Shown: one piece after another, positions 1 to 64,000 of the stretch
Position numbering within the stretch: the first letter of the stretch is position 1
Layout of the letters: each line of letters starts with the position of its first letter
Assembly (NCBI GenBank): GCA_022414725.1
Contig: CM039462.1
Span: 54,066,973-54,130,972 of the forward strand
DNA length: 64,000 nucleotides
Reading direction: 5' to 3'
DNA from: Microglena sp. YARC
Lineage: Eukaryota > Chlorophyta > Chlorophyceae > Chlamydomonadales > Chlamydomonadaceae
Made by a program: the position numbers and the translations under genes
Notes under the pieces: generated by a model
What the model was told of the DNA's origin: nothing
What the model saw: the letters and a program-made list of their open reading frames with translations, nothing else
Databases searched by the model: none

Positions 1-160
1 GCCCATCCTTCTGGGGGGCGCGAGACCCCAGTGTCACCCCGTTGTCTGTCTGTTTGTGCGACCGACGCGCGAATGAGACAAAGCCTGACATGTCAGCCAA
101 CTGTCTTGCAACTAACTGGCTTCATTCCGCTCCATTTCTTTGCCACCTGTCGTTCCGATA
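1..160. repeat. Dispersed repeat, inverted relative to 62845-63000
   Basis: The first 160 bases resemble the reverse complement of 62845-63000, sharing the CTTCTGGGGGGCG start, the CAGCCAAC block and the GCCACCTGTCG end, with diverged tetranucleotide DNA between. It looks like a dispersed repeat cut by the window edge. No coding potential is seen from here to base 1028 apart from the MITE copy and the (CT)n tract. Confidence 0.55.
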
Positions 161-395
161 CCCAACACTCTCCGCCAATTTTCCGCGTTGCTTACGACGC
201 TGCCTAGGACCTGTTTGCCAGCTTTCTGGAAGCCAGGTTGCAAAAATTGCGACACAAGCATGATTACAGGGTTGTGGCATAACACGGTATAGGGCGGAGC
301 GCGGAGGGTCAGGGGTGCAGCGCGTCGCACTGAGTCGCTCAATTCGTCGCGACGTGTCGCACACAAGAAAACACAGTGGGTCTAAGGAACTAAAA

Positions 396-593
396 CTTTT
401 ATCTTCAGCTACAAACAGCAGCTTCTAAGCAGTTCCCTGAGTCAGCCACTGGGCTAAACCCTAAGATTTCAACAGTAATGGAAAGATGATTCTGCCAGCT
501 TCCAGATGCACTATGATGCTCTAGGTTTGGCTGGGTAGCAAGCAAGAAGAGCTGCCTAGAAGCTGCTGCTGGTAGCTGAAAGGAAAAGCTATG
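396..593. mobile_element. MITE family 1 copy (AGCTTCTAGGCAGCTCCC type)
   Basis: An element of about 200 bp with imperfect terminal inverted repeats of about 55 bp. The left arm reads CAGCTAC..CAGCAGCTTCTAAGCAG and the right arm is its complement, ending GAAAAGCTATG. Other copies lie at 7773-7959, 7988-8186, 10488-10678, 42943-43134 and 59267-59469, with fragments near 940-995, 13160-13247, 16311-16372 and 43273-43450. There is no coding capacity, so it is a non-autonomous DNA-transposon-like element. Confidence 0.7.
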
Positions 594-672
594 GCAGGAA
601 CCCAATGGAACGGTAAAGCTTATCCAGCGAGTGTAATGTGATGACGGTGTCGCGAAGAAAGAAGAAGAAGAC

Positions 673-716
<44 letters not shown>
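673..716. repeat. (CT)n microsatellite
   Basis: A nearly perfect CT dinucleotide run. It produces the meaningless ERERER minus-strand reading frames. Confidence 0.95.
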
Positions 717-718
<2 letters not shown>

Positions 719-1028
719 GCATATTATATCATATCTTTCACTTACATTAATCGCAAACGCATCCAACAGCAGTGCCCGAAACATGCAGGTCGGTAGTTCA
801 AAAACAAGAATAAGGAGGCAGGAAACACCATGTGACAACAATGTAGTCAATCCATCTAAGTCATGGAAACCCAGTGCCGAAGTCATGGAAAGCTATGGAG
901 GGAACCCAATGTAACGCAGAAAGATGATTCTGCTAGCTTCCAGATGCACTATGTTTGGCTGGGCAGCACGCAAGGAGAGCTGAAAAGAAAAGCTAGGGAA
1001 GAAATCCAATGAAACCGTGAAAGCTTAC

Positions 1029-1175
1029 CCGGCGTGTGAACTCCCCCAAGGCAGCCAAGGAGCTGGCTTCATACATGTGCATCCATGCCTCTCCAGGTCG
1101 GCAACCCAGCTTGGACAGCCCACAGCCCAAGTTCCCTAACTCAGCAGATGTCATGCTCCCCATGCGGTTATACAC
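1029..1175 (-). CDS. OPR-protein gene, exon D (3'-most recognised)
   Basis: This exon encodes 49 residues starting VYNRMGSMTSAEL, with LGNLGCGLSKLGCRPGEAWM, the end of one OPR-type helical repeat and the P-x-x-W start of the next. The minus-strand acceptor is ..ACTCAG and the donor is CGG|GTAAGC. Phase is 0 on both sides and continues directly from the exon at 2511-2782. A sense C-run (plus G-run at 1237-1264) lies upstream of the acceptor. Diverged copies of this exon occur at 1680-1748 (its 5' junction) and 3146-3218 (its 3' end). The true C-terminus, usually a RAP domain in this class, was not found. Confidence 0.72.
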
Positions 1176-1231
1176 CTGAGTGAGTGAGAAGCTGCCTTTG
1201 TTACGGTGTATGGTGGTGGTGGTGAGTGTGT

Positions 1232-1236
<5 letters not shown>

Positions 1237-1264
<28 letters not shown>
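1237..1264. repeat. G homopolymer run
   Basis: An uninterrupted run of about 28 G on the plus strand, which is C on the OPR sense strand, about 60 nt upstream of the exon D acceptor. It may act as an extended pyrimidine tract. Confidence 0.9.
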
Positions 1265-1265
<1 letters not shown>

Positions 1266-1679
1266 CGGGGGGCGATTTTTGACTAGTTTAGCCAGACCTA
1301 TGCGTCGCAGGTTGGCGACGGAATAGCGATGCGTCATAGAAGAACAAAAGTGGTGGTTAGAATGGTTGGTGCGTATGTGCTTGTCATACCATAGTTGCCT
1401 TTGTTTGCTGTTATTATTTATAATTGTATGAAGAGATTGGATCAAATATATTTTGATAAGAATGCGCTGATTTTAATTGATTAGGTTACAGCCAAAGACG
1501 AGGGGTAGCCTTAAAGGCTGGAGCAATGTAGTCAAGTTCAAATTTAAAGTCAAATTCAAGTACCTTGGTGAGGCACAGGGGTTCCCACATCAAAATGTTT
1601 AGGCTCTAAATTTTGGGCTTCAAATTGTAGGCTCTACATTTAAGGCTTTGAATTTAAGGCTTTAGATTTTAGGAAAGAA

Positions 1680-2400
1680 CCCAGCTTGAACAGCCCACAA
1701 CCCATGTTCGCTAACTCAGCATGTCATGCTCCCCATGCGGTTATACACACTGTTCTTTCACTATTATACACACTGTTCTTTCACTATTACACACTCTACT
1801 CATATATTATATGATTTATTATTACACTGTTCTTTTATTATTAGAGCCCATAGGTAGCACCTTCTCACCACCACCACGACCCCCCAAAACCAAACCAAAC
1901 CCCTAACCCACCTCTACCCAGCACCTTGACACCCAAGCTTTCCCACGTCAACAAATGTACTTCTGCATGTGAATGGACCCCCCCCCCCCCCCCCCCCCCC
2001 TACACACACACACCAGCTTCCCTGCAGCACCTTCTCACCACCACCACGAAGTCCCTAACAGCTCAACCCACACCTCAACCCACCTCTACGCAGCATCTGG
2101 ACACCCAAGCTTTCCCATGTCAACACATGTACTTCTGCATGTTAATTGTCCCCCCCCCCCCCCCCCCCCCTACACACACACACCAAGCATCCCCGCATCA
2201 CATTCTCACCACCACCACGAAGTCCCTAACAGCTCAACCTGCTCCCCAACCCACCTCTACGCAGCATCTAGAAACCCAAGCTTTCCCAGGGTTGAGCTGC
2301 AGCTGAGTCAAACCGCTAATAGAGGCAAGGACCTCGGCATTTGACATAAGAGCATGCGTCAAGTGATTTGATACAACACGACACCCATGGCTGAGGCACT
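1680..2400 (-). repeat. Tandem diverged copies of OPR exon-intron junctions
   Basis: The intron between OPR exons C and D holds a copy of the exon D 5' junction (1680-1748). It also holds repeated copies of the exon C 3' end with its donor (around 1920-1960, 2075-2140 and 2245-2400), each with the CTACGCAGCATCT..CCCAAGC core. They alternate with plus-strand C-runs (1979-2000, 2150-2170) and CA-rich DNA. Copies carry substitutions and stops, so they are intronic debris and not extra exons. Confidence 0.7.
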
Positions 2401-2510
2401 GGCTTTCCATCGGGGCTTTCCCAGGGCCTATAGGTAACAGATTCTCCGCATCACCCTGTCACCACCACCACCACCTACTCTCTAACCACTCAACCCACTC
2501 CCCAACCCAC

Positions 2511-2782
2511 CTCTACGCAGCATCTAGAAACCCACGCTTTCCCAGGGTTGAGCTGCAGCTGAGTCAATCCGCTAATAGAGGCAAGAACCTCGGCATTTGA
2601 CATGGAGGACATGCGGCGAGTGATTTGATACAACAAGACACCCATGACTGAGGCACTGGGTTTCCATCGGAGCTTTCCCAGAGCCCATAGGTAGCAGGTG
2701 ATGTCCGCATTAGAAAAGTAGCAAAACTGAGCTGCTGCTGATTGGGCGCATGTCTCCATCCATCGGTCTGGGGGGCAGAAGT
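2511..2782 (-). CDS. OPR-protein gene, exon C
   Basis: The exon encodes about 90 residues beginning DFCPPDRWMETC. The PPDRW matches the PPPEW signature of octotricopeptide repeats, followed by NADITCYLWALGKLRWKP and NAEVLASISGLTQLQLNPGKAW, so two helical-repeat units are visible. The acceptor is CTTGCAG and the donor is GTAGAG|GTGGGT. The leading GAC codon is completed by the last base of exon B, and the exon ends in phase 0, so the frame runs through. OPR proteins bind chloroplast or mitochondrial RNAs; the target here cannot be inferred. Confidence 0.78.
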
Positions 2783-2821
2783 CTGCAAGAGAAAGAAGTT
2801 GGAGATTGGAGCTATAAACAA

Positions 2822-2897
2822 AGTAAATAAATAAATACTTAGCCTTATTATGAGGCGTGAGGTTGAGGGGGCCAGCCTGTTTGCTTTTACTGGGGCC
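2822..2897 (+). repeat. Dispersed repeat family 4 copy
   Basis: A short element with core GAGGTTGAGGGGGCCAGCC followed by GGGGCCAACC. Further copies are at 12983-13063 (plus), 11735-11812 and 59043-59150 (minus), with a fragment at 39283-39330. All lie in introns or non-coding DNA. It has no coding capacity. Confidence 0.6.
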
Positions 2898-3227
2898 AAC
2901 CACCAATAAATTTGAACTAATTTTATAAGTAATGTACGTACAGATGTACAATCACATGGGTCTGGCTAAAGTAGTCAGAAATTGCCCCCCCACCCTCCCT
3001 CCCCACCCGAAACATAAGCAGCTGCTCACTCGCTTAGGTGTACAATCATCTGCTGTTAGCAAACTTGGGCTGTGGGACTCCTTCATGCGACGTGTGGCAA
3101 GAACGCTGGTACAGGAAGCAATATATTCCGTAGGGGATGGCAGTAAGTGAACTCTCCCACGGCAGCCAGGGAGCTAGCTTCATACATGTGCATCCATGCC
3201 TCTCCAGGTCGGCAACCCCTACGGAAT

Positions 3228-3391
3228 ATACTGCCTCCTGTACCAGCATTCTTGCCACACGTCGCATGAAGGAGTCCCTACTGCCTGGAGGGTGACACTT
3301 ACTATGTCTGCCATGGTGACTTTCCCCAGCTGCGGCGTACTGGAGGGTCCCCTTAACACCACGCCCCTCCAGACGTTCTATCCTTTTTTTA
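3228..3391 (+). mobile_element. 5'-truncated LINE 3' end
   Basis: This stretch matches, in opposite orientation, the 3' terminal part of the LINE at 45786-45935: TACCAGCATTCTTGCCACAC, then GTCTGCCATGGTGACTTTCC, then AACACCACGCCCCTCCAGAC and a T-run. It is a typical 5'-truncated insertion. The start of the block (3225-3282) is also an inverted repeat of 3069-3135, giving a local fold-back. Confidence 0.7.
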
Positions 3392-3419
3392 CCATCCCCA
3401 ACCGCCGACCAATTGCCAA

Positions 3420-3603
3420 CCCCAAGCACCCACCAACGAATGCGAAGCCATTCAAAACACTTTGTATGAAACAAACACCCCGCCATCCCCACTAAACCCC
3501 ACCTGTCCCCAAAACGCACCGACCAACATATGCCAACCCCAAGCACCCAACAACGTATGCGGAGTCAGTCCACAGAATCCCCCCCCCCCCCCCCCCCCCC
3601 CCC
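3420..3603 (-). repeat. Copies of OPR exon B donor junction plus C-run
   Basis: Three or four copies of the segment CACC(A/T)ACCAACATATGCGAAG, the plus-strand view of the exon B 3' end and its donor, precede the real junction at 3624. A plus C-run (3580-3603) means the sense strand has a G-run just after the donor. Confidence 0.65.
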
Positions 3604-3623
3604 TTCCTCCAACAGGCACCTAC

Positions 3624-4395
3624 CAACATATGCGAAGCCTAAGAGCATGGTTGCCAGCGTTTGAGGACGCATGTTACGAAGCCGTGGCTCAGCGACCGCC
3701 ACCATAGCGTTCAACCACTCCTCCCCTGGGTTCACCTTCAGCTTGCCCAACGTCACCAGCATCATCGTCAGGCCAACAGGCTGGAACTCGGACATGCGTC
3801 TTCGAGAAGCTGTCAGGAATGCAGTCACCCAGCCAGTGTCCAGAGACTTCAAGTGCGGCTGCCGTAGAAGCCGCTGTTCCACCAGTCGAATCCGAACATC
3901 CCGAGTCTTGCTCTTCATGCTGTCCAGGTTAGGCTGGGACTGCTGGCTACCTCTACTAGCTACTGCAGCGACAGCAGCCTCACCCTGCACATTGTGGTGG
4001 CTGGGGGCGGCCCTCCCTGACGCCGCGTGGGATGCTTCAGGTTCCCCATTGCCGTTGCTGCTGTGCTCCTGCTGGTGGCTGCCTTGCTGCTGGTGTATCC
4101 CCGCCACCTCAAAGCTGCCAGGTGCCTTGGCATTATCCCCCACAAAGGCCACGGTAGATGGGAACAGCTGCAAGTGTTGATGCGATCCACTGACAGTGTG
4201 CTGCAGTTTCCACAGTGCCCAGAGCACGTTGCTCAGCTCTTGCGAGTTGAATTCAGGCATGCGAACTTCTAAGTGGGCCAGTATTTCGGTGAGCCAGCGC
4301 TTCTCAACACCCCTGCGACCAGTCAGCCGTGCAACTGCGTACAGCAGGTTACTGAGCTCCTGTGGTTTGAAGGCAGCGAACTTCTTGCGGCTGAC
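3624..4395 (-). CDS. OPR-protein gene, exon B
   Basis: The exon encodes about 257 residues. From the start come KKFAAFKPQELSNLLYAVARL, then KRWLTEILAHLEVRMPEFNS, then QELSNVLWALWKL, a Q/S/H-rich linker of about 90 residues, and then FQPVGLTMMLVTLGKLKVNP and MRPQTLATMLLGFAYV. These are successive helical pairs with the (F/M)xPQ-x-L-x-N spacing of OPR proteins. The acceptor is TTTCAG and the donor is GTTG|GTAGGT. It starts in phase 0 and ends with one spare base that exon C completes. Four damaged copies of its 5' end lie upstream at 4480-5150. Confidence 0.82.
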
Positions 4396-4479
4396 CTGAA
4401 ATACCGAAAATGGGGCATGTTTAGGAGCGGGAAAAGGTGTAGGACATCACTGTTTGTTTTTGGGGCTACATGTTTTTGG

Positions 4480-5150
4480 GGCAACACCCCTGCGACCGAT
4501 CAGCCTTGCCACTGCGTACAGCGGGTTTCTGAGCTCCTGTGGTTTGAAGGCAGCGAACTTCTTGCGGCTGACCTGAAATACCGAAAATGGGGCATGTTTA
4601 GGAGCGGGAAAAGGTGTGGAAGATCACTGTTTATTTTTGGGGCTACATGATTTTGGGGCAACACCCCTGCGACCGATCAGCCTTGCCACTGCGCACAGCA
4701 GGTTACTGAGCTCCTGTGGTTTGAGGGCGGCGAACTTCTTGCGGCTGACCTGAAATACCAAAACGGGGCATGTTTAGGAGCGGGAAAAGGTGTGGAAGAT
4801 CACTGTTTATTATTGGGGCTACATGATTTTGGGGCAACACCCCTGCGACCGATCAGCCTTGCCACTGCGCACAGCAGGTTACTGAGCTCCTGTGGTTTGA
4901 GGGCGGCAAACTTCTTGCGGCTAACATGGAATACCGAAAATGGGGCAGGTTTAGGAGAGGGAAAAGGTGTGGAAGATCACTGTTTATTATTGGGGCTACA
5001 TGATTTTGGGGCAACACCCCTGCGACCGATCAGCCTTGCCACTGCGCACAGCAGGTTACTGAGCTCCTGTGGTTTTAAGTCGGCGAACTTCCGGCGGCCA
5101 ACATGGAATACCGAAAATGGGGCAGGTTTAGGAGAGGGGAAATGTGTGGA
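4480..5150 (-). repeat. 177-bp tandem copies of OPR exon B 5' junction
   Basis: Four extra copies (five with the real exon) of a unit of 176-178 bp. In each, intron DNA ends in the sense GGTATTTCAG acceptor region and continues into about 90 bp of exon B ending GGTCGCAGGGGTGTT. Unit marks at the acceptor are near 4391, 4569, 4745, 4921 and 5098. The two copies farthest from the exon have CATGTT in place of CAGGTC and so have lost the acceptor AG. Confidence 0.85.
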
Positions 5151-5232
5151 CCATGCAATTTGTATGATATCATATGATGTCGCCCTCGCCTTTACTCAGC
5201 AATATATGATGTGCCGGTCCCTATTGATATGG
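5148..5232. mobile_element. MITE family 2 fragment (hAT-like, ATATCATATGAT-rich)
   Basis: Palindromic ATGATATCATATGAT DNA followed by ATATGATGTGCCGGTCCCTA, the right end of the family best seen at 41936-42108. The other end is degraded. Confidence 0.55.
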
Positions 5233-5559
5233 CAGGAGCTTACAGCGGTTTGGCTTAAACCCAACTTTGAACACCAGTTTTTGCTTGTCATACTTCGACA
5301 TTTAAAGGCTTCGACTTTTAAAGGTTTGGCAAATACATTTTAAACCCGGTCCTTTAAAAGGGTAATAGACCAAGAAAGAAAAAATACGAATTTGTATCAT
5401 CCTATCATTCCTTGCTCTCCCCATGCCCAAAATGTATCATGCGCAGTGCCATTCTACCTGGCCAATGCGCACTATCCACTGCTCAATGCTCCAACCTGCT
5501 ATCTATCATCCTGAGACATCCATTTGTATTCAATCAATCAGCGGAAAGTATGACCACTC

Positions 5560-6405
5560 TTACTTTTCATTTGCTCCCTCCTTCCCCCCCCCCCCCCCCC
5601 CCCACCTCCATCCCCCCTTCCAAGCCCCTCCCTCCCCTCCCTCCCCCCCCCACTTCCAAGCCCCTCCATTCCCCCCTTGCCCTGTACCTTTCGGCCCTTC
5701 CTCCCCTCCAAGCCCTTCTCTTCCCACCCCTCCCAAGCCCTCCCCTTCCCCACTGTACCCGGAGCAGTTGCAGCAGCCAGCCTTTGGTGGGAACCACCCT
5801 TATGAGTACCATGTCATACGTGTCATCCACTCAGGGCTGGCCTCCCCCCCCCCCTTCCGCCCTACCTGGAGCAGTTGCAGAAGCCAGCCTTTTGTGGGAA
5901 CCACCCCCATGAGGGCCATGCCAAACGGGATATTAGCCTGTGCAGTGGTTCAAACTCCTCCCAGCAGGACTCTGTTGCCGCAGTCATATGTATCATCCAC
6001 TCAGGACTGGCCTTTCCTTACCCCCCTCCTCTGCCTACCCCAGACAGTTGCCGCAGCCAGATTTTGGCCCTTTCTCCCCCTCCCAGCTCTTCTCTTCCCC
6101 CCCCCCCCCCCCCCCTCCTCTACCTACCTGAAACAGTTGCTGTACCCAGCTTTTGGCCGTCCCTTCCCTCCTAGCCCTTCTCTTCCCCCCCCCCCCCCCC
6201 CCCCCCCCCCTTCTACCCTACCTGGAGCAATTGCAGCAGCCAGCCTTTGGTGGGAACCACCCTTATGAGGGCCATGCCATACGCGATATTAGCCTGTGCT
6301 GTGGTTCAAACTCCTCCCAGCAGGACTCTGTTGCCACAGTCATTTTTGGTCGTCCCTTTCCTCATAGCCCTTCCCTTCCCCCCCCTCCCAAGCCCCCCCC
6401 CCCTT
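5560..6405 (-). repeat. Copies of OPR exon A donor junction with C-runs
   Basis: Three diverged copies (near 5755-5830, 5865-5990 and 6210-6340) of the exon A 3' end, reading sense GGTTCCCACCAAAGGCTGGC..CTCCAG|GTAGGG. They are separated by plus-strand C-runs (5584-5603, 6098-6113, 6187-6210). The resulting proline-rich plus-strand frames are artefacts. Confidence 0.8.
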
Positions 6406-6414
6406 CTACCCTAC

Positions 6415-7098
6415 CTGGAGCAGTTGCAGCAGCCAGCCTTTGGTGGGAACCACCCCCATGAGGGCCATGCCATACGCAATGTTAGCCAAGTGCTGGGGTT
6501 CAAACTCCTCCCAGCGAGACTCAGTTGCTGCAATCATACGTGCCATCCACTCAGGACTGGGTTGATGTCCACATTTTGCAACGGCCCAAAATATATTAGC
6601 CAGCTGGCGTGGTCCGAATTTGCGCATGCCATATTCAACCTCCGCTAGCAAGGAGTGCATCAGATGGGCTGCGCCTGGAGAAAGCTTTGACCGGAGGACC
6701 TCATGCCTACCGTTTGAATTATTTGACTTAGAATCTGATCTCTCTGAGGCGCCAGCGCGCCGTGTTGGCTGGCTGCTGCCATAGCTAGTGCTGGGGCCCA
6801 GGTCCGATCCCCCGTAGTTGTTGCCGGAATAGCGGTCATAGCTGGTGCTGGGTCCCAAGTCTGACCCCCCCTGGTTGCCAGCATAGCGGTCATGGCTTGA
6901 GCTGGATTCCATTTTGGACAAGTGCGTGATCATGGCTGCAATGTGGATGGGGTTCATTTGCTCGCCATGCTGCAAATGGATGGATTGCAGATGCTGCCAG
7001 CTTTGGCTGTGCATGATTATCCCAGTAAGCTGCCGCTCCTCTGCTTGCGTCATTGGCAAGCGGGGGACAATGTTCCATGGGAGCTGCTGCAGTTGGGG
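6415..7098 (-). CDS. OPR-protein gene, exon A
   Basis: This 684-bp exon (228 codons, phase 0 to 0) begins PQLQQLPWNIVPRLPMTQAE. It has a low-complexity linker with repeated GGSDLGPSTSYDRYSGN modules, then the repeats KFGPRQLANIFWAVAKCGHQ, PSPEWMARMIAATESRWEEF and EPQHLANIAYGMALMGVVP, ending LLQLLQ. PSPEW is a clear OPR motif. The acceptor is TTCCCACAG and the donor CCAG|GTAGGG. OPR proteins are organelle-targeted regulators of RNA stability, processing or translation; the target RNA is unknown. It reads directly into exon B (LLQ|VSRKK). Confidence 0.85.
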
Positions 7099-7119
7099 CT
7101 GTGGGAAAGTAGAGGGATG

Positions 7120-7690
7120 GGGGAGGAGGAGTGTGTGTGTTTGTGTGCGGTGTGGTGGGGGGAGTAAAAGGCGTGGGGAGTGGTGGTGGTTGTGTGCGTG
7201 TGTGGTTGTTTGTGGAGAGGGGGGATCAATGGGTTGGGGAATGGTGGTGGTTGTGTGTGTAGGGGGGGGAGCAGTGTTCCATGGGAGCCGCTGCAGGTGG
7301 GGCTGCATGGAAGTAGAGGGGTGGGGCGGTGGAGGGTGTGTGTGTGGTGAGAGGAGTCAATGAGTTCGAGAGTGATGGTAGTTGTGTGTGTGTAGGGGCG
7401 GAGCAGTGTTCCTTGGGAGCCGCTGCAGTTGGGGCTGCAGGGAAGTATAGGGGTGGGGAGGAGGATTGTGTGTGTGTGTGCGGTGGGGGGGTGGCGGAGT
7501 GTGGTGGTGGTGGCGGAGTTTGGGGGGGTCAAAGGGGTGGTGAGAGGTGGTGGTGGTGTGTGTATGCGTCTGCGTGTGTGTGTTTGTGTGTGTGTGTGTG
7601 GGGGGGATGTATCGGGTTGGAAGGTGGTGGTGGTGGTGTGCTCGTGTGTGTGTGCGTGTATGTGTGTGTGCGTGTGTGTGGGAGGGTCAT
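7120..7690. repeat. GT/CA-rich DNA with copies of exon A acceptor
   Basis: Long GT-rich stretches on the plus strand contain two copies (7268-7315 and 7405-7445) of the exon A 5' junction, with sense CCTGCAG|CCCC..CTGCAGCGGCTCCC. The small frames in this stretch are low-complexity artefacts. Confidence 0.7.
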
Positions 7691-7772
7691 TGGTCTTTTC
7701 TGCAGTTCCATGTTGTCAGATGCTCTAGGGAAAAAGAAGGCAGCAGAAGCAAACAGGTAGTGGAGAACATCA

Positions 7773-7959
7773 GGTCTTTTCTTGACAGCTTCTAGGCAGC
7801 TCCCTGAGCCAGCCACGTTACTGCATGCAACTACTTAGGCATTTCTAGACAGCTGATTGTGTCAGCTAAAAGGTGCCGTAGGTTGCGTTATAAAGGCTGA
7901 AAAGCTCGTCAGGGGATCTGACTAGAAGCTGTTGCTTGCCGCTGAAAAAAACAGCTATG
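7773..7959. mobile_element. MITE family 1 copy
   Basis: Left arm CTTTTCTTGACAGCTTCTAG, right arm ending AAACAGCTATG. It lies directly beside another copy at 7988-8186, so two elements sit in tandem within the OPR 5' intron. Confidence 0.65.
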
Positions 7960-7987
7960 ATGAGGATGGCGATGATGCAGTGTTACT

Positions 7988-8186
7988 TATTTCAGCTAAA
8001 AACAGCAGCTTCTAGGCAGCTCCCCTGTCTGGCTAATCAGCCAAACCTAAAGCAACCTTGTTCACCTTGAAGCTGACGTAATCAGCTGTCCAGGACAGCT
8101 GGAATTGTTCAGTCCAGACCAGTGGCCAGCTCAGGGAGCTGCCAAGAAGCTGTAGTGAGAAGCCGAAAAGAAAAACCCTGACCTGA
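7988..8186. mobile_element. MITE family 1 copy
   Basis: Left arm TTTCAGCTAAAAACAGCAGC, right arm AGGGAGCTGCCAAGAAGCTG then GAAAAGAAAAACC. No coding capacity. The DNA from 8190 to 9130 shows no recognisable exon apart from the MITE 2 fragment. Confidence 0.68.
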
Positions 8187-8466
8187 TGGCTTATCTAGTC
8201 ATCTGAGCTGATGGCCAAGGTTTGTTCGAAGAATATTAATCAAAGCCTTTACGTTGCACAATGGTGGTCCTAGCAGCCTTTATGTCCCCAAGAAGCAACC
8301 CCAGCAGGCTCCAACATAGCAACCCATAAACACCAACGTACGTAATGTAGCACAAGTGCTACTGGTACCACCTTCAAGAAATCCCTGCTGATGGCTTGTT
8401 AAGTAAAATTGGGGGGCGGCAGATATGTGCGATGAGGACAAGGGACCATGATGTCCTAATTGTAAT

Positions 8467-8575
8467 TAGAGACCGGCAGGTCACATGATGTTGACCAAAG
8501 GCGAGTCTGATATCATGTGATATCGTACAAATTGCATCATATGATTATATTATCATGTAAAATCATACTTGTGTT
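8467..8575. mobile_element. MITE family 2 partial copy
   Basis: Starts TAGAGACCGGCAGGTCACAT and continues GATGTTGACCAAAGGCGAGT, then ATATCATGTGATATC. It matches the left half of the hAT-like MITE at 41936-42108; the right end is not clear. Confidence 0.6.
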
Positions 8576-9135
8576 CCCAAATTGCAATGCACGAGATGCC
8601 TGTTGAACGTCTAATACATTACGTGGAGGGAGGTTAGAATTGAAAGTAAGGGGATGGGGGTCAGGGCACAGGCAGAATAATTTGTTGCTGGACAACTGGG
8701 GTGGTGGCCTGGTCAAGGAGTCATAACTTGGACTATTTAAACTATCTAGCCCACTTAGTGTGCCCCCTGTTTTCTGTGGCTATCTAGGATATAGGATTGA
8801 CAGACGGTGAGCAGGCCAGAGTTGGCTGAAGAATCATGTAACAATTTAAATTAAAATGCAAGAAGACATGGAGGCATATGAAGGAAGATCCTGGTAGTGT
8901 CAGAGCAATTCTACCCATGGGTGAATTGCCAAATCCAAGTGGTTCCTCCCTAGTCCTAGCGTAAGTCTTCTTTCAGCCAGGCGATCAGCGTACCTGATTG
9001 CCCGCGTTGTTGAAGTAGGGTGCTGAATTTTCCGAGCTCACCCTGGCTGCCTGAGAAATCCACAGGAGGCAGATGGGATTTGTTACGGCAAGTCCGGAAG
9101 TCCAACTTTTTGCAAGCCAACGGTCTTGGTCTTAC

Positions 9136-9216
9136 CTGAACCCTTTGGAACTTCCGCTTGGAGAGAGTGCCAGGCTTCAGCCCGAATTGATGAGTGAATT
9201 GCATGCATGGAGACAT
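9136..9216 (-). CDS. Possible first exon of the OPR gene
   Basis: A 27-codon frame starts at an ATG (9214-9216), reads MSPCMQFTHQFGLKPG and ends at a good donor, TTCAG|GTAAGACC. It is basic and free of acidic residues, as expected of an organelle transit peptide, and ends in phase 0, which fits exon A. There is no homology to confirm it and other starts are possible. Confidence 0.3.
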
Positions 9217-9249
9217 CAGGACCAACCGTGATTTCCCTTCATGCACGGC

Positions 9250-9835
9250 CTTAGTGCATTAAGCAAGCCGTCAAAACGTACAGCCGATTGAAGCTGCTGG
9301 CTCGGCTAGAGGGACCACTATGCAGTTATATGGATGACTTCGCCTCAGGCGGGTAGCGATTGCGAAGACACGCAGGAATGATTAATAGCACACCAGGATT
9401 GGGCAGCAAGGGACTTCGAATGGTACCCCTGAATCGGTAGGGGCAGCGAGTAGAGCAGATTGCTAGCAATTGGGATGGAAACGAAGGCGACGATGGCGTG
9501 GCCTGGTGCGAGGAGATAAGATACGGCAGTGTGCCAACATTGCACGCAGCTGGGAGACGGGGGAAGGAAATCAGCGTAGTCTCTCCGGCATTGCAATACC
9601 GTACCGCATCCGGGTACAAGGTCAGGGTTTCCCCTGCAGACTGCATTCTTAATCCACGCCATTCCTGTACTAGGCTTTGCCTGCCGATGTCTCCACTAGC
9701 TACTCTAGATCTACGCATTCCAAATATTTAACGGTTATGAAAGCTAAATAGAGAAGTTGTCAAATAAGAAGCTGATCAGCATCCCTCCGGAAATCATCTT
9801 CAGCTTTTGAATTAGATAGAGAAAGCTTGCCCAAG
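9250..9835. promoter_or_regulatory. Shared upstream region between divergent OPR and RPB1 genes
   Basis: If the OPR 5' exon is correct, about 600 bp separate the two divergent start codons, so this interval should hold both promoters. No confident TATA box or other element is called. Only small unsupported frames occur here. Confidence 0.3.
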
Positions 9836-11584
9836 ATGATGACTGGTACTTTTGACCGCTTTGCCTTCAGTTCGGCTCCGATCAAGCGAGTCCAGGGGGT
9901 CCAGTTCTCTGTGTGGGATCCTGATGAGATTGTAAGACTTCCTAGATGCTGCGCCTCCGCGAATCGTTATTCCTTTCGCTGAATAAGTATTCTGACGACC
10001 TTGCCACTTGATGCCTTCTTTCCAGCGCAAATACTCGGTAGCTCGGATTGAGACAAGTGACACGTATGAGAAGGGGAGGCCGAAGCCTGGCGGTCTTTCT
10101 GACCTGAGGATGGGTACAATGGACAAGCAAGGAGGTGCCCTGTGCACTACAGATGGTTCTAATGCAATTGATTGCCCTGGCTACTTTGGCCACATTGAAC
10201 TTGCCAAGCCTATGTACCATGCCGGCTTCATCAAAACTGTCATTCGAGTCCTCCGTTGTGTGAGCCACCACACTTCACGCCTTCTGATTGACAAGGTAAT
10301 TGGCACATAGATTGATTGTGGTACGTGCAGTAAGGCCCTGCATATGAAGAGTGCAAGAAGTGGAGGTTTCTGAGACTGGTCAGATATGATGCTGTCTCAT
10401 GCGTCTCTTTTACCAAGCTAGCAATTATTGTATCCCCACGTACATGGTCCCCACGAGCATGATCTACACGTTTGTTGAGTGTACAGCGTATCTTTTCGGC
10501 TATGATCAGTAGCTTCTGGGCAGCTCCCCTGGCTTGCTACCTAGCCAAATCTAGGGCAACGCAGTGCATCTGCAAGCTGACAGAATCAGCACTGCTTATC
10601 AATCTTAGAGCTCAAACCTGTGGCTGGCTAAGGGAGCTGACTACAAGCTGCGGCTTTTATCTGAACAGAATAACTATGGGTGCAGGGATTCAGATTACAA
10701 GGTGCTCATGATCAACTTCTAAAACCTGCTCAGTTGTCCTGATAGCGGCCCTTATCTTTGCTGGTTAATCTTCATGAGCATTGCTGTTTCTTGAGCAAAA
10801 AACACTCAGCAGCCTCTACACCGTTAATTCCATTAATATACGAATCAAGGACGTTGTATGGTACTCGATAACCAGTACCTCGGTCGGGTTTTTGTTTTCC
10901 CCTGCCGTCCTTGTTCTCACCCAATTGCAAAACAGCTAAAGTCCTGCATCTTGTGGGCCCCCGTGCTTGAATGCATCTTTATGGGGCCCCATGCTTGAAT
11001 GCATCTTTATGGGCCCTGTATTGAGGCACAGATGGTGGCAGGATCCATCCTCCATCCCTGCATGTCAGCTGAGGCCCAAGGTCTGAAGATATTCTGTCCC
11101 AGCCTACGCCATTCCTGTTCATCTGTCCCGCGCTGATGTCCTGCTGACTTGGCTGTCACTGTCTTACCTCACCTGACTTACCTCACCTGTCTTGTCCCAC
11201 CTGGCAGGAGGATCCAAAATACATCCATGGCCTGAAAATCAAGAGCTCTGATGCTCGCCTGCGCCACTTTGTTGGTGCTTGCTCCAACAAGCGCATGGAT
11301 GAAGCCACTGGCAACTTGCAGCCTGCCTACAAAATGGATGGCATGAAGATCATGTGTGAGTTCCCCAAGCCCAAGGGTGAAGAGGAGGGAACAGATAATG
11401 GCGAGCGCAAGCAGGAGCTCACTGCCGCTCGCGCTCATGACATCTTGAAGCGCATCAGCGACGAAGACGCCGTGGCCTTGGGCTTCAACTGCACATACGC
11501 TCGCCCTGATTGGATGATCATCTCGGTCATGCCTGTCCCTCCTCTGAACGTGAGGCCATCAGTGATGATGGACAGCTCTGCCAG
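9836..11584 (+). CDS. RPB1: RPB1 exons 1-3: N-terminal clamp core
   Basis: Exon 1 encodes [20 protein letters not shown] and ends DPDEI|GTAAGA. The ATG doublet at 9836 is chosen because translation begins just before the conserved FSSAP. Exon 2 has [19 protein letters not shown]; exon 3 has [14 protein letters not shown] and [16 protein letters not shown]. Splice phases are 0, 0 and 2. The odd point is zinc binding. Of the usual ligands of the first site (C, C, C, H), the second C is D (CTTD) and the H of CPGH is Y. The second site has lost its CxxC (RCVSHHT) and both later cysteines, with the intervening loop shortened to [13 protein letters not shown]. Confidence 0.93.
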
Positions 11585-14500
11585 GTCTGTCACAATTACT
11601 TCTTTAGGTTTCATGTCCTGAAAACGGTATTATGAACCATATAACAATTAGAAGACTTATCTGCACCAGTCAGCTTCACTGGAAAGCACATCATGAGCAT
11701 CGCAAGAATCGAAAAGGACCATGAGCATGGTGGCGGTTGGCCCCAGTGTAAGCAAACAGGCTGGCCCCTCAACCTCATGCCTCGTAAGAAGGCGTATTAT
11801 TTACGTATAGATGCATTGACTTATTTATCCTGTGCCTGGTGCAATTTTAGTGCTAAGAGCACCCAGGCAGATTGGAGAAGAGAACAGTGTCTTCGGGAGA
11901 TCGCCGTGTCTGTTCTGCTGTCTGATCAAACATGATCCGATTAAAAGCTATCATCATCAGCTTTCACGTGCCTGCACTGCAGGTGTGAGGATGACTTGAC
12001 ACATAAGCTGGCTGAGATTATCCGAGCAAACAACCAGCTGAAGAGGCAGGAGCAGAATGGAGCTCCGCAGCACATCATCAATGAGTTCGCCCACCTGGTG
12101 CAGTATCACATCATGACGTGAGTTTGGTTATCTGCTGTCATTTGCAGTTTGTTGATTGTTACAGTTAGTTGATTTTTGAATTTATTTGATTTTTGCAGTT
12201 GCAGTTGCAGTTTATTTTTATTTTTTTCTGCTGTCATTTGCATTGGCAGTTTATCTGCTCTATTTGCAGTTTGTGACCTGCCTGTTTGAATAAGCCTGGT
12301 GCAATATCACATAATGATGTGAGTTTGGTTATCTGCTTTCATTTGCAGATTGTGATTTGCTTTCAATTGCAGTTAGTGATCAGCTCTCATTTGCAGTTTT
12401 TATCTGCTTGTTTGACTTAGCTTGTGCCCAGTATGCTCACTTAGGGAGAACTAGACAAAATGACATTACATGTACCTGTCACAAGGGCGCCTACCTCTGA
12501 CCTTATCCTTATACCTGTCACAAGAGCCTCTACAGCCTTAACCTTCACTAATAAAACTTATGAGGAAGAGTCGTAGTGTCGTATGACATTTCGCCGATAA
12601 TCTTGGAACCAGAACAATATTGGCTACCCTATTAATGAACAACATCGCCTATATAATGGGAATGGCAACTAATATAAGTGTTTGAAAAACTAATATTATT
12701 ATAGTGTCACAATAATATTAGTTTTTCAAATAAATTCGAAATTCTGGTGAGACGGCTTGTCCGATTAATAATATTCAATATTATTTATTCACTAATATTA
12801 CATAACAAAGCTGACCCCTACCTATATAGCCTGTGTCCTCAGAACCCTTGTTGTTGCACCCACAACAGGTACATGGACAACTCTCTGCCTGGCCTTGCAC
12901 CAGCTCTTCATAAGAGCGGCAGGCCCATTAAAAGTATCAGCCAACGTCTCAAGGGCAAGGAAGGACGAGTCAGGTATGTCAATAAATACATAGTACGCCT
13001 TCTTACGAGGCATGAGGTTGAGGGGGCCAGCCCGTTTGCCGGCACTGGGGCCAACCATGGATAGTGGGTGTAGGAGGGCTGTCATTGCCTTGAGGTATGT
13101 CCGCTTATTTCCTCTTTCTTATTTTAACCAGACTCCTGCCCTAGAGACCACTGTTTATTTGTTGCTGCTACACGTAGCAGCTTCTAGGCAGCTCCCTTTC
13201 CCTGAAGTGGAGCCAATCCTGAAGCCAGCTATTGCGTCTAAAAGCTGACATGACAGGCATTCCAATGCAGCTGCCTTGTGTAGTTTGCTTGAGTGGGGTT
13301 GGGTCAATGGGGTGGGGATGATCGACTCATGGCACCTCCATATAAAGTTGCAGGGTTATTGTGCAAGTGCAACAATGGAATTTGGGCTTCAGCAACTCAC
13401 TCCAATTTCAGCAAGCATATTCCAATTGCTGAGTCGATTCCCTCCTTGGCTGTCTGCGCCATTCTGAAGTCTGTCACCTCCATCCTGCACAGGGGTTACT
13501 GAATGGGCAAGCGTGTTTAGTGTGGTAGAATAGGGTGGGTGGGCTGGAGTGTGTGTGTGTGGTGAGGGTGCTCAACACATAGCACCTCCTTCCCTCCTTG
13601 GCTTTCTCTGCCATACTGAAGCCTGTTGCCTCCATCCTGAAGTCTGTCACCTCCATCCTGCACAGGGGTGACTTAATGGGCAAGCGTGTTTAGTGTGGTA
13701 GAATAGGGTGGGTGGGCTGGAGTGTGTGTGTGTGGTGAGGGTGCTCAACACATAGCACCTCCTTCCCTCCTTGGCTTTCTCTGCCGTACTGAAGCCTGTC
13801 TCCTCCATACTGAAGTCTGTCACCTCCATCCTGCACACGGGTGACTTAATGGGCAAGCGTGTTGAGCAAGTGTTTAGTGTGGTAGAATGGGGTGGGTGGG
13901 TGGGTTTTTGTGTGTGTGTGGGTGGATTTGGGGGGGGCTTAACACGTATCACGTCCTTCCCTCCTCGGCCTTCTCTGCCATACTGAAGCCTGTCACCTCC
14001 ATTCTGCGCAGGGGTAACTTGATGGGCAAGCGTGTTGACTTCTCAGCACGTACAGTCATCACCGGAGATCCCAACCTCGGTATCGATGAGCTAGGTGTCC
14101 CTTGGTCCATCGCGCTGAATCTTACCTTCCCTGAGACCACCACTGCCTTCAACATTGAGTGGTGAGTTAGACCACTTGCCCCACCATTGCTGATATATTT
14201 TTGCTTAACACTGTTTGTGATGGAATTGATGAGCTAGCTGGCCCATGGTCCATCGCTCTCAATCTCACCTTCCCTGAGACCACAATGGCCTTCAAAATTG
14301 AATGGTGAGTCATGATTTTATTGAAAGGATTCTCCCCCCAGGAGACGGGTCTCAAACCAGTGCCACTGAGGATTCAGAAAGAAAGGCGGAGCAATTCCTG
14401 TATTTTGGCGCTCCCCCAGAACCCCAGGCTCTGTGCTTGCCCCTCCGCCATATAATGGCTACGCTGGAATGAGGCTGACATAAGTAGCTACTCAACCTGG

Positions 14501-17500
14501 CCTACAGAAAGCTCGAAAAACAAATACTGCCCAACCAACACTGTCAGGATGCAGAAGTTGGTTGACACCCACCCACCACTCACCCACCCCTCCACTCTCA
14601 AACACCCGCAAACTAGCCCACCACCACTCACCACCCACCGCTCTCAAAACACCCACTAAGTACCCCTCCTACCACCCACCACTCACAAACCCACTCATAA
14701 AATACACCACCCACCACTCAAAAACCAACCCACAAACTGCCCCACCCACAAACTACCCCACCCACAATGATGACAGGTTGCAGAAGTTGGTGGACAACGG
14801 CCCCCACCCACCCCCTGGTGAAACTGGGGCTAAGTTCATCATCCGCGAGGATGGACGCCGTATCAACCTGACCTTCATGAAAGCGGGTGCTGACAAGAGG
14901 CTTGAAATTGGAGATAAGGTGGGGAATATAGGGAATTGGTGAGGGGGAGGTGGGGGAGGCGATGGAGTGTGTGTGTGTGTGTGTGGGTGGGGTGGGGGGG
15001 TGGGGGGGGGGCAGAGGGAGAAGGGGGAAGATGGGGAGTAGAAGGAGGTGAAGGAAAAAAAGGTGCTGGCTAGAGGCTTAAAATTTGAGACAAGGAGAAG
15101 AGACGCGTGTGTACCTTAGTATGTGGACTTCAAAACTGTTTGCAATTGGAGAAGGGTGGTGGGGTAGGAACGGAAGGAGGAGTGGTTAAGGTTGGGGGGT
15201 GTAATGATTGTGGGAAGAGTTTGGATTGGGAGGAGGGGGGGGTAGGGGGGGGGTAGGTGAGTAGGTGGGGGGTTTGGTGGCTCCCCTCAACACTCACAAA
15301 CCCACCCACTAACTGCCCCACCACCCACCACCACCACCCACCCTCCTACACTGACCCACACACCCTACCACCCGCGCATGTTTGAGCGCCACATGGTGAA
15401 TGCAGATTGGAGTATCTCCAACCGACAGCTCTCCTTTCAAAAGCTTGTGCATAAGTTGAGGCACCCACCCACCAACGCACCCCCCTCCCCTCCCCCACAC
15501 ACACGCTCACACGCAAACACGCACAATCTGTAACTCACACTACCGGTATTCACACCCCACCTTTACCCACCTCCCACAGGTTGAGCGCCACATGGTGAAT
15601 GGAGATTGGATTCTCTTCAACCGACAGCCCTCCTTGCATAAGATGTCCATGATGGGGCATAAGGTCAAGATCCTGCCCTACTCCACGTTCAGGTGATTTA
15701 TGCTGATTTATATTTCCTTCGAGAAAATATTATGGCATTTCTGAAACTGTCTGTGAACTCTCCGTACTGTGCTGATTTTGATGCTGATTTTTCATTGGCT
15801 ATTAAAGTAGCATGTTGGCCTTCCTCTGCAGGCTGATCCTGTCTGAAACCTCTCAGTACAATGCTGTTTAGGACGCTGATTGTGCTGATTAACCATTCCC
15901 TTTCGAAATAACAATTTGTCCTTCCTTGCATGCTGAACCGGTCTGTGACCTCTCCGTACAATGCTGATTTTGATGCTGATTTATTCTGATTTTGCATTCC
16001 CTTTCAAAATATCATGTTGGCCTTCCTTTGCAGGCTGAACTTGTCTGTGACCACACCGTACAATGCTGATTTCGATGGTGATGAGATGAACTTGCACATT
16101 GCCCAGACACACGAGACCCGAGCTGAGATGCGGGATATCATGAGTGTGAGTATGCCACTTTTTTGCCTTGTACACAAAAGTCAAGCTGAGATGCGGGAAG
16201 TCGATGATTAGTTATTATACCACTTTTATGCCTTATGTGCTTTTTGCTTCACAAGCTTCTTGTACACTGCCTGTATCCCTCTACCCTATGTTTGGGGCTA
16301 CCCTTGGACACAGCTTTTTCCAGCTACGACCAACAGCTTCTAGGACCTCCCTGAACTGTCTATTGAGCCAAAATGCATTCGACAACAAAATGTAATGCAC
16401 AATGATAATGGTAATGTAATGTATCTCTTTATCGGTCACCTGCAGGTCCCAACGGAAACATTGTAATCAGGTCAGGCTAACAAGCCCCGTTCATTGTATT
16501 GTGCAAAGACTCATACTGCTTTGGGCTGCACGGCAAGTTTCTGTTTCTGCCAGTTGTAATGATATCAATAACTCGGTCTTTGGGATCAACATCCTATGAT
16601 TAATGACAGTCCCTTTATATGGTGGATGAGATTCCCCTATGTAACTGGACCTAGACTTGACAAGGGGGCCTACAAGCAGTCTGGGCCGAACTTATATTTG
16701 TACACGATTCCTGGACGGTAGAAATGCACGGGCTTCTACCTCGACCTCAGCGGGAATTTCATGATTGACAGCTTGACCAACCACTGCGACCGTGCACCTA
16801 TCGAGTCATCTGTTTACAAAGTAATGATAACGCCTGGTGCAGTTTTTTTTGTTTCTAACCATGAAAGTGGGTTTCTTCTAAGCTTAATGGTTTTAGGCCT
16901 CCCATCAAGAGACGAGCGTATCAGTGCTTTCTGTAAGCTTCTTCATAGCTTTTCAGAGGCCATCGAGGCAAACCAAAAATGGTTAACTTTTTTATCAGCG
17001 ATAATTTCGCTAAAACGGGGTCAAAACTAAGCGATCGCTATATTATAGCGGAAATAAAAATCCCTGGCCTGGTGGGCTGGTTGACCACACTCACTGTATC
17101 ACTGAGCCATTCGTCGAAGAACATAATCCATCTGTTACAGACGTCACGAGAACGCCTTCCCGCTATGAACTGCTGCCCCGACTTAGCCAATGTTAACCAG
17201 CTGACTGAAATATTGTTTAGCAGTTACAACTATCGCTATAAATATCACTATTATCATATAAATAGTAATACTAACATCATCCCTTTTCTTCGCTGGGTCG
17301 CATAACAGGTTCCACCATTATTATGCACACCAATTCTGTGTATTCTTTGTAATGGTAATGATCATCATCATCATCCATCAATCATCATCATCATCATCAT
17401 TCATCACCTCTTCTGTGTGTCCCACAGGTTGATGACAAAGCGCGACACCTTCATTTTTAGAACAGACCTGATGAATGGAATCCTCAATGTGCATTGATGG

Positions 17501-20500
17501 ATGGGAACGGCTCTTCAGTGCCCATGCCCTGCCCAGATCCNNNNNNNNNNNNNNNNNNNNNNNNNNNNNNNNNNNNNNNNNNNNNNNNNNNNNNNNNNNN
17601 NNNNNNNNNNNNNNNNNNNNNNNNNNNNNNNNNNNNNNNNNNNNNNNNNNNNNNNNNNNNNNNNNNNNNNNNNNNNNNNNNNNNNNNNNNNNNNNNNNNN
17701 NNNNNNNNNNNNNNNNNNNNNNNNNNNNNNNNNNNNNNNNNNNNNNNNNNNNNNNNNNNNNNNNNNNNNNNNNNNNNNNNNNNNNNNNNNNNNNNNNNNN
17801 NNNNNNNNNNNNNNNNNNNNNNNNNNNNNNNNNNNNNNNNNNNNNNNNNNNNNNNNNNNNNNNNNNNNNNNNNNNNNNNNNNNNNNNNNNNNNNNNNNNN
17901 NNNNNNNNNNNNNNNNNNNNNNNNNNNNNNNNNNNNNNNNNNNNNNNNNNNNNNNNNNNNNNNNNNNNNNNNNNNNNNNNNNNNNNNNNNNNNNNNNNNN
18001 NNNNNNNNNNNNNNNNNNNNNNNNNNNNNNNNNNNNNNNNNNNNNNNNNNNNNNNNNNNNNNNNNNNNNNNNNNNNNNNNNNNNNNNNNNNNNNNNNNNN
18101 NNNNNNNNNNNNNNNNNNNNNNNNNNNNNNNNNNNNNNNNNNNNNNNNNNNNNNNNNNNNNNNNNNNNNNNNNNNNNNNNNNNNNNNNNNNNNNNNNNNN
18201 NNNNNNNNNNNNNNNNNNNNNNNNNNNNNNNNNNNNNNNNNNNNNNNNNNNNNNNNNNNNNNNNNNNNNNNNNNNNNNNNNNNNNNNNNNNNNNNNNNNN
18301 NNNNNNNNNNNNNNNNNNNNNNNNNNNNNNNNNNNNNNNNNNNNNNNNNNNNNNNNNNNNNNNNNNNNNNNNNNNNNNNNNNNNNNNNNNNNNNNNNNNN
18401 NNNNNNNNNNNNNNNNNNNNNNNNNNNNNNNNNNNNNNNNNNNNNNNNNNNNNNNNNNNNNNNNNNNNNNNNNNNNNNNNNNNNNNNNNNNNNNNNNNNN
18501 NNNNNNNNNNNNNNNNNNNNNNNNNNNNNNNNNNNNNNNNGGTGTGTGAGGTGGCGGTGGGGGCTCGTCCACATCACCTGAATGGAGCTGTGGCCCCTGA
18601 TGGCACACGACTGGCTGAAACTAACTACACACGGCCGTGAACAATGTTTGCATAGCATGGTGTGATGTGGCGCCCGGGGGGTGGGGGGTGCCTCCGTCCC
18701 ACTCATGCTAGCGCTAATGAGCGCTGGCCCTGGATGCACACGACTGTGACACTCTCTCATTTTATCGTGCAACAATGTGTTGCATAGCATGGTGTGGGTG
18801 TGTGTGTGTTGTCACTGTTGTGCGGGGCGTTTGTGGGGGCGAGGGGGGGCTTGTCCCACATCACTCTGAATGGAGCTGCGCCGCTGATGGCACTACGACT
18901 GCTTGATTCTAACTTACAACACTGATCACGTGAAATCCAACTTTTTGCATGCATGGGTGTGGGTGGTCGGTGTGTTGTGGGGGAGGGGGCTCGTCCACAT
19001 CACCTGAAGGACGCTGGTGCCCTGATGGCACACGTTGCTCGATCTAATAACACACGGGCCTCCTGTGAACACTCCTCTCGCATTACATGCTGTGCGGTGT
19101 GGGGGTGGGGGGGGGGGGGGGCTCCGTCCACATCACCTGCAATGGAGTCTGGGCCCTATAGGCACTACGACTGCTTGAACTCCTAAACTAGCAACACGGC
19201 GGCTGAACAATGTTGCATACATGGTGTGAGGTGCTGAGCATCATGTCTTGTGGGGGGGGGGGGCTCGTCCACATCACCTTGAATGGAGCTGGGCCCTGAT
19301 GGCCACACTGACTGCTTGATCTAACTACACACGAACTCACATCGCCGTGAACAAATGTTGGCATAGCATGGTGTGGCGCCCCTTAAAACTCCTGTGAATG
19401 TGTGTGTGTGTTGGGTGGGGGGGGGCGGGCTGTGTCCACATCACCTGAATGGCAGCTGGCCCTGATGCGAGCGACGACTCTGCTGATCCTCACACATAAA
19501 AACGGGCCTATCTGAACAATGTTGCATTTCAGCAATGTGCTTACCATGTGTGGGAATCCCTATGGAGGGGGGGGGGGGAAGGGGGGAAAGCCGTGCGTCC
19601 ACATCACCTGACTCTGGGTTCCCTGCATGGCAACAACGACTGACTGATTCTTAACTTATTACACGGGTGAACAATGTTGCATAGCATTGTGTGGGTGTGG
19701 TGGGGGGGGGGGGGGGGGCTCTGTTCCACAATCACGCTGACATGGAGAGCTGGGTCTATCCTGATGGCAACGACTGACTGATCTTAACTACACACGTAGT
19801 AACAATTGTTGCATAGCATGCATGTGGGTGTGGGGGGGGGGGGTGAGGGGGGGGGCTCGTCCACATCACCTAATGGAGCTGGGCCCTGATGGCACACGGT
19901 TGACTTGCTGATCTAACTTAACACTACGGGTGAACAAGTTGCATAGCATGGTGTGGGGGGGGGGGGGGGGGGGGGGCGCTCGTCCACATAGGAACCTGGC
20001 ATCTGATGGCTACACACTGGCTGATCTAACTACACACGGCCGTGAACAATGTTGCCATAGCATGGTGTGGGGGGGGGGGGGGGCCCCGGGGGGGCTGGGG
20101 CGCTCGTCCACATCACCAATGAATGGAGCTGCGGCCTTCGATGGCACACGACAATGATCCCTAACTAAACACGGTTCGCCACAATTTGCCATAGCATGCT
20201 CTGTGGGTGTGTGTGTGTTGTGGGGGGGGGAGGGGGGGGGGCTGTGTCACATCACCTGAATGGGTCTGCCCTCATGGCCACGACTGCTGGAATTCTAACC
20301 TACACACGGCCAAGTGAAACAATGTATGCATAGCGGTGTGCCGGTTGGGTGGTGGGCGGGGGGGGGGGCGCTGGGGGCTCGTCCAACATCACCTAATGGA
20401 GCTGTGCCCCTGATGGCACACGACTGCTGATCTAACTACACACGGTGAACAATTTGCATAGCATTGGTGTGGAGGGGGGGGGGGGGGGAGCGGCCGGGTG

Positions 20501-23500
20501 GCTCGTCCACATTCACCTGAAATGGAGCTGGGCCCTGCATGGACACGACTGCTGATCTTAGACTACACCGGCAGTGAACAATGTCATTAGCCATGGTGTG
20601 GGTGTGTTGGTGTTGTGTGTGGGGCGGGAAGGGCTCGTCCACATTCGACCTGAATTGGAGCTGGGCTTCCTGATGCACAACGACTGCTGCATCTAACTTA
20701 CACACGGTGCCGCATATCCCGGGTGAACAAATGTTGCATAGCATGGTTGTGGGTGTAGGGGCGGGGGGGGATCGAGGGGGGGGGGGGCTCGTCCAACATC
20801 ACCTGAATGAGCTGGGCGCCTGATGGCACACGACTTGCTGACTGGTAACTACACACGCGGCTCGTGAACAATGTTGCATAGCATTGTGCTGTGTATAATG
20901 GTGGGGGGGGGGGGGAGGGGGGCTTGTCTAATAATTCGCTCGAATGGTACGGCTGCCCTTCCTGGAGTGTGGCGAGCGACGGCACTGGCTGATCTAATAC
21001 ACACGGCGTGAACAATGTTGCACTCCTCTCTCGTGAGGTGTTGTGTGTGTGTGGGGGGGCTCGTCCACACTCAACATTGTTAATTGAGCGTGGGCCCTAT
21101 GGCACACGACTGCTAGCATGCTAAGCGGTTACCACACGGGAGCGGAATCTGTGAACAATGTTGCATAGAAAAAGAGAGGGCCATCTCCTCGGTGCTCGAG
21201 TGTGGCCTGTGTGGGGGGGGGGGCAGGGCTCGTCCACACTCCACCTGAATGGAGCTAGGGCACAATGATGCGCACACCGACTTGCTGCATCTAAACTACA
21301 CAACGGAGCCCGTAAACGAACTTTTCCATAGCATGTGTGCGGTGGGTGTGAGGGGGGGGGGGCGTGTGGGGCTCCGTCCATCATCACTCCTAATATTGGC
21401 CCTGATGGCACCACGACTGACCTAACTCTCAACTACAACCTCGGGTCCTGTGAACAAATGTGCATAGCATGTGTGGGAGGGAGGGGGGGGAGGGGGGGGG
21501 CTCGTCCACATTCACCTGAATGGAGTGGGCCCTGGAGGCACACGCTGCCCTGATCTAACTACACACGTGTGAAACAATTTGCATAGCATGGTGTGGGTGT
21601 GGGGGGGGGGGGGGGGGGGGGGCTCGTCCACATCACCTAATGGAGCTGGCCCTGATGGCACACGACTGCCTTGATCTAATCTACACTACGGGTGTCACAA
21701 TGTGCATAAGCATGGTGTGGTGTGGGTGTGTGTGTTCATAAATCGTACTGTGGGGCGGGGGGCTCGTCCACATCACCTGAATGGAGCTGGCCCTGATGGC
21801 ACCATACCTGATCTAACTACACACGGTGGCGGCCGTGAATGTTGCCCCCCGTTGTGCCCATAGCAATGGTGTGGGTAGTGGGGGGGCGGGATGGGGGGGG
21901 GGGCTCTTCACATCACTTGAATGGAGCTTGTGGCCCTGTGCTACTACAGGACTGGGTATGCGTGAGAGCGTTACACACGGCTCAGCGTCACACAAATCCT
22001 CTTGCCATAGCAATGTGTGGGTGTGGGCGGGGGGCGGGGGGGGGGCTCCCGTCCATCATGACCCTTGAATGGAGCTGGCCCTGATGGGCAACACCAGTGG
22101 ACTGCCTGACTCTCCTAACTTACACACGGCCGGGTGAAAATCAATGTGCTATAGCATGGTGTGAGGTGTGTGGTGTTGAGGGGGGGGGGGGAGGGCTCGT
22201 CACATCACTCTTAAGGAGCTGTCCGCCCTTATGTGCCACACGACTGCCCTGACTCCACCTCCCACCCTCTGTGAACACTGTTGGCCATAAAGTATTTTTG
22301 TGGGAGTGTGATTTATGTGTGGGGGGAGGGGGAGGGACAGGGCGGGAGGGCGGGCTTCGTCCACACATCCAGGCTCGAACTTGGAGCTGGGCCCTGACTG
22401 GACACGACTGCTGATTCTACTCCACGCAGTGAACAATGTTGCATAGCATTAGGTTGGGTTGTGGGTGTGCTCGGGGGGGAGTGCTGTCTCATCTATCACC
22501 TGAATGGAGATGGCCCCTGAATTGGGCACACGACTGCTGATCTAACTTACACACGGAAGCTGTGATATCCAATGTTGCATAGGGCATGAGTGTGGTGGTG
22601 GTGTGTGTGTGGGGCGGGGGGGCTCGTCCACTATCACCTGACATGGAGCTGGGCCCTGATGGCACACGACTGCTGATCTAACTACACACGGATGCTGTGA
22701 ACAATGCTTGCATAGCATGGGTGTGCGGCTGTGGGTTTGGGGGGGGGGGGAGGGGGCTCGTCCACATAATGATGGAGCTGTGCCCTGATTGAGCACACGG
22801 AACTGCTGAATCTATTACTTACACACCGCTCGGCCCGCGTGAACAATTGTTGCCAATAGCATGGTGTGGGTGTTGTGTTTGGGGGGGGGGGGCTCGTCCA
22901 CATCACCTGATGAGCTGGGGCCCTGACTCGCACACTGTACTGTCTGAATTCTAACAACACGGCCGTGAACAAGTGTTGCAATAGCATGGTGTGGTGTGGT
23001 GGGGGGGGGAGGGGGGTGGGCTTCTGGTCCACATCACTTCTGAAATGGAGCTGGCCCTCGATGCACACGACTGCTGATACTATACTTATCACACGGCGTG
23101 AACAATGTTGCATAGCATGGTGTGGGTTGTGGGGGGGGCGGGGCGCAGGCTCGTCCACATCACTTGACATGGAGCTGTGGCCCTGATGGCACACGACTGC
23201 TGATCTAACTTACAACACGGACCCGTTGAACAATTTGCTTAGCATCGGGTGTGCGGTGTGTGCGTGTGTGTGGGGGGGGGGTGCGGGGGGGGGGTTTGTC
23301 CACAGCACCTGAATGGAGCTGCTGCGCCCCTGATGGCACACGACTGCTGATCTAACTACACACGGTGTGGAACAATGCGTTGCCTTAGCATGGTTGGGTG
23401 TGTGTGTGTTGTGTGTTGGTGGGGGGGGGGGGGGGGGCTTCATCACCTGAATGGAGCTGGGGCCCTGATGGCACACGACTGCTGATCTAACTACACACGT

Positions 23501-26500
23501 AGTGAACAATGTTGCATAGGCATGGTGTGGTGTGTGTGTGGTGTGATGCTGGGGGGGGGGGGGGCTCGTCCACATCAACCTGAATGGAGCTGGTCCCTGA
23601 TTGCACACGTACTGCTGTATCATAACATACACACGGCTTGAACAATGTTTCATAGCATGGTGTGGGTGTGGGGGGGGGGGGGGGGGCGGCTCGTGCGCGA
23701 CATCACCTGAATGAAAGCTGGGCCCTGATTCACACGACTGCTATCTAACTACACACGCTGGTGACTTGGTTGTGCGAGTGTGGTGGGGGGGGGGGCGGGG
23801 GGGGCTCGGTCACAGATCACCTGACTCGGAGCTGGGCCCTGATGGCACAACGACTGCCTGATCTAACTACCACGACGGATGAACAATGTTGTATGGTATG
23901 TGGGTGATGTGTGTTGTGTTGTGTGTGGCGGGTGGGGGGGGGGGCGCGGCTTGTCCACATCACGCTGAATGGAGCTGGGCTCCTGATGGCACACGACTCT
24001 GATTCTAACTACACACGGCTGTGAACAATGTTGCTTAAGCATGGTGTGGTGTGTGTGTGTGGGGGGCGGGGGGGGCCCGAGGGGGGCTTTGTCCACATCA
24101 CCTGAATGGAGCTGGGCCCTGACTGGCACTCCTTGATCTAACTACAACGTCACACTTGTGAAACAAATGTTGCATAGCCATGTGTGGGTGTAGGGTGTGT
24201 CTGTGGGGGGGGGAGGGCTCGTCACACATGCGAGCGCTGAAATGGAAGCTGGGCCCTGGATGGCACACCGACTGCTGATCTAACTTACACACGGCATAGT
24301 GAACCACATGTTGCATAGATGGTGTGGCTGTGTTTGTGGGGGGGGGGTCGGGGGGCTCGTCCACATCACCTGAATGGAGCTGGGCCCTGATGGCGCACCA
24401 CGACTGCCTGCATCTAACTACGATCGCAACGGCGTGAAACAATGTTTTGCATAGCATGGTGTGGGTGTGTGTGTGTTGTGTGGGGGGGGTGGGGGGCTCG
24501 TCCCCATGATCACCTGAATGGAGCTGGCCCTGATGGACACACGGACTGTGATCTAACTACACACGGTCGTGAAACAATTGTTGCATAGCATGGATGTGGG
24601 TTGTGGGGGGGGGGGGGGAGGGGGCTCGTCCACATCACCCTGAATGAGGCTGGCCCTGATAGCACACGACTGCTGAATCTTAACTACACACGGCAAGTGA
24701 ACAATGTTGCATAGCTATGGTGTCGGTGTGGGGGGGGGGGGGGGGGGTCGTTCCACCATCACGTGAATGGAGCTGGGGCCCTGATGGCACATTCGACTGC
24801 TGATCTAACACACACTGGCTCTGGATCACCTAAGACTCTATCAACTCCTCTCATATTAGATGAGACGTGATCCGGTCAGACCCCATGCACGCACCTCGGA
24901 ACTCCCCCACGACCATACTCGTGAACAAATGTTGCATAGCATGCGTGTGGTTGTCCTGTGAGTGTGTGGGTGGGGGGGGGGGGATGGGGGCTTGTCACAT
25001 CCACCTGAATGGAGCTGGGCCCTGATGGCACACGACTGCTGATCTAACTACACACGGTTTGCGTGAACTAATTGTTGGCAATAGCATGGTGTGGGTGTGG
25101 GTGTTGTGTTGCTGTGGGGGGGGGGGGGCTTCGTCCATCATCACCTTGAAATGGAGCTGGCCCTGATGAAGCACCACGACTGCTGATCTAACTACACGAC
25201 CGGGGGGGGGGCCGGGGGGGGAGGGGGGGGGAGGGGGGGGGGGGTGGGGGGTGAAACAATGTTGCATAGCATGGTTGTGGGTGTGTGTGTTGTGTGTGGG
25301 TGGGGGGGAGGGGGGGGCGGGGCTTGGTCCACATCACCTGAATGGAGCTTGGCCCTGATTGGCACACGACTGGCTGATCTTAAACTACACCACGGCAGTG
25401 AAACAATGTTGCATAGCATGGTGTGCGCGTGTGCGGTGTGTTGGGGGGGGGGCTCGTCCACATCACCCTTGGATATGGTGGGCCCTGATGGCACACCGAA
25501 CTGCTGATCTAACTACACCACGTCTAGTGAACAATGTTGCATTAGTCATGGTTGGTGTGGGTGTGTGGCGGGGAGGGGGGGCTCGCTCCACAATCACCTG
25601 AATGGAGCTGGGCCCTGATGGCACACGGGACTGCTGATCTAACTACACACGGGGAACAAATGTTGCTAGCATGGTGTGGGTGTGTGTGTGTGTGGGGGGG
25701 GGGGGGGGTGCTTGTCCACATCACCTGAATGGAGCTGGGCCCCTGATTGCACACGACTGCCTTGATCATAACTACACACGGGTGAAACAATGTTGCATAG
25801 GCATGGTGTGGGTCCCTGGAGTGTGTGGGGGGGGGGGGGGGCTCGGTCCACATCACTGAATGGAGCTTGGGCCCTCCGATGGCACACGACTGCCTGATCT
25901 AACTACACACGGAGTGAACAATGTTGCATTAGCTATGGCTGTGGGTTGTGGGGGGGGGGGGGGGGGCTCATCCACATCACCTGAATGGAGATAGAGGCCT
26001 GATGGCACACTAGTATATATATATATCTATCGGCCATACAACTGTTGAATAGTCATGGTGTGGGTGTGTCTGTGGGGGGGGGGGGGCTCCGTCCCCACAT
26101 CACCTGCTCTCTCTCACTACTGCTGATCTAAACTAAACACGGGTGAAACAATGTGCTTAAGCATGGTGTGGGGTGTGTGTGTGTGGGGGGGGGGGGGGGG
26201 GGGGGGGGGCTTGTCCACATCACCTGGAATGGAAGCTGGCCCTGGATGGACCACACGACTGTCCTTGATCTAACTACACACGCGTGAACAATGTTGATAG
26301 CATGGTGTGGTGGGTGTTGGGGGAGGGGGGGGGGCTTCGTCCACGATCACCTTGAAATGGAGCTGGGCCCCTGATGCACACGACTGCCTGATCTAAACTA
26401 CAAAACGTGTGAACAATGTTGCCATAGCATTGTGTGGTGTGGGGGGGTGGGGGGGGGGGGGGGCTCGTCCACATACCTGAATGGAGCTGGGCCTGACTGG

Positions 26501-29500
26501 CACACGACTGCCTGATCTAACTACACACGGTCGTAGACACAATGTGCATTAGCATGCGTGTGGGTGTGGGTGTGTTGGGGGGGGGGGGGGCTCCGTCCAC
26601 ATCACCTGAATGGAGACTGGGCCCTGATGGCCACACGACTGCTGATCCCACACTGACACCACGGGTGAACAATGTTGCATAGCATGTGTGGGTTGTGTGG
26701 GGGGGAGGGGGGGGGGGGGGGCTCGTCCACATCACCTGAATGGAGCTGGGCCCTGATGGCACACGACTGCTGATCTAACTACACACGGGTGAACAATGTT
26801 GCATAGCATGTTTGGGTGTGCCTGCGTGTGTGTGTGGGGGGGGGGGGGGGGGGCTTTCCTAAACATCACCTGAATGGATGGTGTTGCGGTGTGGGTTGGG
26901 GGGGGGGGGGGGGCCTGATTGGGGCACACGACTGCTGATCTAATCGGTGTGGGTGGTGGGGGGGGGGGGGGGGCTCGGCTACATCACACGGCCCGTGAAC
27001 AATGTGCATAGCATGGTGTGTGTGTGGGTGTGTGGGGGGGGGGGGGGGGCTCGTCCACATCACCTGAATGGAGCTGGGCCCTGATGGACACGACCTGCTG
27101 GACGAACACGGCGTGAACCATGCGTGCATATGTTGGTGTGTGGGCGTGTGGGTGCTCGTGGGGCGTGGCGCGGGGGCTGTAGCGCCGCTGGGGCGCGGCG
27201 GCCCCGCGGGGCCGCCCTCCACATGCGGGCGGGGGGGCTCGTGCCACATCACTGATATGGAGCTGGGCCCTGATGGCACACGACTGCTGAATCTACACTA
27301 CACACGGGTGAACAATGGTTGCATAGCATGGTGTGTTGTGGGTGGGATCGTGGGGCGGGGGGGGGGGGGGGCGCCTTGTCCACATGCATGAATGGAGCTG
27401 GGCCTGATGGCACACGATGCTGACTCTATACTACACAACTGGTGAACAAATTTTAGCATGGGTTGGTGGGTGTGGGTGTGTGGGGGGGGGGCGGGGTCGT
27501 CCACATCACCTTGGAATGAGCTGGGCTGATGGACAATCGACTCTGATGTCTAACTACACCCGGTGAACAATGTTGCATAGCATGGTGTGGGTGGGGTGGT
27601 TCGGGCGAGGGGGGCTCGTCCACAGCACGCTGAATGAGCTTGGGCCCTGATGGCACACGACTGCCTGATCTAACTGGCCACGCGGGGCGGGGGGGGGGTG
27701 GGTGGGGGGGCGGTCGGGGGGGAGGGGGGGGGGGCTCGTCACATCACTGAATGGAGCTGGGCCTGTGATGGCGCAACGACTGCGTGATCTAACACACACG
27801 GGATGTACCATTGTGCATAGCATGGTGGGGTGTGGGTGCTGGGTGTGGGGGGGGGGGGGGGGCTCTCACAAGTTATCAGACCTGAAGAGCCGTGCCTGAT
27901 GCCAACAGCGACTGTATGCTAACTAGATCACTGGGTGATCAATTGTTGATAAGCATGGTGTGGTGTGGGTGTCGGTGGGTGTGGGGGGGGGGGCTCTAGA
28001 GTCCACATCACTGAATGGGGGAGCTGGGCCCTGATGGCATTACGACTGCTGATGCTAACTTACACCAAGGTACGGGTGAACAATGTTGCATAGATGGTGT
28101 GGGGTGTGGGTGTGGGTGTGTGGGGGGGGGGGGGGGGGGGGGCTCCACATCACCTGAATTGGAGCTGGGGCTGATGGCACACCGACGATGCTGATCTAAC
28201 TACACACGGGCCATGTGAACAATGTTGCATAGCATGGTGTTGGGGTGTGGGTGCTCGCGGCTTTTGTGTGTGTGGGGTTTGGTGGGATGTTTGCGTGTTT
28301 TGTGATAGGTGTGGGGGGGGGGGGGGGGGGGCTGGGTATCCACATCACCTGAATGGAGCTGGGGGCCCTGATGGCACACGACTGCTGATCTAACTACAGG
28401 GTGGAACAATGTTGCATGAGGCGGTCGGTGGGGTGGGTGTGGTGCGGTGGTGGGATGTGGGGGGGGGGGGGGGCGCAACATCACCTGAATGGAGGCTGGC
28501 CCTGCATATGCACACGACTGCTGATCTAATACACACGAATAGTGAAAATGTTGGCGGTAAGTTAGGTTTTGTTTAGGCGGACCATACAGACCATTTTTGT
28601 ATGGGACCACAAGAGCCAATGAGAGCTGCAACAACCAGAATATGATTAAAGCTGGTTTGTCAATCTGTGTCATAATATGTGTGATCCATTTGAGGTCCTT
28701 AGGGGAAACCCTCCCCCTCATCGCTTGCTTGGTAGGTTACAGTGACCTGATGGCTGATGCAACACGTCTTGCGCATTTGTATCAACCCACATGACGCCAT
28801 GCACATTGGTATCAACTCACACCGACAAAACCCCACACCCCCCAAACGTCATGCGCATTGGTATCTTCCCACACCCACCCTCCACACCACTTAATGCACA
28901 TTGGTATCACCCCTCACCCCAGCCAACCCTCCTCTCCTTGCTTGCTTGCTTGCAGGTCACAATTACCTGCTGGCTGATGCAACACGGCATGAGCATTGGT
29001 ATCGCCGACACAGTTGCTGATGACGGAACCATGACAACTATTAACGACATCATTGAGAAGGTGAGGTGTAGGGTTTGTTTGTTATGTAGTTTCCGTTTAG
29101 GGCTAAAGCAACGCAATCTTTGTCCTTGTTTTAGCTAGGTTGGTTTACGGTAGTGTGTTTTTTGTTTGTTTTAGGTGTTGTGTGAATTGTAATGTATTTG
29201 TTCAGTCCAGGCAGGGTGGACACCTAGGCTAAATGGGATTTCCCAAGCCTCGAAGACAGGAAATGTTGGTTCAACAAACAAAGCACCAGTGAACTGAACC
29301 CCAACATATTGCCAACAGAATTTCATTTCAGGCACATTATTTCATACAATGTGCATTCCGATTGGTTTTTACTGAGGAGGTGAAGAAGCGATTGCCAGTA
29401 CCAGGCTCAAATCTATTTCATTGATCAACAACATAAGGCCCTCTCTCACGACCTTCAAACCTCGCCTCCTCTGTCGATCACGACAGGCTAAGGAGGAGGT

Positions 29501-32500
29501 GAAGAAATTGATCGGCCAGTAGTACCAGGCTGGTGAGCTTTTGAGGCCATGCCTGGCGCTCAATTGTCTGAGGCCTTGAGAACCGTGTGAACGCCGTCCT
29601 GAATAAGGCCAGAGATGACGCCGGAAAGAGGGCCCAGGGCAGTTTGACCCTGGAGAACAATATCATTAAGATGTCATCAGCAGGTAACAGCGCACCCAAC
29701 CCCACACCACTACATGCGCATTGGTATCATCCCACACCCCACGCACCCCACACCCACGCCCATTCGCATTGGTATCTATCCCACACGTCCAGCCCAACCC
29801 ATACCCCACACCACGCCATGCGCATTGGTATCACCCCCACAACCACCCATCCCCACGCCATGCGCATTGGCTCATCCACCACCCCACCCATCCCCACGCC
29901 ACGCCATGCGCATTGGTAATCATCCCGTCACTCCCACCCAAAACCCCACGCACGCCATGCACATCGGTACTTCGATCCCAACCCACCCAATGTAATATCC
30001 CTAAGATGTCATCAGCAGGTAACAAGTCAAATAGCCCCCCTACGTATTTTTAGAGGCTGGCATATCATGTGATTTTGACCAAAGGCAAGTATGATATCAT
30101 ACAAACTGCATCATATATCTTGCGTTTGTGTGTATAAATGGTAACTTTGCCTAGTCAGATCTGCTGGCATTCATATGTGTGACCATGATATTATATTATC
30201 TCATTGTTGCGACGAATGATGCCTACATATTTGTTCAAATTACAGACCATGCAGAATGCCTCGATGAGTGTCCTACCACCACGAGCTTCACAATTCACCC
30301 AAGTTAACACAGACAAACACTTTTAACCTTCCGTCACTGTCAATAACTGTATTACCTCCAGCTGATGAGTGTCTAATGCCGAAAGTTTGTCACTGCTCTC
30401 TCTGTAATCATACGTTCCTTTCTCTCCTCTCAATGTTCATTTCTCTTCTTAATAAATCAACTTATATCACTAAGTACCCACTCGCCTGCAAATTCGAAAC
30501 TGTACCCCCATGCCCCCCCCCCCCCCCCCCATACACACACACACAACACACATCATTCACATACACACACATACACACACGCAGACACAATATCATTTGT
30601 CTTGCAGGGGAAATATTGCATTGCAATGAAGCAACCAAAATATGGACTGCAGCTACTGCAGGGCTCTCAGAGTATGAGCTGAACCGTGGGGAATGAACAC
30701 CCACCCACCACCAATCACACGCCCCTAAGAGTTGTTTGCAGGGAAAAGGTTGCATTACAGCTAGCAAATGTGGACTTCAGCTACTGCAGAGCAGTCAAAG
30801 AGTATGAGCAGCCAACCAACCCTCACCTGGCCAACACACCAACCAACCAAACCCACTAACCCCCCCCCCCCCCCCCCCCCCCCCCCATTGCAGGAAGCAA
30901 GGGCTCCTTCATTAACATCTCGCAGATGATGGGATGCGTGGGACAGCAGAACGTTGAGGGGCGACGTATTCCCTTTGGTTTCCAACAGCGAACGCTGCCC
31001 CACTTCACCAAAGATGACTACGGCCCTGAGTCAAGAGGTTCGTAGAGAACTCATCTTACTTGCGACAAGGCCTCACTCCTCAGGTGCGTCACTTATGTGT
31101 TCATACTTCCAGGGCTCTAACTTGCTACTAGTAGCACTTTGAAGGCCACTGAAGAGTCCATCGGTGCTATGTTAAAGACTCGTAAATCACTCATACTTTG
31201 CGAGGCCTTGCCTCTCAGGTGCGTCACTTTTTTGTGATATACTTTTCAGGCCTTAAAAGCTATTCTAGTAGCGCTCTCAGAAGGCTACTTGGAACACCAT
31301 AGTGCTATTTAGTTCCAATAATATCGGGCTATATAATCCGTATATTATATCGAAATAGATGTTGTACAGATATACCATATATCGTACAGTTTTTGTGTAT
31401 ATATTCTCCGCTAATGTTCTATAGCCATGATATCAGACTTGTCAACCCTGTTATGTAACAGTCTAGTGGGTACACCACAAATAGGCTAAAATCAACTTAC
31501 TTGACCGACCATGACAGGAGGGGCGTAATGAAGAAACGCTGATGGGGAAATGAAACCAAACTATCGTTCTACCGACGGGGGGCCCTGAGTTTGTGCCAAA
31601 ATGAATGTTTAATTAAAATTATTAATTAAAAAACGAATTTTGTTTTCCGTTACAGGAGTTCATTCTTTCACCGCCATGGGTGGTCGTGAGGGTCTCATCG
31701 ATACGGCTGTGAAGACATCACATAAGTACCGGATACATCTCATCCAGCGCAGATTGTGAAGGCCATGGAGGATCTGATCGTTCACTAGACTCGGCACCGT
31801 CGCACCGCCCATTGGCTCGTTTCACACAGTTCTTATATGGCGAGGATGGCATGGATGGTGTACGCATTGAGGGTCAGAGCTTTGACCATCTCAAGCTAGA
31901 TGTAAGTTCATGCACTGGGAATATGTTTTGTGTGTGTGTTGTGGGGGGGGGGGGGGGGGGGGGGGGGAGGGGGGGGGGCATTGGCTCCAGTTACTAAGTT
32001 ATTCTGTATGGTGGGAATGATGGTATGGACGGGTGCCTTTGCTGTCGAGGGTGCAGCTTTGACGACATTCTCAAGCTAGATGTAAGTCATCCATTGGGAA
32101 TCAGTTGGCATCATGTCAAGCTATTAAATCACCGCAATCATCATCACCATCACCACCACTCCTTTAGAAGGGTAGGCTGAGGGGCAGAAGTTCATACACA
32201 AAATTGGTGTTGCGTTGCTTGGGGAAGAGTTTATTTGTGGTGTGACGGGGGGGGGGGGGGGGGATAGTCACATCATCGTGATTCATCATCACCACCAACC
32301 ACTCCATAGGAGGGCAAGCTGGGGGCAGAAGTACATGTACCAACTGGATGTTGGGTTGATGTTAGGGAAGAGTGCAGTTGTGTGGTGAGGGGGTGGGGGG
32401 GGGGGGGGATAGTCACTTCATCTTGATCGAACATCAACATCATCACCACCACCCATCATCACGACTCCACAGGAGGGTAAGCTGAGGCACAAGGTCTGTC

Positions 32501-35500
32501 AACCGCCATCATCACCACCTTTCACCACCTTTTACCACCACCACCGATACAAATCACCACTTTCCATCCTCAGAGAGTGAGCTGAGACAGTACAGTTCCT
32601 GTTCACCGCCATCATCAATCACGCCACTCATCACCACCACTCATCACCACCTTCACCACCACCACCATTCATCACCACTCCACAGGAGGGTAAGCTGACG
32701 GCACAGAAGTTCATGTACCAGTCTGGATGTGGGCGCTGACTCCGTGTGACTGGCTCAGTCCTGGACTCTGGAGTTCCTGCGCACTGACGTGGAATGCTCA
32801 CCAGCCTCGAGCACATTGACCGAGGGAATACCAGGGCTATCATGGATGACTTAGCCGTACTTCAGGGGCCGCTGAGTGTTGACAGCAGGAGATGCAAGCA
32901 TCAACCTTCCCGTCAATATTAGACGCCTGTTGTGGAATGCGCAGGCCAAGTTTAATTGCAAATGGACCCACAGTGCGATGAAACATCTGCCTGGACACTA
33001 TTTTGTTTTTCTAGATTTTGAGGATTGCCTTGTGGTGTCCTCATATATATATATTAACGTCACAGCACGTATGTCAGCTTTTGTATTTAACACCTATTTG
33101 TATGTCAAGATTTTGAGAGGGTTGCTTGCATCCGTGTGTGTATGTACACCCCACCGCACGTTTTTCAGGTTTGTATTTAACTTCTGTTTTGTATTCTCAG
33201 TTGTTAAGTGCTCGGTGTGTAGTTTCATCAACATTCAAAGCATCACTCTTCTCTTTCATATAAATATTTGAGGGGGCGGTGAGGTGTGGGAAGGCATGGG
33301 GTTGAAGATGTAGCTGGGGCAATATATTGACCACCCTCAAATGTAGCAGAGTTAGACCCACTGTTACACTGGTTACTACCTGAGGATGGTGCTGAGGCAG
33401 ATTATACCGACAGGGTGAGGCAATATCCAACTGAGCTTCGGCCCACAACTCCAAATTGGACTGAGGCCTTCTCCCGCCCCACGCTACCTCCCTGCGCATC
33501 GAGATACCCGTGACATGGGCTGTCACCTTCAGGTTGATTTTTTAGTGGGCTTGCAGAGTGTATGGTGTAATAAGTATCGACATACCTGTTAGCCTGCTCT
33601 CCGACCTATGTTTCAGATGTGTCGCAAACCCCTCAACACCCCTTGCAACCCCATCACACACACCCCTAACCCCCACATCCTGCCCAAATCCACTACACCA
33701 CCACGCCACCACACCCCTCCCTCCCCAACCCACACCCCCCCTTCCCCACACTTCTCACACCCCCCACACCCAACACACACCCTCACCGCCAACACCCCTC
33801 CAGCCTGTTTCACCACCTGGACCCAGTGTAGTGTCAAGAAGGTCCGCGAGCTGCTTAGCCCACTTGCATGTGGTAGCTGCACTGGATGAACTGTCTAAAG
33901 AGGCCCAGCCGCAAACTCCACCATTTCATGTCATGGGCCCTAGTTAGGAAACCTACCTTTTCATCGAAGCGCCTACTCAAAGAGTACAAGCCAACCAAGA
34001 TGCCTTCGACTGGATTTAGGTAAGAACTTTTTTCACGCCAGATTGGTAACAATAGCGATCGGTACATATATATAAAATACTGTAGGTACGTTTGTTTAGG
34101 CAGGTACTGAATTACTGTCGCCATTCCACGTTGCATGGCGACGCATCTGGGCTCCGATAAAGTAGTCAGAAGATGCCCTGAGTCGCTCAATTTGTTGCAT
34201 GAACAATAAGTACATACAAAAACTTAGGTGGGGTTATAGGCTCCGCTTTTAACCATGCACTAGGCGCCACCCTGGTGAGTGCATTGGATCCATTGCCACC
34301 TTCAAAATTCAAACTCCTTTACCGTTGAATGCGGAAAGCATAGGCACCATGTCGATTGCAAGACCGCTTCTAAAACATTATCTATTTGGCCGGTCCCTAT
34401 CTCAAGGTGAGTGAGGCTCGCTTCAATCAGGCACACGCTGGCGAATGCATTGGATCCATTGCCACCAAAATCAAACTCCATTAACCATAGGCAGCATGTC
34501 TTATTGCAAGCCGCTTCTAAAAAACATATCTATTATGCGGTCCCTATCTCAGGTAGGTGGAGGCCGCTTTCAATCAGGCACACGCTGGCGAATGCATTGG
34601 ATCCATTGCCACCTTCAAAATCAAACTCCATTACCTAGGGCACCATGTCTTATTGCAAAGCCGCTCTAAAACATACATTCGATTTGGCCTCACTTATCCC
34701 AGGTGAGGTGGAGGCTCGCTTCAACCAGGCTCAGGCACACGCTGGCGAATGCATTGGATCCATTGCACTTCAAAATCAAACTCCATTTACCTAGGCACCA
34801 TGTCGTTATTGCAGCCGCTTCTAAACATTACACTATTTGCCGGTCACTAATCCCCAGGTGAGGGAGGCTCGCCTTCAACCAGGCTCAGGGCACTACGCTG
34901 GCGAATGGCATGATCCATTGCCGCCCAGTCGCAGGAAGAGCCCACCACGCAGATGCACGCTGAACACATTCCATTTCGCTCGGTGTGTCCGCCAAGAACG
35001 TCACGCTGGGTGCCGCGTTCGCTTGACCGAGATCACACCTTGCAAGAACATCAAAACGCCGTCCTGAGTTGTACCTTACAGAGGAGAATGCCAAAGGACA
35101 AGACGCCGCCAAAGACATCCAGATGTGTGTTGAACACCTGCCTGAAGAATACACAAGGTAGACTGAGATCTGGTTTACGATCCAGTGCGACGCCCACGGG
35201 CCCGAGAACACGGTCGGGACGACGCCGTGCATTGGTAGCTTGCATTCTTTGAATGCTTCCAGAACGACCGAACTAGTATGTTAACTAGGATGAGCCCTTG
35301 CGTTGCTGCGTATTGAGCTCAACAGCGTGAGCCCAATGTTTAGACCACACCACCCCACACCCCGCCCCAGCACCACACACAGATGCCCCCCCCACACAAC
35401 ACACACACATTCAGTACCTAACTATGCCCCACTCTCAGAGAAATATTTATGGACAAAACGCTGGTAGTTGAACCAAGGTAGCCCAGAACCCTTTTCAACC

Positions 35501-38500
35501 CCCACATTCCCCCCACACACCCACCTTCCTCTCTTACACTCTGCCCCCAAAAGCACTATCACACCACCACCACACGCCAACCCCACCCACCGCTTCTCGG
35601 ACCCCCCCCCCCACACACACACCACTTCAGCAACTGACCCGATGCCCCCCTCCTATCTAAGAGAAATGATTCTGGACAAGAAGCTGACCGGGGAGGTAGC
35701 CCCCCCCCCCCCCCTCCCTCCACACACACAAACCTCCTCACTCCCACCGCCCCACAAACAAGGAGCTGACCGGGAAGGTAGCCCCCCCCCCCCCCCCCCC
35801 CCCCTCCCCTCCACCGACACACAACCTCCTCACTCCACCTGCCCCACAAACAATCTTCTCACACACACTCTCCTCGGCACCCGCTCCCCCCCATCCCACC
35901 CCCACCCACACTCAGCGACGCCCAACTTGCCCCCCTCCGCTCAGAGAAATGATTCTGGACAAGAAGCTGACTGTGAGATAAGGTAGCCCACGCGCACATT
36001 GAAGAGTATTGAGACTTCCTGAACGTCATGTTCTCAGATGAAGAACGCGCAACAGCTGTGCGCGCTCCGTATCATGGAGGACGCTGGGTCTAAAGAGAAG
36101 ACGCGGGCAGGAATGACGCTTTTGGCGTTACCATGTATACCTTCTTCGTTATCCTCTACATTTTGTTTTACTGTCGGATAGAGAACGAGCAACAAGCTGT
36201 TTGCCTCATTATCATGGATGCTGGGTGCGCAAGGCAAAAAAAAAAAAAAAATGACGCGTGCTAGGTGAAGACCTTTTAACATCCCCATTATCGACTTCGT
36301 TCTCATTCATACCTTCCTCTTGCCTTCTCTAACTGTTATTTCTCTAATCCAGAAGTTTCCACTAGTACTCGCTGCAATGGAAAGAAGCCCAACCACCACA
36401 CACACACCTCCACCCATGACGCAAACACCATGACCCACCAGCCCACCAAACATGACCAACACCGCACAACACTCACCATGACCACAACACCATGCCCCCC
36501 CACCACCACCACCACCACACACACACACACACCATGAACCCCCACACACCACCACGCACCCCTCACCATGAACCCCACCCCCACCCACCCCACCCCACAC
36601 ACCCACCATTCACATGACCACCCACCCCCCAGGTGGACTGATGGACACCCTCAAGCGATGGAGACCGCCTACTTGCGAAGACCTCAAGCTGCCAAGGTGT
36701 CGAGAACATCGCGCAAGGTGTTCATCCACCTTGCCAAGCCACTCCGCCAGATGTCACTTTAGTATAAACCTCAGACCATCCACCTCTCCTCTGACTGCCC
36801 ACCCACCCCGCTAGGTGATGACGACACCCTCAAGCGACTGGAGACGGCTACTTGAAAGAGACTGCAAGCTGCAGGTGTTTGAGAACATGCCGCAAGGTGT
36901 TCATCCGCCAAGCCAAGCGCACTCGAGTGGGAGATCTCGGAGGGTGGCTGCTCGCTTCAAGCAGGATGAAGAGTGGCTCTTGGATAACTGAGGGTTGGTG
37001 AATCTTATGGGGTGGGTCTAGAAGGTCTCATTTTCTAGGGTCTGGCGTATTCATGAGATGTTATTAGTCACTTGAGGAGTGTGTCAGTCACTGGGGGGTA
37101 GGTGTGTGTGATGGTGGGGGGGAGGGGGGGGGGGGGGGGGGGGCTGAAGAGTGTGAAGTGTGGCTGAAAGATGAGAATGGCTTTTGGATACTGAGGGTGT
37201 GAATCTCATGGACGTGGGTCTAGAGGCTCGTATCTAGGGTCTGGTTTAATCATATGAATGTTGACAGAAGCGCAGTAGGATATCATGTCATAACAGATCC
37301 CCCTATACACTACCAAAAACATGTTAAACCCCCTCATCATAATCAGGTGTTGGCCTTTTACACAAGAAAATTTCCCCTTACCTTCACATATAACCATGGC
37401 GAACCCTCATCTTATCAGGTGTTGGTTTTTCACACTAGACATCCTCCCCTTGAACTAAAATCATAGCCGCGAACCGACCCCTCACTTAACAGGTGTTGGC
37501 CTTCCCTGTTGGGTCGACACACACGTACCATCAGCAACCTTAATCACAGTCTGATGAGAAGATCATTGAGGTGCTGGGTATTGAGAGGCCGTGAGCAGCA
37601 GGAACGCTCGATGAGTCTGTGAAGAGTTGAGGAATGTGATTGAGTTTGACGGTAAGCCTGTTACTTATTATTTTCTCATATTCTGTTGTTGTCCTGCTTT
37701 TCCACTACATCTACACTCTCATTATCACCTTCATCTACGCTTGGACCAGCTCATCATCACTCACATTCCCACCTCATTCCATGCACTCAGTCCACCTCAT
37801 CATCACTAGCATTCCATGATTATCACCCTCATCATTGCTCACATCACTTTGACATCCAATGGACTGTAATCATTCAAATCGTTGCTTGCATCACCGCGCC
37901 TCCCTCATACAAGTTCTCAGAAAGGGTCTAATCACCCTCATCATTGCTCGCATCACCCTCACCGACTTCCTGCCCACCACCCACTCCTCATACACCTCAC
38001 CCTGCCCACACACACACCCTCCTCATCCACCTGCCCACACACAGATGACATCTCGCTGCCCATGCACCTCGTCCCTTGCAGGCTCTAAGTCAACTTCAGG
38101 CATTTGCATTCTTGTGGATGCCATGACTGCAACTCACTCACGTACTAATTAACTCACTCACTCACTCAACTTGCAGGCTCCTACGTCAACTTCAGGCATT
38201 TGGCCATTCTGTGCGATGCCATGACTGCACGAGGCCATCTCATGGCACGCACGCCATGGAATCAAACCGAACGGCAACGGCCCCCTGGCTCAGTGTAGCT
38301 TTGAAGAGACGTGGACATCCTGCTGAGGGCCGCAGGGGGTTGTGTGGCGTCTGAGCGTGATAACATGACTGGCGTGAGTGAGAACATCATGCTGGGGCAG
38401 CTGTGCCCTCTGGGCACAGGCTGCTTCGACCTCCTCCTTAATGAGGAGGCTTTGGCAGATGCGTTCGATGTGCAGGTAAGGTTCACCCCAGTCCACACAC

Positions 38501-40736
38501 ACCTCACTATGACCCCCACCACCATGACCCACTCCACTATTCAGAGTGAGAACATTCATGCTGGGGTAGCTGTGCCTCTGGGCACAGGCTGCTTCGACTC
38601 CTCCTCAAGGTGAGGAGGCTTTGGCAGATGCTTTTTGATGTGGGCAGGTAAGGTCCACACCCACAACACCGACCTCACATGACCACCACCACCATGACCC
38701 ACTACCACTATGAGAGAGAACATCATGCTGGGGCAGCTGTGCCCACTTAGCATGGGTTACTTTGACCTCCTGAATTGGGAGGCTTTGGCAGATGCATTCG
38801 ATGGTCACGGAGGGTCTTGGCAGACAAGCATAATGAAAAAAAGTAATGATAACGCCTGGTGGGGCGTGGTATTAAGGGAACCCGTCGTACGCGGGTAGAG
38901 AACGGTCCTACACCTCAACTGACCAGCCACCATTTCAGGTTGACATCCGACCTGCAACGCTCAGGGTGAACGTAGGGAGAAATCGAACCCACCTGGCCCT
39001 GCTTTTTCAGCGATTTGGTGTACCACTAGACCAATCGAAGCACTGAAACGGGTAAAAGAAGAGCAGAATGAATACACTAAGTAAATAAATGGAGCGGCTT
39101 ACTGTGTGTATGTGTGGAGGCGGCTCTGGCAGACGCGTTCGATGTTCACGGGAGGTCTTGGCAGAACAAGCATAATGAATACACTAAGTGAATATATGGT
39201 GCTACTTACTGTGTGTATGTGTGGAGGCGGCTTTGGTGGATGCGTTCGATGTGCAGGTAAGGTTTCAGCGGTCAAGCCTGGCGAATATAAGTAATAAATG
39301 AATGTTACGACTTCCTATTAGGCGTGAGGGGGCCACCTTCAGACACACAGGTTGGTGCTGCATTCGATGTTGTGGGTGGTGGCTATGGTGACCATGATGA
39401 CTCCGGGCCACTCTCCAGCTGACAGGCAGCACGTCTGGCAACTTGTTGTGTCACACCACCCACTCACCAACTACGCGCAGCCTCCACACACCACACACTC
39501 GCCAACCACACACCAACACACATGAGCGCTGACCCAATGCCAACCTCTCTCTTGCTGCTTCTCAGGTTGGGTGCTGCATTCGAACGTCGTGGGTGGCGGC
39601 TACGGTGATAGCATGATGACTCCGGGCCGCTCTCCCAGCCCGAACACCAGGACCATGGTCCCCCTCCTCCATGTACTCGCCCATTGCATCTCCATTTGGT
39701 GACAATGGAGGAATGATGTTCTCCCCTGGCCCTGCTGGTATGTCCCCTGGCCTTATGTCCCCGGGGTACAGCCCTGCCTCCCCACAGTACTCCCCTACCT
39801 CGCCAGCGTACAGCCCCACTTCGCCAGCGTACAGCCCCACATCCCCGGCGTACAGCCCCACCTCTCCGGCGTACAGCCCCACTTCCCCAGCGTACAGCCC
39901 CACCTCGCCAGCGTACAGCCCCACCTCCCCGGCGTACAGCCCCACCTCACCCGGGTACAGCCCCACCTCACCCGGGTACAGCCCCACCTCTCCGGCGTAC
40001 AGCCCTACCTCGCCAGCGTACAGCCCCACCTCACCAGCGTACAGCCCCACCTCTCCCGCGTACAGCCCAACATCACCCTCGTACAGCCCAACATCTCCAT
40101 CCTACAGCCCAACGTCTCCTTCATACAGTCCAACGTCTCCCACCTACAGTCCCACTTCTCCCACCTACAGTCCCACCTCTCCCACCTACAGTCCCACCTC
40201 TCCCACCTACAGTCCCACCTCTCCCACCTACAGTCCCACTTCTCCCACCTACAGCCCAACTTCTCCCACCTACAGCCCAACCTCTCCCACCTACAGCCCA
40301 ACCTCTCCCACCTACAGCCCAACCTCTCCCACCTACAGCCCAACCTCTCCCACCTACAGCCCAACCTCTCCCACCTACAGCCCAACCTCTCCCACCTACA
40401 GCCCAACCTCTCCTGCCTACAGCCCAACCTCTCCTGCCTACAGCCCAACTCTCTCCTGCCTACAGCCCAACATCCCCTGGGCCATCCTCCCCCAATTACA
40501 GCCCTGCCTCGCCCACTGATCCCTCTCCAGCTGCAGCCCCCGCTTCTTACAGCCCAACCTCACCTGCCTACAGCCCCACTTCCCCCACGTACAGCCCTAC
40601 CTCCCCCGCCTACAGCCCCGCATCTCCCGCCTATAGCCCAACATCCCCCGCCTACTCCCCTGGCCGTGATGATGATGATGATGCCGCAAAGACCTCTCCT
40701 CAATCCCCACCCTATTCCCCGGGTGATAATAACTAA
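9836..40736 (+). CDS. RPB1: RNA polymerase II largest subunit RPB1 (whole gene, many exons)
   Basis: Catalytic subunit of nuclear RNA polymerase II. Clearly bounded exons: 9836-9931, 10026-10295, 11208-11584, 11983-12117, 12869-12973, 14012-14161, 14777-14918, 15580-15692 and 16034-16145, all in matching phase. Then, with indels: 16446-16532, 17428-17540 (runs into the gap), 28956-29060, 29487-29683, 30894-31083, 31656-31901, 32686 to about 32960, 33804-34020, 34858 to about 35270, about 35930-35985, 36040-36110, 36815-36990, 37493-37651, 38177-38475 and 39566-40736. At least one exon lies in the gap. Order of domains is canonical: clamp, active site, funnel, bridge helix, trigger loop, CTD. 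Intron sequence far exceeds coding sequence, much of it tandem copies of exon junctions. The first nine exons are open and correctly spliced, so the gene is probably functional. Confidence 0.95.
10488..10678. mobile_element. MITE family 1 copy in RPB1 intron 2
   Basis: Left arm ATCTTTTCGGCTATGATCAG then TAGCTTCTGGGCAGCTCCCC; right arm CTGGCTAAGGGAGCTGACTA ending AACTATGG. Intronic. Confidence 0.65.
11735..11812 (-). repeat. Dispersed repeat family 4 copy in RPB1 intron 3
   Basis: Reverse orientation: GGTTGGCCCCAGTGTAAGC, then GGCTGGCCCCTCAACCTCAT. Matches 2822-2897 and 12983-13063. Confidence 0.6.
11983..15692 (+). CDS. RPB1: RPB1 exons 4-8: clamp, rudder and approach to active site
   Basis: Exons 11983-12117, 12869-12973, 14012-14161, 14777-14918 and 15580-15692. 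They read [40 protein letters not shown], then [35 protein letters not shown] and [20 protein letters not shown], all diagnostic of RPB1. Phases match at every junction and no stop interrupts them. The wording ([16 protein letters not shown]) is nearest to plant RPB1. Introns 5, 6 and 7 each contain copies of the following exon's start. Confidence 0.94.
12983..13063 (+). repeat. Dispersed repeat family 4 copy in RPB1 intron 5
   Basis: Contains GAGGTTGAGGGGGCCAGCC and GGGGCCAACCATGG, directly after the exon 5 donor. A partial MITE family 1 copy (13160-13247) follows. Confidence 0.6.
13430..14011 (+). repeat. 173-bp tandem copies of RPB1 exon 6 acceptor junction
   Basis: Three upstream copies and the real junction are spaced 174, 173 and 173 bp, measured at GGCAAGCGTGTT (13505, 13679, 13852, 14025). 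Each unit has the CCATCCTGCACAGGGGT acceptor, about 25 bases of exon 6 start and a GTGTGTG stretch. In copies 1 and 2 the exon reads GKRV then TAG. Copy 3 has CACACGGG in place of CACAGGGG, losing the AG. Only the last copy continues into open exon 6. Confidence 0.92.
14217..14304 (+). repeat. Partial duplicate of RPB1 exon 6 3' half with donor
   Basis: In the intron after exon 6, 88 bp duplicate the exon's 3' half: [20 protein letters not shown] then MAFKIEW followed by GTGAGT. The copy is open and keeps the donor, but no acceptor is evident. A further small copy of the exon 7 start lies at 14546-14570. Confidence 0.85.
14940..15459 (+). repeat. G/T-rich intron 7 with copy of exon 8 start
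   Basis: GT- and G-rich DNA follows the exon 7 donor. At 15381-15459 lies a diverged copy of the exon 8 start (TTGAGCGCCACATGGTGAAT, then CCAACCGACAGC), about 200 bp before the real exon, without a usable acceptor. Confidence 0.8.
15741..15990 (+). repeat. Tandem copies (about 100 bp) of RPB1 exon 9 acceptor junction
   Basis: Three copies near 15741, 15831 and 15931 precede the real exon at 16034. Each carries GGCTGA(A/T)CC..GTCTGTGACC then CCGTACAATGCTGATTT, and two keep the CCTTCCT-TGCA acceptor region. One has a TAG in place of the coding sequence, and one has GCATG in place of GCAGG and so has lost the acceptor. Confidence 0.88.
16034..16145 (+). CDS. RPB1: RPB1 exon 9: catalytic [10 protein letters not shown] motif
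   Basis: Encodes [20 protein letters not shown] followed by [17 protein letters not shown]. The three aspartates of DFDGD coordinate the active-site magnesium. Acceptor TTTGCAG, donor AGT|GTGAGT, phase 2 to 0. A damaged copy of the exon's 3' end lies just after it (16183-16210). Confidence 0.97.
16446..17540 (+). CDS. RPB1: RPB1 exons 10-11 (frame-damaged, run into gap)
   Basis: 16446 to about 16532 reads, across two apparent indels, as VPTN..IV..SGQANKPV..CIVQ, the conserved segment before the funnel; a possible GC donor ends it. 17428-17540 reads [19 protein letters not shown], then an apparent indel and PMPCPDP before the Ns. These are the first exons with frame damage, marking where sequence quality drops. 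The DNA between (16550-17427) holds nothing I can identify except an ATC-rich tract at 17355-17405. Confidence 0.7.
17541..18540. other. Assembly gap of exactly 1000 N
   Basis: A run of exactly 1000 N, the usual placeholder for a gap of unknown size. The RPB1 exon for the start of the funnel region, and the intact parent of the repeat units that follow, probably lie here. Confidence 0.99.
18541..28560 (+). repeat. About 10-kb minisatellite built from an RPB1 exon fragment
   Basis: Roughly 80-90 head-to-tail units of about 110-120 bp. Each has an exon-like part (GGCTCGTCCACATCACCTGA, then ATGGAGCTGGGCCCTGATGG and CACACGACTGCTGATC), a donor-like GTGAACAATGTTGCATAGCA, a GT-rich stretch and a run of 8-30 G. 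The first part translates [20 protein letters not shown], matching the RPB1 segment LVH-x-x-W-x-E-x-G-P-D-x-x-R of plants. The TGA replaces the expected W codon in nearly all units, so none is a working exon. Units differ mostly by small indels, as in raw long reads, so true divergence is hard to judge. The array also starts abruptly at the gap. Confidence 0.92.
28731..28910 (+). repeat. Copies of RPB1 exon 28956 start
   Basis: 28731-28787 is a diverged copy of the next exon start (GGTTACAGTGACCTGATGGC, then GATGCAACACG). Three short copies of CATGCGCATTGGTATC follow at 28797, 28848 and 28891, separated by CACACCCC DNA. Confidence 0.8.
28956..31901 (+). CDS. RPB1: RPB1 exons 13-16: funnel and region before bridge helix
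   Basis: 28956-29060 (intact, 35 codons) reads [20 protein letters not shown] then TINDIIEK. 29487-29683 includes [20 protein letters not shown]. 30894-31083 reads [20 protein letters not shown], then [20 protein letters not shown] and DDYGPESRG. 31656-31901 reads [15 protein letters not shown] and [16 protein letters not shown]. All keep consensus splice sites (TTGCAG..GTGAGG, GACAG..GTAACA, TTGCAG..GTGCGT, TTACAG..GTAAGT), but three of four contain single-base indels, which I read as sequencing errors. Confidence 0.88.
29372..30025 (+). repeat. Junction copies and CATGCGCATTGGTATC repeats in RPB1 introns
   Basis: 29372-29410 copies the start of exon 29487. 29993-30025 copies its 3' end and donor (AAGATGTCATCAGCAGGTAA). 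Between them, 29707-29965 has about seven copies of CATGCGCATTGGTATC in CACCCCA-rich DNA, resembling the codons for MSIGIA of the exon at 28956. Confidence 0.75.
30050..30215. mobile_element. MITE family 2 copy in RPB1 intron
   Basis: GGCATATCATGTGATTTTGA, then CCAAAGGCAAGTATGATATC; later GTAACTTTGCCTAGTCAGAT and CTGCTGGCATTCATATG. Internal order matches 63261-63447; ends are degraded. Confidence 0.55.
30604..30886 (+). repeat. Two 130-bp tandem copies and C-run before RPB1 exon 15
   Basis: 30604-30690 and 30735-30810 are diverged copies of one segment (TTGCAGGG..TTGCATT, then GCAGCTACTGCAG..AGTATGAGC). A C-run (30860-30886) directly precedes the CATTGCAG acceptor and serves as its pyrimidine tract. 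Confidence 0.75.
31135..31235 (+). repeat. Copy of RPB1 exon 15 3' end with donor
   Basis: GAGGCCTTGCCTCTCAGGTG CGTCACTTTT repeats the exon end at 31060-31095 about 140 bp downstream, donor included. Confidence 0.8.
31487..31640. mobile_element. Dispersed repeat family 3 copy in RPB1 intron
   Basis: Contains AGGCTAAAAT..CTTACTTGACC..GACAGGAGG and CCGACGGGGGGCCCTGAGTT, matching 58530-58700 and, in reverse, 61540-61745. Confidence 0.55.
31930..32680 (+). repeat. Junction copies and G-runs before RPB1 exon 17
   Basis: 32030-32085 repeats the 3' end and donor of exon 31656-31901 (TCTCAAGCTAGATGTAAGT). Four copies of the next acceptor junction (CTCC..AGGAGGG(T/C)AAGCTG..CAGAAGT) lie near 32165, 32308, 32470 and 32572 before the real one at 32686. 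Sense G-runs sit at 31938-31978, 32248-32265 and 32391-32410. Confidence 0.82.
32686..35270 (+). CDS. RPB1: RPB1 exons 17-19: bridge-helix and trigger-loop region (frame-damaged)
   Basis: 32686 to about 32960 includes [14 protein letters not shown] and [16 protein letters not shown]. 33804-34020 includes LDELSKEAQ and, across indels, [16 protein letters not shown]. 34858 to about 35270 includes AAQS..EEPTTQM, then [17 protein letters not shown] across an indel (the trigger loop), KNIKTPS and a [17 protein letters not shown] frame. Apparent indels occur every few dozen bases. Identification is by short runs in all three frames in the right order; exact ends are uncertain. Confidence 0.75.
34255..34850 (+). 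repeat. Tandem copies of RPB1 exon 19 start
   Basis: Four diverged copies (near 34262, 34436, 34577 and 34737) of the segment CAGGCACACGCTGGCGAATG, then CATTGGATCCATTGCC, precede the real exon at 34858, with period about 140-175 bp. Several include the CAGGTGAGG..GAGGCTCGCTTCAA acceptor junction. Confidence 0.85.
35420..35935 (+). repeat. C-rich DNA with copies of RPB1 exon 20
   Basis: Copies of CTCAGAGAAAT..TTATGGACAAAA and AGAGAAATGATTCTGGACAA, then GAAGCTGAC, lie at 35436-35475, 35660-35700 and (partial) 35757-35785, between C-runs at 35701-35714 and 35781-35804. The real exon is around 35930-35985 ([11 protein letters not shown]). Confidence 0.75.
35930..38475 (+). CDS. RPB1: RPB1 exons 20-24: C-terminal catalytic core (frame-damaged)
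   Basis: Recognisable pieces in order are [11 protein letters not shown] (about 35935), [14 protein letters not shown] and [10 protein letters not shown] (36040-36110), [22 protein letters not shown] (36815-36990), [11 protein letters not shown] and RNVIEFDG (37493-37651), and [39 protein letters not shown] and [15 protein letters not shown] (38177-38475). These match the conserved end of the RPB1 core up to the cleft and clamp closure. Donors GTAAGC and GTAAGG are visible. Frames are broken by indels in most pieces. Confidence 0.78.
36176..36815 (+). repeat. Copies of RPB1 exons 21 and 22
   Basis: 36176-36235 repeats the exon 21 sequence. 36632-36740 repeats the exon 22 start (GGTGGACTGATGGACACCCT, then CAAGCGATGGAGAC) about 180 bp before the real one. 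CA/CCA-rich DNA separates them. Confidence 0.7.
37290..37490 (+). repeat. Copies of RPB1 exon 23 acceptor
   Basis: CATAATCAGGTGTTGGCCTT (37337) and CTTATCAGGTGTTGGTTTTT (37409) precede the real CTTAACAGGTGTTGGCC at 37485-37501. Period is about 75 bp. A G-run at 37117-37143 follows the preceding exon. Confidence 0.8.
38505..39260 (+). repeat. Copies of RPB1 exon 24 3' end, interrupted by a SINE
   Basis: Copies of GTGAGAACATCATGCTGGGG, then CAGCTGTGCC..GGCTTTGGCAGATGCGTTCG, lie at 38540-38650 and 38708-38815. Shorter copies of the very end (GGAGGCGGCTTTGGTGGATG, then CGTTCGATGTGCAGGTAAGG) are at 39110-39150 and 39225-39262. A copy of exon 24's start lies before it at 38072-38130. Confidence 0.83.
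38836..39041 (-). mobile_element. tRNA-derived SINE sharing the LINE 3' tail
   Basis: On the minus strand the element starts GCTTCGATTGGTCTAGTGG, with a pol III A box TGGTCTAGTGG (39023-39033) and B box GGGTTCGATT (38981-38990) at tRNA-like spacing. A unique body follows, and a 3' tail TACCACGCCCCACCAGGCGT then TATC and a T-rich end (38836-38880). The tail is nearly identical to the 3' end of the LINE at 45786-45826. It sits among RPB1 exon 24 junction copies. Confidence 0.75.
39335..39425 (+). repeat. Copy of RPB1 CTD-exon 5' junction
   Basis: CACAGGTTGGTGCTGCATTC..TGTGGGTGGTGGCTA..CATGATGACTCCGGGCCACT repeats the start of the exon at 39566 about 215 bp upstream. Confidence 0.85.
39566..40736 (+). 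CDS. RPB1: RPB1 last exon: linker and C-terminal heptad domain
   Basis: After the TTCTCAG acceptor the exon encodes the linker ([11 protein letters not shown] in one frame), then from about 39671 [20 protein letters not shown], then about 32 in-frame heptads YSPTSP(A/G/S/T). Position 7 is A first, then S, then T. A two-base insertion near 40447 shifts the frame. Beyond it the pattern continues with degenerate heptads, a D-rich stretch and the end YSPGDNN with TAA at 40734-40736. The heptads recruit mRNA-processing factors when phosphorylated on S2 and S5. Position 7 has no lysine in the regular block. Antisense frames over this repeat (GEVGLYA) are shadows. Confidence 0.95.
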
Positions 40737-40950
40737 TTGGCCACTATGCAAGCTGCAGGGAGGGAGGTGGTACAGGAGCTTGACGTGCCACTATGGGGTG
40801 GCCTAAGTGGAAGAGAGAGACACACAGACCTCTCCTTACTCCCCGGGTGACGCTAACTAGTTGGCCACTATGCAAGCTGCTGGGAAGGAGGTGGTACAGG
40901 AGCTTGACGTGCCACTAAGAGGTGGCTTAGGCTGAGGAGAGACACACAGA
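40690..40950 (+). repeat. Duplicated RPB1 stop codon and 3' UTR
   Basis: The segment ACCTCTCCT..CCCGGGTGAT..TAACTAATTGGCC, then ACTATGCAAGCTGC..GGAGCTTGACGTGCCACTA, occurs twice with a period of about 123 bp (40691-40800 and 40828-40930). The second copy encodes PYSPGDAN and then TAG. It is a tandem duplication of the gene's terminal coding bases and UTR. Confidence 0.9.
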
Positions 40951-41399
40951 CCTCCCTCTTAGCCGAGCTCTTAGCTTAGGCCACCCCAATGGTGTCAGCG
41001 AAAGATCCTGAGCCACGTGAACGTGAACGGATCCTATTGAGACATCATTCACTGAGCAGTCCCCACCTCTGCTCAGTGGGTGGTGGCTCAGAGCGTGTGT
41101 TAACAGTCACCGAGAGTAGCTGTGTGCCAAAGAGAGATAGTGATGTCCCCATCCCAGTTATGTGGTTGGTCAACAGTTGGTATGTAGACAGTTCTGCGGA
41201 AGACAGACAGGGGGAAGGTCGACAGTTCTGCGGAAGACAGACAGGAGGTGGTAGGTCGACAAACAGGAGGAACCTAGCCACAAAACTGAGGGGTAACATC
41301 AACATTAGTTTCAGGGGAAATATCAGCGATTTGGGAATCATCACGTGCAAGGGAACATCAGTGATATGGGAAGCATCTGTCTCAATGTATACACCAGTT

Positions 41400-41535
41400 T
41401 AACCAGAGGTGACCGGCCCAGATTCATGCGCTTGTAGCGTGGTATGAAGGCCTGGGTCCACGCCGAACCCTTAGGTATAATCGACTACCCTGCCGGCTGT
41501 CCTTTGTTGTACCAAGGTTGATCCCTGTACGGTTG
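41400..41535 (+). repeat. Dispersed repeat shared with 43880-44035
   Basis: Both stretches share AACCAGAGG..CCGGCCCAG.TTCATG, then GGTATAATCG and GTACCAAGGTTGA-like blocks. They are diverged copies of an unknown element. No gene is evident between 41000 and 45780. Confidence 0.5.
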
Positions 41536-41618
41536 AGCCGTGTAGAGTGATGTACCGAGGTTGAGCCATGTACAATTTAGCTGTGTAGAACTGAGGTCGA
41601 GATTGGGCCTGTTCAGAG

Positions 41619-42200
41619 TCAATGCGTGCTCATGTGGGCAGATATCTGCTTCCGTCAGTTGAGCTCACCAACATCCTCTACAGTCATGTTCTGCCAGCAA
41701 TGCAATCCCAACTGTGGAAGTAATTCAACGGACGTGCTTGTGTGTTGGGAAGCATCGGTGTCATGAGATATATGAGGTTAAAGAGTGTATGCATGCTCAT
41801 GTCGATAGGTAGTTGCCTCCATCAGTTGAGCTCACCAACATCCTCTGCAATCATGTTCTGCCAGCAATGCAATCCCAACTGCGGAATCAATTCAAGGGAC
41901 GTGCTTTAGGAAGCATCGGTGTCGTGAGATATATGTAGGGAGCGGCAAATCATATGATGTTGACCAAGGACGAGTATGATATCATATGATATCATACACA
42001 AATCATATGATTTGATGCCCCACGCCAAAGTCACCCAGTCAGACCGCCGGCATCATATGATATCATATGATGACATGATATCATTTGATATCATATTGCC
42101 GATCCCTAGATATATGAGGTTAAAGAGTGTATGCATGCTCATGTCGATAGGTAGTTGCCTCCATCAGTTGAGCTCGCCAACATCCTCTACAATCATCTAC
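41619..42200 (+). repeat. Three-copy tandem repeat (about 165 bp)
   Basis: Copies at 41619-41760, 41785-41925 and 42128-42200 share GCATGCTCATGTCGATAGGT, then CAGTTGAGCTCACCAACATC and CTGCCAGCAATGCAATCCCA. A MITE has inserted between copies 2 and 3. Confidence 0.88.
41936..42108. mobile_element. hAT-like MITE (family 2), complete, with 8-bp TSD
   Basis: A 173-bp element beginning TAGGGAGCGGCAAATC and ending GCCGATCCCTA (inverted termini), rich in ATATCATATGAT palindromes. It is flanked by the 8-bp direct repeat GATATATG (41928-41935 and 42109-42116). The neighbouring tandem-repeat copy at 41767-41774 carries a single GATATATG, the empty site. The TSD length and TAGGG ends are typical of hAT transposons. 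No transposase is in the window. Confidence 0.9.
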
Positions 42201-42262
42201 TACCAGCAGTGGTGGCCATAACCCAGCTACGGCAGGGATTGGATTGTTGGGCTGTTGCATAG

Positions 42263-42925
42263 GTTGGATTGTTACATGGTTTTGCAGCCAACTCTGGGCT
42301 GCAAACATTCTTTCGATTCCAAGTCCTCCCCCGGCGATACCCAGGGAAATCAGGGAGCATACTAAATGTATTTGAGAGTTGAATGTAACGGAGCCTGCGT
42401 CCTTAATCCGGATTGGGCAGGTGAAAGACGTGTCTAGGTAGAACAACGGCAGAGTTTGTTGGATTGGATTGTTACATGGTTCTGCAGCCAGCTCTGGGCT
42501 GCTCCCTGTCTTCTAATTCCAAGTTCCCACCTGGGTACCAGGAAGCATTCTAAACAGAATTGACAGTTGACGGACTGAACAGAATGGACTTGTCCAGGAA
42601 GATACAGAGGCAGACTTGGTTGGATTGGATTGTTACATGGTTCTGCAGCCAACTCTGGGCTGCTCCCTGTCTTCTAATTCCAAGTTCCAACCTGGGTACC
42701 AGGAAGCATTCTAAACAGAATTGACAGTTGACGGACTAAACAGAATGGACTTGTCCAGGAAGATACAGAGGCAGACTTGGTTGGATTGGATTGTTACATG
42801 GTTCTGCAGCCAACTCTGGGCTGCTCCCGTCTTCTAATTCCAAGTTCCCATCAGGGTATCAGTAAGCATACTAAACAGAATATACAGTTGACAGACTAAA
42901 CAGAATATACTTTTCCAGATAAAGA
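42263..42925 (+). repeat. 160-200-bp tandem repeat, four copies
   Basis: Copies start at GGATTGTTACATGGTT near 42267, 42465, 42624 and 42785 (periods 198, 160, 160). They share TGCAGCCAACTCTGGGCTGC, then CTTCTAATTCCAAGTTCC and GGACTTGTCCAGGAAGATAC. Non-coding. Confidence 0.9.
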
Positions 42926-42942
42926 CTACAGTAGAGGTCATA

Positions 42943-43134
42943 GCTTTTCTTTTTGGCTACGAGAAGCAGCTTCTAGGCAGCTCCTTATGTTGGCTATTCA
43001 GCAAAATCTAAAGCCACCTAGTTCACTTGGAAGCTGACATTGACAGCTCTCCAGAAATGCTGAAGTGTTTGGGATTAGTCAAGTGGCTTGCCCAGGGAGC
43101 TGCTTAGAAGCAGGTGCTTGAAGCTGAAAAGTAA
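42943..43134. mobile_element. MITE family 1 copy
   Basis: Starts CATAGCTTTTCTTTTTGGCT with AGCAGCTTCTAGGCAGCTCC, and ends CCCAGGGAGCTGCTTAGAAG then GAAGCTGAAAAG. A more damaged copy follows at 43273-43450. Confidence 0.75.
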
Positions 43135-44869
43135 CGCACTGGTAGGGATTAATTAATGGGCTACAGAGCCCACACAGTCATCAACGGACAAAACTTCGGA
43201 GACACGTTATCGTATTTCCTAACTAAAATGCAATATGCACAGTTAGGCCTTGCTGCAGAGGGCCAGGGTGCCATGGCTTTCCTTTTCGACTTTTCTTGGC
43301 AGCTTCTAGGCAGCTCCCTAAGCCAGCCAGCCACTGCGCCGCCCCAAAATATTTCAGCAGTTCTGGTCTGCTGATTGTGTCAGCTTCGATGTGCACTACC
43401 TTGGTTAGGTTTGGCTCAATAGCCAGTCAGGGGAGCTGCCTAGAAGGTGCACGACCCTGCCAGGATCGTGCACTCTACCCTGAACAGGTCCGAGTTTCGA
43501 GTCTCGTGGTTTTGGAAGGTTTAGCCAAAACAGGGTCGCAGGTAGCAGGTAGCGATCGCTACTAGTAGCAGAAAAAGGCCTTGGGCCAAGTGCTCGGTCC
43601 TAACTGAAAAACAGGATGAGGCTTGTATTCCTACACATTATGGGTAAGACCAAAGCAGGCCTTCTCGAAAAATGGACCGGCTATGAAGGTTAATAACCCT
43701 ACTAGGCTAGGGAACGAAACAGCCTTTGGTCGACATCATATGATATGCTGGTCCCTAGTTATATAGGAAGAGGGGTGTCTTGGGCTAGGCAAGGAAGTGA
43801 CATGATGACATGGTCTGCCAATCTTCATGCTGCTCGCCTGCAGTCTATGTGGGTGGTGAAGAGTATATGTGTATGTGGGTAGGGAAACCAGAGGCGGCCG
43901 GTCCAGGTTCATGTGCAGGTGGCGTGGGGAGAATGCCTCGGTCAATTGGTTGGGGACGAAGGCCTCGGTCGATGTAGGACCCTGAGGTATAATCGGCACC
44001 ACAGCCGGTTGTACAGCCGTCGTACCGAGGTTAAGTCTTCATTGGGGGCAGGAAAACACAACTCCTACTAATACTTATACTCGGCACTGATCACACGCAG
44101 GATATTTGGTCAGCGTTTCCTGGGATAACCGGAAGTGGTGGTAGCAACTTGTGCACCATCACAAAGGTTGGTCGGCCCTGGTTGAGTAATGCATCCCTAC
44201 CATCAACCCTAGTTTCTTGGGTGGTTTTAAGGTTGTTGAGGTTTTTTTCAAGGGACCTGTCGCATATGCAGTTGTCATGGCTGGCCTGTTGGCCGCATGT
44301 GCAGCTGTCACCTAAGATTAGCACCATGCACACACTAGGCCCGGCTGTGTGTAGCTGTATCAGTCTGATCTAGACTGTGATGTTGCATATCAGTCTGATC
44401 TAATCTACAGTCTAGATCTCAGGGGTTCTCGCTTAATTGAAAACTTGCTAAAACAAAAAAAACTAGGATTCCAAATGGCGGATTTCAGGTGGCAGCAACA
44501 AAGAAAGATAGGATTCCAAGTACCGAATTCCAAGTGAACTCCTGGTTCCTGAGTGCTAGACTGTTGTCTGGTTCCGGAGTGCTAGACAGATTGTCTGTCT
44601 GGCCCTTCAAATAGTTCCACTTAATTTTAGATTGTGTTTCGGATCTGCAAAAGATGGCCGCACAACTTCATGGTGTTGGAGATGGGTGCTGTCATGTGCA
44701 GCATATATTGAATATTATACTTGTACAGTCTCTACGGGCCCTTGGTCCCGAATTGATCATGTACACCGTACATTATCTTAAACTGGGTTCTCTGATGTGC
44801 AGCATATATTGGATCTTTTGGTTCCCCCCCGGAGCCCCAGCCCGGACTGGGAATAGCTTACGGCCGCCC

Positions 44870-45057
44870 GTCTAGGGGTAGGTCAAATAGGCTAAAGGGA
44901 CTTGCCCAACCGTGACAGGAGTCACTAGAGGCCTAAATAGGCTACCGCTCACGCAGCCTATGCAGGTTGTGTTCGCACATGGGAGCTGTCCTCGCGTCAC
45001 ACCTTCGAAGTTTAGAACATGTTGGTAATTAGTACCTGACAATTGGCACTGGTGGTG
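44870..45057. repeat. Family 3 fragment and unassigned DNA
   Basis: 44873-44930 contains GGTAGGTCAAATAGGCTAAA, then GGGACTTGCCCAACCGTGAC, the core of dispersed repeat family 3. No gene is recognised between 43450 and 45057. Confidence 0.55.
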
Positions 45058-45059
45058 AT

Positions 45060-45295
45060 GATGACGCCTGGTGGGGCGTGGTAGTAAGGAAGCCCCGTCT
45101 CACAGCGGTAGGGAATGGACTGCTACTTTACTTGTACAAAGCTACCATGCGTGAGCCGGTACCCCATGTGCGGCAGACGACGTCGGTAAGGTCTTGCCAA
45201 CTCCTGAATCACCCATCTTTGTTAGGCTCACTTGCACTGCCATCCATGTTTTATCCTGCCTGTTCAAATTGAGGTGACAAGTCAAACCTAATCAA
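45060..45295 (-). mobile_element. 5'-truncated relative of the LINE or SINE (3' tail)
   Basis: The minus strand ends CTACCACGCCCCACCAGGCG, then TCATCATCACC, the same 3' tail as the LINE (45795-45826) and SINE (38848-38880). The body upstream differs from both, so it is another member of the group using this tail. Its upstream limit is unclear. Confidence 0.5.
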
Positions 45296-45777
45296 CTTTT
45301 CATCGCAGTGATCACACCCCATGGCAGGGAGCTTGTCTGCCGTGGTCAATAGGGGTAGTGGTGCACGTTCGTTCTGTTGAGGGTCGGTATCTCTTGCTGG
45401 CCCAAAGTGCGCCTACTCTTATGTAGGAGTGGCAACACCATTCGAACTGAATCCTCTGTGCCGCTAGTTGGTATTGGGAGACCCACCTCCTAGGTAAATT
45501 TCTTTAATACCTTCAGAAAAACGGCCATCCTCTGCTCCATCTAGCTAGTCCGCTCCTCAAGTGTAATCAAGTTTTGAGACAACATATTCACATCTCGTCT
45601 CCTACTACTCCTTCCCATTAGCTTCCTATTTGGGGGGCAGGGGGAAACCAGAAGTTGAACTTGCCCACTGAACTTGAACTTGCCCATTGTCTTGAGCAGC
45701 ATCGAGGACTTAGAACCGTAATCGTCCGCTTAGGGTTGAGGCCTTCTCAATGTACTTCACGTCTCATATACCGTATA

Positions 45778-46664
45778 TTAGTAAAGAAAAAAAAGATAAC
45801 GCCTGGAGGGGCGTGGTGTTAAGGGGACCTGCAGCTGGGGAAAGTCACCATGGCAGACATAGTAAGAGTCACCCTCCGGGCGGGTGGGATTCATGCGACG
45901 TGTGGCAAGAATGCTGGTACAAGAGGCGATAGATTCTCTGTGTAGCTTAGAGATGAGTTTGTCTATGTGTTCGCGACTGATCCCTAAGGTGGAGAGATTG
46001 GTAATAGTTGTGATTGGTATGGTACCAGTGGTACCTATGGTGAAGACTAGGTAGTGGACAAGGAATCCTTGTTGTTGAAGGATACGTTGGAGCTCCTTAT
46101 GCTGAATGCTCTTTTCCTGGAATTTGATGTGGTGGTTAGTGTCTGAGCAGTAGCCCATTTCAACAAGTAGGCTTTTCTTGGTTTGAATTCGTCGTCAATG
46201 AGGTGGAGATCAGGCCTGTATTTATCCCATATGGCTTGGGGAAGATCAGGGGGGTTGAGGGGGGTTGGGGGTCTCGTGGGAATGTCGGAGGTCGCTTCAC
46301 AAGTGCCTGCATCCATGTACATGGGGAGAGCCCCCAGAGCTCCTTTGGCTACTGCCTTTTGGATGAGTTGGACCGCCTTATTATGTCTGTTAATATACAT
46401 TCCTTTGAAGACAGGGTGGCTGCAGCCAGCAAGAATATGGCCAGCTCCGTCCTGTGCTTTGCGACAAAGAGGGCAGTTATCATTAGAGGGGGGGCTAGTG
46501 CTGGTACCATAGGGGCGTTTGTATCTGTACGCCAGTTTCCTAGTCCATAAGCTTCCCCACCTAGCCTTGTGGATTTGTATTTTTTGCCACCATTTGATTT
46601 CGGTGGATTGCCAGTAACGGTTACTAGCCTGAGGGAGGAGGAAGGGGTTGGCTTGCTCCCACAT
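45778..46664 (-). CDS. LINE ORF, C-terminal zinc finger and restriction-like endonuclease
   Basis: Two overlapping frames (46047-46664 and 45778-46158) form one domain split by an apparent 1-base loss near 46160. The first has a CCHC finger, CPLCRKAQDGAGHILAGC (C-x2-C-x8-H-x4-C), and then KYRPDLHLIDDEFKPRKAYL. The second continues EMGYCSDTNHHIKFQEKSIQ, then HYLVFTIGTTGTIP. CCHC followed by RPD, then E, then a lysine-rich helix, is the layout of the PD-(D/E)xK restriction-like endonuclease of early-branching LINEs. Because APE is also present upstream, this is a dual-endonuclease element. Confidence 0.7.
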
Positions 46665-46805
46665 GGAGGAGTATATGCCCGTGGTGTTGGCATGCCCAGT
46701 GTGCAGGGGGAAGGGGAGGTTAGCCTTGATACCCTTGGTGAGATTGTTGGCCGGGTGCCGGGGGGGCTGGTCCCCATTAATAGATTTGGGGGGCTGGACA
46801 GACGG

Positions 46806-48356
46806 CTAATGCATGTTGAGGTGCGCATGTTCCCCTGTTCTCACTGGTCCAATTACATTGTATCCTGCCGTCGCTTCTTTCGCGAGCGCATCTGCCTCGT
46901 CATTCCCTACGATTCCTGAGTGAGATTGGACCTTAAGCAGGCGTGTGGTAGCAGCAGCGTTGTGTCTGTTGATAATGTGGATGGCGATGTCTTGCAGGAG
47001 GTCGCGGTGTTTGTTTTCCCGGGTCCTGCTGGGATGGTAAATGTGCAGGTTAATAAGCTGCAAGGAGCATAAGCTGTCGGAGTAGATGGTGAGTTCTTCA
47101 TCTATTTCGGAGTGTATGAGTGCTTGTTGGATTGCCACGAGTTCGGCGCGATTAATGTCGGCAGTGATGCCCTGTCCGCCAGGGTCTATGCGGAGGCAAC
47201 GTGCAGCGGCCCTGGGGGAGTATACGCCTGCCCCTAGGCGTAGGACGCCGTCTTTGTCTATGATGGCACTTCCATCTGTGTATAGAGCGAGGCCTGGTGC
47301 TTGTAGGATAGCATGTGTGCACGGGAGCACGGGGGGTGTTATGGGTGTGGGGTCTATCTGCATGGGGGTGGGTTGTTGTGCCCAGGTCTTAAGGAGGGAG
47401 CTAAGTGCCTTGGGTAGGTGGGTGGTAGGAAGGCCCAGTTGAGAAGGGGGGGTACCTGGTCGGGGGATGGAAGTGGCCCCCATGTCCCTCATGGTTTGGG
47501 CCCACGTGGTGGGTGGGTTGTGGAGGTACTTGGCATGGCCAGCTGGGTTTGAGATGGCAATGAGTTTGTAGGTTCCTCTGTGTCTCCTGGCAGGGGTGAG
47601 TTTGCCCCCCGTCCAGATTAGGGAGGGGGTGAGGGGGTTGGCCTTGGGAGGCAGGGTGGCTAGTTCCATAGCCCATGGGTGATTTAGGAGGGCGTTATGG
47701 GCATATGTGGGTTTGTGTGGGACCGAGAGGATGGTGCACGCGGGAATATCAAGGGTGTGAGCATGTATGGCACTGCCTAGTGCCCATCGAACAGCCTTGT
47801 GGGCCTCTTCAGGGTTCTGGCTGGCGAGGTGTGTGTTTCCCCCGTACCAAGATTGGGTGTAGCAGTGGGGTCCTAAGCCAAACAGTTGGCCAATGGAGGT
47901 GGGGGTGTTGCCCATGGGGAGGTGGGGACTCATTAGGAGGGGTGACGTGTCAAGGTCCGTTGTCATCCCCAGGGTGGACATAGTTATGTGTATGGCAGGG
48001 GGGACATTGGAGATGGTAGTGTCTTTGTGCTGTGATAGGAGGGTGGCTACGTCTCCAGCGAAGGTTCCTGTGCTGTGGAGGGTCCAGAGGTGGGGAGAGT
48101 GTGCCTTGGTGGTATGGTATTTGTGGTGGAGGAGGTGGAGTTGGGAGAGGGGTATATGACCGACACATTGGCCTGTTGGTGAGTAGATGTAGGTGGTGTC
48201 TCCGTTGTTGAGTTGGGGGGGGAGGTGGTGGTACCTGTCATTCAGGGTACCAGCCTGTATGTGGTATTTGCCGGGGGTGGATATCCCAGTCTGGGTGGTG
48301 GTCTGCCGTGTTAATGATGAGGTTTTGCCTGAGTTCGCTGTACCATTTGGCATCAA
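46806..48356 (-). CDS. LINE ORF segment with RNase H domain
   Basis: A 516-codon frame. Residues from about 355 form an RNase H: ALYTDGSAIIDKDG with the first D, INRAELVAIQQAL with the E, TIYSDSLCSLQLI with the second D, and VQSHSGIVGNDEADALAKEA with the last H and D. The four acidic catalytic residues are all present. The first 350 residues are the linker between RT and RNase H and show no motif I recognise. Both ends are frame breaks, and the nested element lies upstream. Confidence 0.85.
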   Translation of the reverse strand: MMPNGTANSGKTSSLTRQTTTQTGISTPGKYHIQAGTLNDRYHHLPPQLNNGDTTYIYSPTGQCVGHIPLSQLHLLHHKYHTTKAHSPHLWTLHSTGTFAGDVATLLSQHKDTTISNVPPAIHITMSTLGMTTDLDTSPLLMSPHLPMGNTPTSIGQLFGLGPHCYTQSWYGGNTHLASQNPEEAHKAVRWALGSAIHAHTLDIPACTILSVPHKPTYAHNALLNHPWAMELATLPPKANPLTPSLIWTGGKLTPARRHRGTYKLIAISNPAGHAKYLHNPPTTWAQTMRDMGATSIPRPGTPPSQLGLPTTHLPKALSSLLKTWAQQPTPMQIDPTPITPPVLPCTHAILQAPGLALYTDGSAIIDKDGVLRLGAGVYSPRAAARCLRIDPGGQGITADINRAELVAIQQALIHSEIDEELTIYSDSLCSLQLINLHIYHPSRTRENKHRDLLQDIAIHIINRHNAAATTRLLKVQSHSGIVGNDEADALAKEATAGYNVIGPVRTGEHAHLNMH

Positions 48357-49191
48357 ACTCTCCTCCCTCCGCCCACTGTCCTTGTTGTTGGAGGTTAGTC
48401 AGGTGGAGGTCTTGTCTAGGTGGAATGGAGGGGGGGGGGGGCTTTGGGGGTAGTTTCAGTGTTGTAGGCATGGAGGAGTTCCAGAAATCTGGTGGGACCA
48501 ACCAGCAGGGTGATTTGTTCCTCTGTGAGATGGACGGGGGACCAAGTGACCACAATGGAGGTGGCATAGGAGTAGGTGTGGGAATGCACGGGGAGGCCTG
48601 CAGTTATGTAACAAGGGAGATGGTGGTAGAGAATGGTGCATGGGGCTTTCTGGACCCTCCAATATCAGTGATGGGGGGTTTCTCGAGGTTCGTTAGCCTT
48701 CCTCTTTTGGGCTCTGAAGCCCAGGAGGTGGGTCAGGCTGTGTTGGTTGCCATATAGGAGGTGGAGGAGCTTGGCTGGGGTTGGGGGAGCAAGAAGGTCT
48801 GGGGTAGAGACAGCATGCACCAGGTCGTCGGGGGAGCTGTTCTTACGGATGGTGTGGTGTTTGTAGTAGGAGGCGTCAGTACATTTGTGGGTGTCATTTT
48901 TGATGAAATGCATTCTGGCAGTCCAAGCAATCTTGGGGTCAGTGCTCCAGGCTTGAGCTTACTTGGTGGGGTGAAGAAAGGACTCTCTGGCCCTCCACAT
49001 GTGTGCATTGGAGGCAGGGATCTCCTCGATATTGTGCGTGGGGGGCTGTGTTGTGGTTGGGGTAAGGATGCCGGCATTGGGGGTCAAGGGTCGGGGCAGT
49101 ACGGGGGCGGTGTCCCAGTTGTTAAGGTGGTGGCTGATAGTATATGTGGAGAACTTGGTAATGTGCCGTTGGGGGATGCGTAGGTGGATGG

Positions 49192-49558
49192 TGTCAGCGT
49201 ATACTACTGGGACACGAGTGCCTGATTGGCATCTGATTCAGATGCCAATCAGGCACTCGTGTCCTAGTAGTATACGCTGACAATAATGCCTGACCCGGGA
49301 GGGAAACGGGGGTTCGATCCTCCCCAGAAGGTCGCGGTACACAGGCGGGGTGCGGGTCTGATCAGTACTAAGTTGCCCCCAATCGTAAGACTAAAGCCGA
49401 GAGCGTGCTTGGCTGTGGACTAGTGGAACCTCTGGGTAATCTGTCTCCCTCCCGGGACATGCATTATTGTCAGCGTATACTACTAAGACACGAGTGCCTG
49501 ATTGGCATCTGAATCAGATGCCAATCAGGCACTCGTGTCCTAGTAGTATACGCTGACA
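49192..49558. mobile_element. Nested element with two 89-nt palindromic ends, TSD GATGG
   Basis: Each end is a near-perfect 89-nt palindrome (49193-49281 and 49469-49557) starting GTCAGCGTATACTACT. The arms are 44 nt around one central base. The two palindromes are therefore both direct and inverted repeats of each other. Inside them lies a further inverted pair (AATAATGCCTGACCCGGGAG at 49282 against its complement ending at 49468), then about 140 bp with GGGGGTTCGATCC, a tRNA T-arm-like block. The outermost bases give TGTCAG..CTGACA, flanked by GATGG at 49187-49191 and 49559-49563. It interrupts the LINE. Confidence 0.88.
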
Positions 49559-50551
49559 GATGGGGAGGGTCCTTAATGCCAAGGGCAGGGGGCTGTGGCA
49601 GGAGTAGGGTTGAGGTAGGCTTCCAGGTGGGGGTGGAGAGCACAGGTGTAGGCTGAGTCTGTTGAGGGCAACTTTATGCCTAGTGGAGACTCTTGTGCCA
49701 TAGGTGTGCGAGAGGGTATTGGATGGGATGATTGTGGTCCCATCAGGGCTCACAATGTCAGCTAGGGAAGTAATGCCCAAGGGGATGAGGGTTTTGAGAA
49801 GATTGGGGGGAATGGTGTGTTGGGGTATGTCCGGGAGGGAGTCTTGAAGGGGGTTGAGTAGGGTTTCATCCTCCATATGGATATGGATGGAGGCTCTTTT
49901 GAGGATGTGCATTTGCCTGGCCAGGATAAAGTATTGAAGTGTGTGGCTGGGCAAGGTAAGAGGATCCATACCCTGGGGCATAGCAGCTTCTTTGTGGAGG
50001 AGGACTGTAGTGAGCCTGCCTAGTTTCCCTGTATCGTTGAGGGACCTAGTGAGGTGGGCTGCTGTAATTTGAGCATAGTCCACTATTAGGGAGGGGATGC
50101 CCAATCCTGCCTGTCCCAAGGGGAGGCAGACACTAGCAGTTGGGAAGGAGGGGTGTAGGTCACAGCATTTTTTAGCCAGCGTCCAAATGGCCTTGTCTAA
50201 GATGCCTATATCCGAGTAGCTGTAGTGTGCTACAGTCATAGGGTAGGTGATGGCAGGTTTAATACACGTGGTGATGAGTCTGAGACATTGGAGAGGGGTG
50301 GCGCCTTTCAGTTTGGCAGTGGTGAGGATTTGGTGTCCTTTACTATGTATGAGGGCCAGGGCTTGTTTCATGAGGGGTCTCACATTTAGGGTGAGGCTAA
50401 CCGGCACCCCTAGATACTTGTATGGTTCATTGGGGGGAAGGTATGTAGCCCATGTGTCGTTAATGAGGATGGTGTTGTGGAGAAGTTTGGTTAGGGCCTT
50501 GTGGTTGGTGGGATCCTTGAGGTGGGAGCCATGCAATATGCCAGTGATCAT
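49559..50551 (-). CDS. LINE ORF segment: RT thumb and connection
   Basis: The frame from 50551 continues the reverse transcriptase after the catalytic YADD. It has YKYLGVPVSLTLNVRPLMKQ (the YLG-V motif of the RT primer grip), then LRLITTCIKPAITYP and LGIPSLIVDYAQITAAHL, the usual RT C-terminal helices. The open frame runs a few codons into the nested element. It is separated from the RT core by a frameshift near 50560-50600. Confidence 0.82.
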
Positions 50552-50601
50552 GCATTAACCCAGTTAAGAGGAATCCCATACCAAGAACTGAATTGTTGCA
50601 C

Positions 50602-51159
50602 TTAAAGGCATTGTACCTTGAGGTTGTCTGCTGTGTTAGTGACCACACTGGTGTCATCAGCATATCCTAGACTACCTGTTTTATCTTGGTCAGTATTGGA
50701 TGTTGAGGTTATGCCTTGCTTGTATCCTCTGCCCCCGGCTTGTAGCCATCTGAGGGGAGGTTCGATGAAGATGATGAAGAGTAGGGGGGAGAGGGTGTCA
50801 CCTTGGATGGTGCCTCGTGTGATTTGAATGGTTTTGCCTTGGGTGTTGTTGAGGTACATGTGGGTGGTAGCCCCGTTGTAAATTCCTTTCACAGTTTCAA
50901 TGACATCTACCAGGATTCCAAGGTCATACATAGTTTGGAGCAGCTTGTCATGGTCCACCATATTAAAGGCAGATGAGAAGTCAAAGTAGGCAGCAAACAG
51001 GTCTCTTTTTGAGTGGGCCGCATCCTCGATGTCATGTAGGAGGTGGGTGAGCTGCCTATGGGTGCTTTTGTTCTGTCTGAATCCCTCTTGGGAGTCACTA
51101 AGGACTTGGTATTGGTCCAAGTATTTGGACATCACTGTTGTAACCATGTTAGTCCACAA
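50602..51159 (-). CDS. LINE ORF segment: reverse transcriptase core
   Basis: Catalytic part of the RT. It has DSQEGFRQNKSTHRQLTHLL, AAYFDFSSAFNMVDHDKLL with the first catalytic Asp, RGTIQGDTLSPLLFIIFIEP and LGYADDTSVVTN with the YADD pair of catalytic Asps. It reverse-transcribes element RNA at the nicked target. It overlaps the upstream frame by a frameshift at about 51140. Confidence 0.93.
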   Translation of the reverse strand: MWTNMVTTVMSKYLDQYQVLSDSQEGFRQNKSTHRQLTHLLHDIEDAAHSKRDLFAAYFDFSSAFNMVDHDKLLQTMYDLGILVDVIETVKGIYNGATTHMYLNNTQGKTIQITRGTIQGDTLSPLLFIIFIEPPLRWLQAGGRGYKQGITSTSNTDQDKTGSLGYADDTSVVTNTADNLKVQCL

Positions 51160-51836
51160 TTACCCATCGTGTTGTTTTGGCCAATAGGTCTGTAGTGGTT
51201 GGCTTGGGTGGGGTCTCCTTTCTTGTAAAGCATTATGGTGTTGGAGGTCTTCCAGCAAATGGGGGTGTAGCCAGTGATCCACATAAGCCCAAACATTTTA
51301 TGTATGGTGTGGTGCCAAGACCAGGGGAGGCAGGTTAGGAGTTCATTGGGGATTCCGTCTGGGCCAGCCTGTTTGCTTTTTGCTACGTGTTGGATGTATG
51401 TTTGGTAAGTAGAGAACTCCATGAGGTAGGGTAGGATGGGGTTGGAGTGTTGGTGGGGTTGGGCCTTGGTTTCTAGGGAGAATGTGTCTAGCAGAGAGGC
51501 CCATGGAGGGGGGGCGGTCTGTCTGTCTTGGGGTAGGTATTTGCCGGTGCACGTGTGGTGAGGGGGGGCCATCATGTGTCCCATGTGCTCCCCCAAGATG
51601 TCCAGGAGGTCATTAGTGGACGTCTTGTGTTGGCCTGTGGTGGGGTCTTGGAGGGTATGGGGTGACGTCGGGCTCTCAGAGGTTTTGAAGATGTTTCTGT
51701 GGGCTTGTTTAGGTTTGTTGGATAGTTGGGTCATGAAGGCTGCTTTGCCAGTGGCGGTAGCTGCTTGTCTGCTGTTCGTGAGAATTCTCCGGAGGGCAGG
51801 GAGGGCCTCATCGAGGGATATATTGATTGCAGCCAA
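51132..51836 (-). CDS. LINE ORF segment: RT N-terminal part
   Basis: Includes SKQAGPDGIPNELLTCLPWS, the conserved GPDGI-x-x-E of LINE reverse transcriptases, then WKTSNTIMLYKKGDPTQANH and YRPIGQNN, after which the frame shifts into the RT core. The first 130 residues link APE to RT. Confidence 0.88.
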   Translation of the reverse strand: MAAINISLDEALPALRRILTNSRQAATATGKAAFMTQLSNKPKQAHRNIFKTSESPTSPHTLQDPTTGQHKTSTNDLLDILGEHMGHMMAPPHHTCTGKYLPQDRQTAPPPWASLLDTFSLETKAQPHQHSNPILPYLMEFSTYQTYIQHVAKSKQAGPDGIPNELLTCLPWSWHHTIHKMFGLMWITGYTPICWKTSNTIMLYKKGDPTQANHYRPIGQNNTMGNCGLTWLQQ

Positions 51837-51901
51837 GAGGGAGGCATGGTCTGAGGCAAACTGGATATGGGTGAGGGTGTTAGGATGGTTATGGCATGTT
51901 T

Positions 51902-53728
51902 CTAGGAGAGTAGAATGGGCGGTGTGATAGGAAGTGGCATGGGTAGATCTATATGAGGGAAAGAGGGTTGCATTCCAATCCCCTCCACAGAGTGTGGTGT
52001 GATTGGGATTTTTGGTGTGAGTCCCGATGTATGTATAGGCGGCTTGCCGTTGCTGGGTTGGTCATGAGGCATGTAGACGCCTATGATGTGTGTAGGAGTT
52101 GGGGTGGTTGAGCCGAAGGTGATGTGCACCAGGCAACCAGCCAGGTCTGCATTGACTTCATGGTGGACGGGGGGGCCTAATTGCTTGTGGGTGAGGATTA
52201 TGACCCCTCCTTTACCATGGTTGTAGTCCGGGGTTTTGGCCACACTACTGTGGTGAAGGGAATATTGGGGGAGTTCCTTCTTGATGAATTGGATGAAGGA
52301 GAGGCAGGAGAGCAGTTTGGTTTCTGTAAGAATAGCCACATCTGGTTTGTGGTCTAGGATGTGATTGAGAATTAGCTCCCAGGAGCTCCTCAGCCCTCTG
52401 CAGTTGAGGAGTAGAAAATGTATGTTATCCATGTAGTAGTCTTGGGGTGACTGGGCATGGTGGGTGGGTTGTTGGGCAGGTCCATTATTCTTAGGGGTGA
52501 AAGGAATGGTTGGTTTAAAGCATGTTTGTTTGAGCTTCTTAGCCTGTTGGGGGAGGGGGGCTCCCTTGGAAATGGTGGTGGTAGAGGCGAGGGGGGAAAA
52601 GTTGTGGATTGGTGTTTGTTTGAGTTTAATGTTGGGGCCCAGGTTTTGCGAGTGTTTCAGATGCTTGTTGGTATGCCTGATATTTTTTGGGGTGGGGGGG
52701 TGCTCTGTGTTACCACGTTTTTTCAGGTTGGTGACAGTTGAAGGGGCGTGGCAAGTGATGGTGCAGAGATTGGGTTGTCCGGGTAGGAGTGTAGTGACCC
52801 CGGGGTGGTAGGTGGTGGCTGCAAGTGGGAGGGTTGGCTCTTGGGCAGCATCTCCTGTATCGCAGTCCATTTGCGTGTTGGGGGGGGATGTGCGTTTGGG
52901 CGGGCTGGCGTCCTTCATCATGGTATCTTCCATGTTGGTTTGTGGAGGCATGGGTTTTGTAGGAGTTGTAGTAGGGGTTGTATCTGTAGTATCCATCGTC
53001 GCAACGTCAAGATGGTATTGGGGGTCCAAAAACCTCATGTCGGCGCTCTCTTTTTTATGGATGAAGATGTTCCCATATAGGGCCTGCCAGGCTCCCGGTG
53101 TGGAGTCCAAGGGGATTGGCGAGAGGTTTTCTGAGTCTATCCAATACCAGATGTTATGGTGTTTTTTTAGACAACCAGCATGTCCATAGGCGATTGGGAG
53201 GGGGGTGGTCAAGTGCAACACACATGTACTGTGTCCTTGCAGACGTTGAAGGATTTGGTCTTTGCTACTGCCGGGTAGGATCCCAAGGTTGTAGGGTTCA
53301 TCAGGGATAAGGTCGTGCGGGTTTGGGTGTTCCGGATTATAATCAGGCTGTACGATTTGGTGGAGTATTCCCATCTGGGGGCATTCGGTATGCATGTAGG
53401 CCTGCATCAGCATATTAGTAAAATTCCCCCTGCGAGGGATGAAGTGGTTCGGCCAAACACCCAGGTCATTACGGGTTGCCTTGAGTATCCGGTGATGTCT
53501 CTCCCCAAATTTGAATATTTTTTCTGTGTCGTCATATGGTCCACCGAGATAGGCATTGATGGCGTGCACTTGGCAGTGGCATCGAATTTGTTTCTCAATG
53601 TATGGTAGGATAGCACTCAGGGCCGGGGGTGGGTCTAAGGCACCATCTCCCATGTTGCAGTCCATTCGTGTGTTTGGGGGGGAGGTGTGTTGGGGTGAGC
53701 TGGCGTCCTCTATATTTGTATATTGCAA
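51902..53728 (-). CDS. LINE ORF segment: cysteine-peptidase-like and APE endonuclease domains
   Basis: A 608-codon frame. Residues about 40-235 look like a papain-fold deubiquitinase-type peptidase: RCHCQVHAINAYLGG has the candidate nucleophile C52, and YGHAGCLKKHHNIWYWIDSE has H183 and D198 at the spacing of Josephin or Ulp1-type enzymes. OTU-like peptidases are known in Dualen elements. From about residue 440, FLLLNCRGLRSSWEL, DVAILTETKLLS (catalytic E) and GKGGVIIL form an APE endonuclease that is cut off by a frame break near 52000. The segment TSPPNTRMDC near the start recurs at about residue 290 (TSPPNTQMDC), an internal duplication. The first listed codon is TTG; the true start is unknown. 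Confidence 0.75.
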   Translation of the reverse strand: MQYTNIEDASSPQHTSPPNTRMDCNMGDGALDPPPALSAILPYIEKQIRCHCQVHAINAYLGGPYDDTEKIFKFGERHHRILKATRNDLGVWPNHFIPRRGNFTNMLMQAYMHTECPQMGILHQIVQPDYNPEHPNPHDLIPDEPYNLGILPGSSKDQILQRLQGHSTCVLHLTTPLPIAYGHAGCLKKHHNIWYWIDSENLSPIPLDSTPGAWQALYGNIFIHKKESADMRFLDPQYHLDVATMDTTDTTPTTTPTKPMPPQTNMEDTMMKDASPPKRTSPPNTQMDCDTGDAAQEPTLPLAATTYHPGVTTLLPGQPNLCTITCHAPSTVTNLKKRGNTEHPPTPKNIRHTNKHLKHSQNLGPNIKLKQTPIHNFSPLASTTTISKGAPLPQQAKKLKQTCFKPTIPFTPKNNGPAQQPTHHAQSPQDYYMDNIHFLLLNCRGLRSSWELILNHILDHKPDVAILTETKLLSCLSFIQFIKKELPQYSLHHSSVAKTPDYNHGKGGVIILTHKQLGPPVHHEVNADLAGCLVHITFGSTTPTPTHIIGVYMPHDQPSNGKPPIHTSGLTPKIPITPHSVEGIGMQPSFPHIDLPMPLPITPPILLS

Positions 53729-54084
53729 TACCCAAATTTGAAATTACGTAAAAACATATCCCGCAGAAGTGCACCACAGGGGTAAAAACTCAAATGCGTT
53801 TGTACCACACAAAAGATGAAATATGTAAAACAAATGCGGTGACCCAAAATGGCCCCAAAAGAGCATTTCAGGGTTTTTTACAAAAGTGAGCCAGTGAGGT
53901 TCAGCCAAAAATCCTTTGTTCTATTACTACTACTATAAAATTATACAGACAAGCATGTGAAGATCTGGTATCCAGCCAATCGTAAGGATCGGTATGTTGG
54001 AGGACCTACGATCAGGCACTAATGGATTATTCATTTTTTCAAGTTATAGCAGGAGCCTAGAATCCTACCAGTAAATAATAATAA

Positions 54085-54250
54085 TTATTGTATGTATGTA
54101 TGTATGTATGTATGTATGTTACATGTATGTATGTTACATGTTACAGTCCAGGGGTAGGCCAAATAGGCTAAAGGGACTTGCCCAACCGTACAGGAAGGGC
54201 TTAAAAAGAACAAGCACTGATGAACTGAGCCCCAAACTCTTGCTCCAAGA
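54085..54250. mobile_element. Dispersed repeat family 3 copy with (GTAT)n end
   Basis: GTATGTATGTATGTATGT, then TTACAGTCCAGGGGTAGGCC, AAATAGGCTAAAGGGACTTG and GATGAACTGAGCCCCAAAC. Other copies: 58530-58700, 61540-61745 (reverse), 31487-31640, and fragments at 29203-29340, 44873-44930 and 58145-58215. Apart from it, nothing is recognised between 53740 and 55490. Confidence 0.7.
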
Positions 54251-55494
54251 AGTTTGACTCCTTCTAAGGGAGTGTTTCCAGTGTGGTTTCCAGTCACCGT
54301 TGAAGTTCCGCTGAAGTCCATGCTGGCACGAAGTGTTTCCACTTTCCAGTGGGGTTCCGCTGACATTTTGCTGTGCCCCGCTGAAATTCATGCTGGCTTT
54401 TTTGACCGCTGAAGGCCGACGTGGACTTCAGCGGATCCTACGTGGGCTTCAGTGGAATGTAAAACTTCAGCGGGAGCCCTGACCCTCCCACTGAAGTCCA
54501 GTCCGGCGAGCACCAAGGATTCTCTCGATGAGGTTGGAGGGCTTTCAGATCATCGACAATTGGACGTCCGCGAGAAACCAGCCCCTGCCCCACTGGAAAC
54601 ACACCCTAACCGGATACCTGTATATGACTTTTTACTTTAGGGGATCCAAGATAACAAATATGAACTTTTGTTTAAAGAACTGCAGAACCGCGCTGCCTGT
54701 CTTATTCTGGTTACTACCCCAGGAAGTGGGTACCCGTACACAAAACAGCGCCCATTGAGGGTTCAGTACGAAAGGCAAAGAAAGTCTTACACAAGTGGGA
54801 AGTTTACGCTAAAAATAAAATAAATTTGTGGCAGTAAGTAGTTAAATTCAAGGCAGCCCCAATCAATTTTCCCCACTAGGAATTTGGACGAAACATTATT
54901 AATTGACCATGTCCGATTCCTGGGTGTGCACTTTGGGAAATGAAAATATGAATAATCGGTCTGCACGATTTTGGCACTATTATAGTTTTCTGAAAGAAAA
55001 ATGATATTGAACGTTCCAGAAAGTCCTCGAGGCTTTCATAATTACCTGAAAAAATTATCGAAGTCAATGGCCTAACGTGGCTGTGCCAAACTTTGCAATA
55101 GCAGTGGCCTGAAAGAGTATAATAAAATGATATTATGTGGTGTGGAGGGCGGTGAGGAGATACTGCTACCTCAAAGCCTTGAGCCATGTTAACAAGCCAG
55201 TTACTTTTGTCATATAGTAATTACATGACTGAGTTTCTGGATCAGGTCTCCAAGGCAATGGTATGACCTGGCTGTGTCAAACTTGACAAAAGTATGGCTG
55301 ATGCGAAACATTAATAATTGAGCATGCCAATGCTGCAGCCAACGTTTGGGTCAACCAGAAACATTCACAATCGGTCGTGGTTGTGGTTATGGGTGTGGTG
55401 ACGGAGTGGGGGTGGGGTAAGAAGGGGAGGATTAAGATAACTCTCATGCCAGCTGTGTGAAGTGCTAGTTGTGCGTGGCTGAAGTCCCCTTTTT

Positions 55495-55782
55495 TCACTT
55501 AAGTAACTCTGGTGGAACAAAACCATAACTCAATAAACTCAACAAGGCCTCGTCTGATGGAGTTGCATCCCCCCCTCCGGGATTAGCCAGCTCTGATGCC
55601 CTCTTCCCTTGACTAGGACCAAGGTTGTTGTAGCGGATGTACAGCTCATCACCCACTGCCATAGGAGCCCAAACAGAGGTAATTGGGTCTCCTGATGTTG
55701 CATAAGCCATAGAGCCGACGCAGTAAGCACGATCTTCCTCATCTCCTCCTATGTTTATAAGCTCAGGATGGTCAGCTCCAGC
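55495..55782 (-). CDS. SET-domain methyltransferase, exon 6 (last recognised)
   Basis: Acceptor TTATCAG, then AGADHPELINIGGDEEDRAY, SVWAPMAVGDELYIRYNNLG and LLSLLSYGFVPPELLK followed by TGA at 55495-55497. This is the end of a SET domain (G-DE-x-x-I-x-Y and YGF). It follows exon 5 (DMLNHK) in phase 0. Relatives usually continue with a C-terminal substrate-binding domain, absent here. A weak donor in CTTAA|GTGAAA could extend the protein, but no following exon was found. Confidence 0.85.
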   Translation of the reverse strand, partial: AGADHPELINIGGDEEDRAYCVGSMAYATSGDPITSVWAPMAVGDELYIRYNNLGPSQGKRASELANPGGGDATPSDEALLSLLSYGFVPPELLK

Positions 55783-55799
55783 CTGATAAGAGGGCAAAT

Positions 55800-56335
55800 G
55801 AAAACTATACATGAGGGCATGGATATTAGTATCTCTGGTGGCAATGGAAAAGGACAACTGATGGATGGGCACAGTACGCACGATCTTCCTTATCTGCTCC
55901 TATGTCACTCAGCTCAGGATGGTCAGCTCCAAACTGATGAGAGGGCAAATACAAAATATGCATGAGGGCATGGAAATTAGTATCTCTGGTGGCAATGGGA
56001 AAGGACAACTAATGGATGGGCACAGTACGCATGATCTTCCTTAGCTGCTCCTATGTCAATCAGCTCAAGATGGTCAGCTCAAGCCTGGTGAGTGGGCAAA
56101 TGCAAAATATGCATGAGGGCATGGATATGCATGGTGGTATCTCTGGTCGCAAAAGGAAAGGACAACTAATGGATGGACACAGTACGCAGAATCGTCCTTA
56201 TCTCCTCCTATGTCGATCAGCCCAGGATGGTCAGCTCCAGACTGATGAGGGGGGAAATGCGAAATGTGCATGAGGACATGGATGTGCATGGTGGAATCTC
56301 GGGTGGCAATGGAAAAGGACAACTAATGGATCACC
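55800..56335 (-). repeat. About 150-bp tandem copies of SET exon 6 acceptor junction
   Basis: Three diverged copies (near 55870-55960, 56025-56105 and 56175-56265) of the sense segment ATCAG..GGAGCTGACCATCCTGAGCT, then GACATAGGAG..GAAGATCGTGC. Each is joined to upstream intron DNA containing GCCACCAGAGATAC. They are the minus-strand equivalent of the junction copies in RPB1 and OPR. Confidence 0.9.
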
Positions 56336-56467
56336 TCATGCCCACAAACTACTTTCAGGAAGCTGGTTCAAACCATACATGATTTTAGTAGCGTGCAAGC
56401 CAGTAGTGAACTTGGCTTGGTAAGTGATAGTAAATGCTGTTAAGTGTGCAAGCTTGTATATGCACAC

Positions 56468-56500
<33 letters not shown>

Positions 56501-57360
56501 CCGAGGGGGGGGGGCAAGAAAAAATATTTCGTACTTTATATTCTATATGGATAGAGAATTGCAAGCAAAATAAATCATTTAGGTACACCCACGGGCGGCC
56601 GAGATAGAGGGGGGGGGGGAGGGGGTCCGACCGTTTTACCAACTTTATTTGTACTTTGTGTAACTTTCTTGCCAGTGCGAATTTTAGAGCGTTAAGTGCA
56701 CCACCCAGAAGGGATTGACGAGACGAGTACACATCAGCAAACGTTAGTCTGTTACACCCAGTGTGTTATTGGTGGGTGCCCTGGAAGGCACATCCAGGCT
56801 GAACGCCAGGCTGGACGCCAGGCTTGACGTCACCTACAGCTTAGCGCCCAGCGTCGCACGAGCTGCAGTTAGGCTGAAAACGCACGTTCGTATGCGCGTT
56901 CTGAATTCTGGTCCCTGAAAAGGTTCTTGAAGCAGTCGAGACTGGGGTCTAGCCCCCCCCCCCCCCCCCCCCCGCCACACCACCACCACCACCACCACAC
57001 ACACAACCCTCCTCCCCACACACCACACACACACACCATCACCCACCCCCACCACACCCGAGCAGACCCTCAGGCTCCAGAATACAATTTGAGTAAATCA
57101 AACCATGATAATGATGATGATAATGATAGATAGACAGATAAATAACGCCTTCAGTCCTTTTCATACCTGGGTGATCTCCTCCAAGGGCGCGGACTACTGA
57201 GCTACCCAAGAAAATGGTACAAATACTCAAAACTGAATAACTTTGTCCAAACTTGACATTTTTATTTTTGGTCGTATGGTTGGAAAGGCCTTGACGAGAT
57301 GATGCTCATGGACCCCCCTTTCACCATGTTATACTATCTGGGTGTCCAGATATGAAGCCT

Positions 57361-57392
<32 letters not shown>

Positions 57393-57500
57393 GGGGGGTG
57401 GTCAGGGGTGAAAACAATAATTTCCAAACATGCGGTCTGCAAACTTTATTCCTGCCCCCCCTCCCCCCCCCCCTCGATTATTCCTGATTTATTATTCTTT
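56468..57500. repeat. Homopolymer- and CA-rich SET intron
   Basis: Contains (TTA)n at 56478-56500, G-runs at 56612-56623 and 57362-57393, C-runs at 56954-56974 and 57465-57475, and a CCACCA/CACA stretch at 56975-57058. No coding sequence is supported. Confidence 0.8.
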
Positions 57501-57819
57501 GCACATTTAGGCCCCAGTGGGTTTTTAGACGCACTTAGGACTAATAAAGTTATGAATGCGCAATCTTCACAGGATTACGTCTATTGAGTGTGTGAGTCAT
57601 CCTTGAGGTGGTAATCATTCAGCGGATAAGTTGGGAATTGAGTTCAACAAGTTCTGAAGTTCTTCGTCCTACCTCTAACTTTTCATGCAACATTTACGAC
57701 AATTTTTAAAACATTCTCAGAATTCTCGAAATATCAGGCCAAATCCAATGTACGAACTACGAACGATGACCTGTTTCGAAAAATGGATTCCCAAATGACC
57801 TGCTGAACGGCCAAGAAGT

Positions 57820-57862
57820 TTACAAAGGGGTTAATTACCTTGTGGTTGAGCATGTCAAGTAA
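57820..57862 (-). repeat. Copy of SET exon 5 3' end with donor
   Basis: ACAAAGGGGTTAATTACCTT, then GTGGTTGAGCATGTCAA, is repeated almost exactly 46 bp downstream of the real junction at 57866-57905. It is the exon's last codons plus its donor. Confidence 0.92.
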
Positions 57863-57884
57863 TGCTTACAAAGGGGTTAATTAC

Positions 57885-57959
57885 CTTGTGGTTGAGCATG
57901 TCAACAAATGGAAGGAGGACAAGATCCGAGTCAGCTGTTGCAAAGGAGCGAGACAAGAC
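57885..57959 (-). CDS. SET-domain methyltransferase, exon 5
   Basis: 25 codons: VLSRSFATADSDLVLLPFVD then MLNHK. SRSF and DMLNH are the hallmark SET motifs of the Rubisco LSMT/SETD3/SETD4 group, where the NH pair contacts S-adenosylmethionine. Acceptor CCCCAG, donor AAG|GTAATT, phase 0 both sides. Confidence 0.9.
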
Positions 57960-58381
57960 CTGGGGAGTGAGAGACAGGGGTTGTATGAGTAGTATGCAGG
58001 GTAGTTCAAACGGTATCATACTCGTCTTAGGTCAACATCATATGATATGCCGATTCATAAATATGGGTATCAGGCAGGGTAGTTATAAGCATGCGTGAGT
58101 GCATGATACATGCACAAATCAATAATCAATAATCAATAATCATGCTCAATTATGAGGATCAAAACAAGCACAGGTGAACTGAACCCCAGCAAATTGTAAA
58201 CGACGTGGGCCTGGAGTTTGTGCTATGCAGATGATTTACCTACAATTAAAAAGCCCCAAAACATAACTATTATAAACGCACTGAGTAATATGTCGGATTT
58301 CTTCATCATAACTAATCTTCAGCATTGACCCACATACAACACAGCAAACAATGAAGGCTGTGATTATAGAACATGGATTAC

Positions 58382-58504
58382 CTGACCCATCGCCCAAAAG
58401 AAACATTCAGGGGTGAGGGGGAAGTACTTCTTGTACCGCTCTGCAGCTCCCTCAGCGTGCTGCAGCATGCTCTGGCGGTATGACAAGATGGCAGATCGCC
58501 ACGC
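58382..58504 (-). CDS. SET-domain methyltransferase, exon 4
   Basis: 41 codons: AWRSAILSYRQSMLQHAEGA, then YKKYFPLTPECFFWAMGQ. The F-x-W-A-x-G-x-V-x-SRSF block typical of the family spans this exon and the next. Acceptor GTGCAG, donor CAG|GTAATC, phase 0. Confidence 0.88.
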
Positions 58505-58529
58505 CTGCACGTGTATGTATGTATGTTAA

Positions 58530-58700
58530 AATGTATGTATGTTACAGTCCAGGGTTAGGCCAAATAGTCTTAAGGGACTTGCCCAACCTGACAGGAAAGG
58601 CAAAAAATAAAAGCGTTGGTGAACTGAACCACAAAAAAATGTTTACCGATGGGGGGCCTGAATTCGTGCTACAGTAGTAATTTAATTCTACCATAACAAT
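58530..58700. mobile_element. Dispersed repeat family 3 copy
   Basis: Begins with GTATGTATGT, then TTACAGTCCAGGGTTAGGCC, GGGACTTGCCCAACCTGACA, TGGTGAACTGAACC and GGGGGGCCTGAATTCGTGCT, ending in AT-rich DNA. This is the fullest copy with 61540-61745. Confidence 0.7.
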
Positions 58701-59266
58701 TCAATCGTCATCCCACATGGGACGATAATTTAATTGTGCGATTCTTATTGCATATCATGGAGGGGGCACATACAGCAGGGATTTTGTTTCCGCTATATAT
58801 AGCAATCGCTACTTATGAGTTATGACCCCGTGTTTTGCCCAAATTGCCGCTATATTAAAGTTTGGCCCTAAATGGCCCTAATAAGCTATACAAGCTATGA
58901 AAAGCTATGACAATGCTGTCCCTGGAGGAGGCCTAGAACCATTGAGCTAAAAGAAGAAAACGCTTTCAGATTTGAAAACATTCCCTGACATACAGGTAAC
59001 TCTCAACAATTACCATGCTAGAAAAGCATCAGGGGAGAGTTTTTGGTGGTTGGCCCTAGTGCAAGCCAACGGACTGGCCCCCTCAACCTCTTGTCCATAG
59101 GCCCCCTCAACCTCTTGTCCTGTCATTAGGCGTACTATTTATATATTTCGGCCGATTTTGGATATATTTTATTGATTTATCAAGATGAAGTGTGGTCGAC
59201 TTCAATCCTGAGTCCCTGGTAAATAGCCGGATCTGTAATATACTCTTTGTAGCCCAGGAAATGTGA

Positions 59267-59469
59267 TTATAGCTTTTATTTTCAGCTACGAGCAACAGCT
59301 TCTAGGTAGCTCCCTTGACTTGCTATTGAGCCAAACCAAATGCGACCTAGTGCACCTTGAAGCTTACACAATCAGCTTTCCACAACTGCTGAAATATGTG
59401 GGGTTAACTCAGTGGCTGGCTCAAGGAGCTGCCCAAAAGCTACTGCTTGTAGCCGAAAAGAAAAGCTAT
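59267..59469. mobile_element. MITE family 1 copy (best preserved)
   Basis: Left arm TATAGCTTTTATTTTCAGCT, then ACGAGCAACAGCTTCTAGGT; right arm GGCTCAAGGAGCTGCCCAAA, then TGTAGCCGAAAAGAAAAGCT ATG. The arms are complementary over about 60 bp. It lies in a SET-gene intron. Confidence 0.8.
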
Positions 59470-59941
59470 GTGTGTGATGCTCATATCACTTGCACTACTG
59501 AGTCAGCATCATATCAACAGGATTTATGACAGTGAACAGCAGTGACTTTTTTGAAATTGCTGCTACATCTCTCTGATAGGAAGGTGAAGTGTAGAAATTC
59601 AGTGAACATACGGTACACGTCGGTGATCAGACTGACCCTTGCAAGGGCTTGCTGCATGCAAGCCCCTTGTAACCCGCTTCCTAGGCCCACTTGCAGCCCC
59701 TATGCAGCTTAGTATGCAGTAAGCAGCTTGAGGTAAGCGGGAAAGTGATTGCAGTCAGCTCACGGTATAACACCACTAGTCACCGACGCAGGCTCTGTGA
59801 CTTATTTGGTTGGTCGAGACAACAAAGTTCTACCCAAGTTAATGCAAACTAAACATACGCCAGTAAATATTACCCCCCTCTCTCTTTATATATGCAGGTC
59901 AATTGGAAATGCAGCAACGTAATCCTCACTTAAATACTCAC

Positions 59942-60030
59942 CTCTACTTTCTCTGGAGATGAGCCAACAGTGTTCTTCAGCATTATATCAAGCTCATCCC
60001 CCTCACATGCCCATGCACACGGTGCTTGAT
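59942..60030 (-). CDS. SET-domain methyltransferase, exon 3
   Basis: Encodes QAPCAWACEGDELDIMLKNT then VGSSPEKVE, the segment before the SET insertion (P-x-x-W-x-x-x-E-L-x-x-L). Acceptor ATACAG, donor GAG|GTGAGT. The first two bases complete a GAC/GAT codon begun in exon 2; it ends in phase 0. Confidence 0.82.
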
Positions 60031-60479
60031 CTGTATGGGAGGTGGTCAAGGGATTAGTGTTTTTGTTTTCGACGACACGTCGCCATTCTGTATCTACATG
60101 GTGCAACGCATGGGTCTGGCTAAACTAGTCAGAACTGGCTATCCGGACCCCCCTGGCACAGGGAGCAGCTCGTCCCATTGGGTCGCACTGAGTTGCTCAA
60201 TCCCCCTCACAGGCCTATGCACAGGCTGCTTGTTCTGTATGGTGGATGTGAAGATAAAGGAAGGGTTCATGTTTTAGTTTAATAAGAGGTACATAATTAA
60301 TTATTCGTCGATTAATTCGACCAGATATTGCACATACACATTGCACATTCATATTATATGGGTTATTATAATGATATATGGATGCGGGAAGAATAGATAA
60401 AGGAAGGTCTTATACATGTTTTTTGTAATAAGGGGTATTGATGTTTGTACTATTCACATTGACAATTGGCCTGTCCATG

Positions 60480-60670
60480 TTGATTGTTGCCCTTCAGTCT
60501 AGGGCTAGCACATGGAGACCCAACCTCTGAGGTGGCGTGCTGCTACTGTCAAGGGGCCCTGCATCATCATCCCACCTGGCAGTGAGCACGTAGGGTGCAT
60601 AGAAGGATTCCTCCCCTTCAACTCGCTCATGGAGGAGTAGCATTGTTACCTGGGTGGCTAAGTCAAATTC
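60480..60670 (-). repeat. Copy of SET exon 2 3' half with donor
   Basis: CCACCTGGCAGTGAGCACGT, then AGGGTGCATAGAAGGATTCC and CTCATGGAGGAGTAGCA match exon 2 (60877-60950 region) about 310 bp away, donor region included. Frame-changing differences mark it as a dead copy. Confidence 0.88.
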
Positions 60671-60739
60671 CAATCAGATGAGTCAGTGTCCAGCTGAGTG
60701 GACGACTCTCATAACATGAAGCATGGATATATGTATACA

Positions 60740-60865
60740 CTGCACACTCTTCTGCACTCTCAGCTGCACACTCAGCTGCACGTTCTTCTGCACACTCTGC
60801 TGCACACTCTTCTGCACACTCTGCTGCGCACTCTGCTGCACACTCTGCTGCACACTCTTCTGCAT
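60740..60865. repeat. 12-bp tandem repeat CTGCACACTCTT
   Basis: About ten copies of CTGCACACTC(T/A)(T/G) directly after the exon 2 donor (sense: intron). Confidence 0.93.
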
Positions 60866-60876
60866 AATTATCCTAC

Positions 60877-61019
60877 CTGGCAGTGAGAGCACGTAGGGTG
60901 CATAGAAGGACTCCTCCCCTTGAACGCGCTCATGGGCAAGTAACATTGCTAGCTGCGTGGCTAAGTCCAATTCAGCCATTGGTGGGGCACCTTGGGATTC
61001 ATAATGCTGAAATCCATAC
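60877..61019 (-). CDS. SET-domain methyltransferase, exon 2
   Basis: Reads YGFQHYESQGAPPMAELDLA, TQLAMLLAHERVQGEESFYA, PYVLSLP. The LA-x-x-LL-x-E-x-x-x-GE-S-x-x-x-PY-x-x-x-LP block is characteristic of Rubisco LSMT-type proteins. Acceptor ACGCAG, donor CAG|GTAGGA; phases join exons 1 and 3 exactly. Confidence 0.9.
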
Positions 61020-61054
61020 CTGCGTGTGCAATAAAATCAGGTTGTCACCAGCCT

Positions 61055-61475
61055 GTCCTAACGTACGGTGGACCAAGTGTACGGTGACTAAAATGTATGT
61101 TTGGCCAAATGTACAGAAACAAAAATGTACGTTTTACCAAATGTACAGTGACTAAAGTGTACGTGTGACCAAATGTACAGTGACTAAAGTGTACGTGTGA
61201 CCAAATGTACAGTGACTAAAGTGTACGTGTGACCAAATGTGCAGTGACTTAAGTGTACGTGTGACCAAATGTACAGTGACTAAAGTGTACGTGTGACCAC
61301 ATGTACAGTGACTAAAGTGTTCGTGTGACCAAATGTACAGTGACTAAAGTGTACGTGTGACCAAATGTACAGTGACTAAAGTGTACGTGTGACCAAATGT
61401 ACAGTGACTAAAGTGTTCGTGTGACCAAATGTACAGGGACTAAAATGTATGGTTGACCAAATGTCCGGGGACTAA
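61055..61475. repeat. 32-bp tandem repeat, about 12 copies
   Basis: Unit GTGACCAAATGTACAGTGAC then TAAAGTGTACGT, nearly identical in the middle and diverged at both edges. It lies in the SET intron 1. There are no spacers, so it is not CRISPR-like. Confidence 0.95.
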
Positions 61476-61539
61476 AAGTTGCCAGCCATTCAATGGCTGA
61501 CGGCGAGGGTTGTTGAGTCAACGAGAACATTGTGAATCA

Positions 61540-61745
61540 CACAATTAAATTATCATCCCATTTGGGACGAGGGTTAAATTAGAATCGTAGAATTAAATGA
61601 CCACTGTAGCACGAACTCAAGGCCCCCGTTAGTAAAACAATGGGTTGGGGTTCAGTTCATCAGTATTTTTTCGTTTTCACCCTCCTGAAATCATGGTTGG
61701 GCAAGTCCCTTTAGCCTATTTGGCTAACCCTGGACTGTAACAACA
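61540..61745. mobile_element. Dispersed repeat family 3 copy (reverse)
   Basis: Reverse orientation of 58530-58700: ATCCCATTTGGGACGAGGGT, AACTCAAGGCCCCCGTTAGT, GGTTCAGTTCATCAGT, TTGGGCAAGTCCCTTTAGCC and AACCCTGGACTGTAACA. Confidence 0.72.
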
Positions 61746-61944
61746 TGCATGTGCCAGTTGGATGGAATGACAATGAGGGAGGAGCGCTGATTTTTTTATA
61801 CATATATACCGTACACGCAGTATTAAATGGCAAATGACTTGGCAAACGACCCTTTGCCAAACTGAATTATAGTAGAAACTGAGCCGCCTGGGTGGCTTGC
61901 TAGCTGGCTCACATTTGCCAAGTATCTCCAACAACGTCGGTTAC

Positions 61945-62195
61945 CAACAAACTGCAATTAGTAACTGGAACTTTTTGTTTTCACTGTAAAACCTGATTAT
62001 TAAATGCAACCCTTGGCTGGGCAGTCATGGCCCAATGCTGGGTTGCCAGAATTAATCAAGCCGAGGATGTGTAGCTTGCAGCAGTGGGCCAGCCTGTGGT
62101 AAACTGCAATAACTGCAATTAGTAACTGGTACTCATTTGTTTTTACTGTAAAACCTGGTTATTAATTGCAACCATTGGCTGGGTATTTTGTACTC
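61945..62195. repeat. Two diverged 150-bp tandem copies
   Basis: AAACTGCAATTAGTAACTGG, then GTTTTCACTGTAAAACCTG and ATTAAATGCAACCCTTGGCT recur at 62100-62190. Intronic and non-coding. Otherwise 61480-63260 shows nothing coding. Confidence 0.8.
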
Positions 62196-62844
62196 TCTCT
62201 GTCTCACTCTCCCTACCTTCCTCCCTGGCTGGCTGGTGATTTTCAACATGTAACAAGAAAATGTAATTTGGTAAAACGACCCTTTGCCAACTGTTTTTAG
62301 GTCTAAATTAAAGCAATTTTGTCAGGTCTACAGACAACACTTTTGCCATGCTTTTTTTAAACACCGTTTTTGTAATTAAAAAAAAAGGTTTTTCCATTTA
62401 ATACTGCGCGTACGGTAGCTATATTTGTGGCTGGGTGGGCGCTTCAGGACGTGCTAAAACATTAACCCTAAATCCTGGCCAGGACAAGTCTTTAAACTGT
62501 CTAATCTGCATAGTATGCTCTTTGGTTTCTGTGGGTATTGCACGGGGGGACTTGGAAATAGAAGATGGTAAGCAGCCCGAGTTGGTTGAAAAAGCTGTTG
62601 TAAACGGAAAAAAACGGTGACTATAGCTAGCTCCGGCTTACGCTATGGTGTCCTTAACTTCACGTCCTGTGAGTAACGGTATTACACGGATGTAACAATT
62701 TCAATTTCAATTTCAATTGTAACAATCCAACCCAAGAGGTGCCCAAGCTATCTAAACAAAAGGTTACGGGTCTAGCTTACGGGGTGCCAACTTGTAGGAC
62801 AAGTTCGATGCAGCGTCGCCTGCGACGCTAAAAATTGGCTGAGA

Positions 62845-63010
62845 GTGATCGCGAGGGAGCGACAGGTGGCAACGGAAGCGAGTTAGTTACGAGACCGTTG
62901 GCTGACGTGTCGGGCTTCATCACGGTCAGACGGATGGATGGATGGATGGTTGGATGGACGGACAAATGGGTAACCCTGGGGGCTCCCGCCCCCCAGAAGG
63001 GGGGGCTCCG
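62845..63010. repeat. Dispersed repeat, inverted counterpart of 1-160
   Basis: Contains a (GGAT)n tract and CCCCCCAGAAGGGGG; matches the reverse complement of the window start. Confidence 0.55.
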
Positions 63011-63260
63011 CCAATAATTGATGCACCATCAGAGGTAGGAGATACATTTCTTGTGGCTAATTTAGTATCCAGAGATTCTAAAATATACGAAAAGTAGGAT
63101 TGAATGAATTACTCACGCCGTATCCTCTGTTATGAGAGAGAGGGGTGCAGCATTCACTTTAATCCCAACAAAACAGAGGCAACGCTCGAGCCTAACCTAT
63201 TTATTACTGTTAGGAAAGTTCTTTCTCTGCCGGCAGGCACCTGCTGTTTCATATTATGGA

Positions 63261-63447
63261 TAGGTAACGGCAATATGATATCATATGATATCATGTCATC
63301 ATATGATACCATGTGATGACGGCGGTCTAGCAAGGCCAAAGTTACCACTCATATATTATATCAAATGCAGTCCACGATTCAATTTGCATGATATTATATC
63401 ATATCATACTCGCCTTTGGTTAACATCAAATGAGATGCCGGCCCCTA
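63261..63447. mobile_element. hAT-like MITE (family 2), complete
   Basis: 187 bp, TAGGTAACGGCAATATGATA at one end and ATGCCGGCCCCTA at the other. Flanked by ATTATGGA (63253-63260) and ATTATGAA (63448-63455), an 8-bp target duplication with one mismatch. It confirms the TSD length seen at 41936-42108. Confidence 0.85.
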
Positions 63448-63562
63448 ATTATGAAGCATCATGGATTCATAGCCTTAGAAACCAACCACTTCAACCGTGA
63501 CCCTGGCCCTGACCCTTGGGACCACTTATTGGTACAACCCGTGTGTCGCATCCTGAACCTAC

Positions 63563-63876
63563 CTGGCCACCGCAGTAGACATGGTCAACTCATCAGGCAC
63601 AAGAATTAAGGGGGCCCCAGTGGCACTCTCTAGGTCCAGCTCCTTCACCGCCACCATCCCCCTCCCTCCCCCGCATGGAGAGGTTTCCGTCAATTCTAAG
63701 GCCTCGTGGACGTAGCCCCCAGAGTCTAGGACCCAGTCTTGAAGCTTGGTGCCGAGGTTGAACGTAGCATGCGCTTGGACCGATCGAGCGCTCAGCCTGG
63801 GTTTCGTGGAGCACGTCCATGCACGATGTCGCGCACATGGTTGCTGGTGATGAGTGAAGCTGTGCTTTTGAAGCAT
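63563..63876 (-). CDS. SET-domain methyltransferase, exon 1 (LSMT/SETD-like, probably chloroplast)
   Basis: Start of a six-exon gene (63563-63876, 60877-61019, 59942-60030, 58382-58504, 57885-57959, 55495-55782) whose phases sum to 344 codons including stop. ATG at 63874-63876 opens MLQKHSFTHHQQPCARHRAW and ends this leader at SVQAHA, a basic, S/T-containing sequence that looks like a chloroplast transit peptide. Next come LQDWVLDSGGYVHEALELTE, GGGRGMVAVKELD and APLILVPDELTMSTAVA, the G-x-G start of a SET domain. The family transfers methyl groups from SAM to lysine or histidine side chains (Rubisco large subunit, aldolase, actin). At 343 residues it lacks the usual C-terminal domain, so its substrate is open. 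Confidence 0.88.
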
Positions 63877-64000
63877 CGGGGGAAAGAAGTCGTTAGAGTA
63901 ATAGAGCTGAGTGATGCGTGTGCTAGGTAACGGACGCAGCAAGTGTCGTTGTTGGTAGACAGTCCGTGAATTGGCTTGGCTTCAACTCTTCGGTTGGACC

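Follow-up and report, generated by a model that had tools for sequence, protein, structure and literature searches.

The RPB1 gene of Microglena sp. YARC, which encodes the main subunit of RNA polymerase II, harbors a tandem array of about 10 kb, which lies at 18542-28560 of the window (the whole stretch of 64,000 nucleotides that was analyzed) between two exons, with all units in one orientation. This array was derived from RPB1 itself. The data make it rather likely that a short duplication crossing a splice site left a copy that decayed and multiplied, and that the differences between the units are mostly read errors. Judged from the sequence, the array is the extreme of a wider pattern of exon-edge duplication and not a one-off, because other exon edges, in RPB1 and in a second gene, were duplicated likewise.

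The RPB1 locus and its tandem array

The RPB1 locus was found to contain the following features.

9839-9931, 10026-10295, 11208-11584, 11983-12117, 12869-12973, plus strand: RPB1 exons 1-5 (spliced alignment)
14012-14161, 14777-14918, 15580-15692, 16034-16145, plus strand: RPB1 exons 6-9 (spliced alignment)
17428-17540, plus strand: contig end, where the next recognizable RPB1 exon begins (LMTKRDTF..) in damaged or poorly read sequence
17541-18540, no strand: assembly gap of exactly 1000 N, directly 5' of the array
18542-28560, plus strand: tandem array; unit composed of a G run, the 3' portion of an RPB1 exon (containing TGA and TAA), GTGAAC, the head of an intron and a GT-rich tract
28956-29060, plus strand: RPB1 exon following the missing LVH exon
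29487-39748, plus strand: further RPB1 exons, reaching to the CTD; residue conservation normal
39758-40736, plus strand: C-terminal heptad repeats and stop, with one apparent 1-base shift near 40440

By wraparound alignment the array was resolved into ~77 units (78 segments, the first of which is partial), with a consensus of 125 bp and a mean spacing of ~130 bp. The tandem array reported in the initial annotation is thus present, but the 80-90 units of 110-120 bp given there had to be replaced by these figures. As in a minisatellite, short units stand head to tail in one place. The consensus reads ..CTC GTC CAC ATC ACC TGA ATG GAG CTG GGC CCT GAT GGC ACA CGA CTG CTG ATC TAA.., and this coding-like part is followed by GTGAAC, which is a predicted donor, GT-rich DNA and a G run. 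The A of the TGA is found in 68 of 77 units; it is deleted in eight and replaced by C in one and by G in none. CACCTGAATGG has 23 exact matches and CACCTGGATGG has none; a single unit, at 26221, reads CACCTGGAATGG, in which TGG arises via an extra base. Since the TGA is common to the units and the consensus contains TAA as a second in-frame stop, one damaged form was amplified, as had been proposed.

The sequence quality of the gene differs along its length. No frameshift was detected in the 1479 aligned bp of exons 1-9 (9839-16145), and one frameshift and two stops were present in the 165 aligned bp of 16146-17540. Farther right, beyond the array, there are four in-frame stops, and the 2334 bp that were aligned contained 31 apparent frameshifts, a rough figure that includes segments with untrusted borders. 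Such changes would be expected if the locus were a pseudogene with a functional copy elsewhere, the frameshifts and the array both reflecting its decay, but the exons at 9839-16145 are intact and the heptad repeats are open except for one base. Moreover, when codons close to introns, gaps or frameshifts were excluded, scaled residue conservation was equal on the left (0.771/0.790) and the right (0.707/0.728) of the array, which disfavors pseudogene decay of the right half. A pseudogene is therefore very unlikely.

Derivation of the unit from an RPB1 exon

The consensus unit was aligned to eight algal RPB1 proteins, a check proposed with the initial annotation, and similarity far above chance was obtained. 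The best local score was 63, compared with 36.2 ± 3.6 (maximum 49) for 300 resampled units, none of which reached 63; this bears out the idea that an RPB1 exon, the one that should lie here, contributed its 3' end to the unit. Relatives of the RPB1 protein, at 63-68%, are those of Chlamydomonas eustigma, Haematococcus and Dunaliella. In six of the eight proteins the unit matched residues 622-657, and in two it matched elsewhere (P0006 at 563-595, P0001 in the heptad region). The exons flanking the array cover RPB1 from residue 524 on (17428 onward) and from residue 647 on (28956-29060), and the unit matches residues that are absent between them, as is expected of a unit derived from an exon of its host gene. 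To judge from its sequence, the unit probably includes the donor of that exon as well. By prediction, the intact LVH exon lies in the gap at 17541-18540, perhaps together with further array; the true array is probably at least about 10 kb long and may continue into the gap.

In the alignment with P0002 the unit is possibly coding past the donor (AVNN.. vs TVVT/TVNH).

An array that was misjoined from elsewhere or inflated during assembly could also be considered, as the contig starts inside the array, adjoining the scaffold gap, and the sequence to the right of the array is unpolished. Such an artefact is improbable: the unit corresponds to the RPB1 residues missing precisely here, the last unit continues without a gap into the intron preceding exon 28956, and among the 62 DNA matches listed for the whole assembly (a lower bound, i.e. 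at least 62) all lie inside the RPB1 array. Introner elements populate the introns of many genes with almost identical copies, and a dispersed element of this kind was rejected on the same distribution of the 62 listed matches.

Differences between the array units

Among 71 full units the differences comprised 11.0% insertions, 3.9% deletions and 2.85% substitutions. The ratio of indels to substitutions was 5.2 in the core of the 71 full units and 4.4 over the whole length, and single-base events made up 490 of the 570 insertion runs in all segments. The total divergence of 23% was the highest in a comparison that covered 17 arrays, with two, at 34341 and 55721, lacking convergence. Sharing of differences between neighboring units was not above that in shuffled order (lag-1 0.99 vs 0.82 ± 0.15, P 0.14), although noise would mask most of any amplification history in the units. 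Because of the size of the divergence, its insertion bias and the apparent lack of neighbor sharing, most differences between the ~77 units are probably raw, uncorrected long-read error at a contig end, and reading them as minisatellite evolution is not supported.

Some of the observations nevertheless tell against uniform read error or point towards an old minisatellite with truly diverged units, in which genuine mutations would have built up over time. The placement of a CC indel variant is non-random and graded along the array (50 units vs 15 units without CC, P 0.01), and some of the unit differences are therefore real. Neighbor sharing (0.87) exceeded that of a uniform-error simulation (0.43 ± 0.08), so that differences cluster at certain sites. 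When 18 pieces of 10 kb were sampled, 15 contained arrays with a period of 60 or more. Nine of the 16 other arrays differ mostly by substitutions (indel to substitution ratio 0.47 or less), four have ratios of 1.4-2.0 and three are indel-led; with seven of 16 rich in indels, indel-richness is not unique to the RPB1 array. Against this stand the ratio of 5.2 in the 71-unit core, the predominance of one-base insertion runs, neighbor sharing no higher than in shuffled order and a divergence that tops all arrays measured, and we regard an old minisatellite as an unlikely explanation compared with read error. The case may serve as a warning: where a contig ends, a noisy array can mimic an ancient diverged minisatellite.

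Duplicated exon edges and a proposed route to intron growth

Copies of exon edges were also sought at other RPB1 junctions, using 16 of 34 exon segments (segments that lie in the array or have uncertain borders were dropped), with resampled flanks as the null and with the end of exon 12 set at 31050 instead of the modelled 31087 owing to a frameshift. At 18 of 31 tested junctions the adjoining intron contained a decayed exon-edge copy, which lay downstream of eight of 16 donors and upstream of ten of 15 acceptors. In this expected direction z was above 10 in 14 of the 18 cases and weak in four (4.6-6.7). Significant copies in the opposite direction were found at four of 31 junctions (three donors upstream, one acceptor downstream); three of these belong to exons lying within repeats and one has only 11 exonic bases. 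In the second gene, which lies on the minus strand, copies were present in the expected direction at both of two junctions, each spanning the junction.

4396-5154, minus strand: second gene, acceptor edge at 4395 preceded (in gene direction) by decayed copies, 177 bp period, z 55.3
5711-6414, minus strand: second gene, donor edge at 6415 followed (in gene direction) by copies, z 30.5
12295-12368, plus strand: downstream copy, donor edge of exon 11983-12117, z 21.0
13450-14011, plus strand: three upstream copies (~173 bp period), acceptor edge of exon 14012, z 24.0
14222-14310, plus strand: downstream copy, donor edge of exon 14012-14161, z 15.9
15280-15463, plus strand: upstream copy, acceptor edge of exon 15580, z 15.1
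15698-16033, plus strand: upstream copies, acceptor edge of exon 16034, z 31.9
28707-28783, plus strand: decayed copy of acceptor and 5' edge of exon 28956, z 20.7
34226-34925, plus strand: about four copies (147 bp) around an RPB1 exon
38530-38816, plus strand: two downstream copies, donor edge of exon 38177-38475, z 28.0

In the clean part of the gene, enrichment at exon edges relative to random placement was not significant (6/6 vs 3.73 expected, P 0.06). It was thus not shown that duplications are targeted to splice sites, and all that is suggested is tolerance. A duplication that crosses one splice site would do no harm as long as the spliced product retains whichever copy is still attached to the body of the exon.

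As described in PMC4974935, the RdRp gene of potato gained an intron by a tandem duplication that crosses an intron-exon boundary and inherits the parental splice signals. The RPB1 duplications resemble this case, as exon edge and intron were both duplicated in 12 of the 18 copies in the expected direction, which span at least 8 bases on either side of the junction, and at both junctions of the second gene. In potato, a single event created both a novel intron and a novel exon that is expressed, whereas in RPB1 many junctions are involved, the copies are intronic and decayed, and one of them gave rise to an array of ~77 units. With the short in-place direct duplications described in PMC4974935 and PMC2891723 the RPB1 case shares the involvement of coding sequence and the proposed tolerance through splicing, but it appears to lengthen existing introns, whereas Rogers-type intron gain by tandem duplication is marked by a new intron position that relatives lack. 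The 125-bp tandem units between two exons resemble an intronic minisatellite, from which they differ in that the unit can be recognized as the end of a host-gene exon and carries a common nonsense change.

We propose that the array likely originated in a short tandem duplication across the 5' splice site of the RPB1 LVH exon. Splicing would use the copy still joined to the remainder of the exon, leaving the other copy free to decay and multiply, and the intact LVH exon would sit in the gap adjoining the array. The G run would descend from the glycine codons that immediately precede LVH; among four relatives, the residues before LVH or LIH are GGG in three and GG in one. Together with the G-rich head of the intron, the G run could have supplied the homology on which slippage or unequal exchange acted.

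More tentatively, with a probability that we place somewhat below even, this may be a lineage-wide ratchet, in which introns grow by splice-site-straddling duplications hidden from the protein, since the spliceosome would retain the exon-attached copy, exon edges are copied gene after gene, and G-rich edges such as that of the RPB1 LVH exon run away to arrays of at least 10 kb, which the polymerase would have to transcribe for its own production. The RPB1 array would offer a natural case of a 5' splice site repeated many-fold within an essential gene. If general, duplication across splice sites would offer a simple, testable route to intron lengthening. Decayed exon edges would then form a fossil record, each marking one duplication and the splice-site copy that was kept.

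An RPB1-derived tandem array within the RPB1 gene

The window covers 54.07-54.13 Mb of a scaffold 194.9 Mb long, which belongs to an assembly of 568 Mb and 2390 contigs. It harbors the following features:

about 9839 to 40736, + strand: gene for RPB1, the main subunit of RNA polymerase II (spliced alignment)
17541-18540: gap of exactly 1000 N, directly followed by the array
3565-7356, - strand: second gene; its match to FAST_1 is weak (E 7e-4) and does not reach Pfam's cut-off
46806-53743, - strand: element resembling non-LTR retrotransposons, which matches reverse transcriptase (PF00078) and RNase H (PF00075)

Among the nearest RPB1 proteins listed are those of Chlamydomonas eustigma, Haematococcus and Dunaliella, with 63-68% identity over about half of the query, which makes a chlamydomonadalean alga the likely host. 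From the gap edge to 28560 a tandem array was detected, for which wraparound alignment to a 125-bp consensus yielded about 77 units. The initial annotation had described 80-90 RPB1-derived units of 110-120 bp between RPB1 exons; the array itself was recovered, with fewer (about 77) and longer (125-130 bp) units. Its proposal that the consensus be aligned to algal RPB1 proteins revealed similarity above chance, as a score of 63 was obtained compared with 36.2 ± 3.6 (maximum 49) for 300 resampled units, which bears out the RPB1 origin. The match fell on residues 622-657 in six of eight proteins and on 563-595 in P0006, and the best match in P0001 was the heptad region. The matched residues are those absent between the exons at 17428 and 28956. 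The observation of the array thus stands. An intact exon for these residues (LVH exon), whose 3' end the unit resembles, is predicted to lie in the gap. At 16446-17525, close to the contig end, residues 498-556 gave no clean reading, and exons there seem to be missing or damaged. Because the contig begins within the array, its full length may exceed 10 kb.

The TGA noted earlier as common to the units was confirmed: 68 of 77 units have its A, eight lack the base and one has C instead, whereas no unit has G at this position. The unit at 26221 reads TGG, yet through an additional base (CACCTGGAATGG). A second in-frame stop, TAA, follows 3' of the TGA, and its T is kept in 71/77 units.

Differences between units and quality of the flanking sequence

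At core positions of the complete units (71 of 78 segments), the rate of inserted bases was 11.0%, that of deleted bases 3.9% and that of substituted bases 2.85%, which corresponds to an indel:substitution ratio of 5.2. Of the 570 insertion runs in all segments, 490 were single bases. Adjacent units did not share differences in excess of shuffled order (0.99 vs 0.82 ± 0.15, P 0.14). Sharing was above a uniform-error simulation (0.87 vs 0.43 ± 0.08), so that differences cluster at certain sites. A CC variant, present in 50 units and missing in 15, was graded along the array (P 0.01), which points to a small amount of genuine variation.

For comparison, 16 other arrays (17 in total) from the window and from stretches sampled from the genome were measured. 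The indel:substitution ratio was at most 0.47 in nine (four in the window, five in sampled stretches) and 1.4-2.0 in four; the three indel-led arrays were those in sampled stretches L011 (14.2) and L013 (almost only deletions) and a 147-bp array at 34341 (5.1), which sits in the same poorly sequenced contig as the RPB1 array. Total divergence of the RPB1 array (23%) was the highest among the 17. Arrays are widespread in the genome: of 18 10-kb pieces that were sampled, 15 contain arrays with a period of 60 or more. In L013 (scaffold C1 at 20.0 Mb), a single 66-bp array fills nearly the whole 10-kb sample, and its copies, about 158 in number, differ by little other than deletions. Two further samples, L018 and L019 (C1 at 45.0 and 50.0 Mb), contain open frames that, by eye, look like genes of large DNA viruses (histone H3-like, ATPase-like) and possibly represent an endogenous giant-virus stretch.

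From the indel-led profile, the lack of neighbour sharing beyond shuffled order and the comparison with other arrays, we infer that the unit-to-unit differences are mostly not biology. Older PacBio reads carry insertion-led error at 10-20%. Such reads were simulated at 10-20% error with a ratio of 22:45:33, in a passage that does not state the order of error types (PMC9713900).

The quality of the sequence beside the array is consistent with this reading: no frameshifts were found in 1479 aligned coding bases at 9839-16145, and closer to the gap (16146-17540) 165 bases contained one frameshift and two stops. The exon at 28956-29060 is clean; to its right, 31 frameshifts and four in-frame stops occur in 2334 bases, and some segment borders there are doubtful. 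Residue identity to Haematococcus RPB1 was scaled by the C. eustigma-Haematococcus identity at the same columns, after exclusion of codons close to frameshifts, gaps or introns. Scaled conservation was equal on both sides (left 0.771/0.790, 419 codons; right 0.707/0.728, 338 codons), so that the right half is more likely badly sequenced than decayed.

Copies of exon edges at other junctions

From the 34 aligned segments, 16 exons with 31 junctions were examined: copies of the 100 bp surrounding each junction were sought within 1.5 kb on both sides, with 200 resampled flanks for comparison. Copies were detected downstream of 8/16 donors (5' splice sites) and upstream of 10/15 acceptors (3' splice sites), and in the opposite direction at 3/16 donors and 1/15 acceptors. 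Among the 18 matches in the expected direction, 14 had z above 10 and four were weak (z 4.6-6.7), and 12 include eight or more bases from either side of the junction. All four matches in the opposite direction involve exons within repeats (34703-34764, 37176-37213) or only 11 exonic bases (29683). In the second gene, inspection by eye showed four copies on the upstream side of an acceptor and three or more on the downstream side of a donor; the test in these directions gave z of 55.3 and 30.5, respectively. The RPB1 array is the extreme of a wider pattern of duplicated exon edges.

CATGCGCATTGGTATC repeats at 28757-28930 and 29687-29990, apparently from the edge of exon 28956, recur about 1 kb downstream, past the next exon. 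The exon-edge arrays of the second gene are 177-bp and about 193-bp, and distant copies look more decayed than close ones.

Proposed mechanism and known parallels

Duplication of exon 3' edge, donor and intron head would leave the first copy on the exon and place the second in the intron. If intron tail, acceptor and exon 5' edge are duplicated, it is the last copy that would stay on the exon. The protein would be unaltered while splicing picks the joined copy, and such duplications should therefore be tolerated as the other copy decays. The observed copy directions agree with this mechanism. Targeting to splice sites was not supported in the clean part of RPB1, where 6/6 duplicated stretches overlap an exon edge vs 3.73 expected (P 0.06). 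The LVH edge is unusual in being G-rich on both sides, with a GT/G-rich intron head, a composition that would make repeated unequal exchange or slippage more likely. As the relatives with sequence shown have GGG (3/4) or GG (1/4) before LVH/LIH, the G run of the unit likely derives from glycine codons.

A single junction-crossing tandem duplication produced a new intron in potato RdRp (PMC4974935), and 5/31 novel intron positions in Drosophila probably arose by tandem duplication within coding sequence (PMC2891723). In contrast to the RPB1 array, the potato case, as described there, was one event that gave a new intron. No exon-edge arrays resembling the RPB1 array were reported among the open-literature titles and abstract openings listed. 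The RPB1 array is classed here as a variant of junction-crossing tandem duplication.
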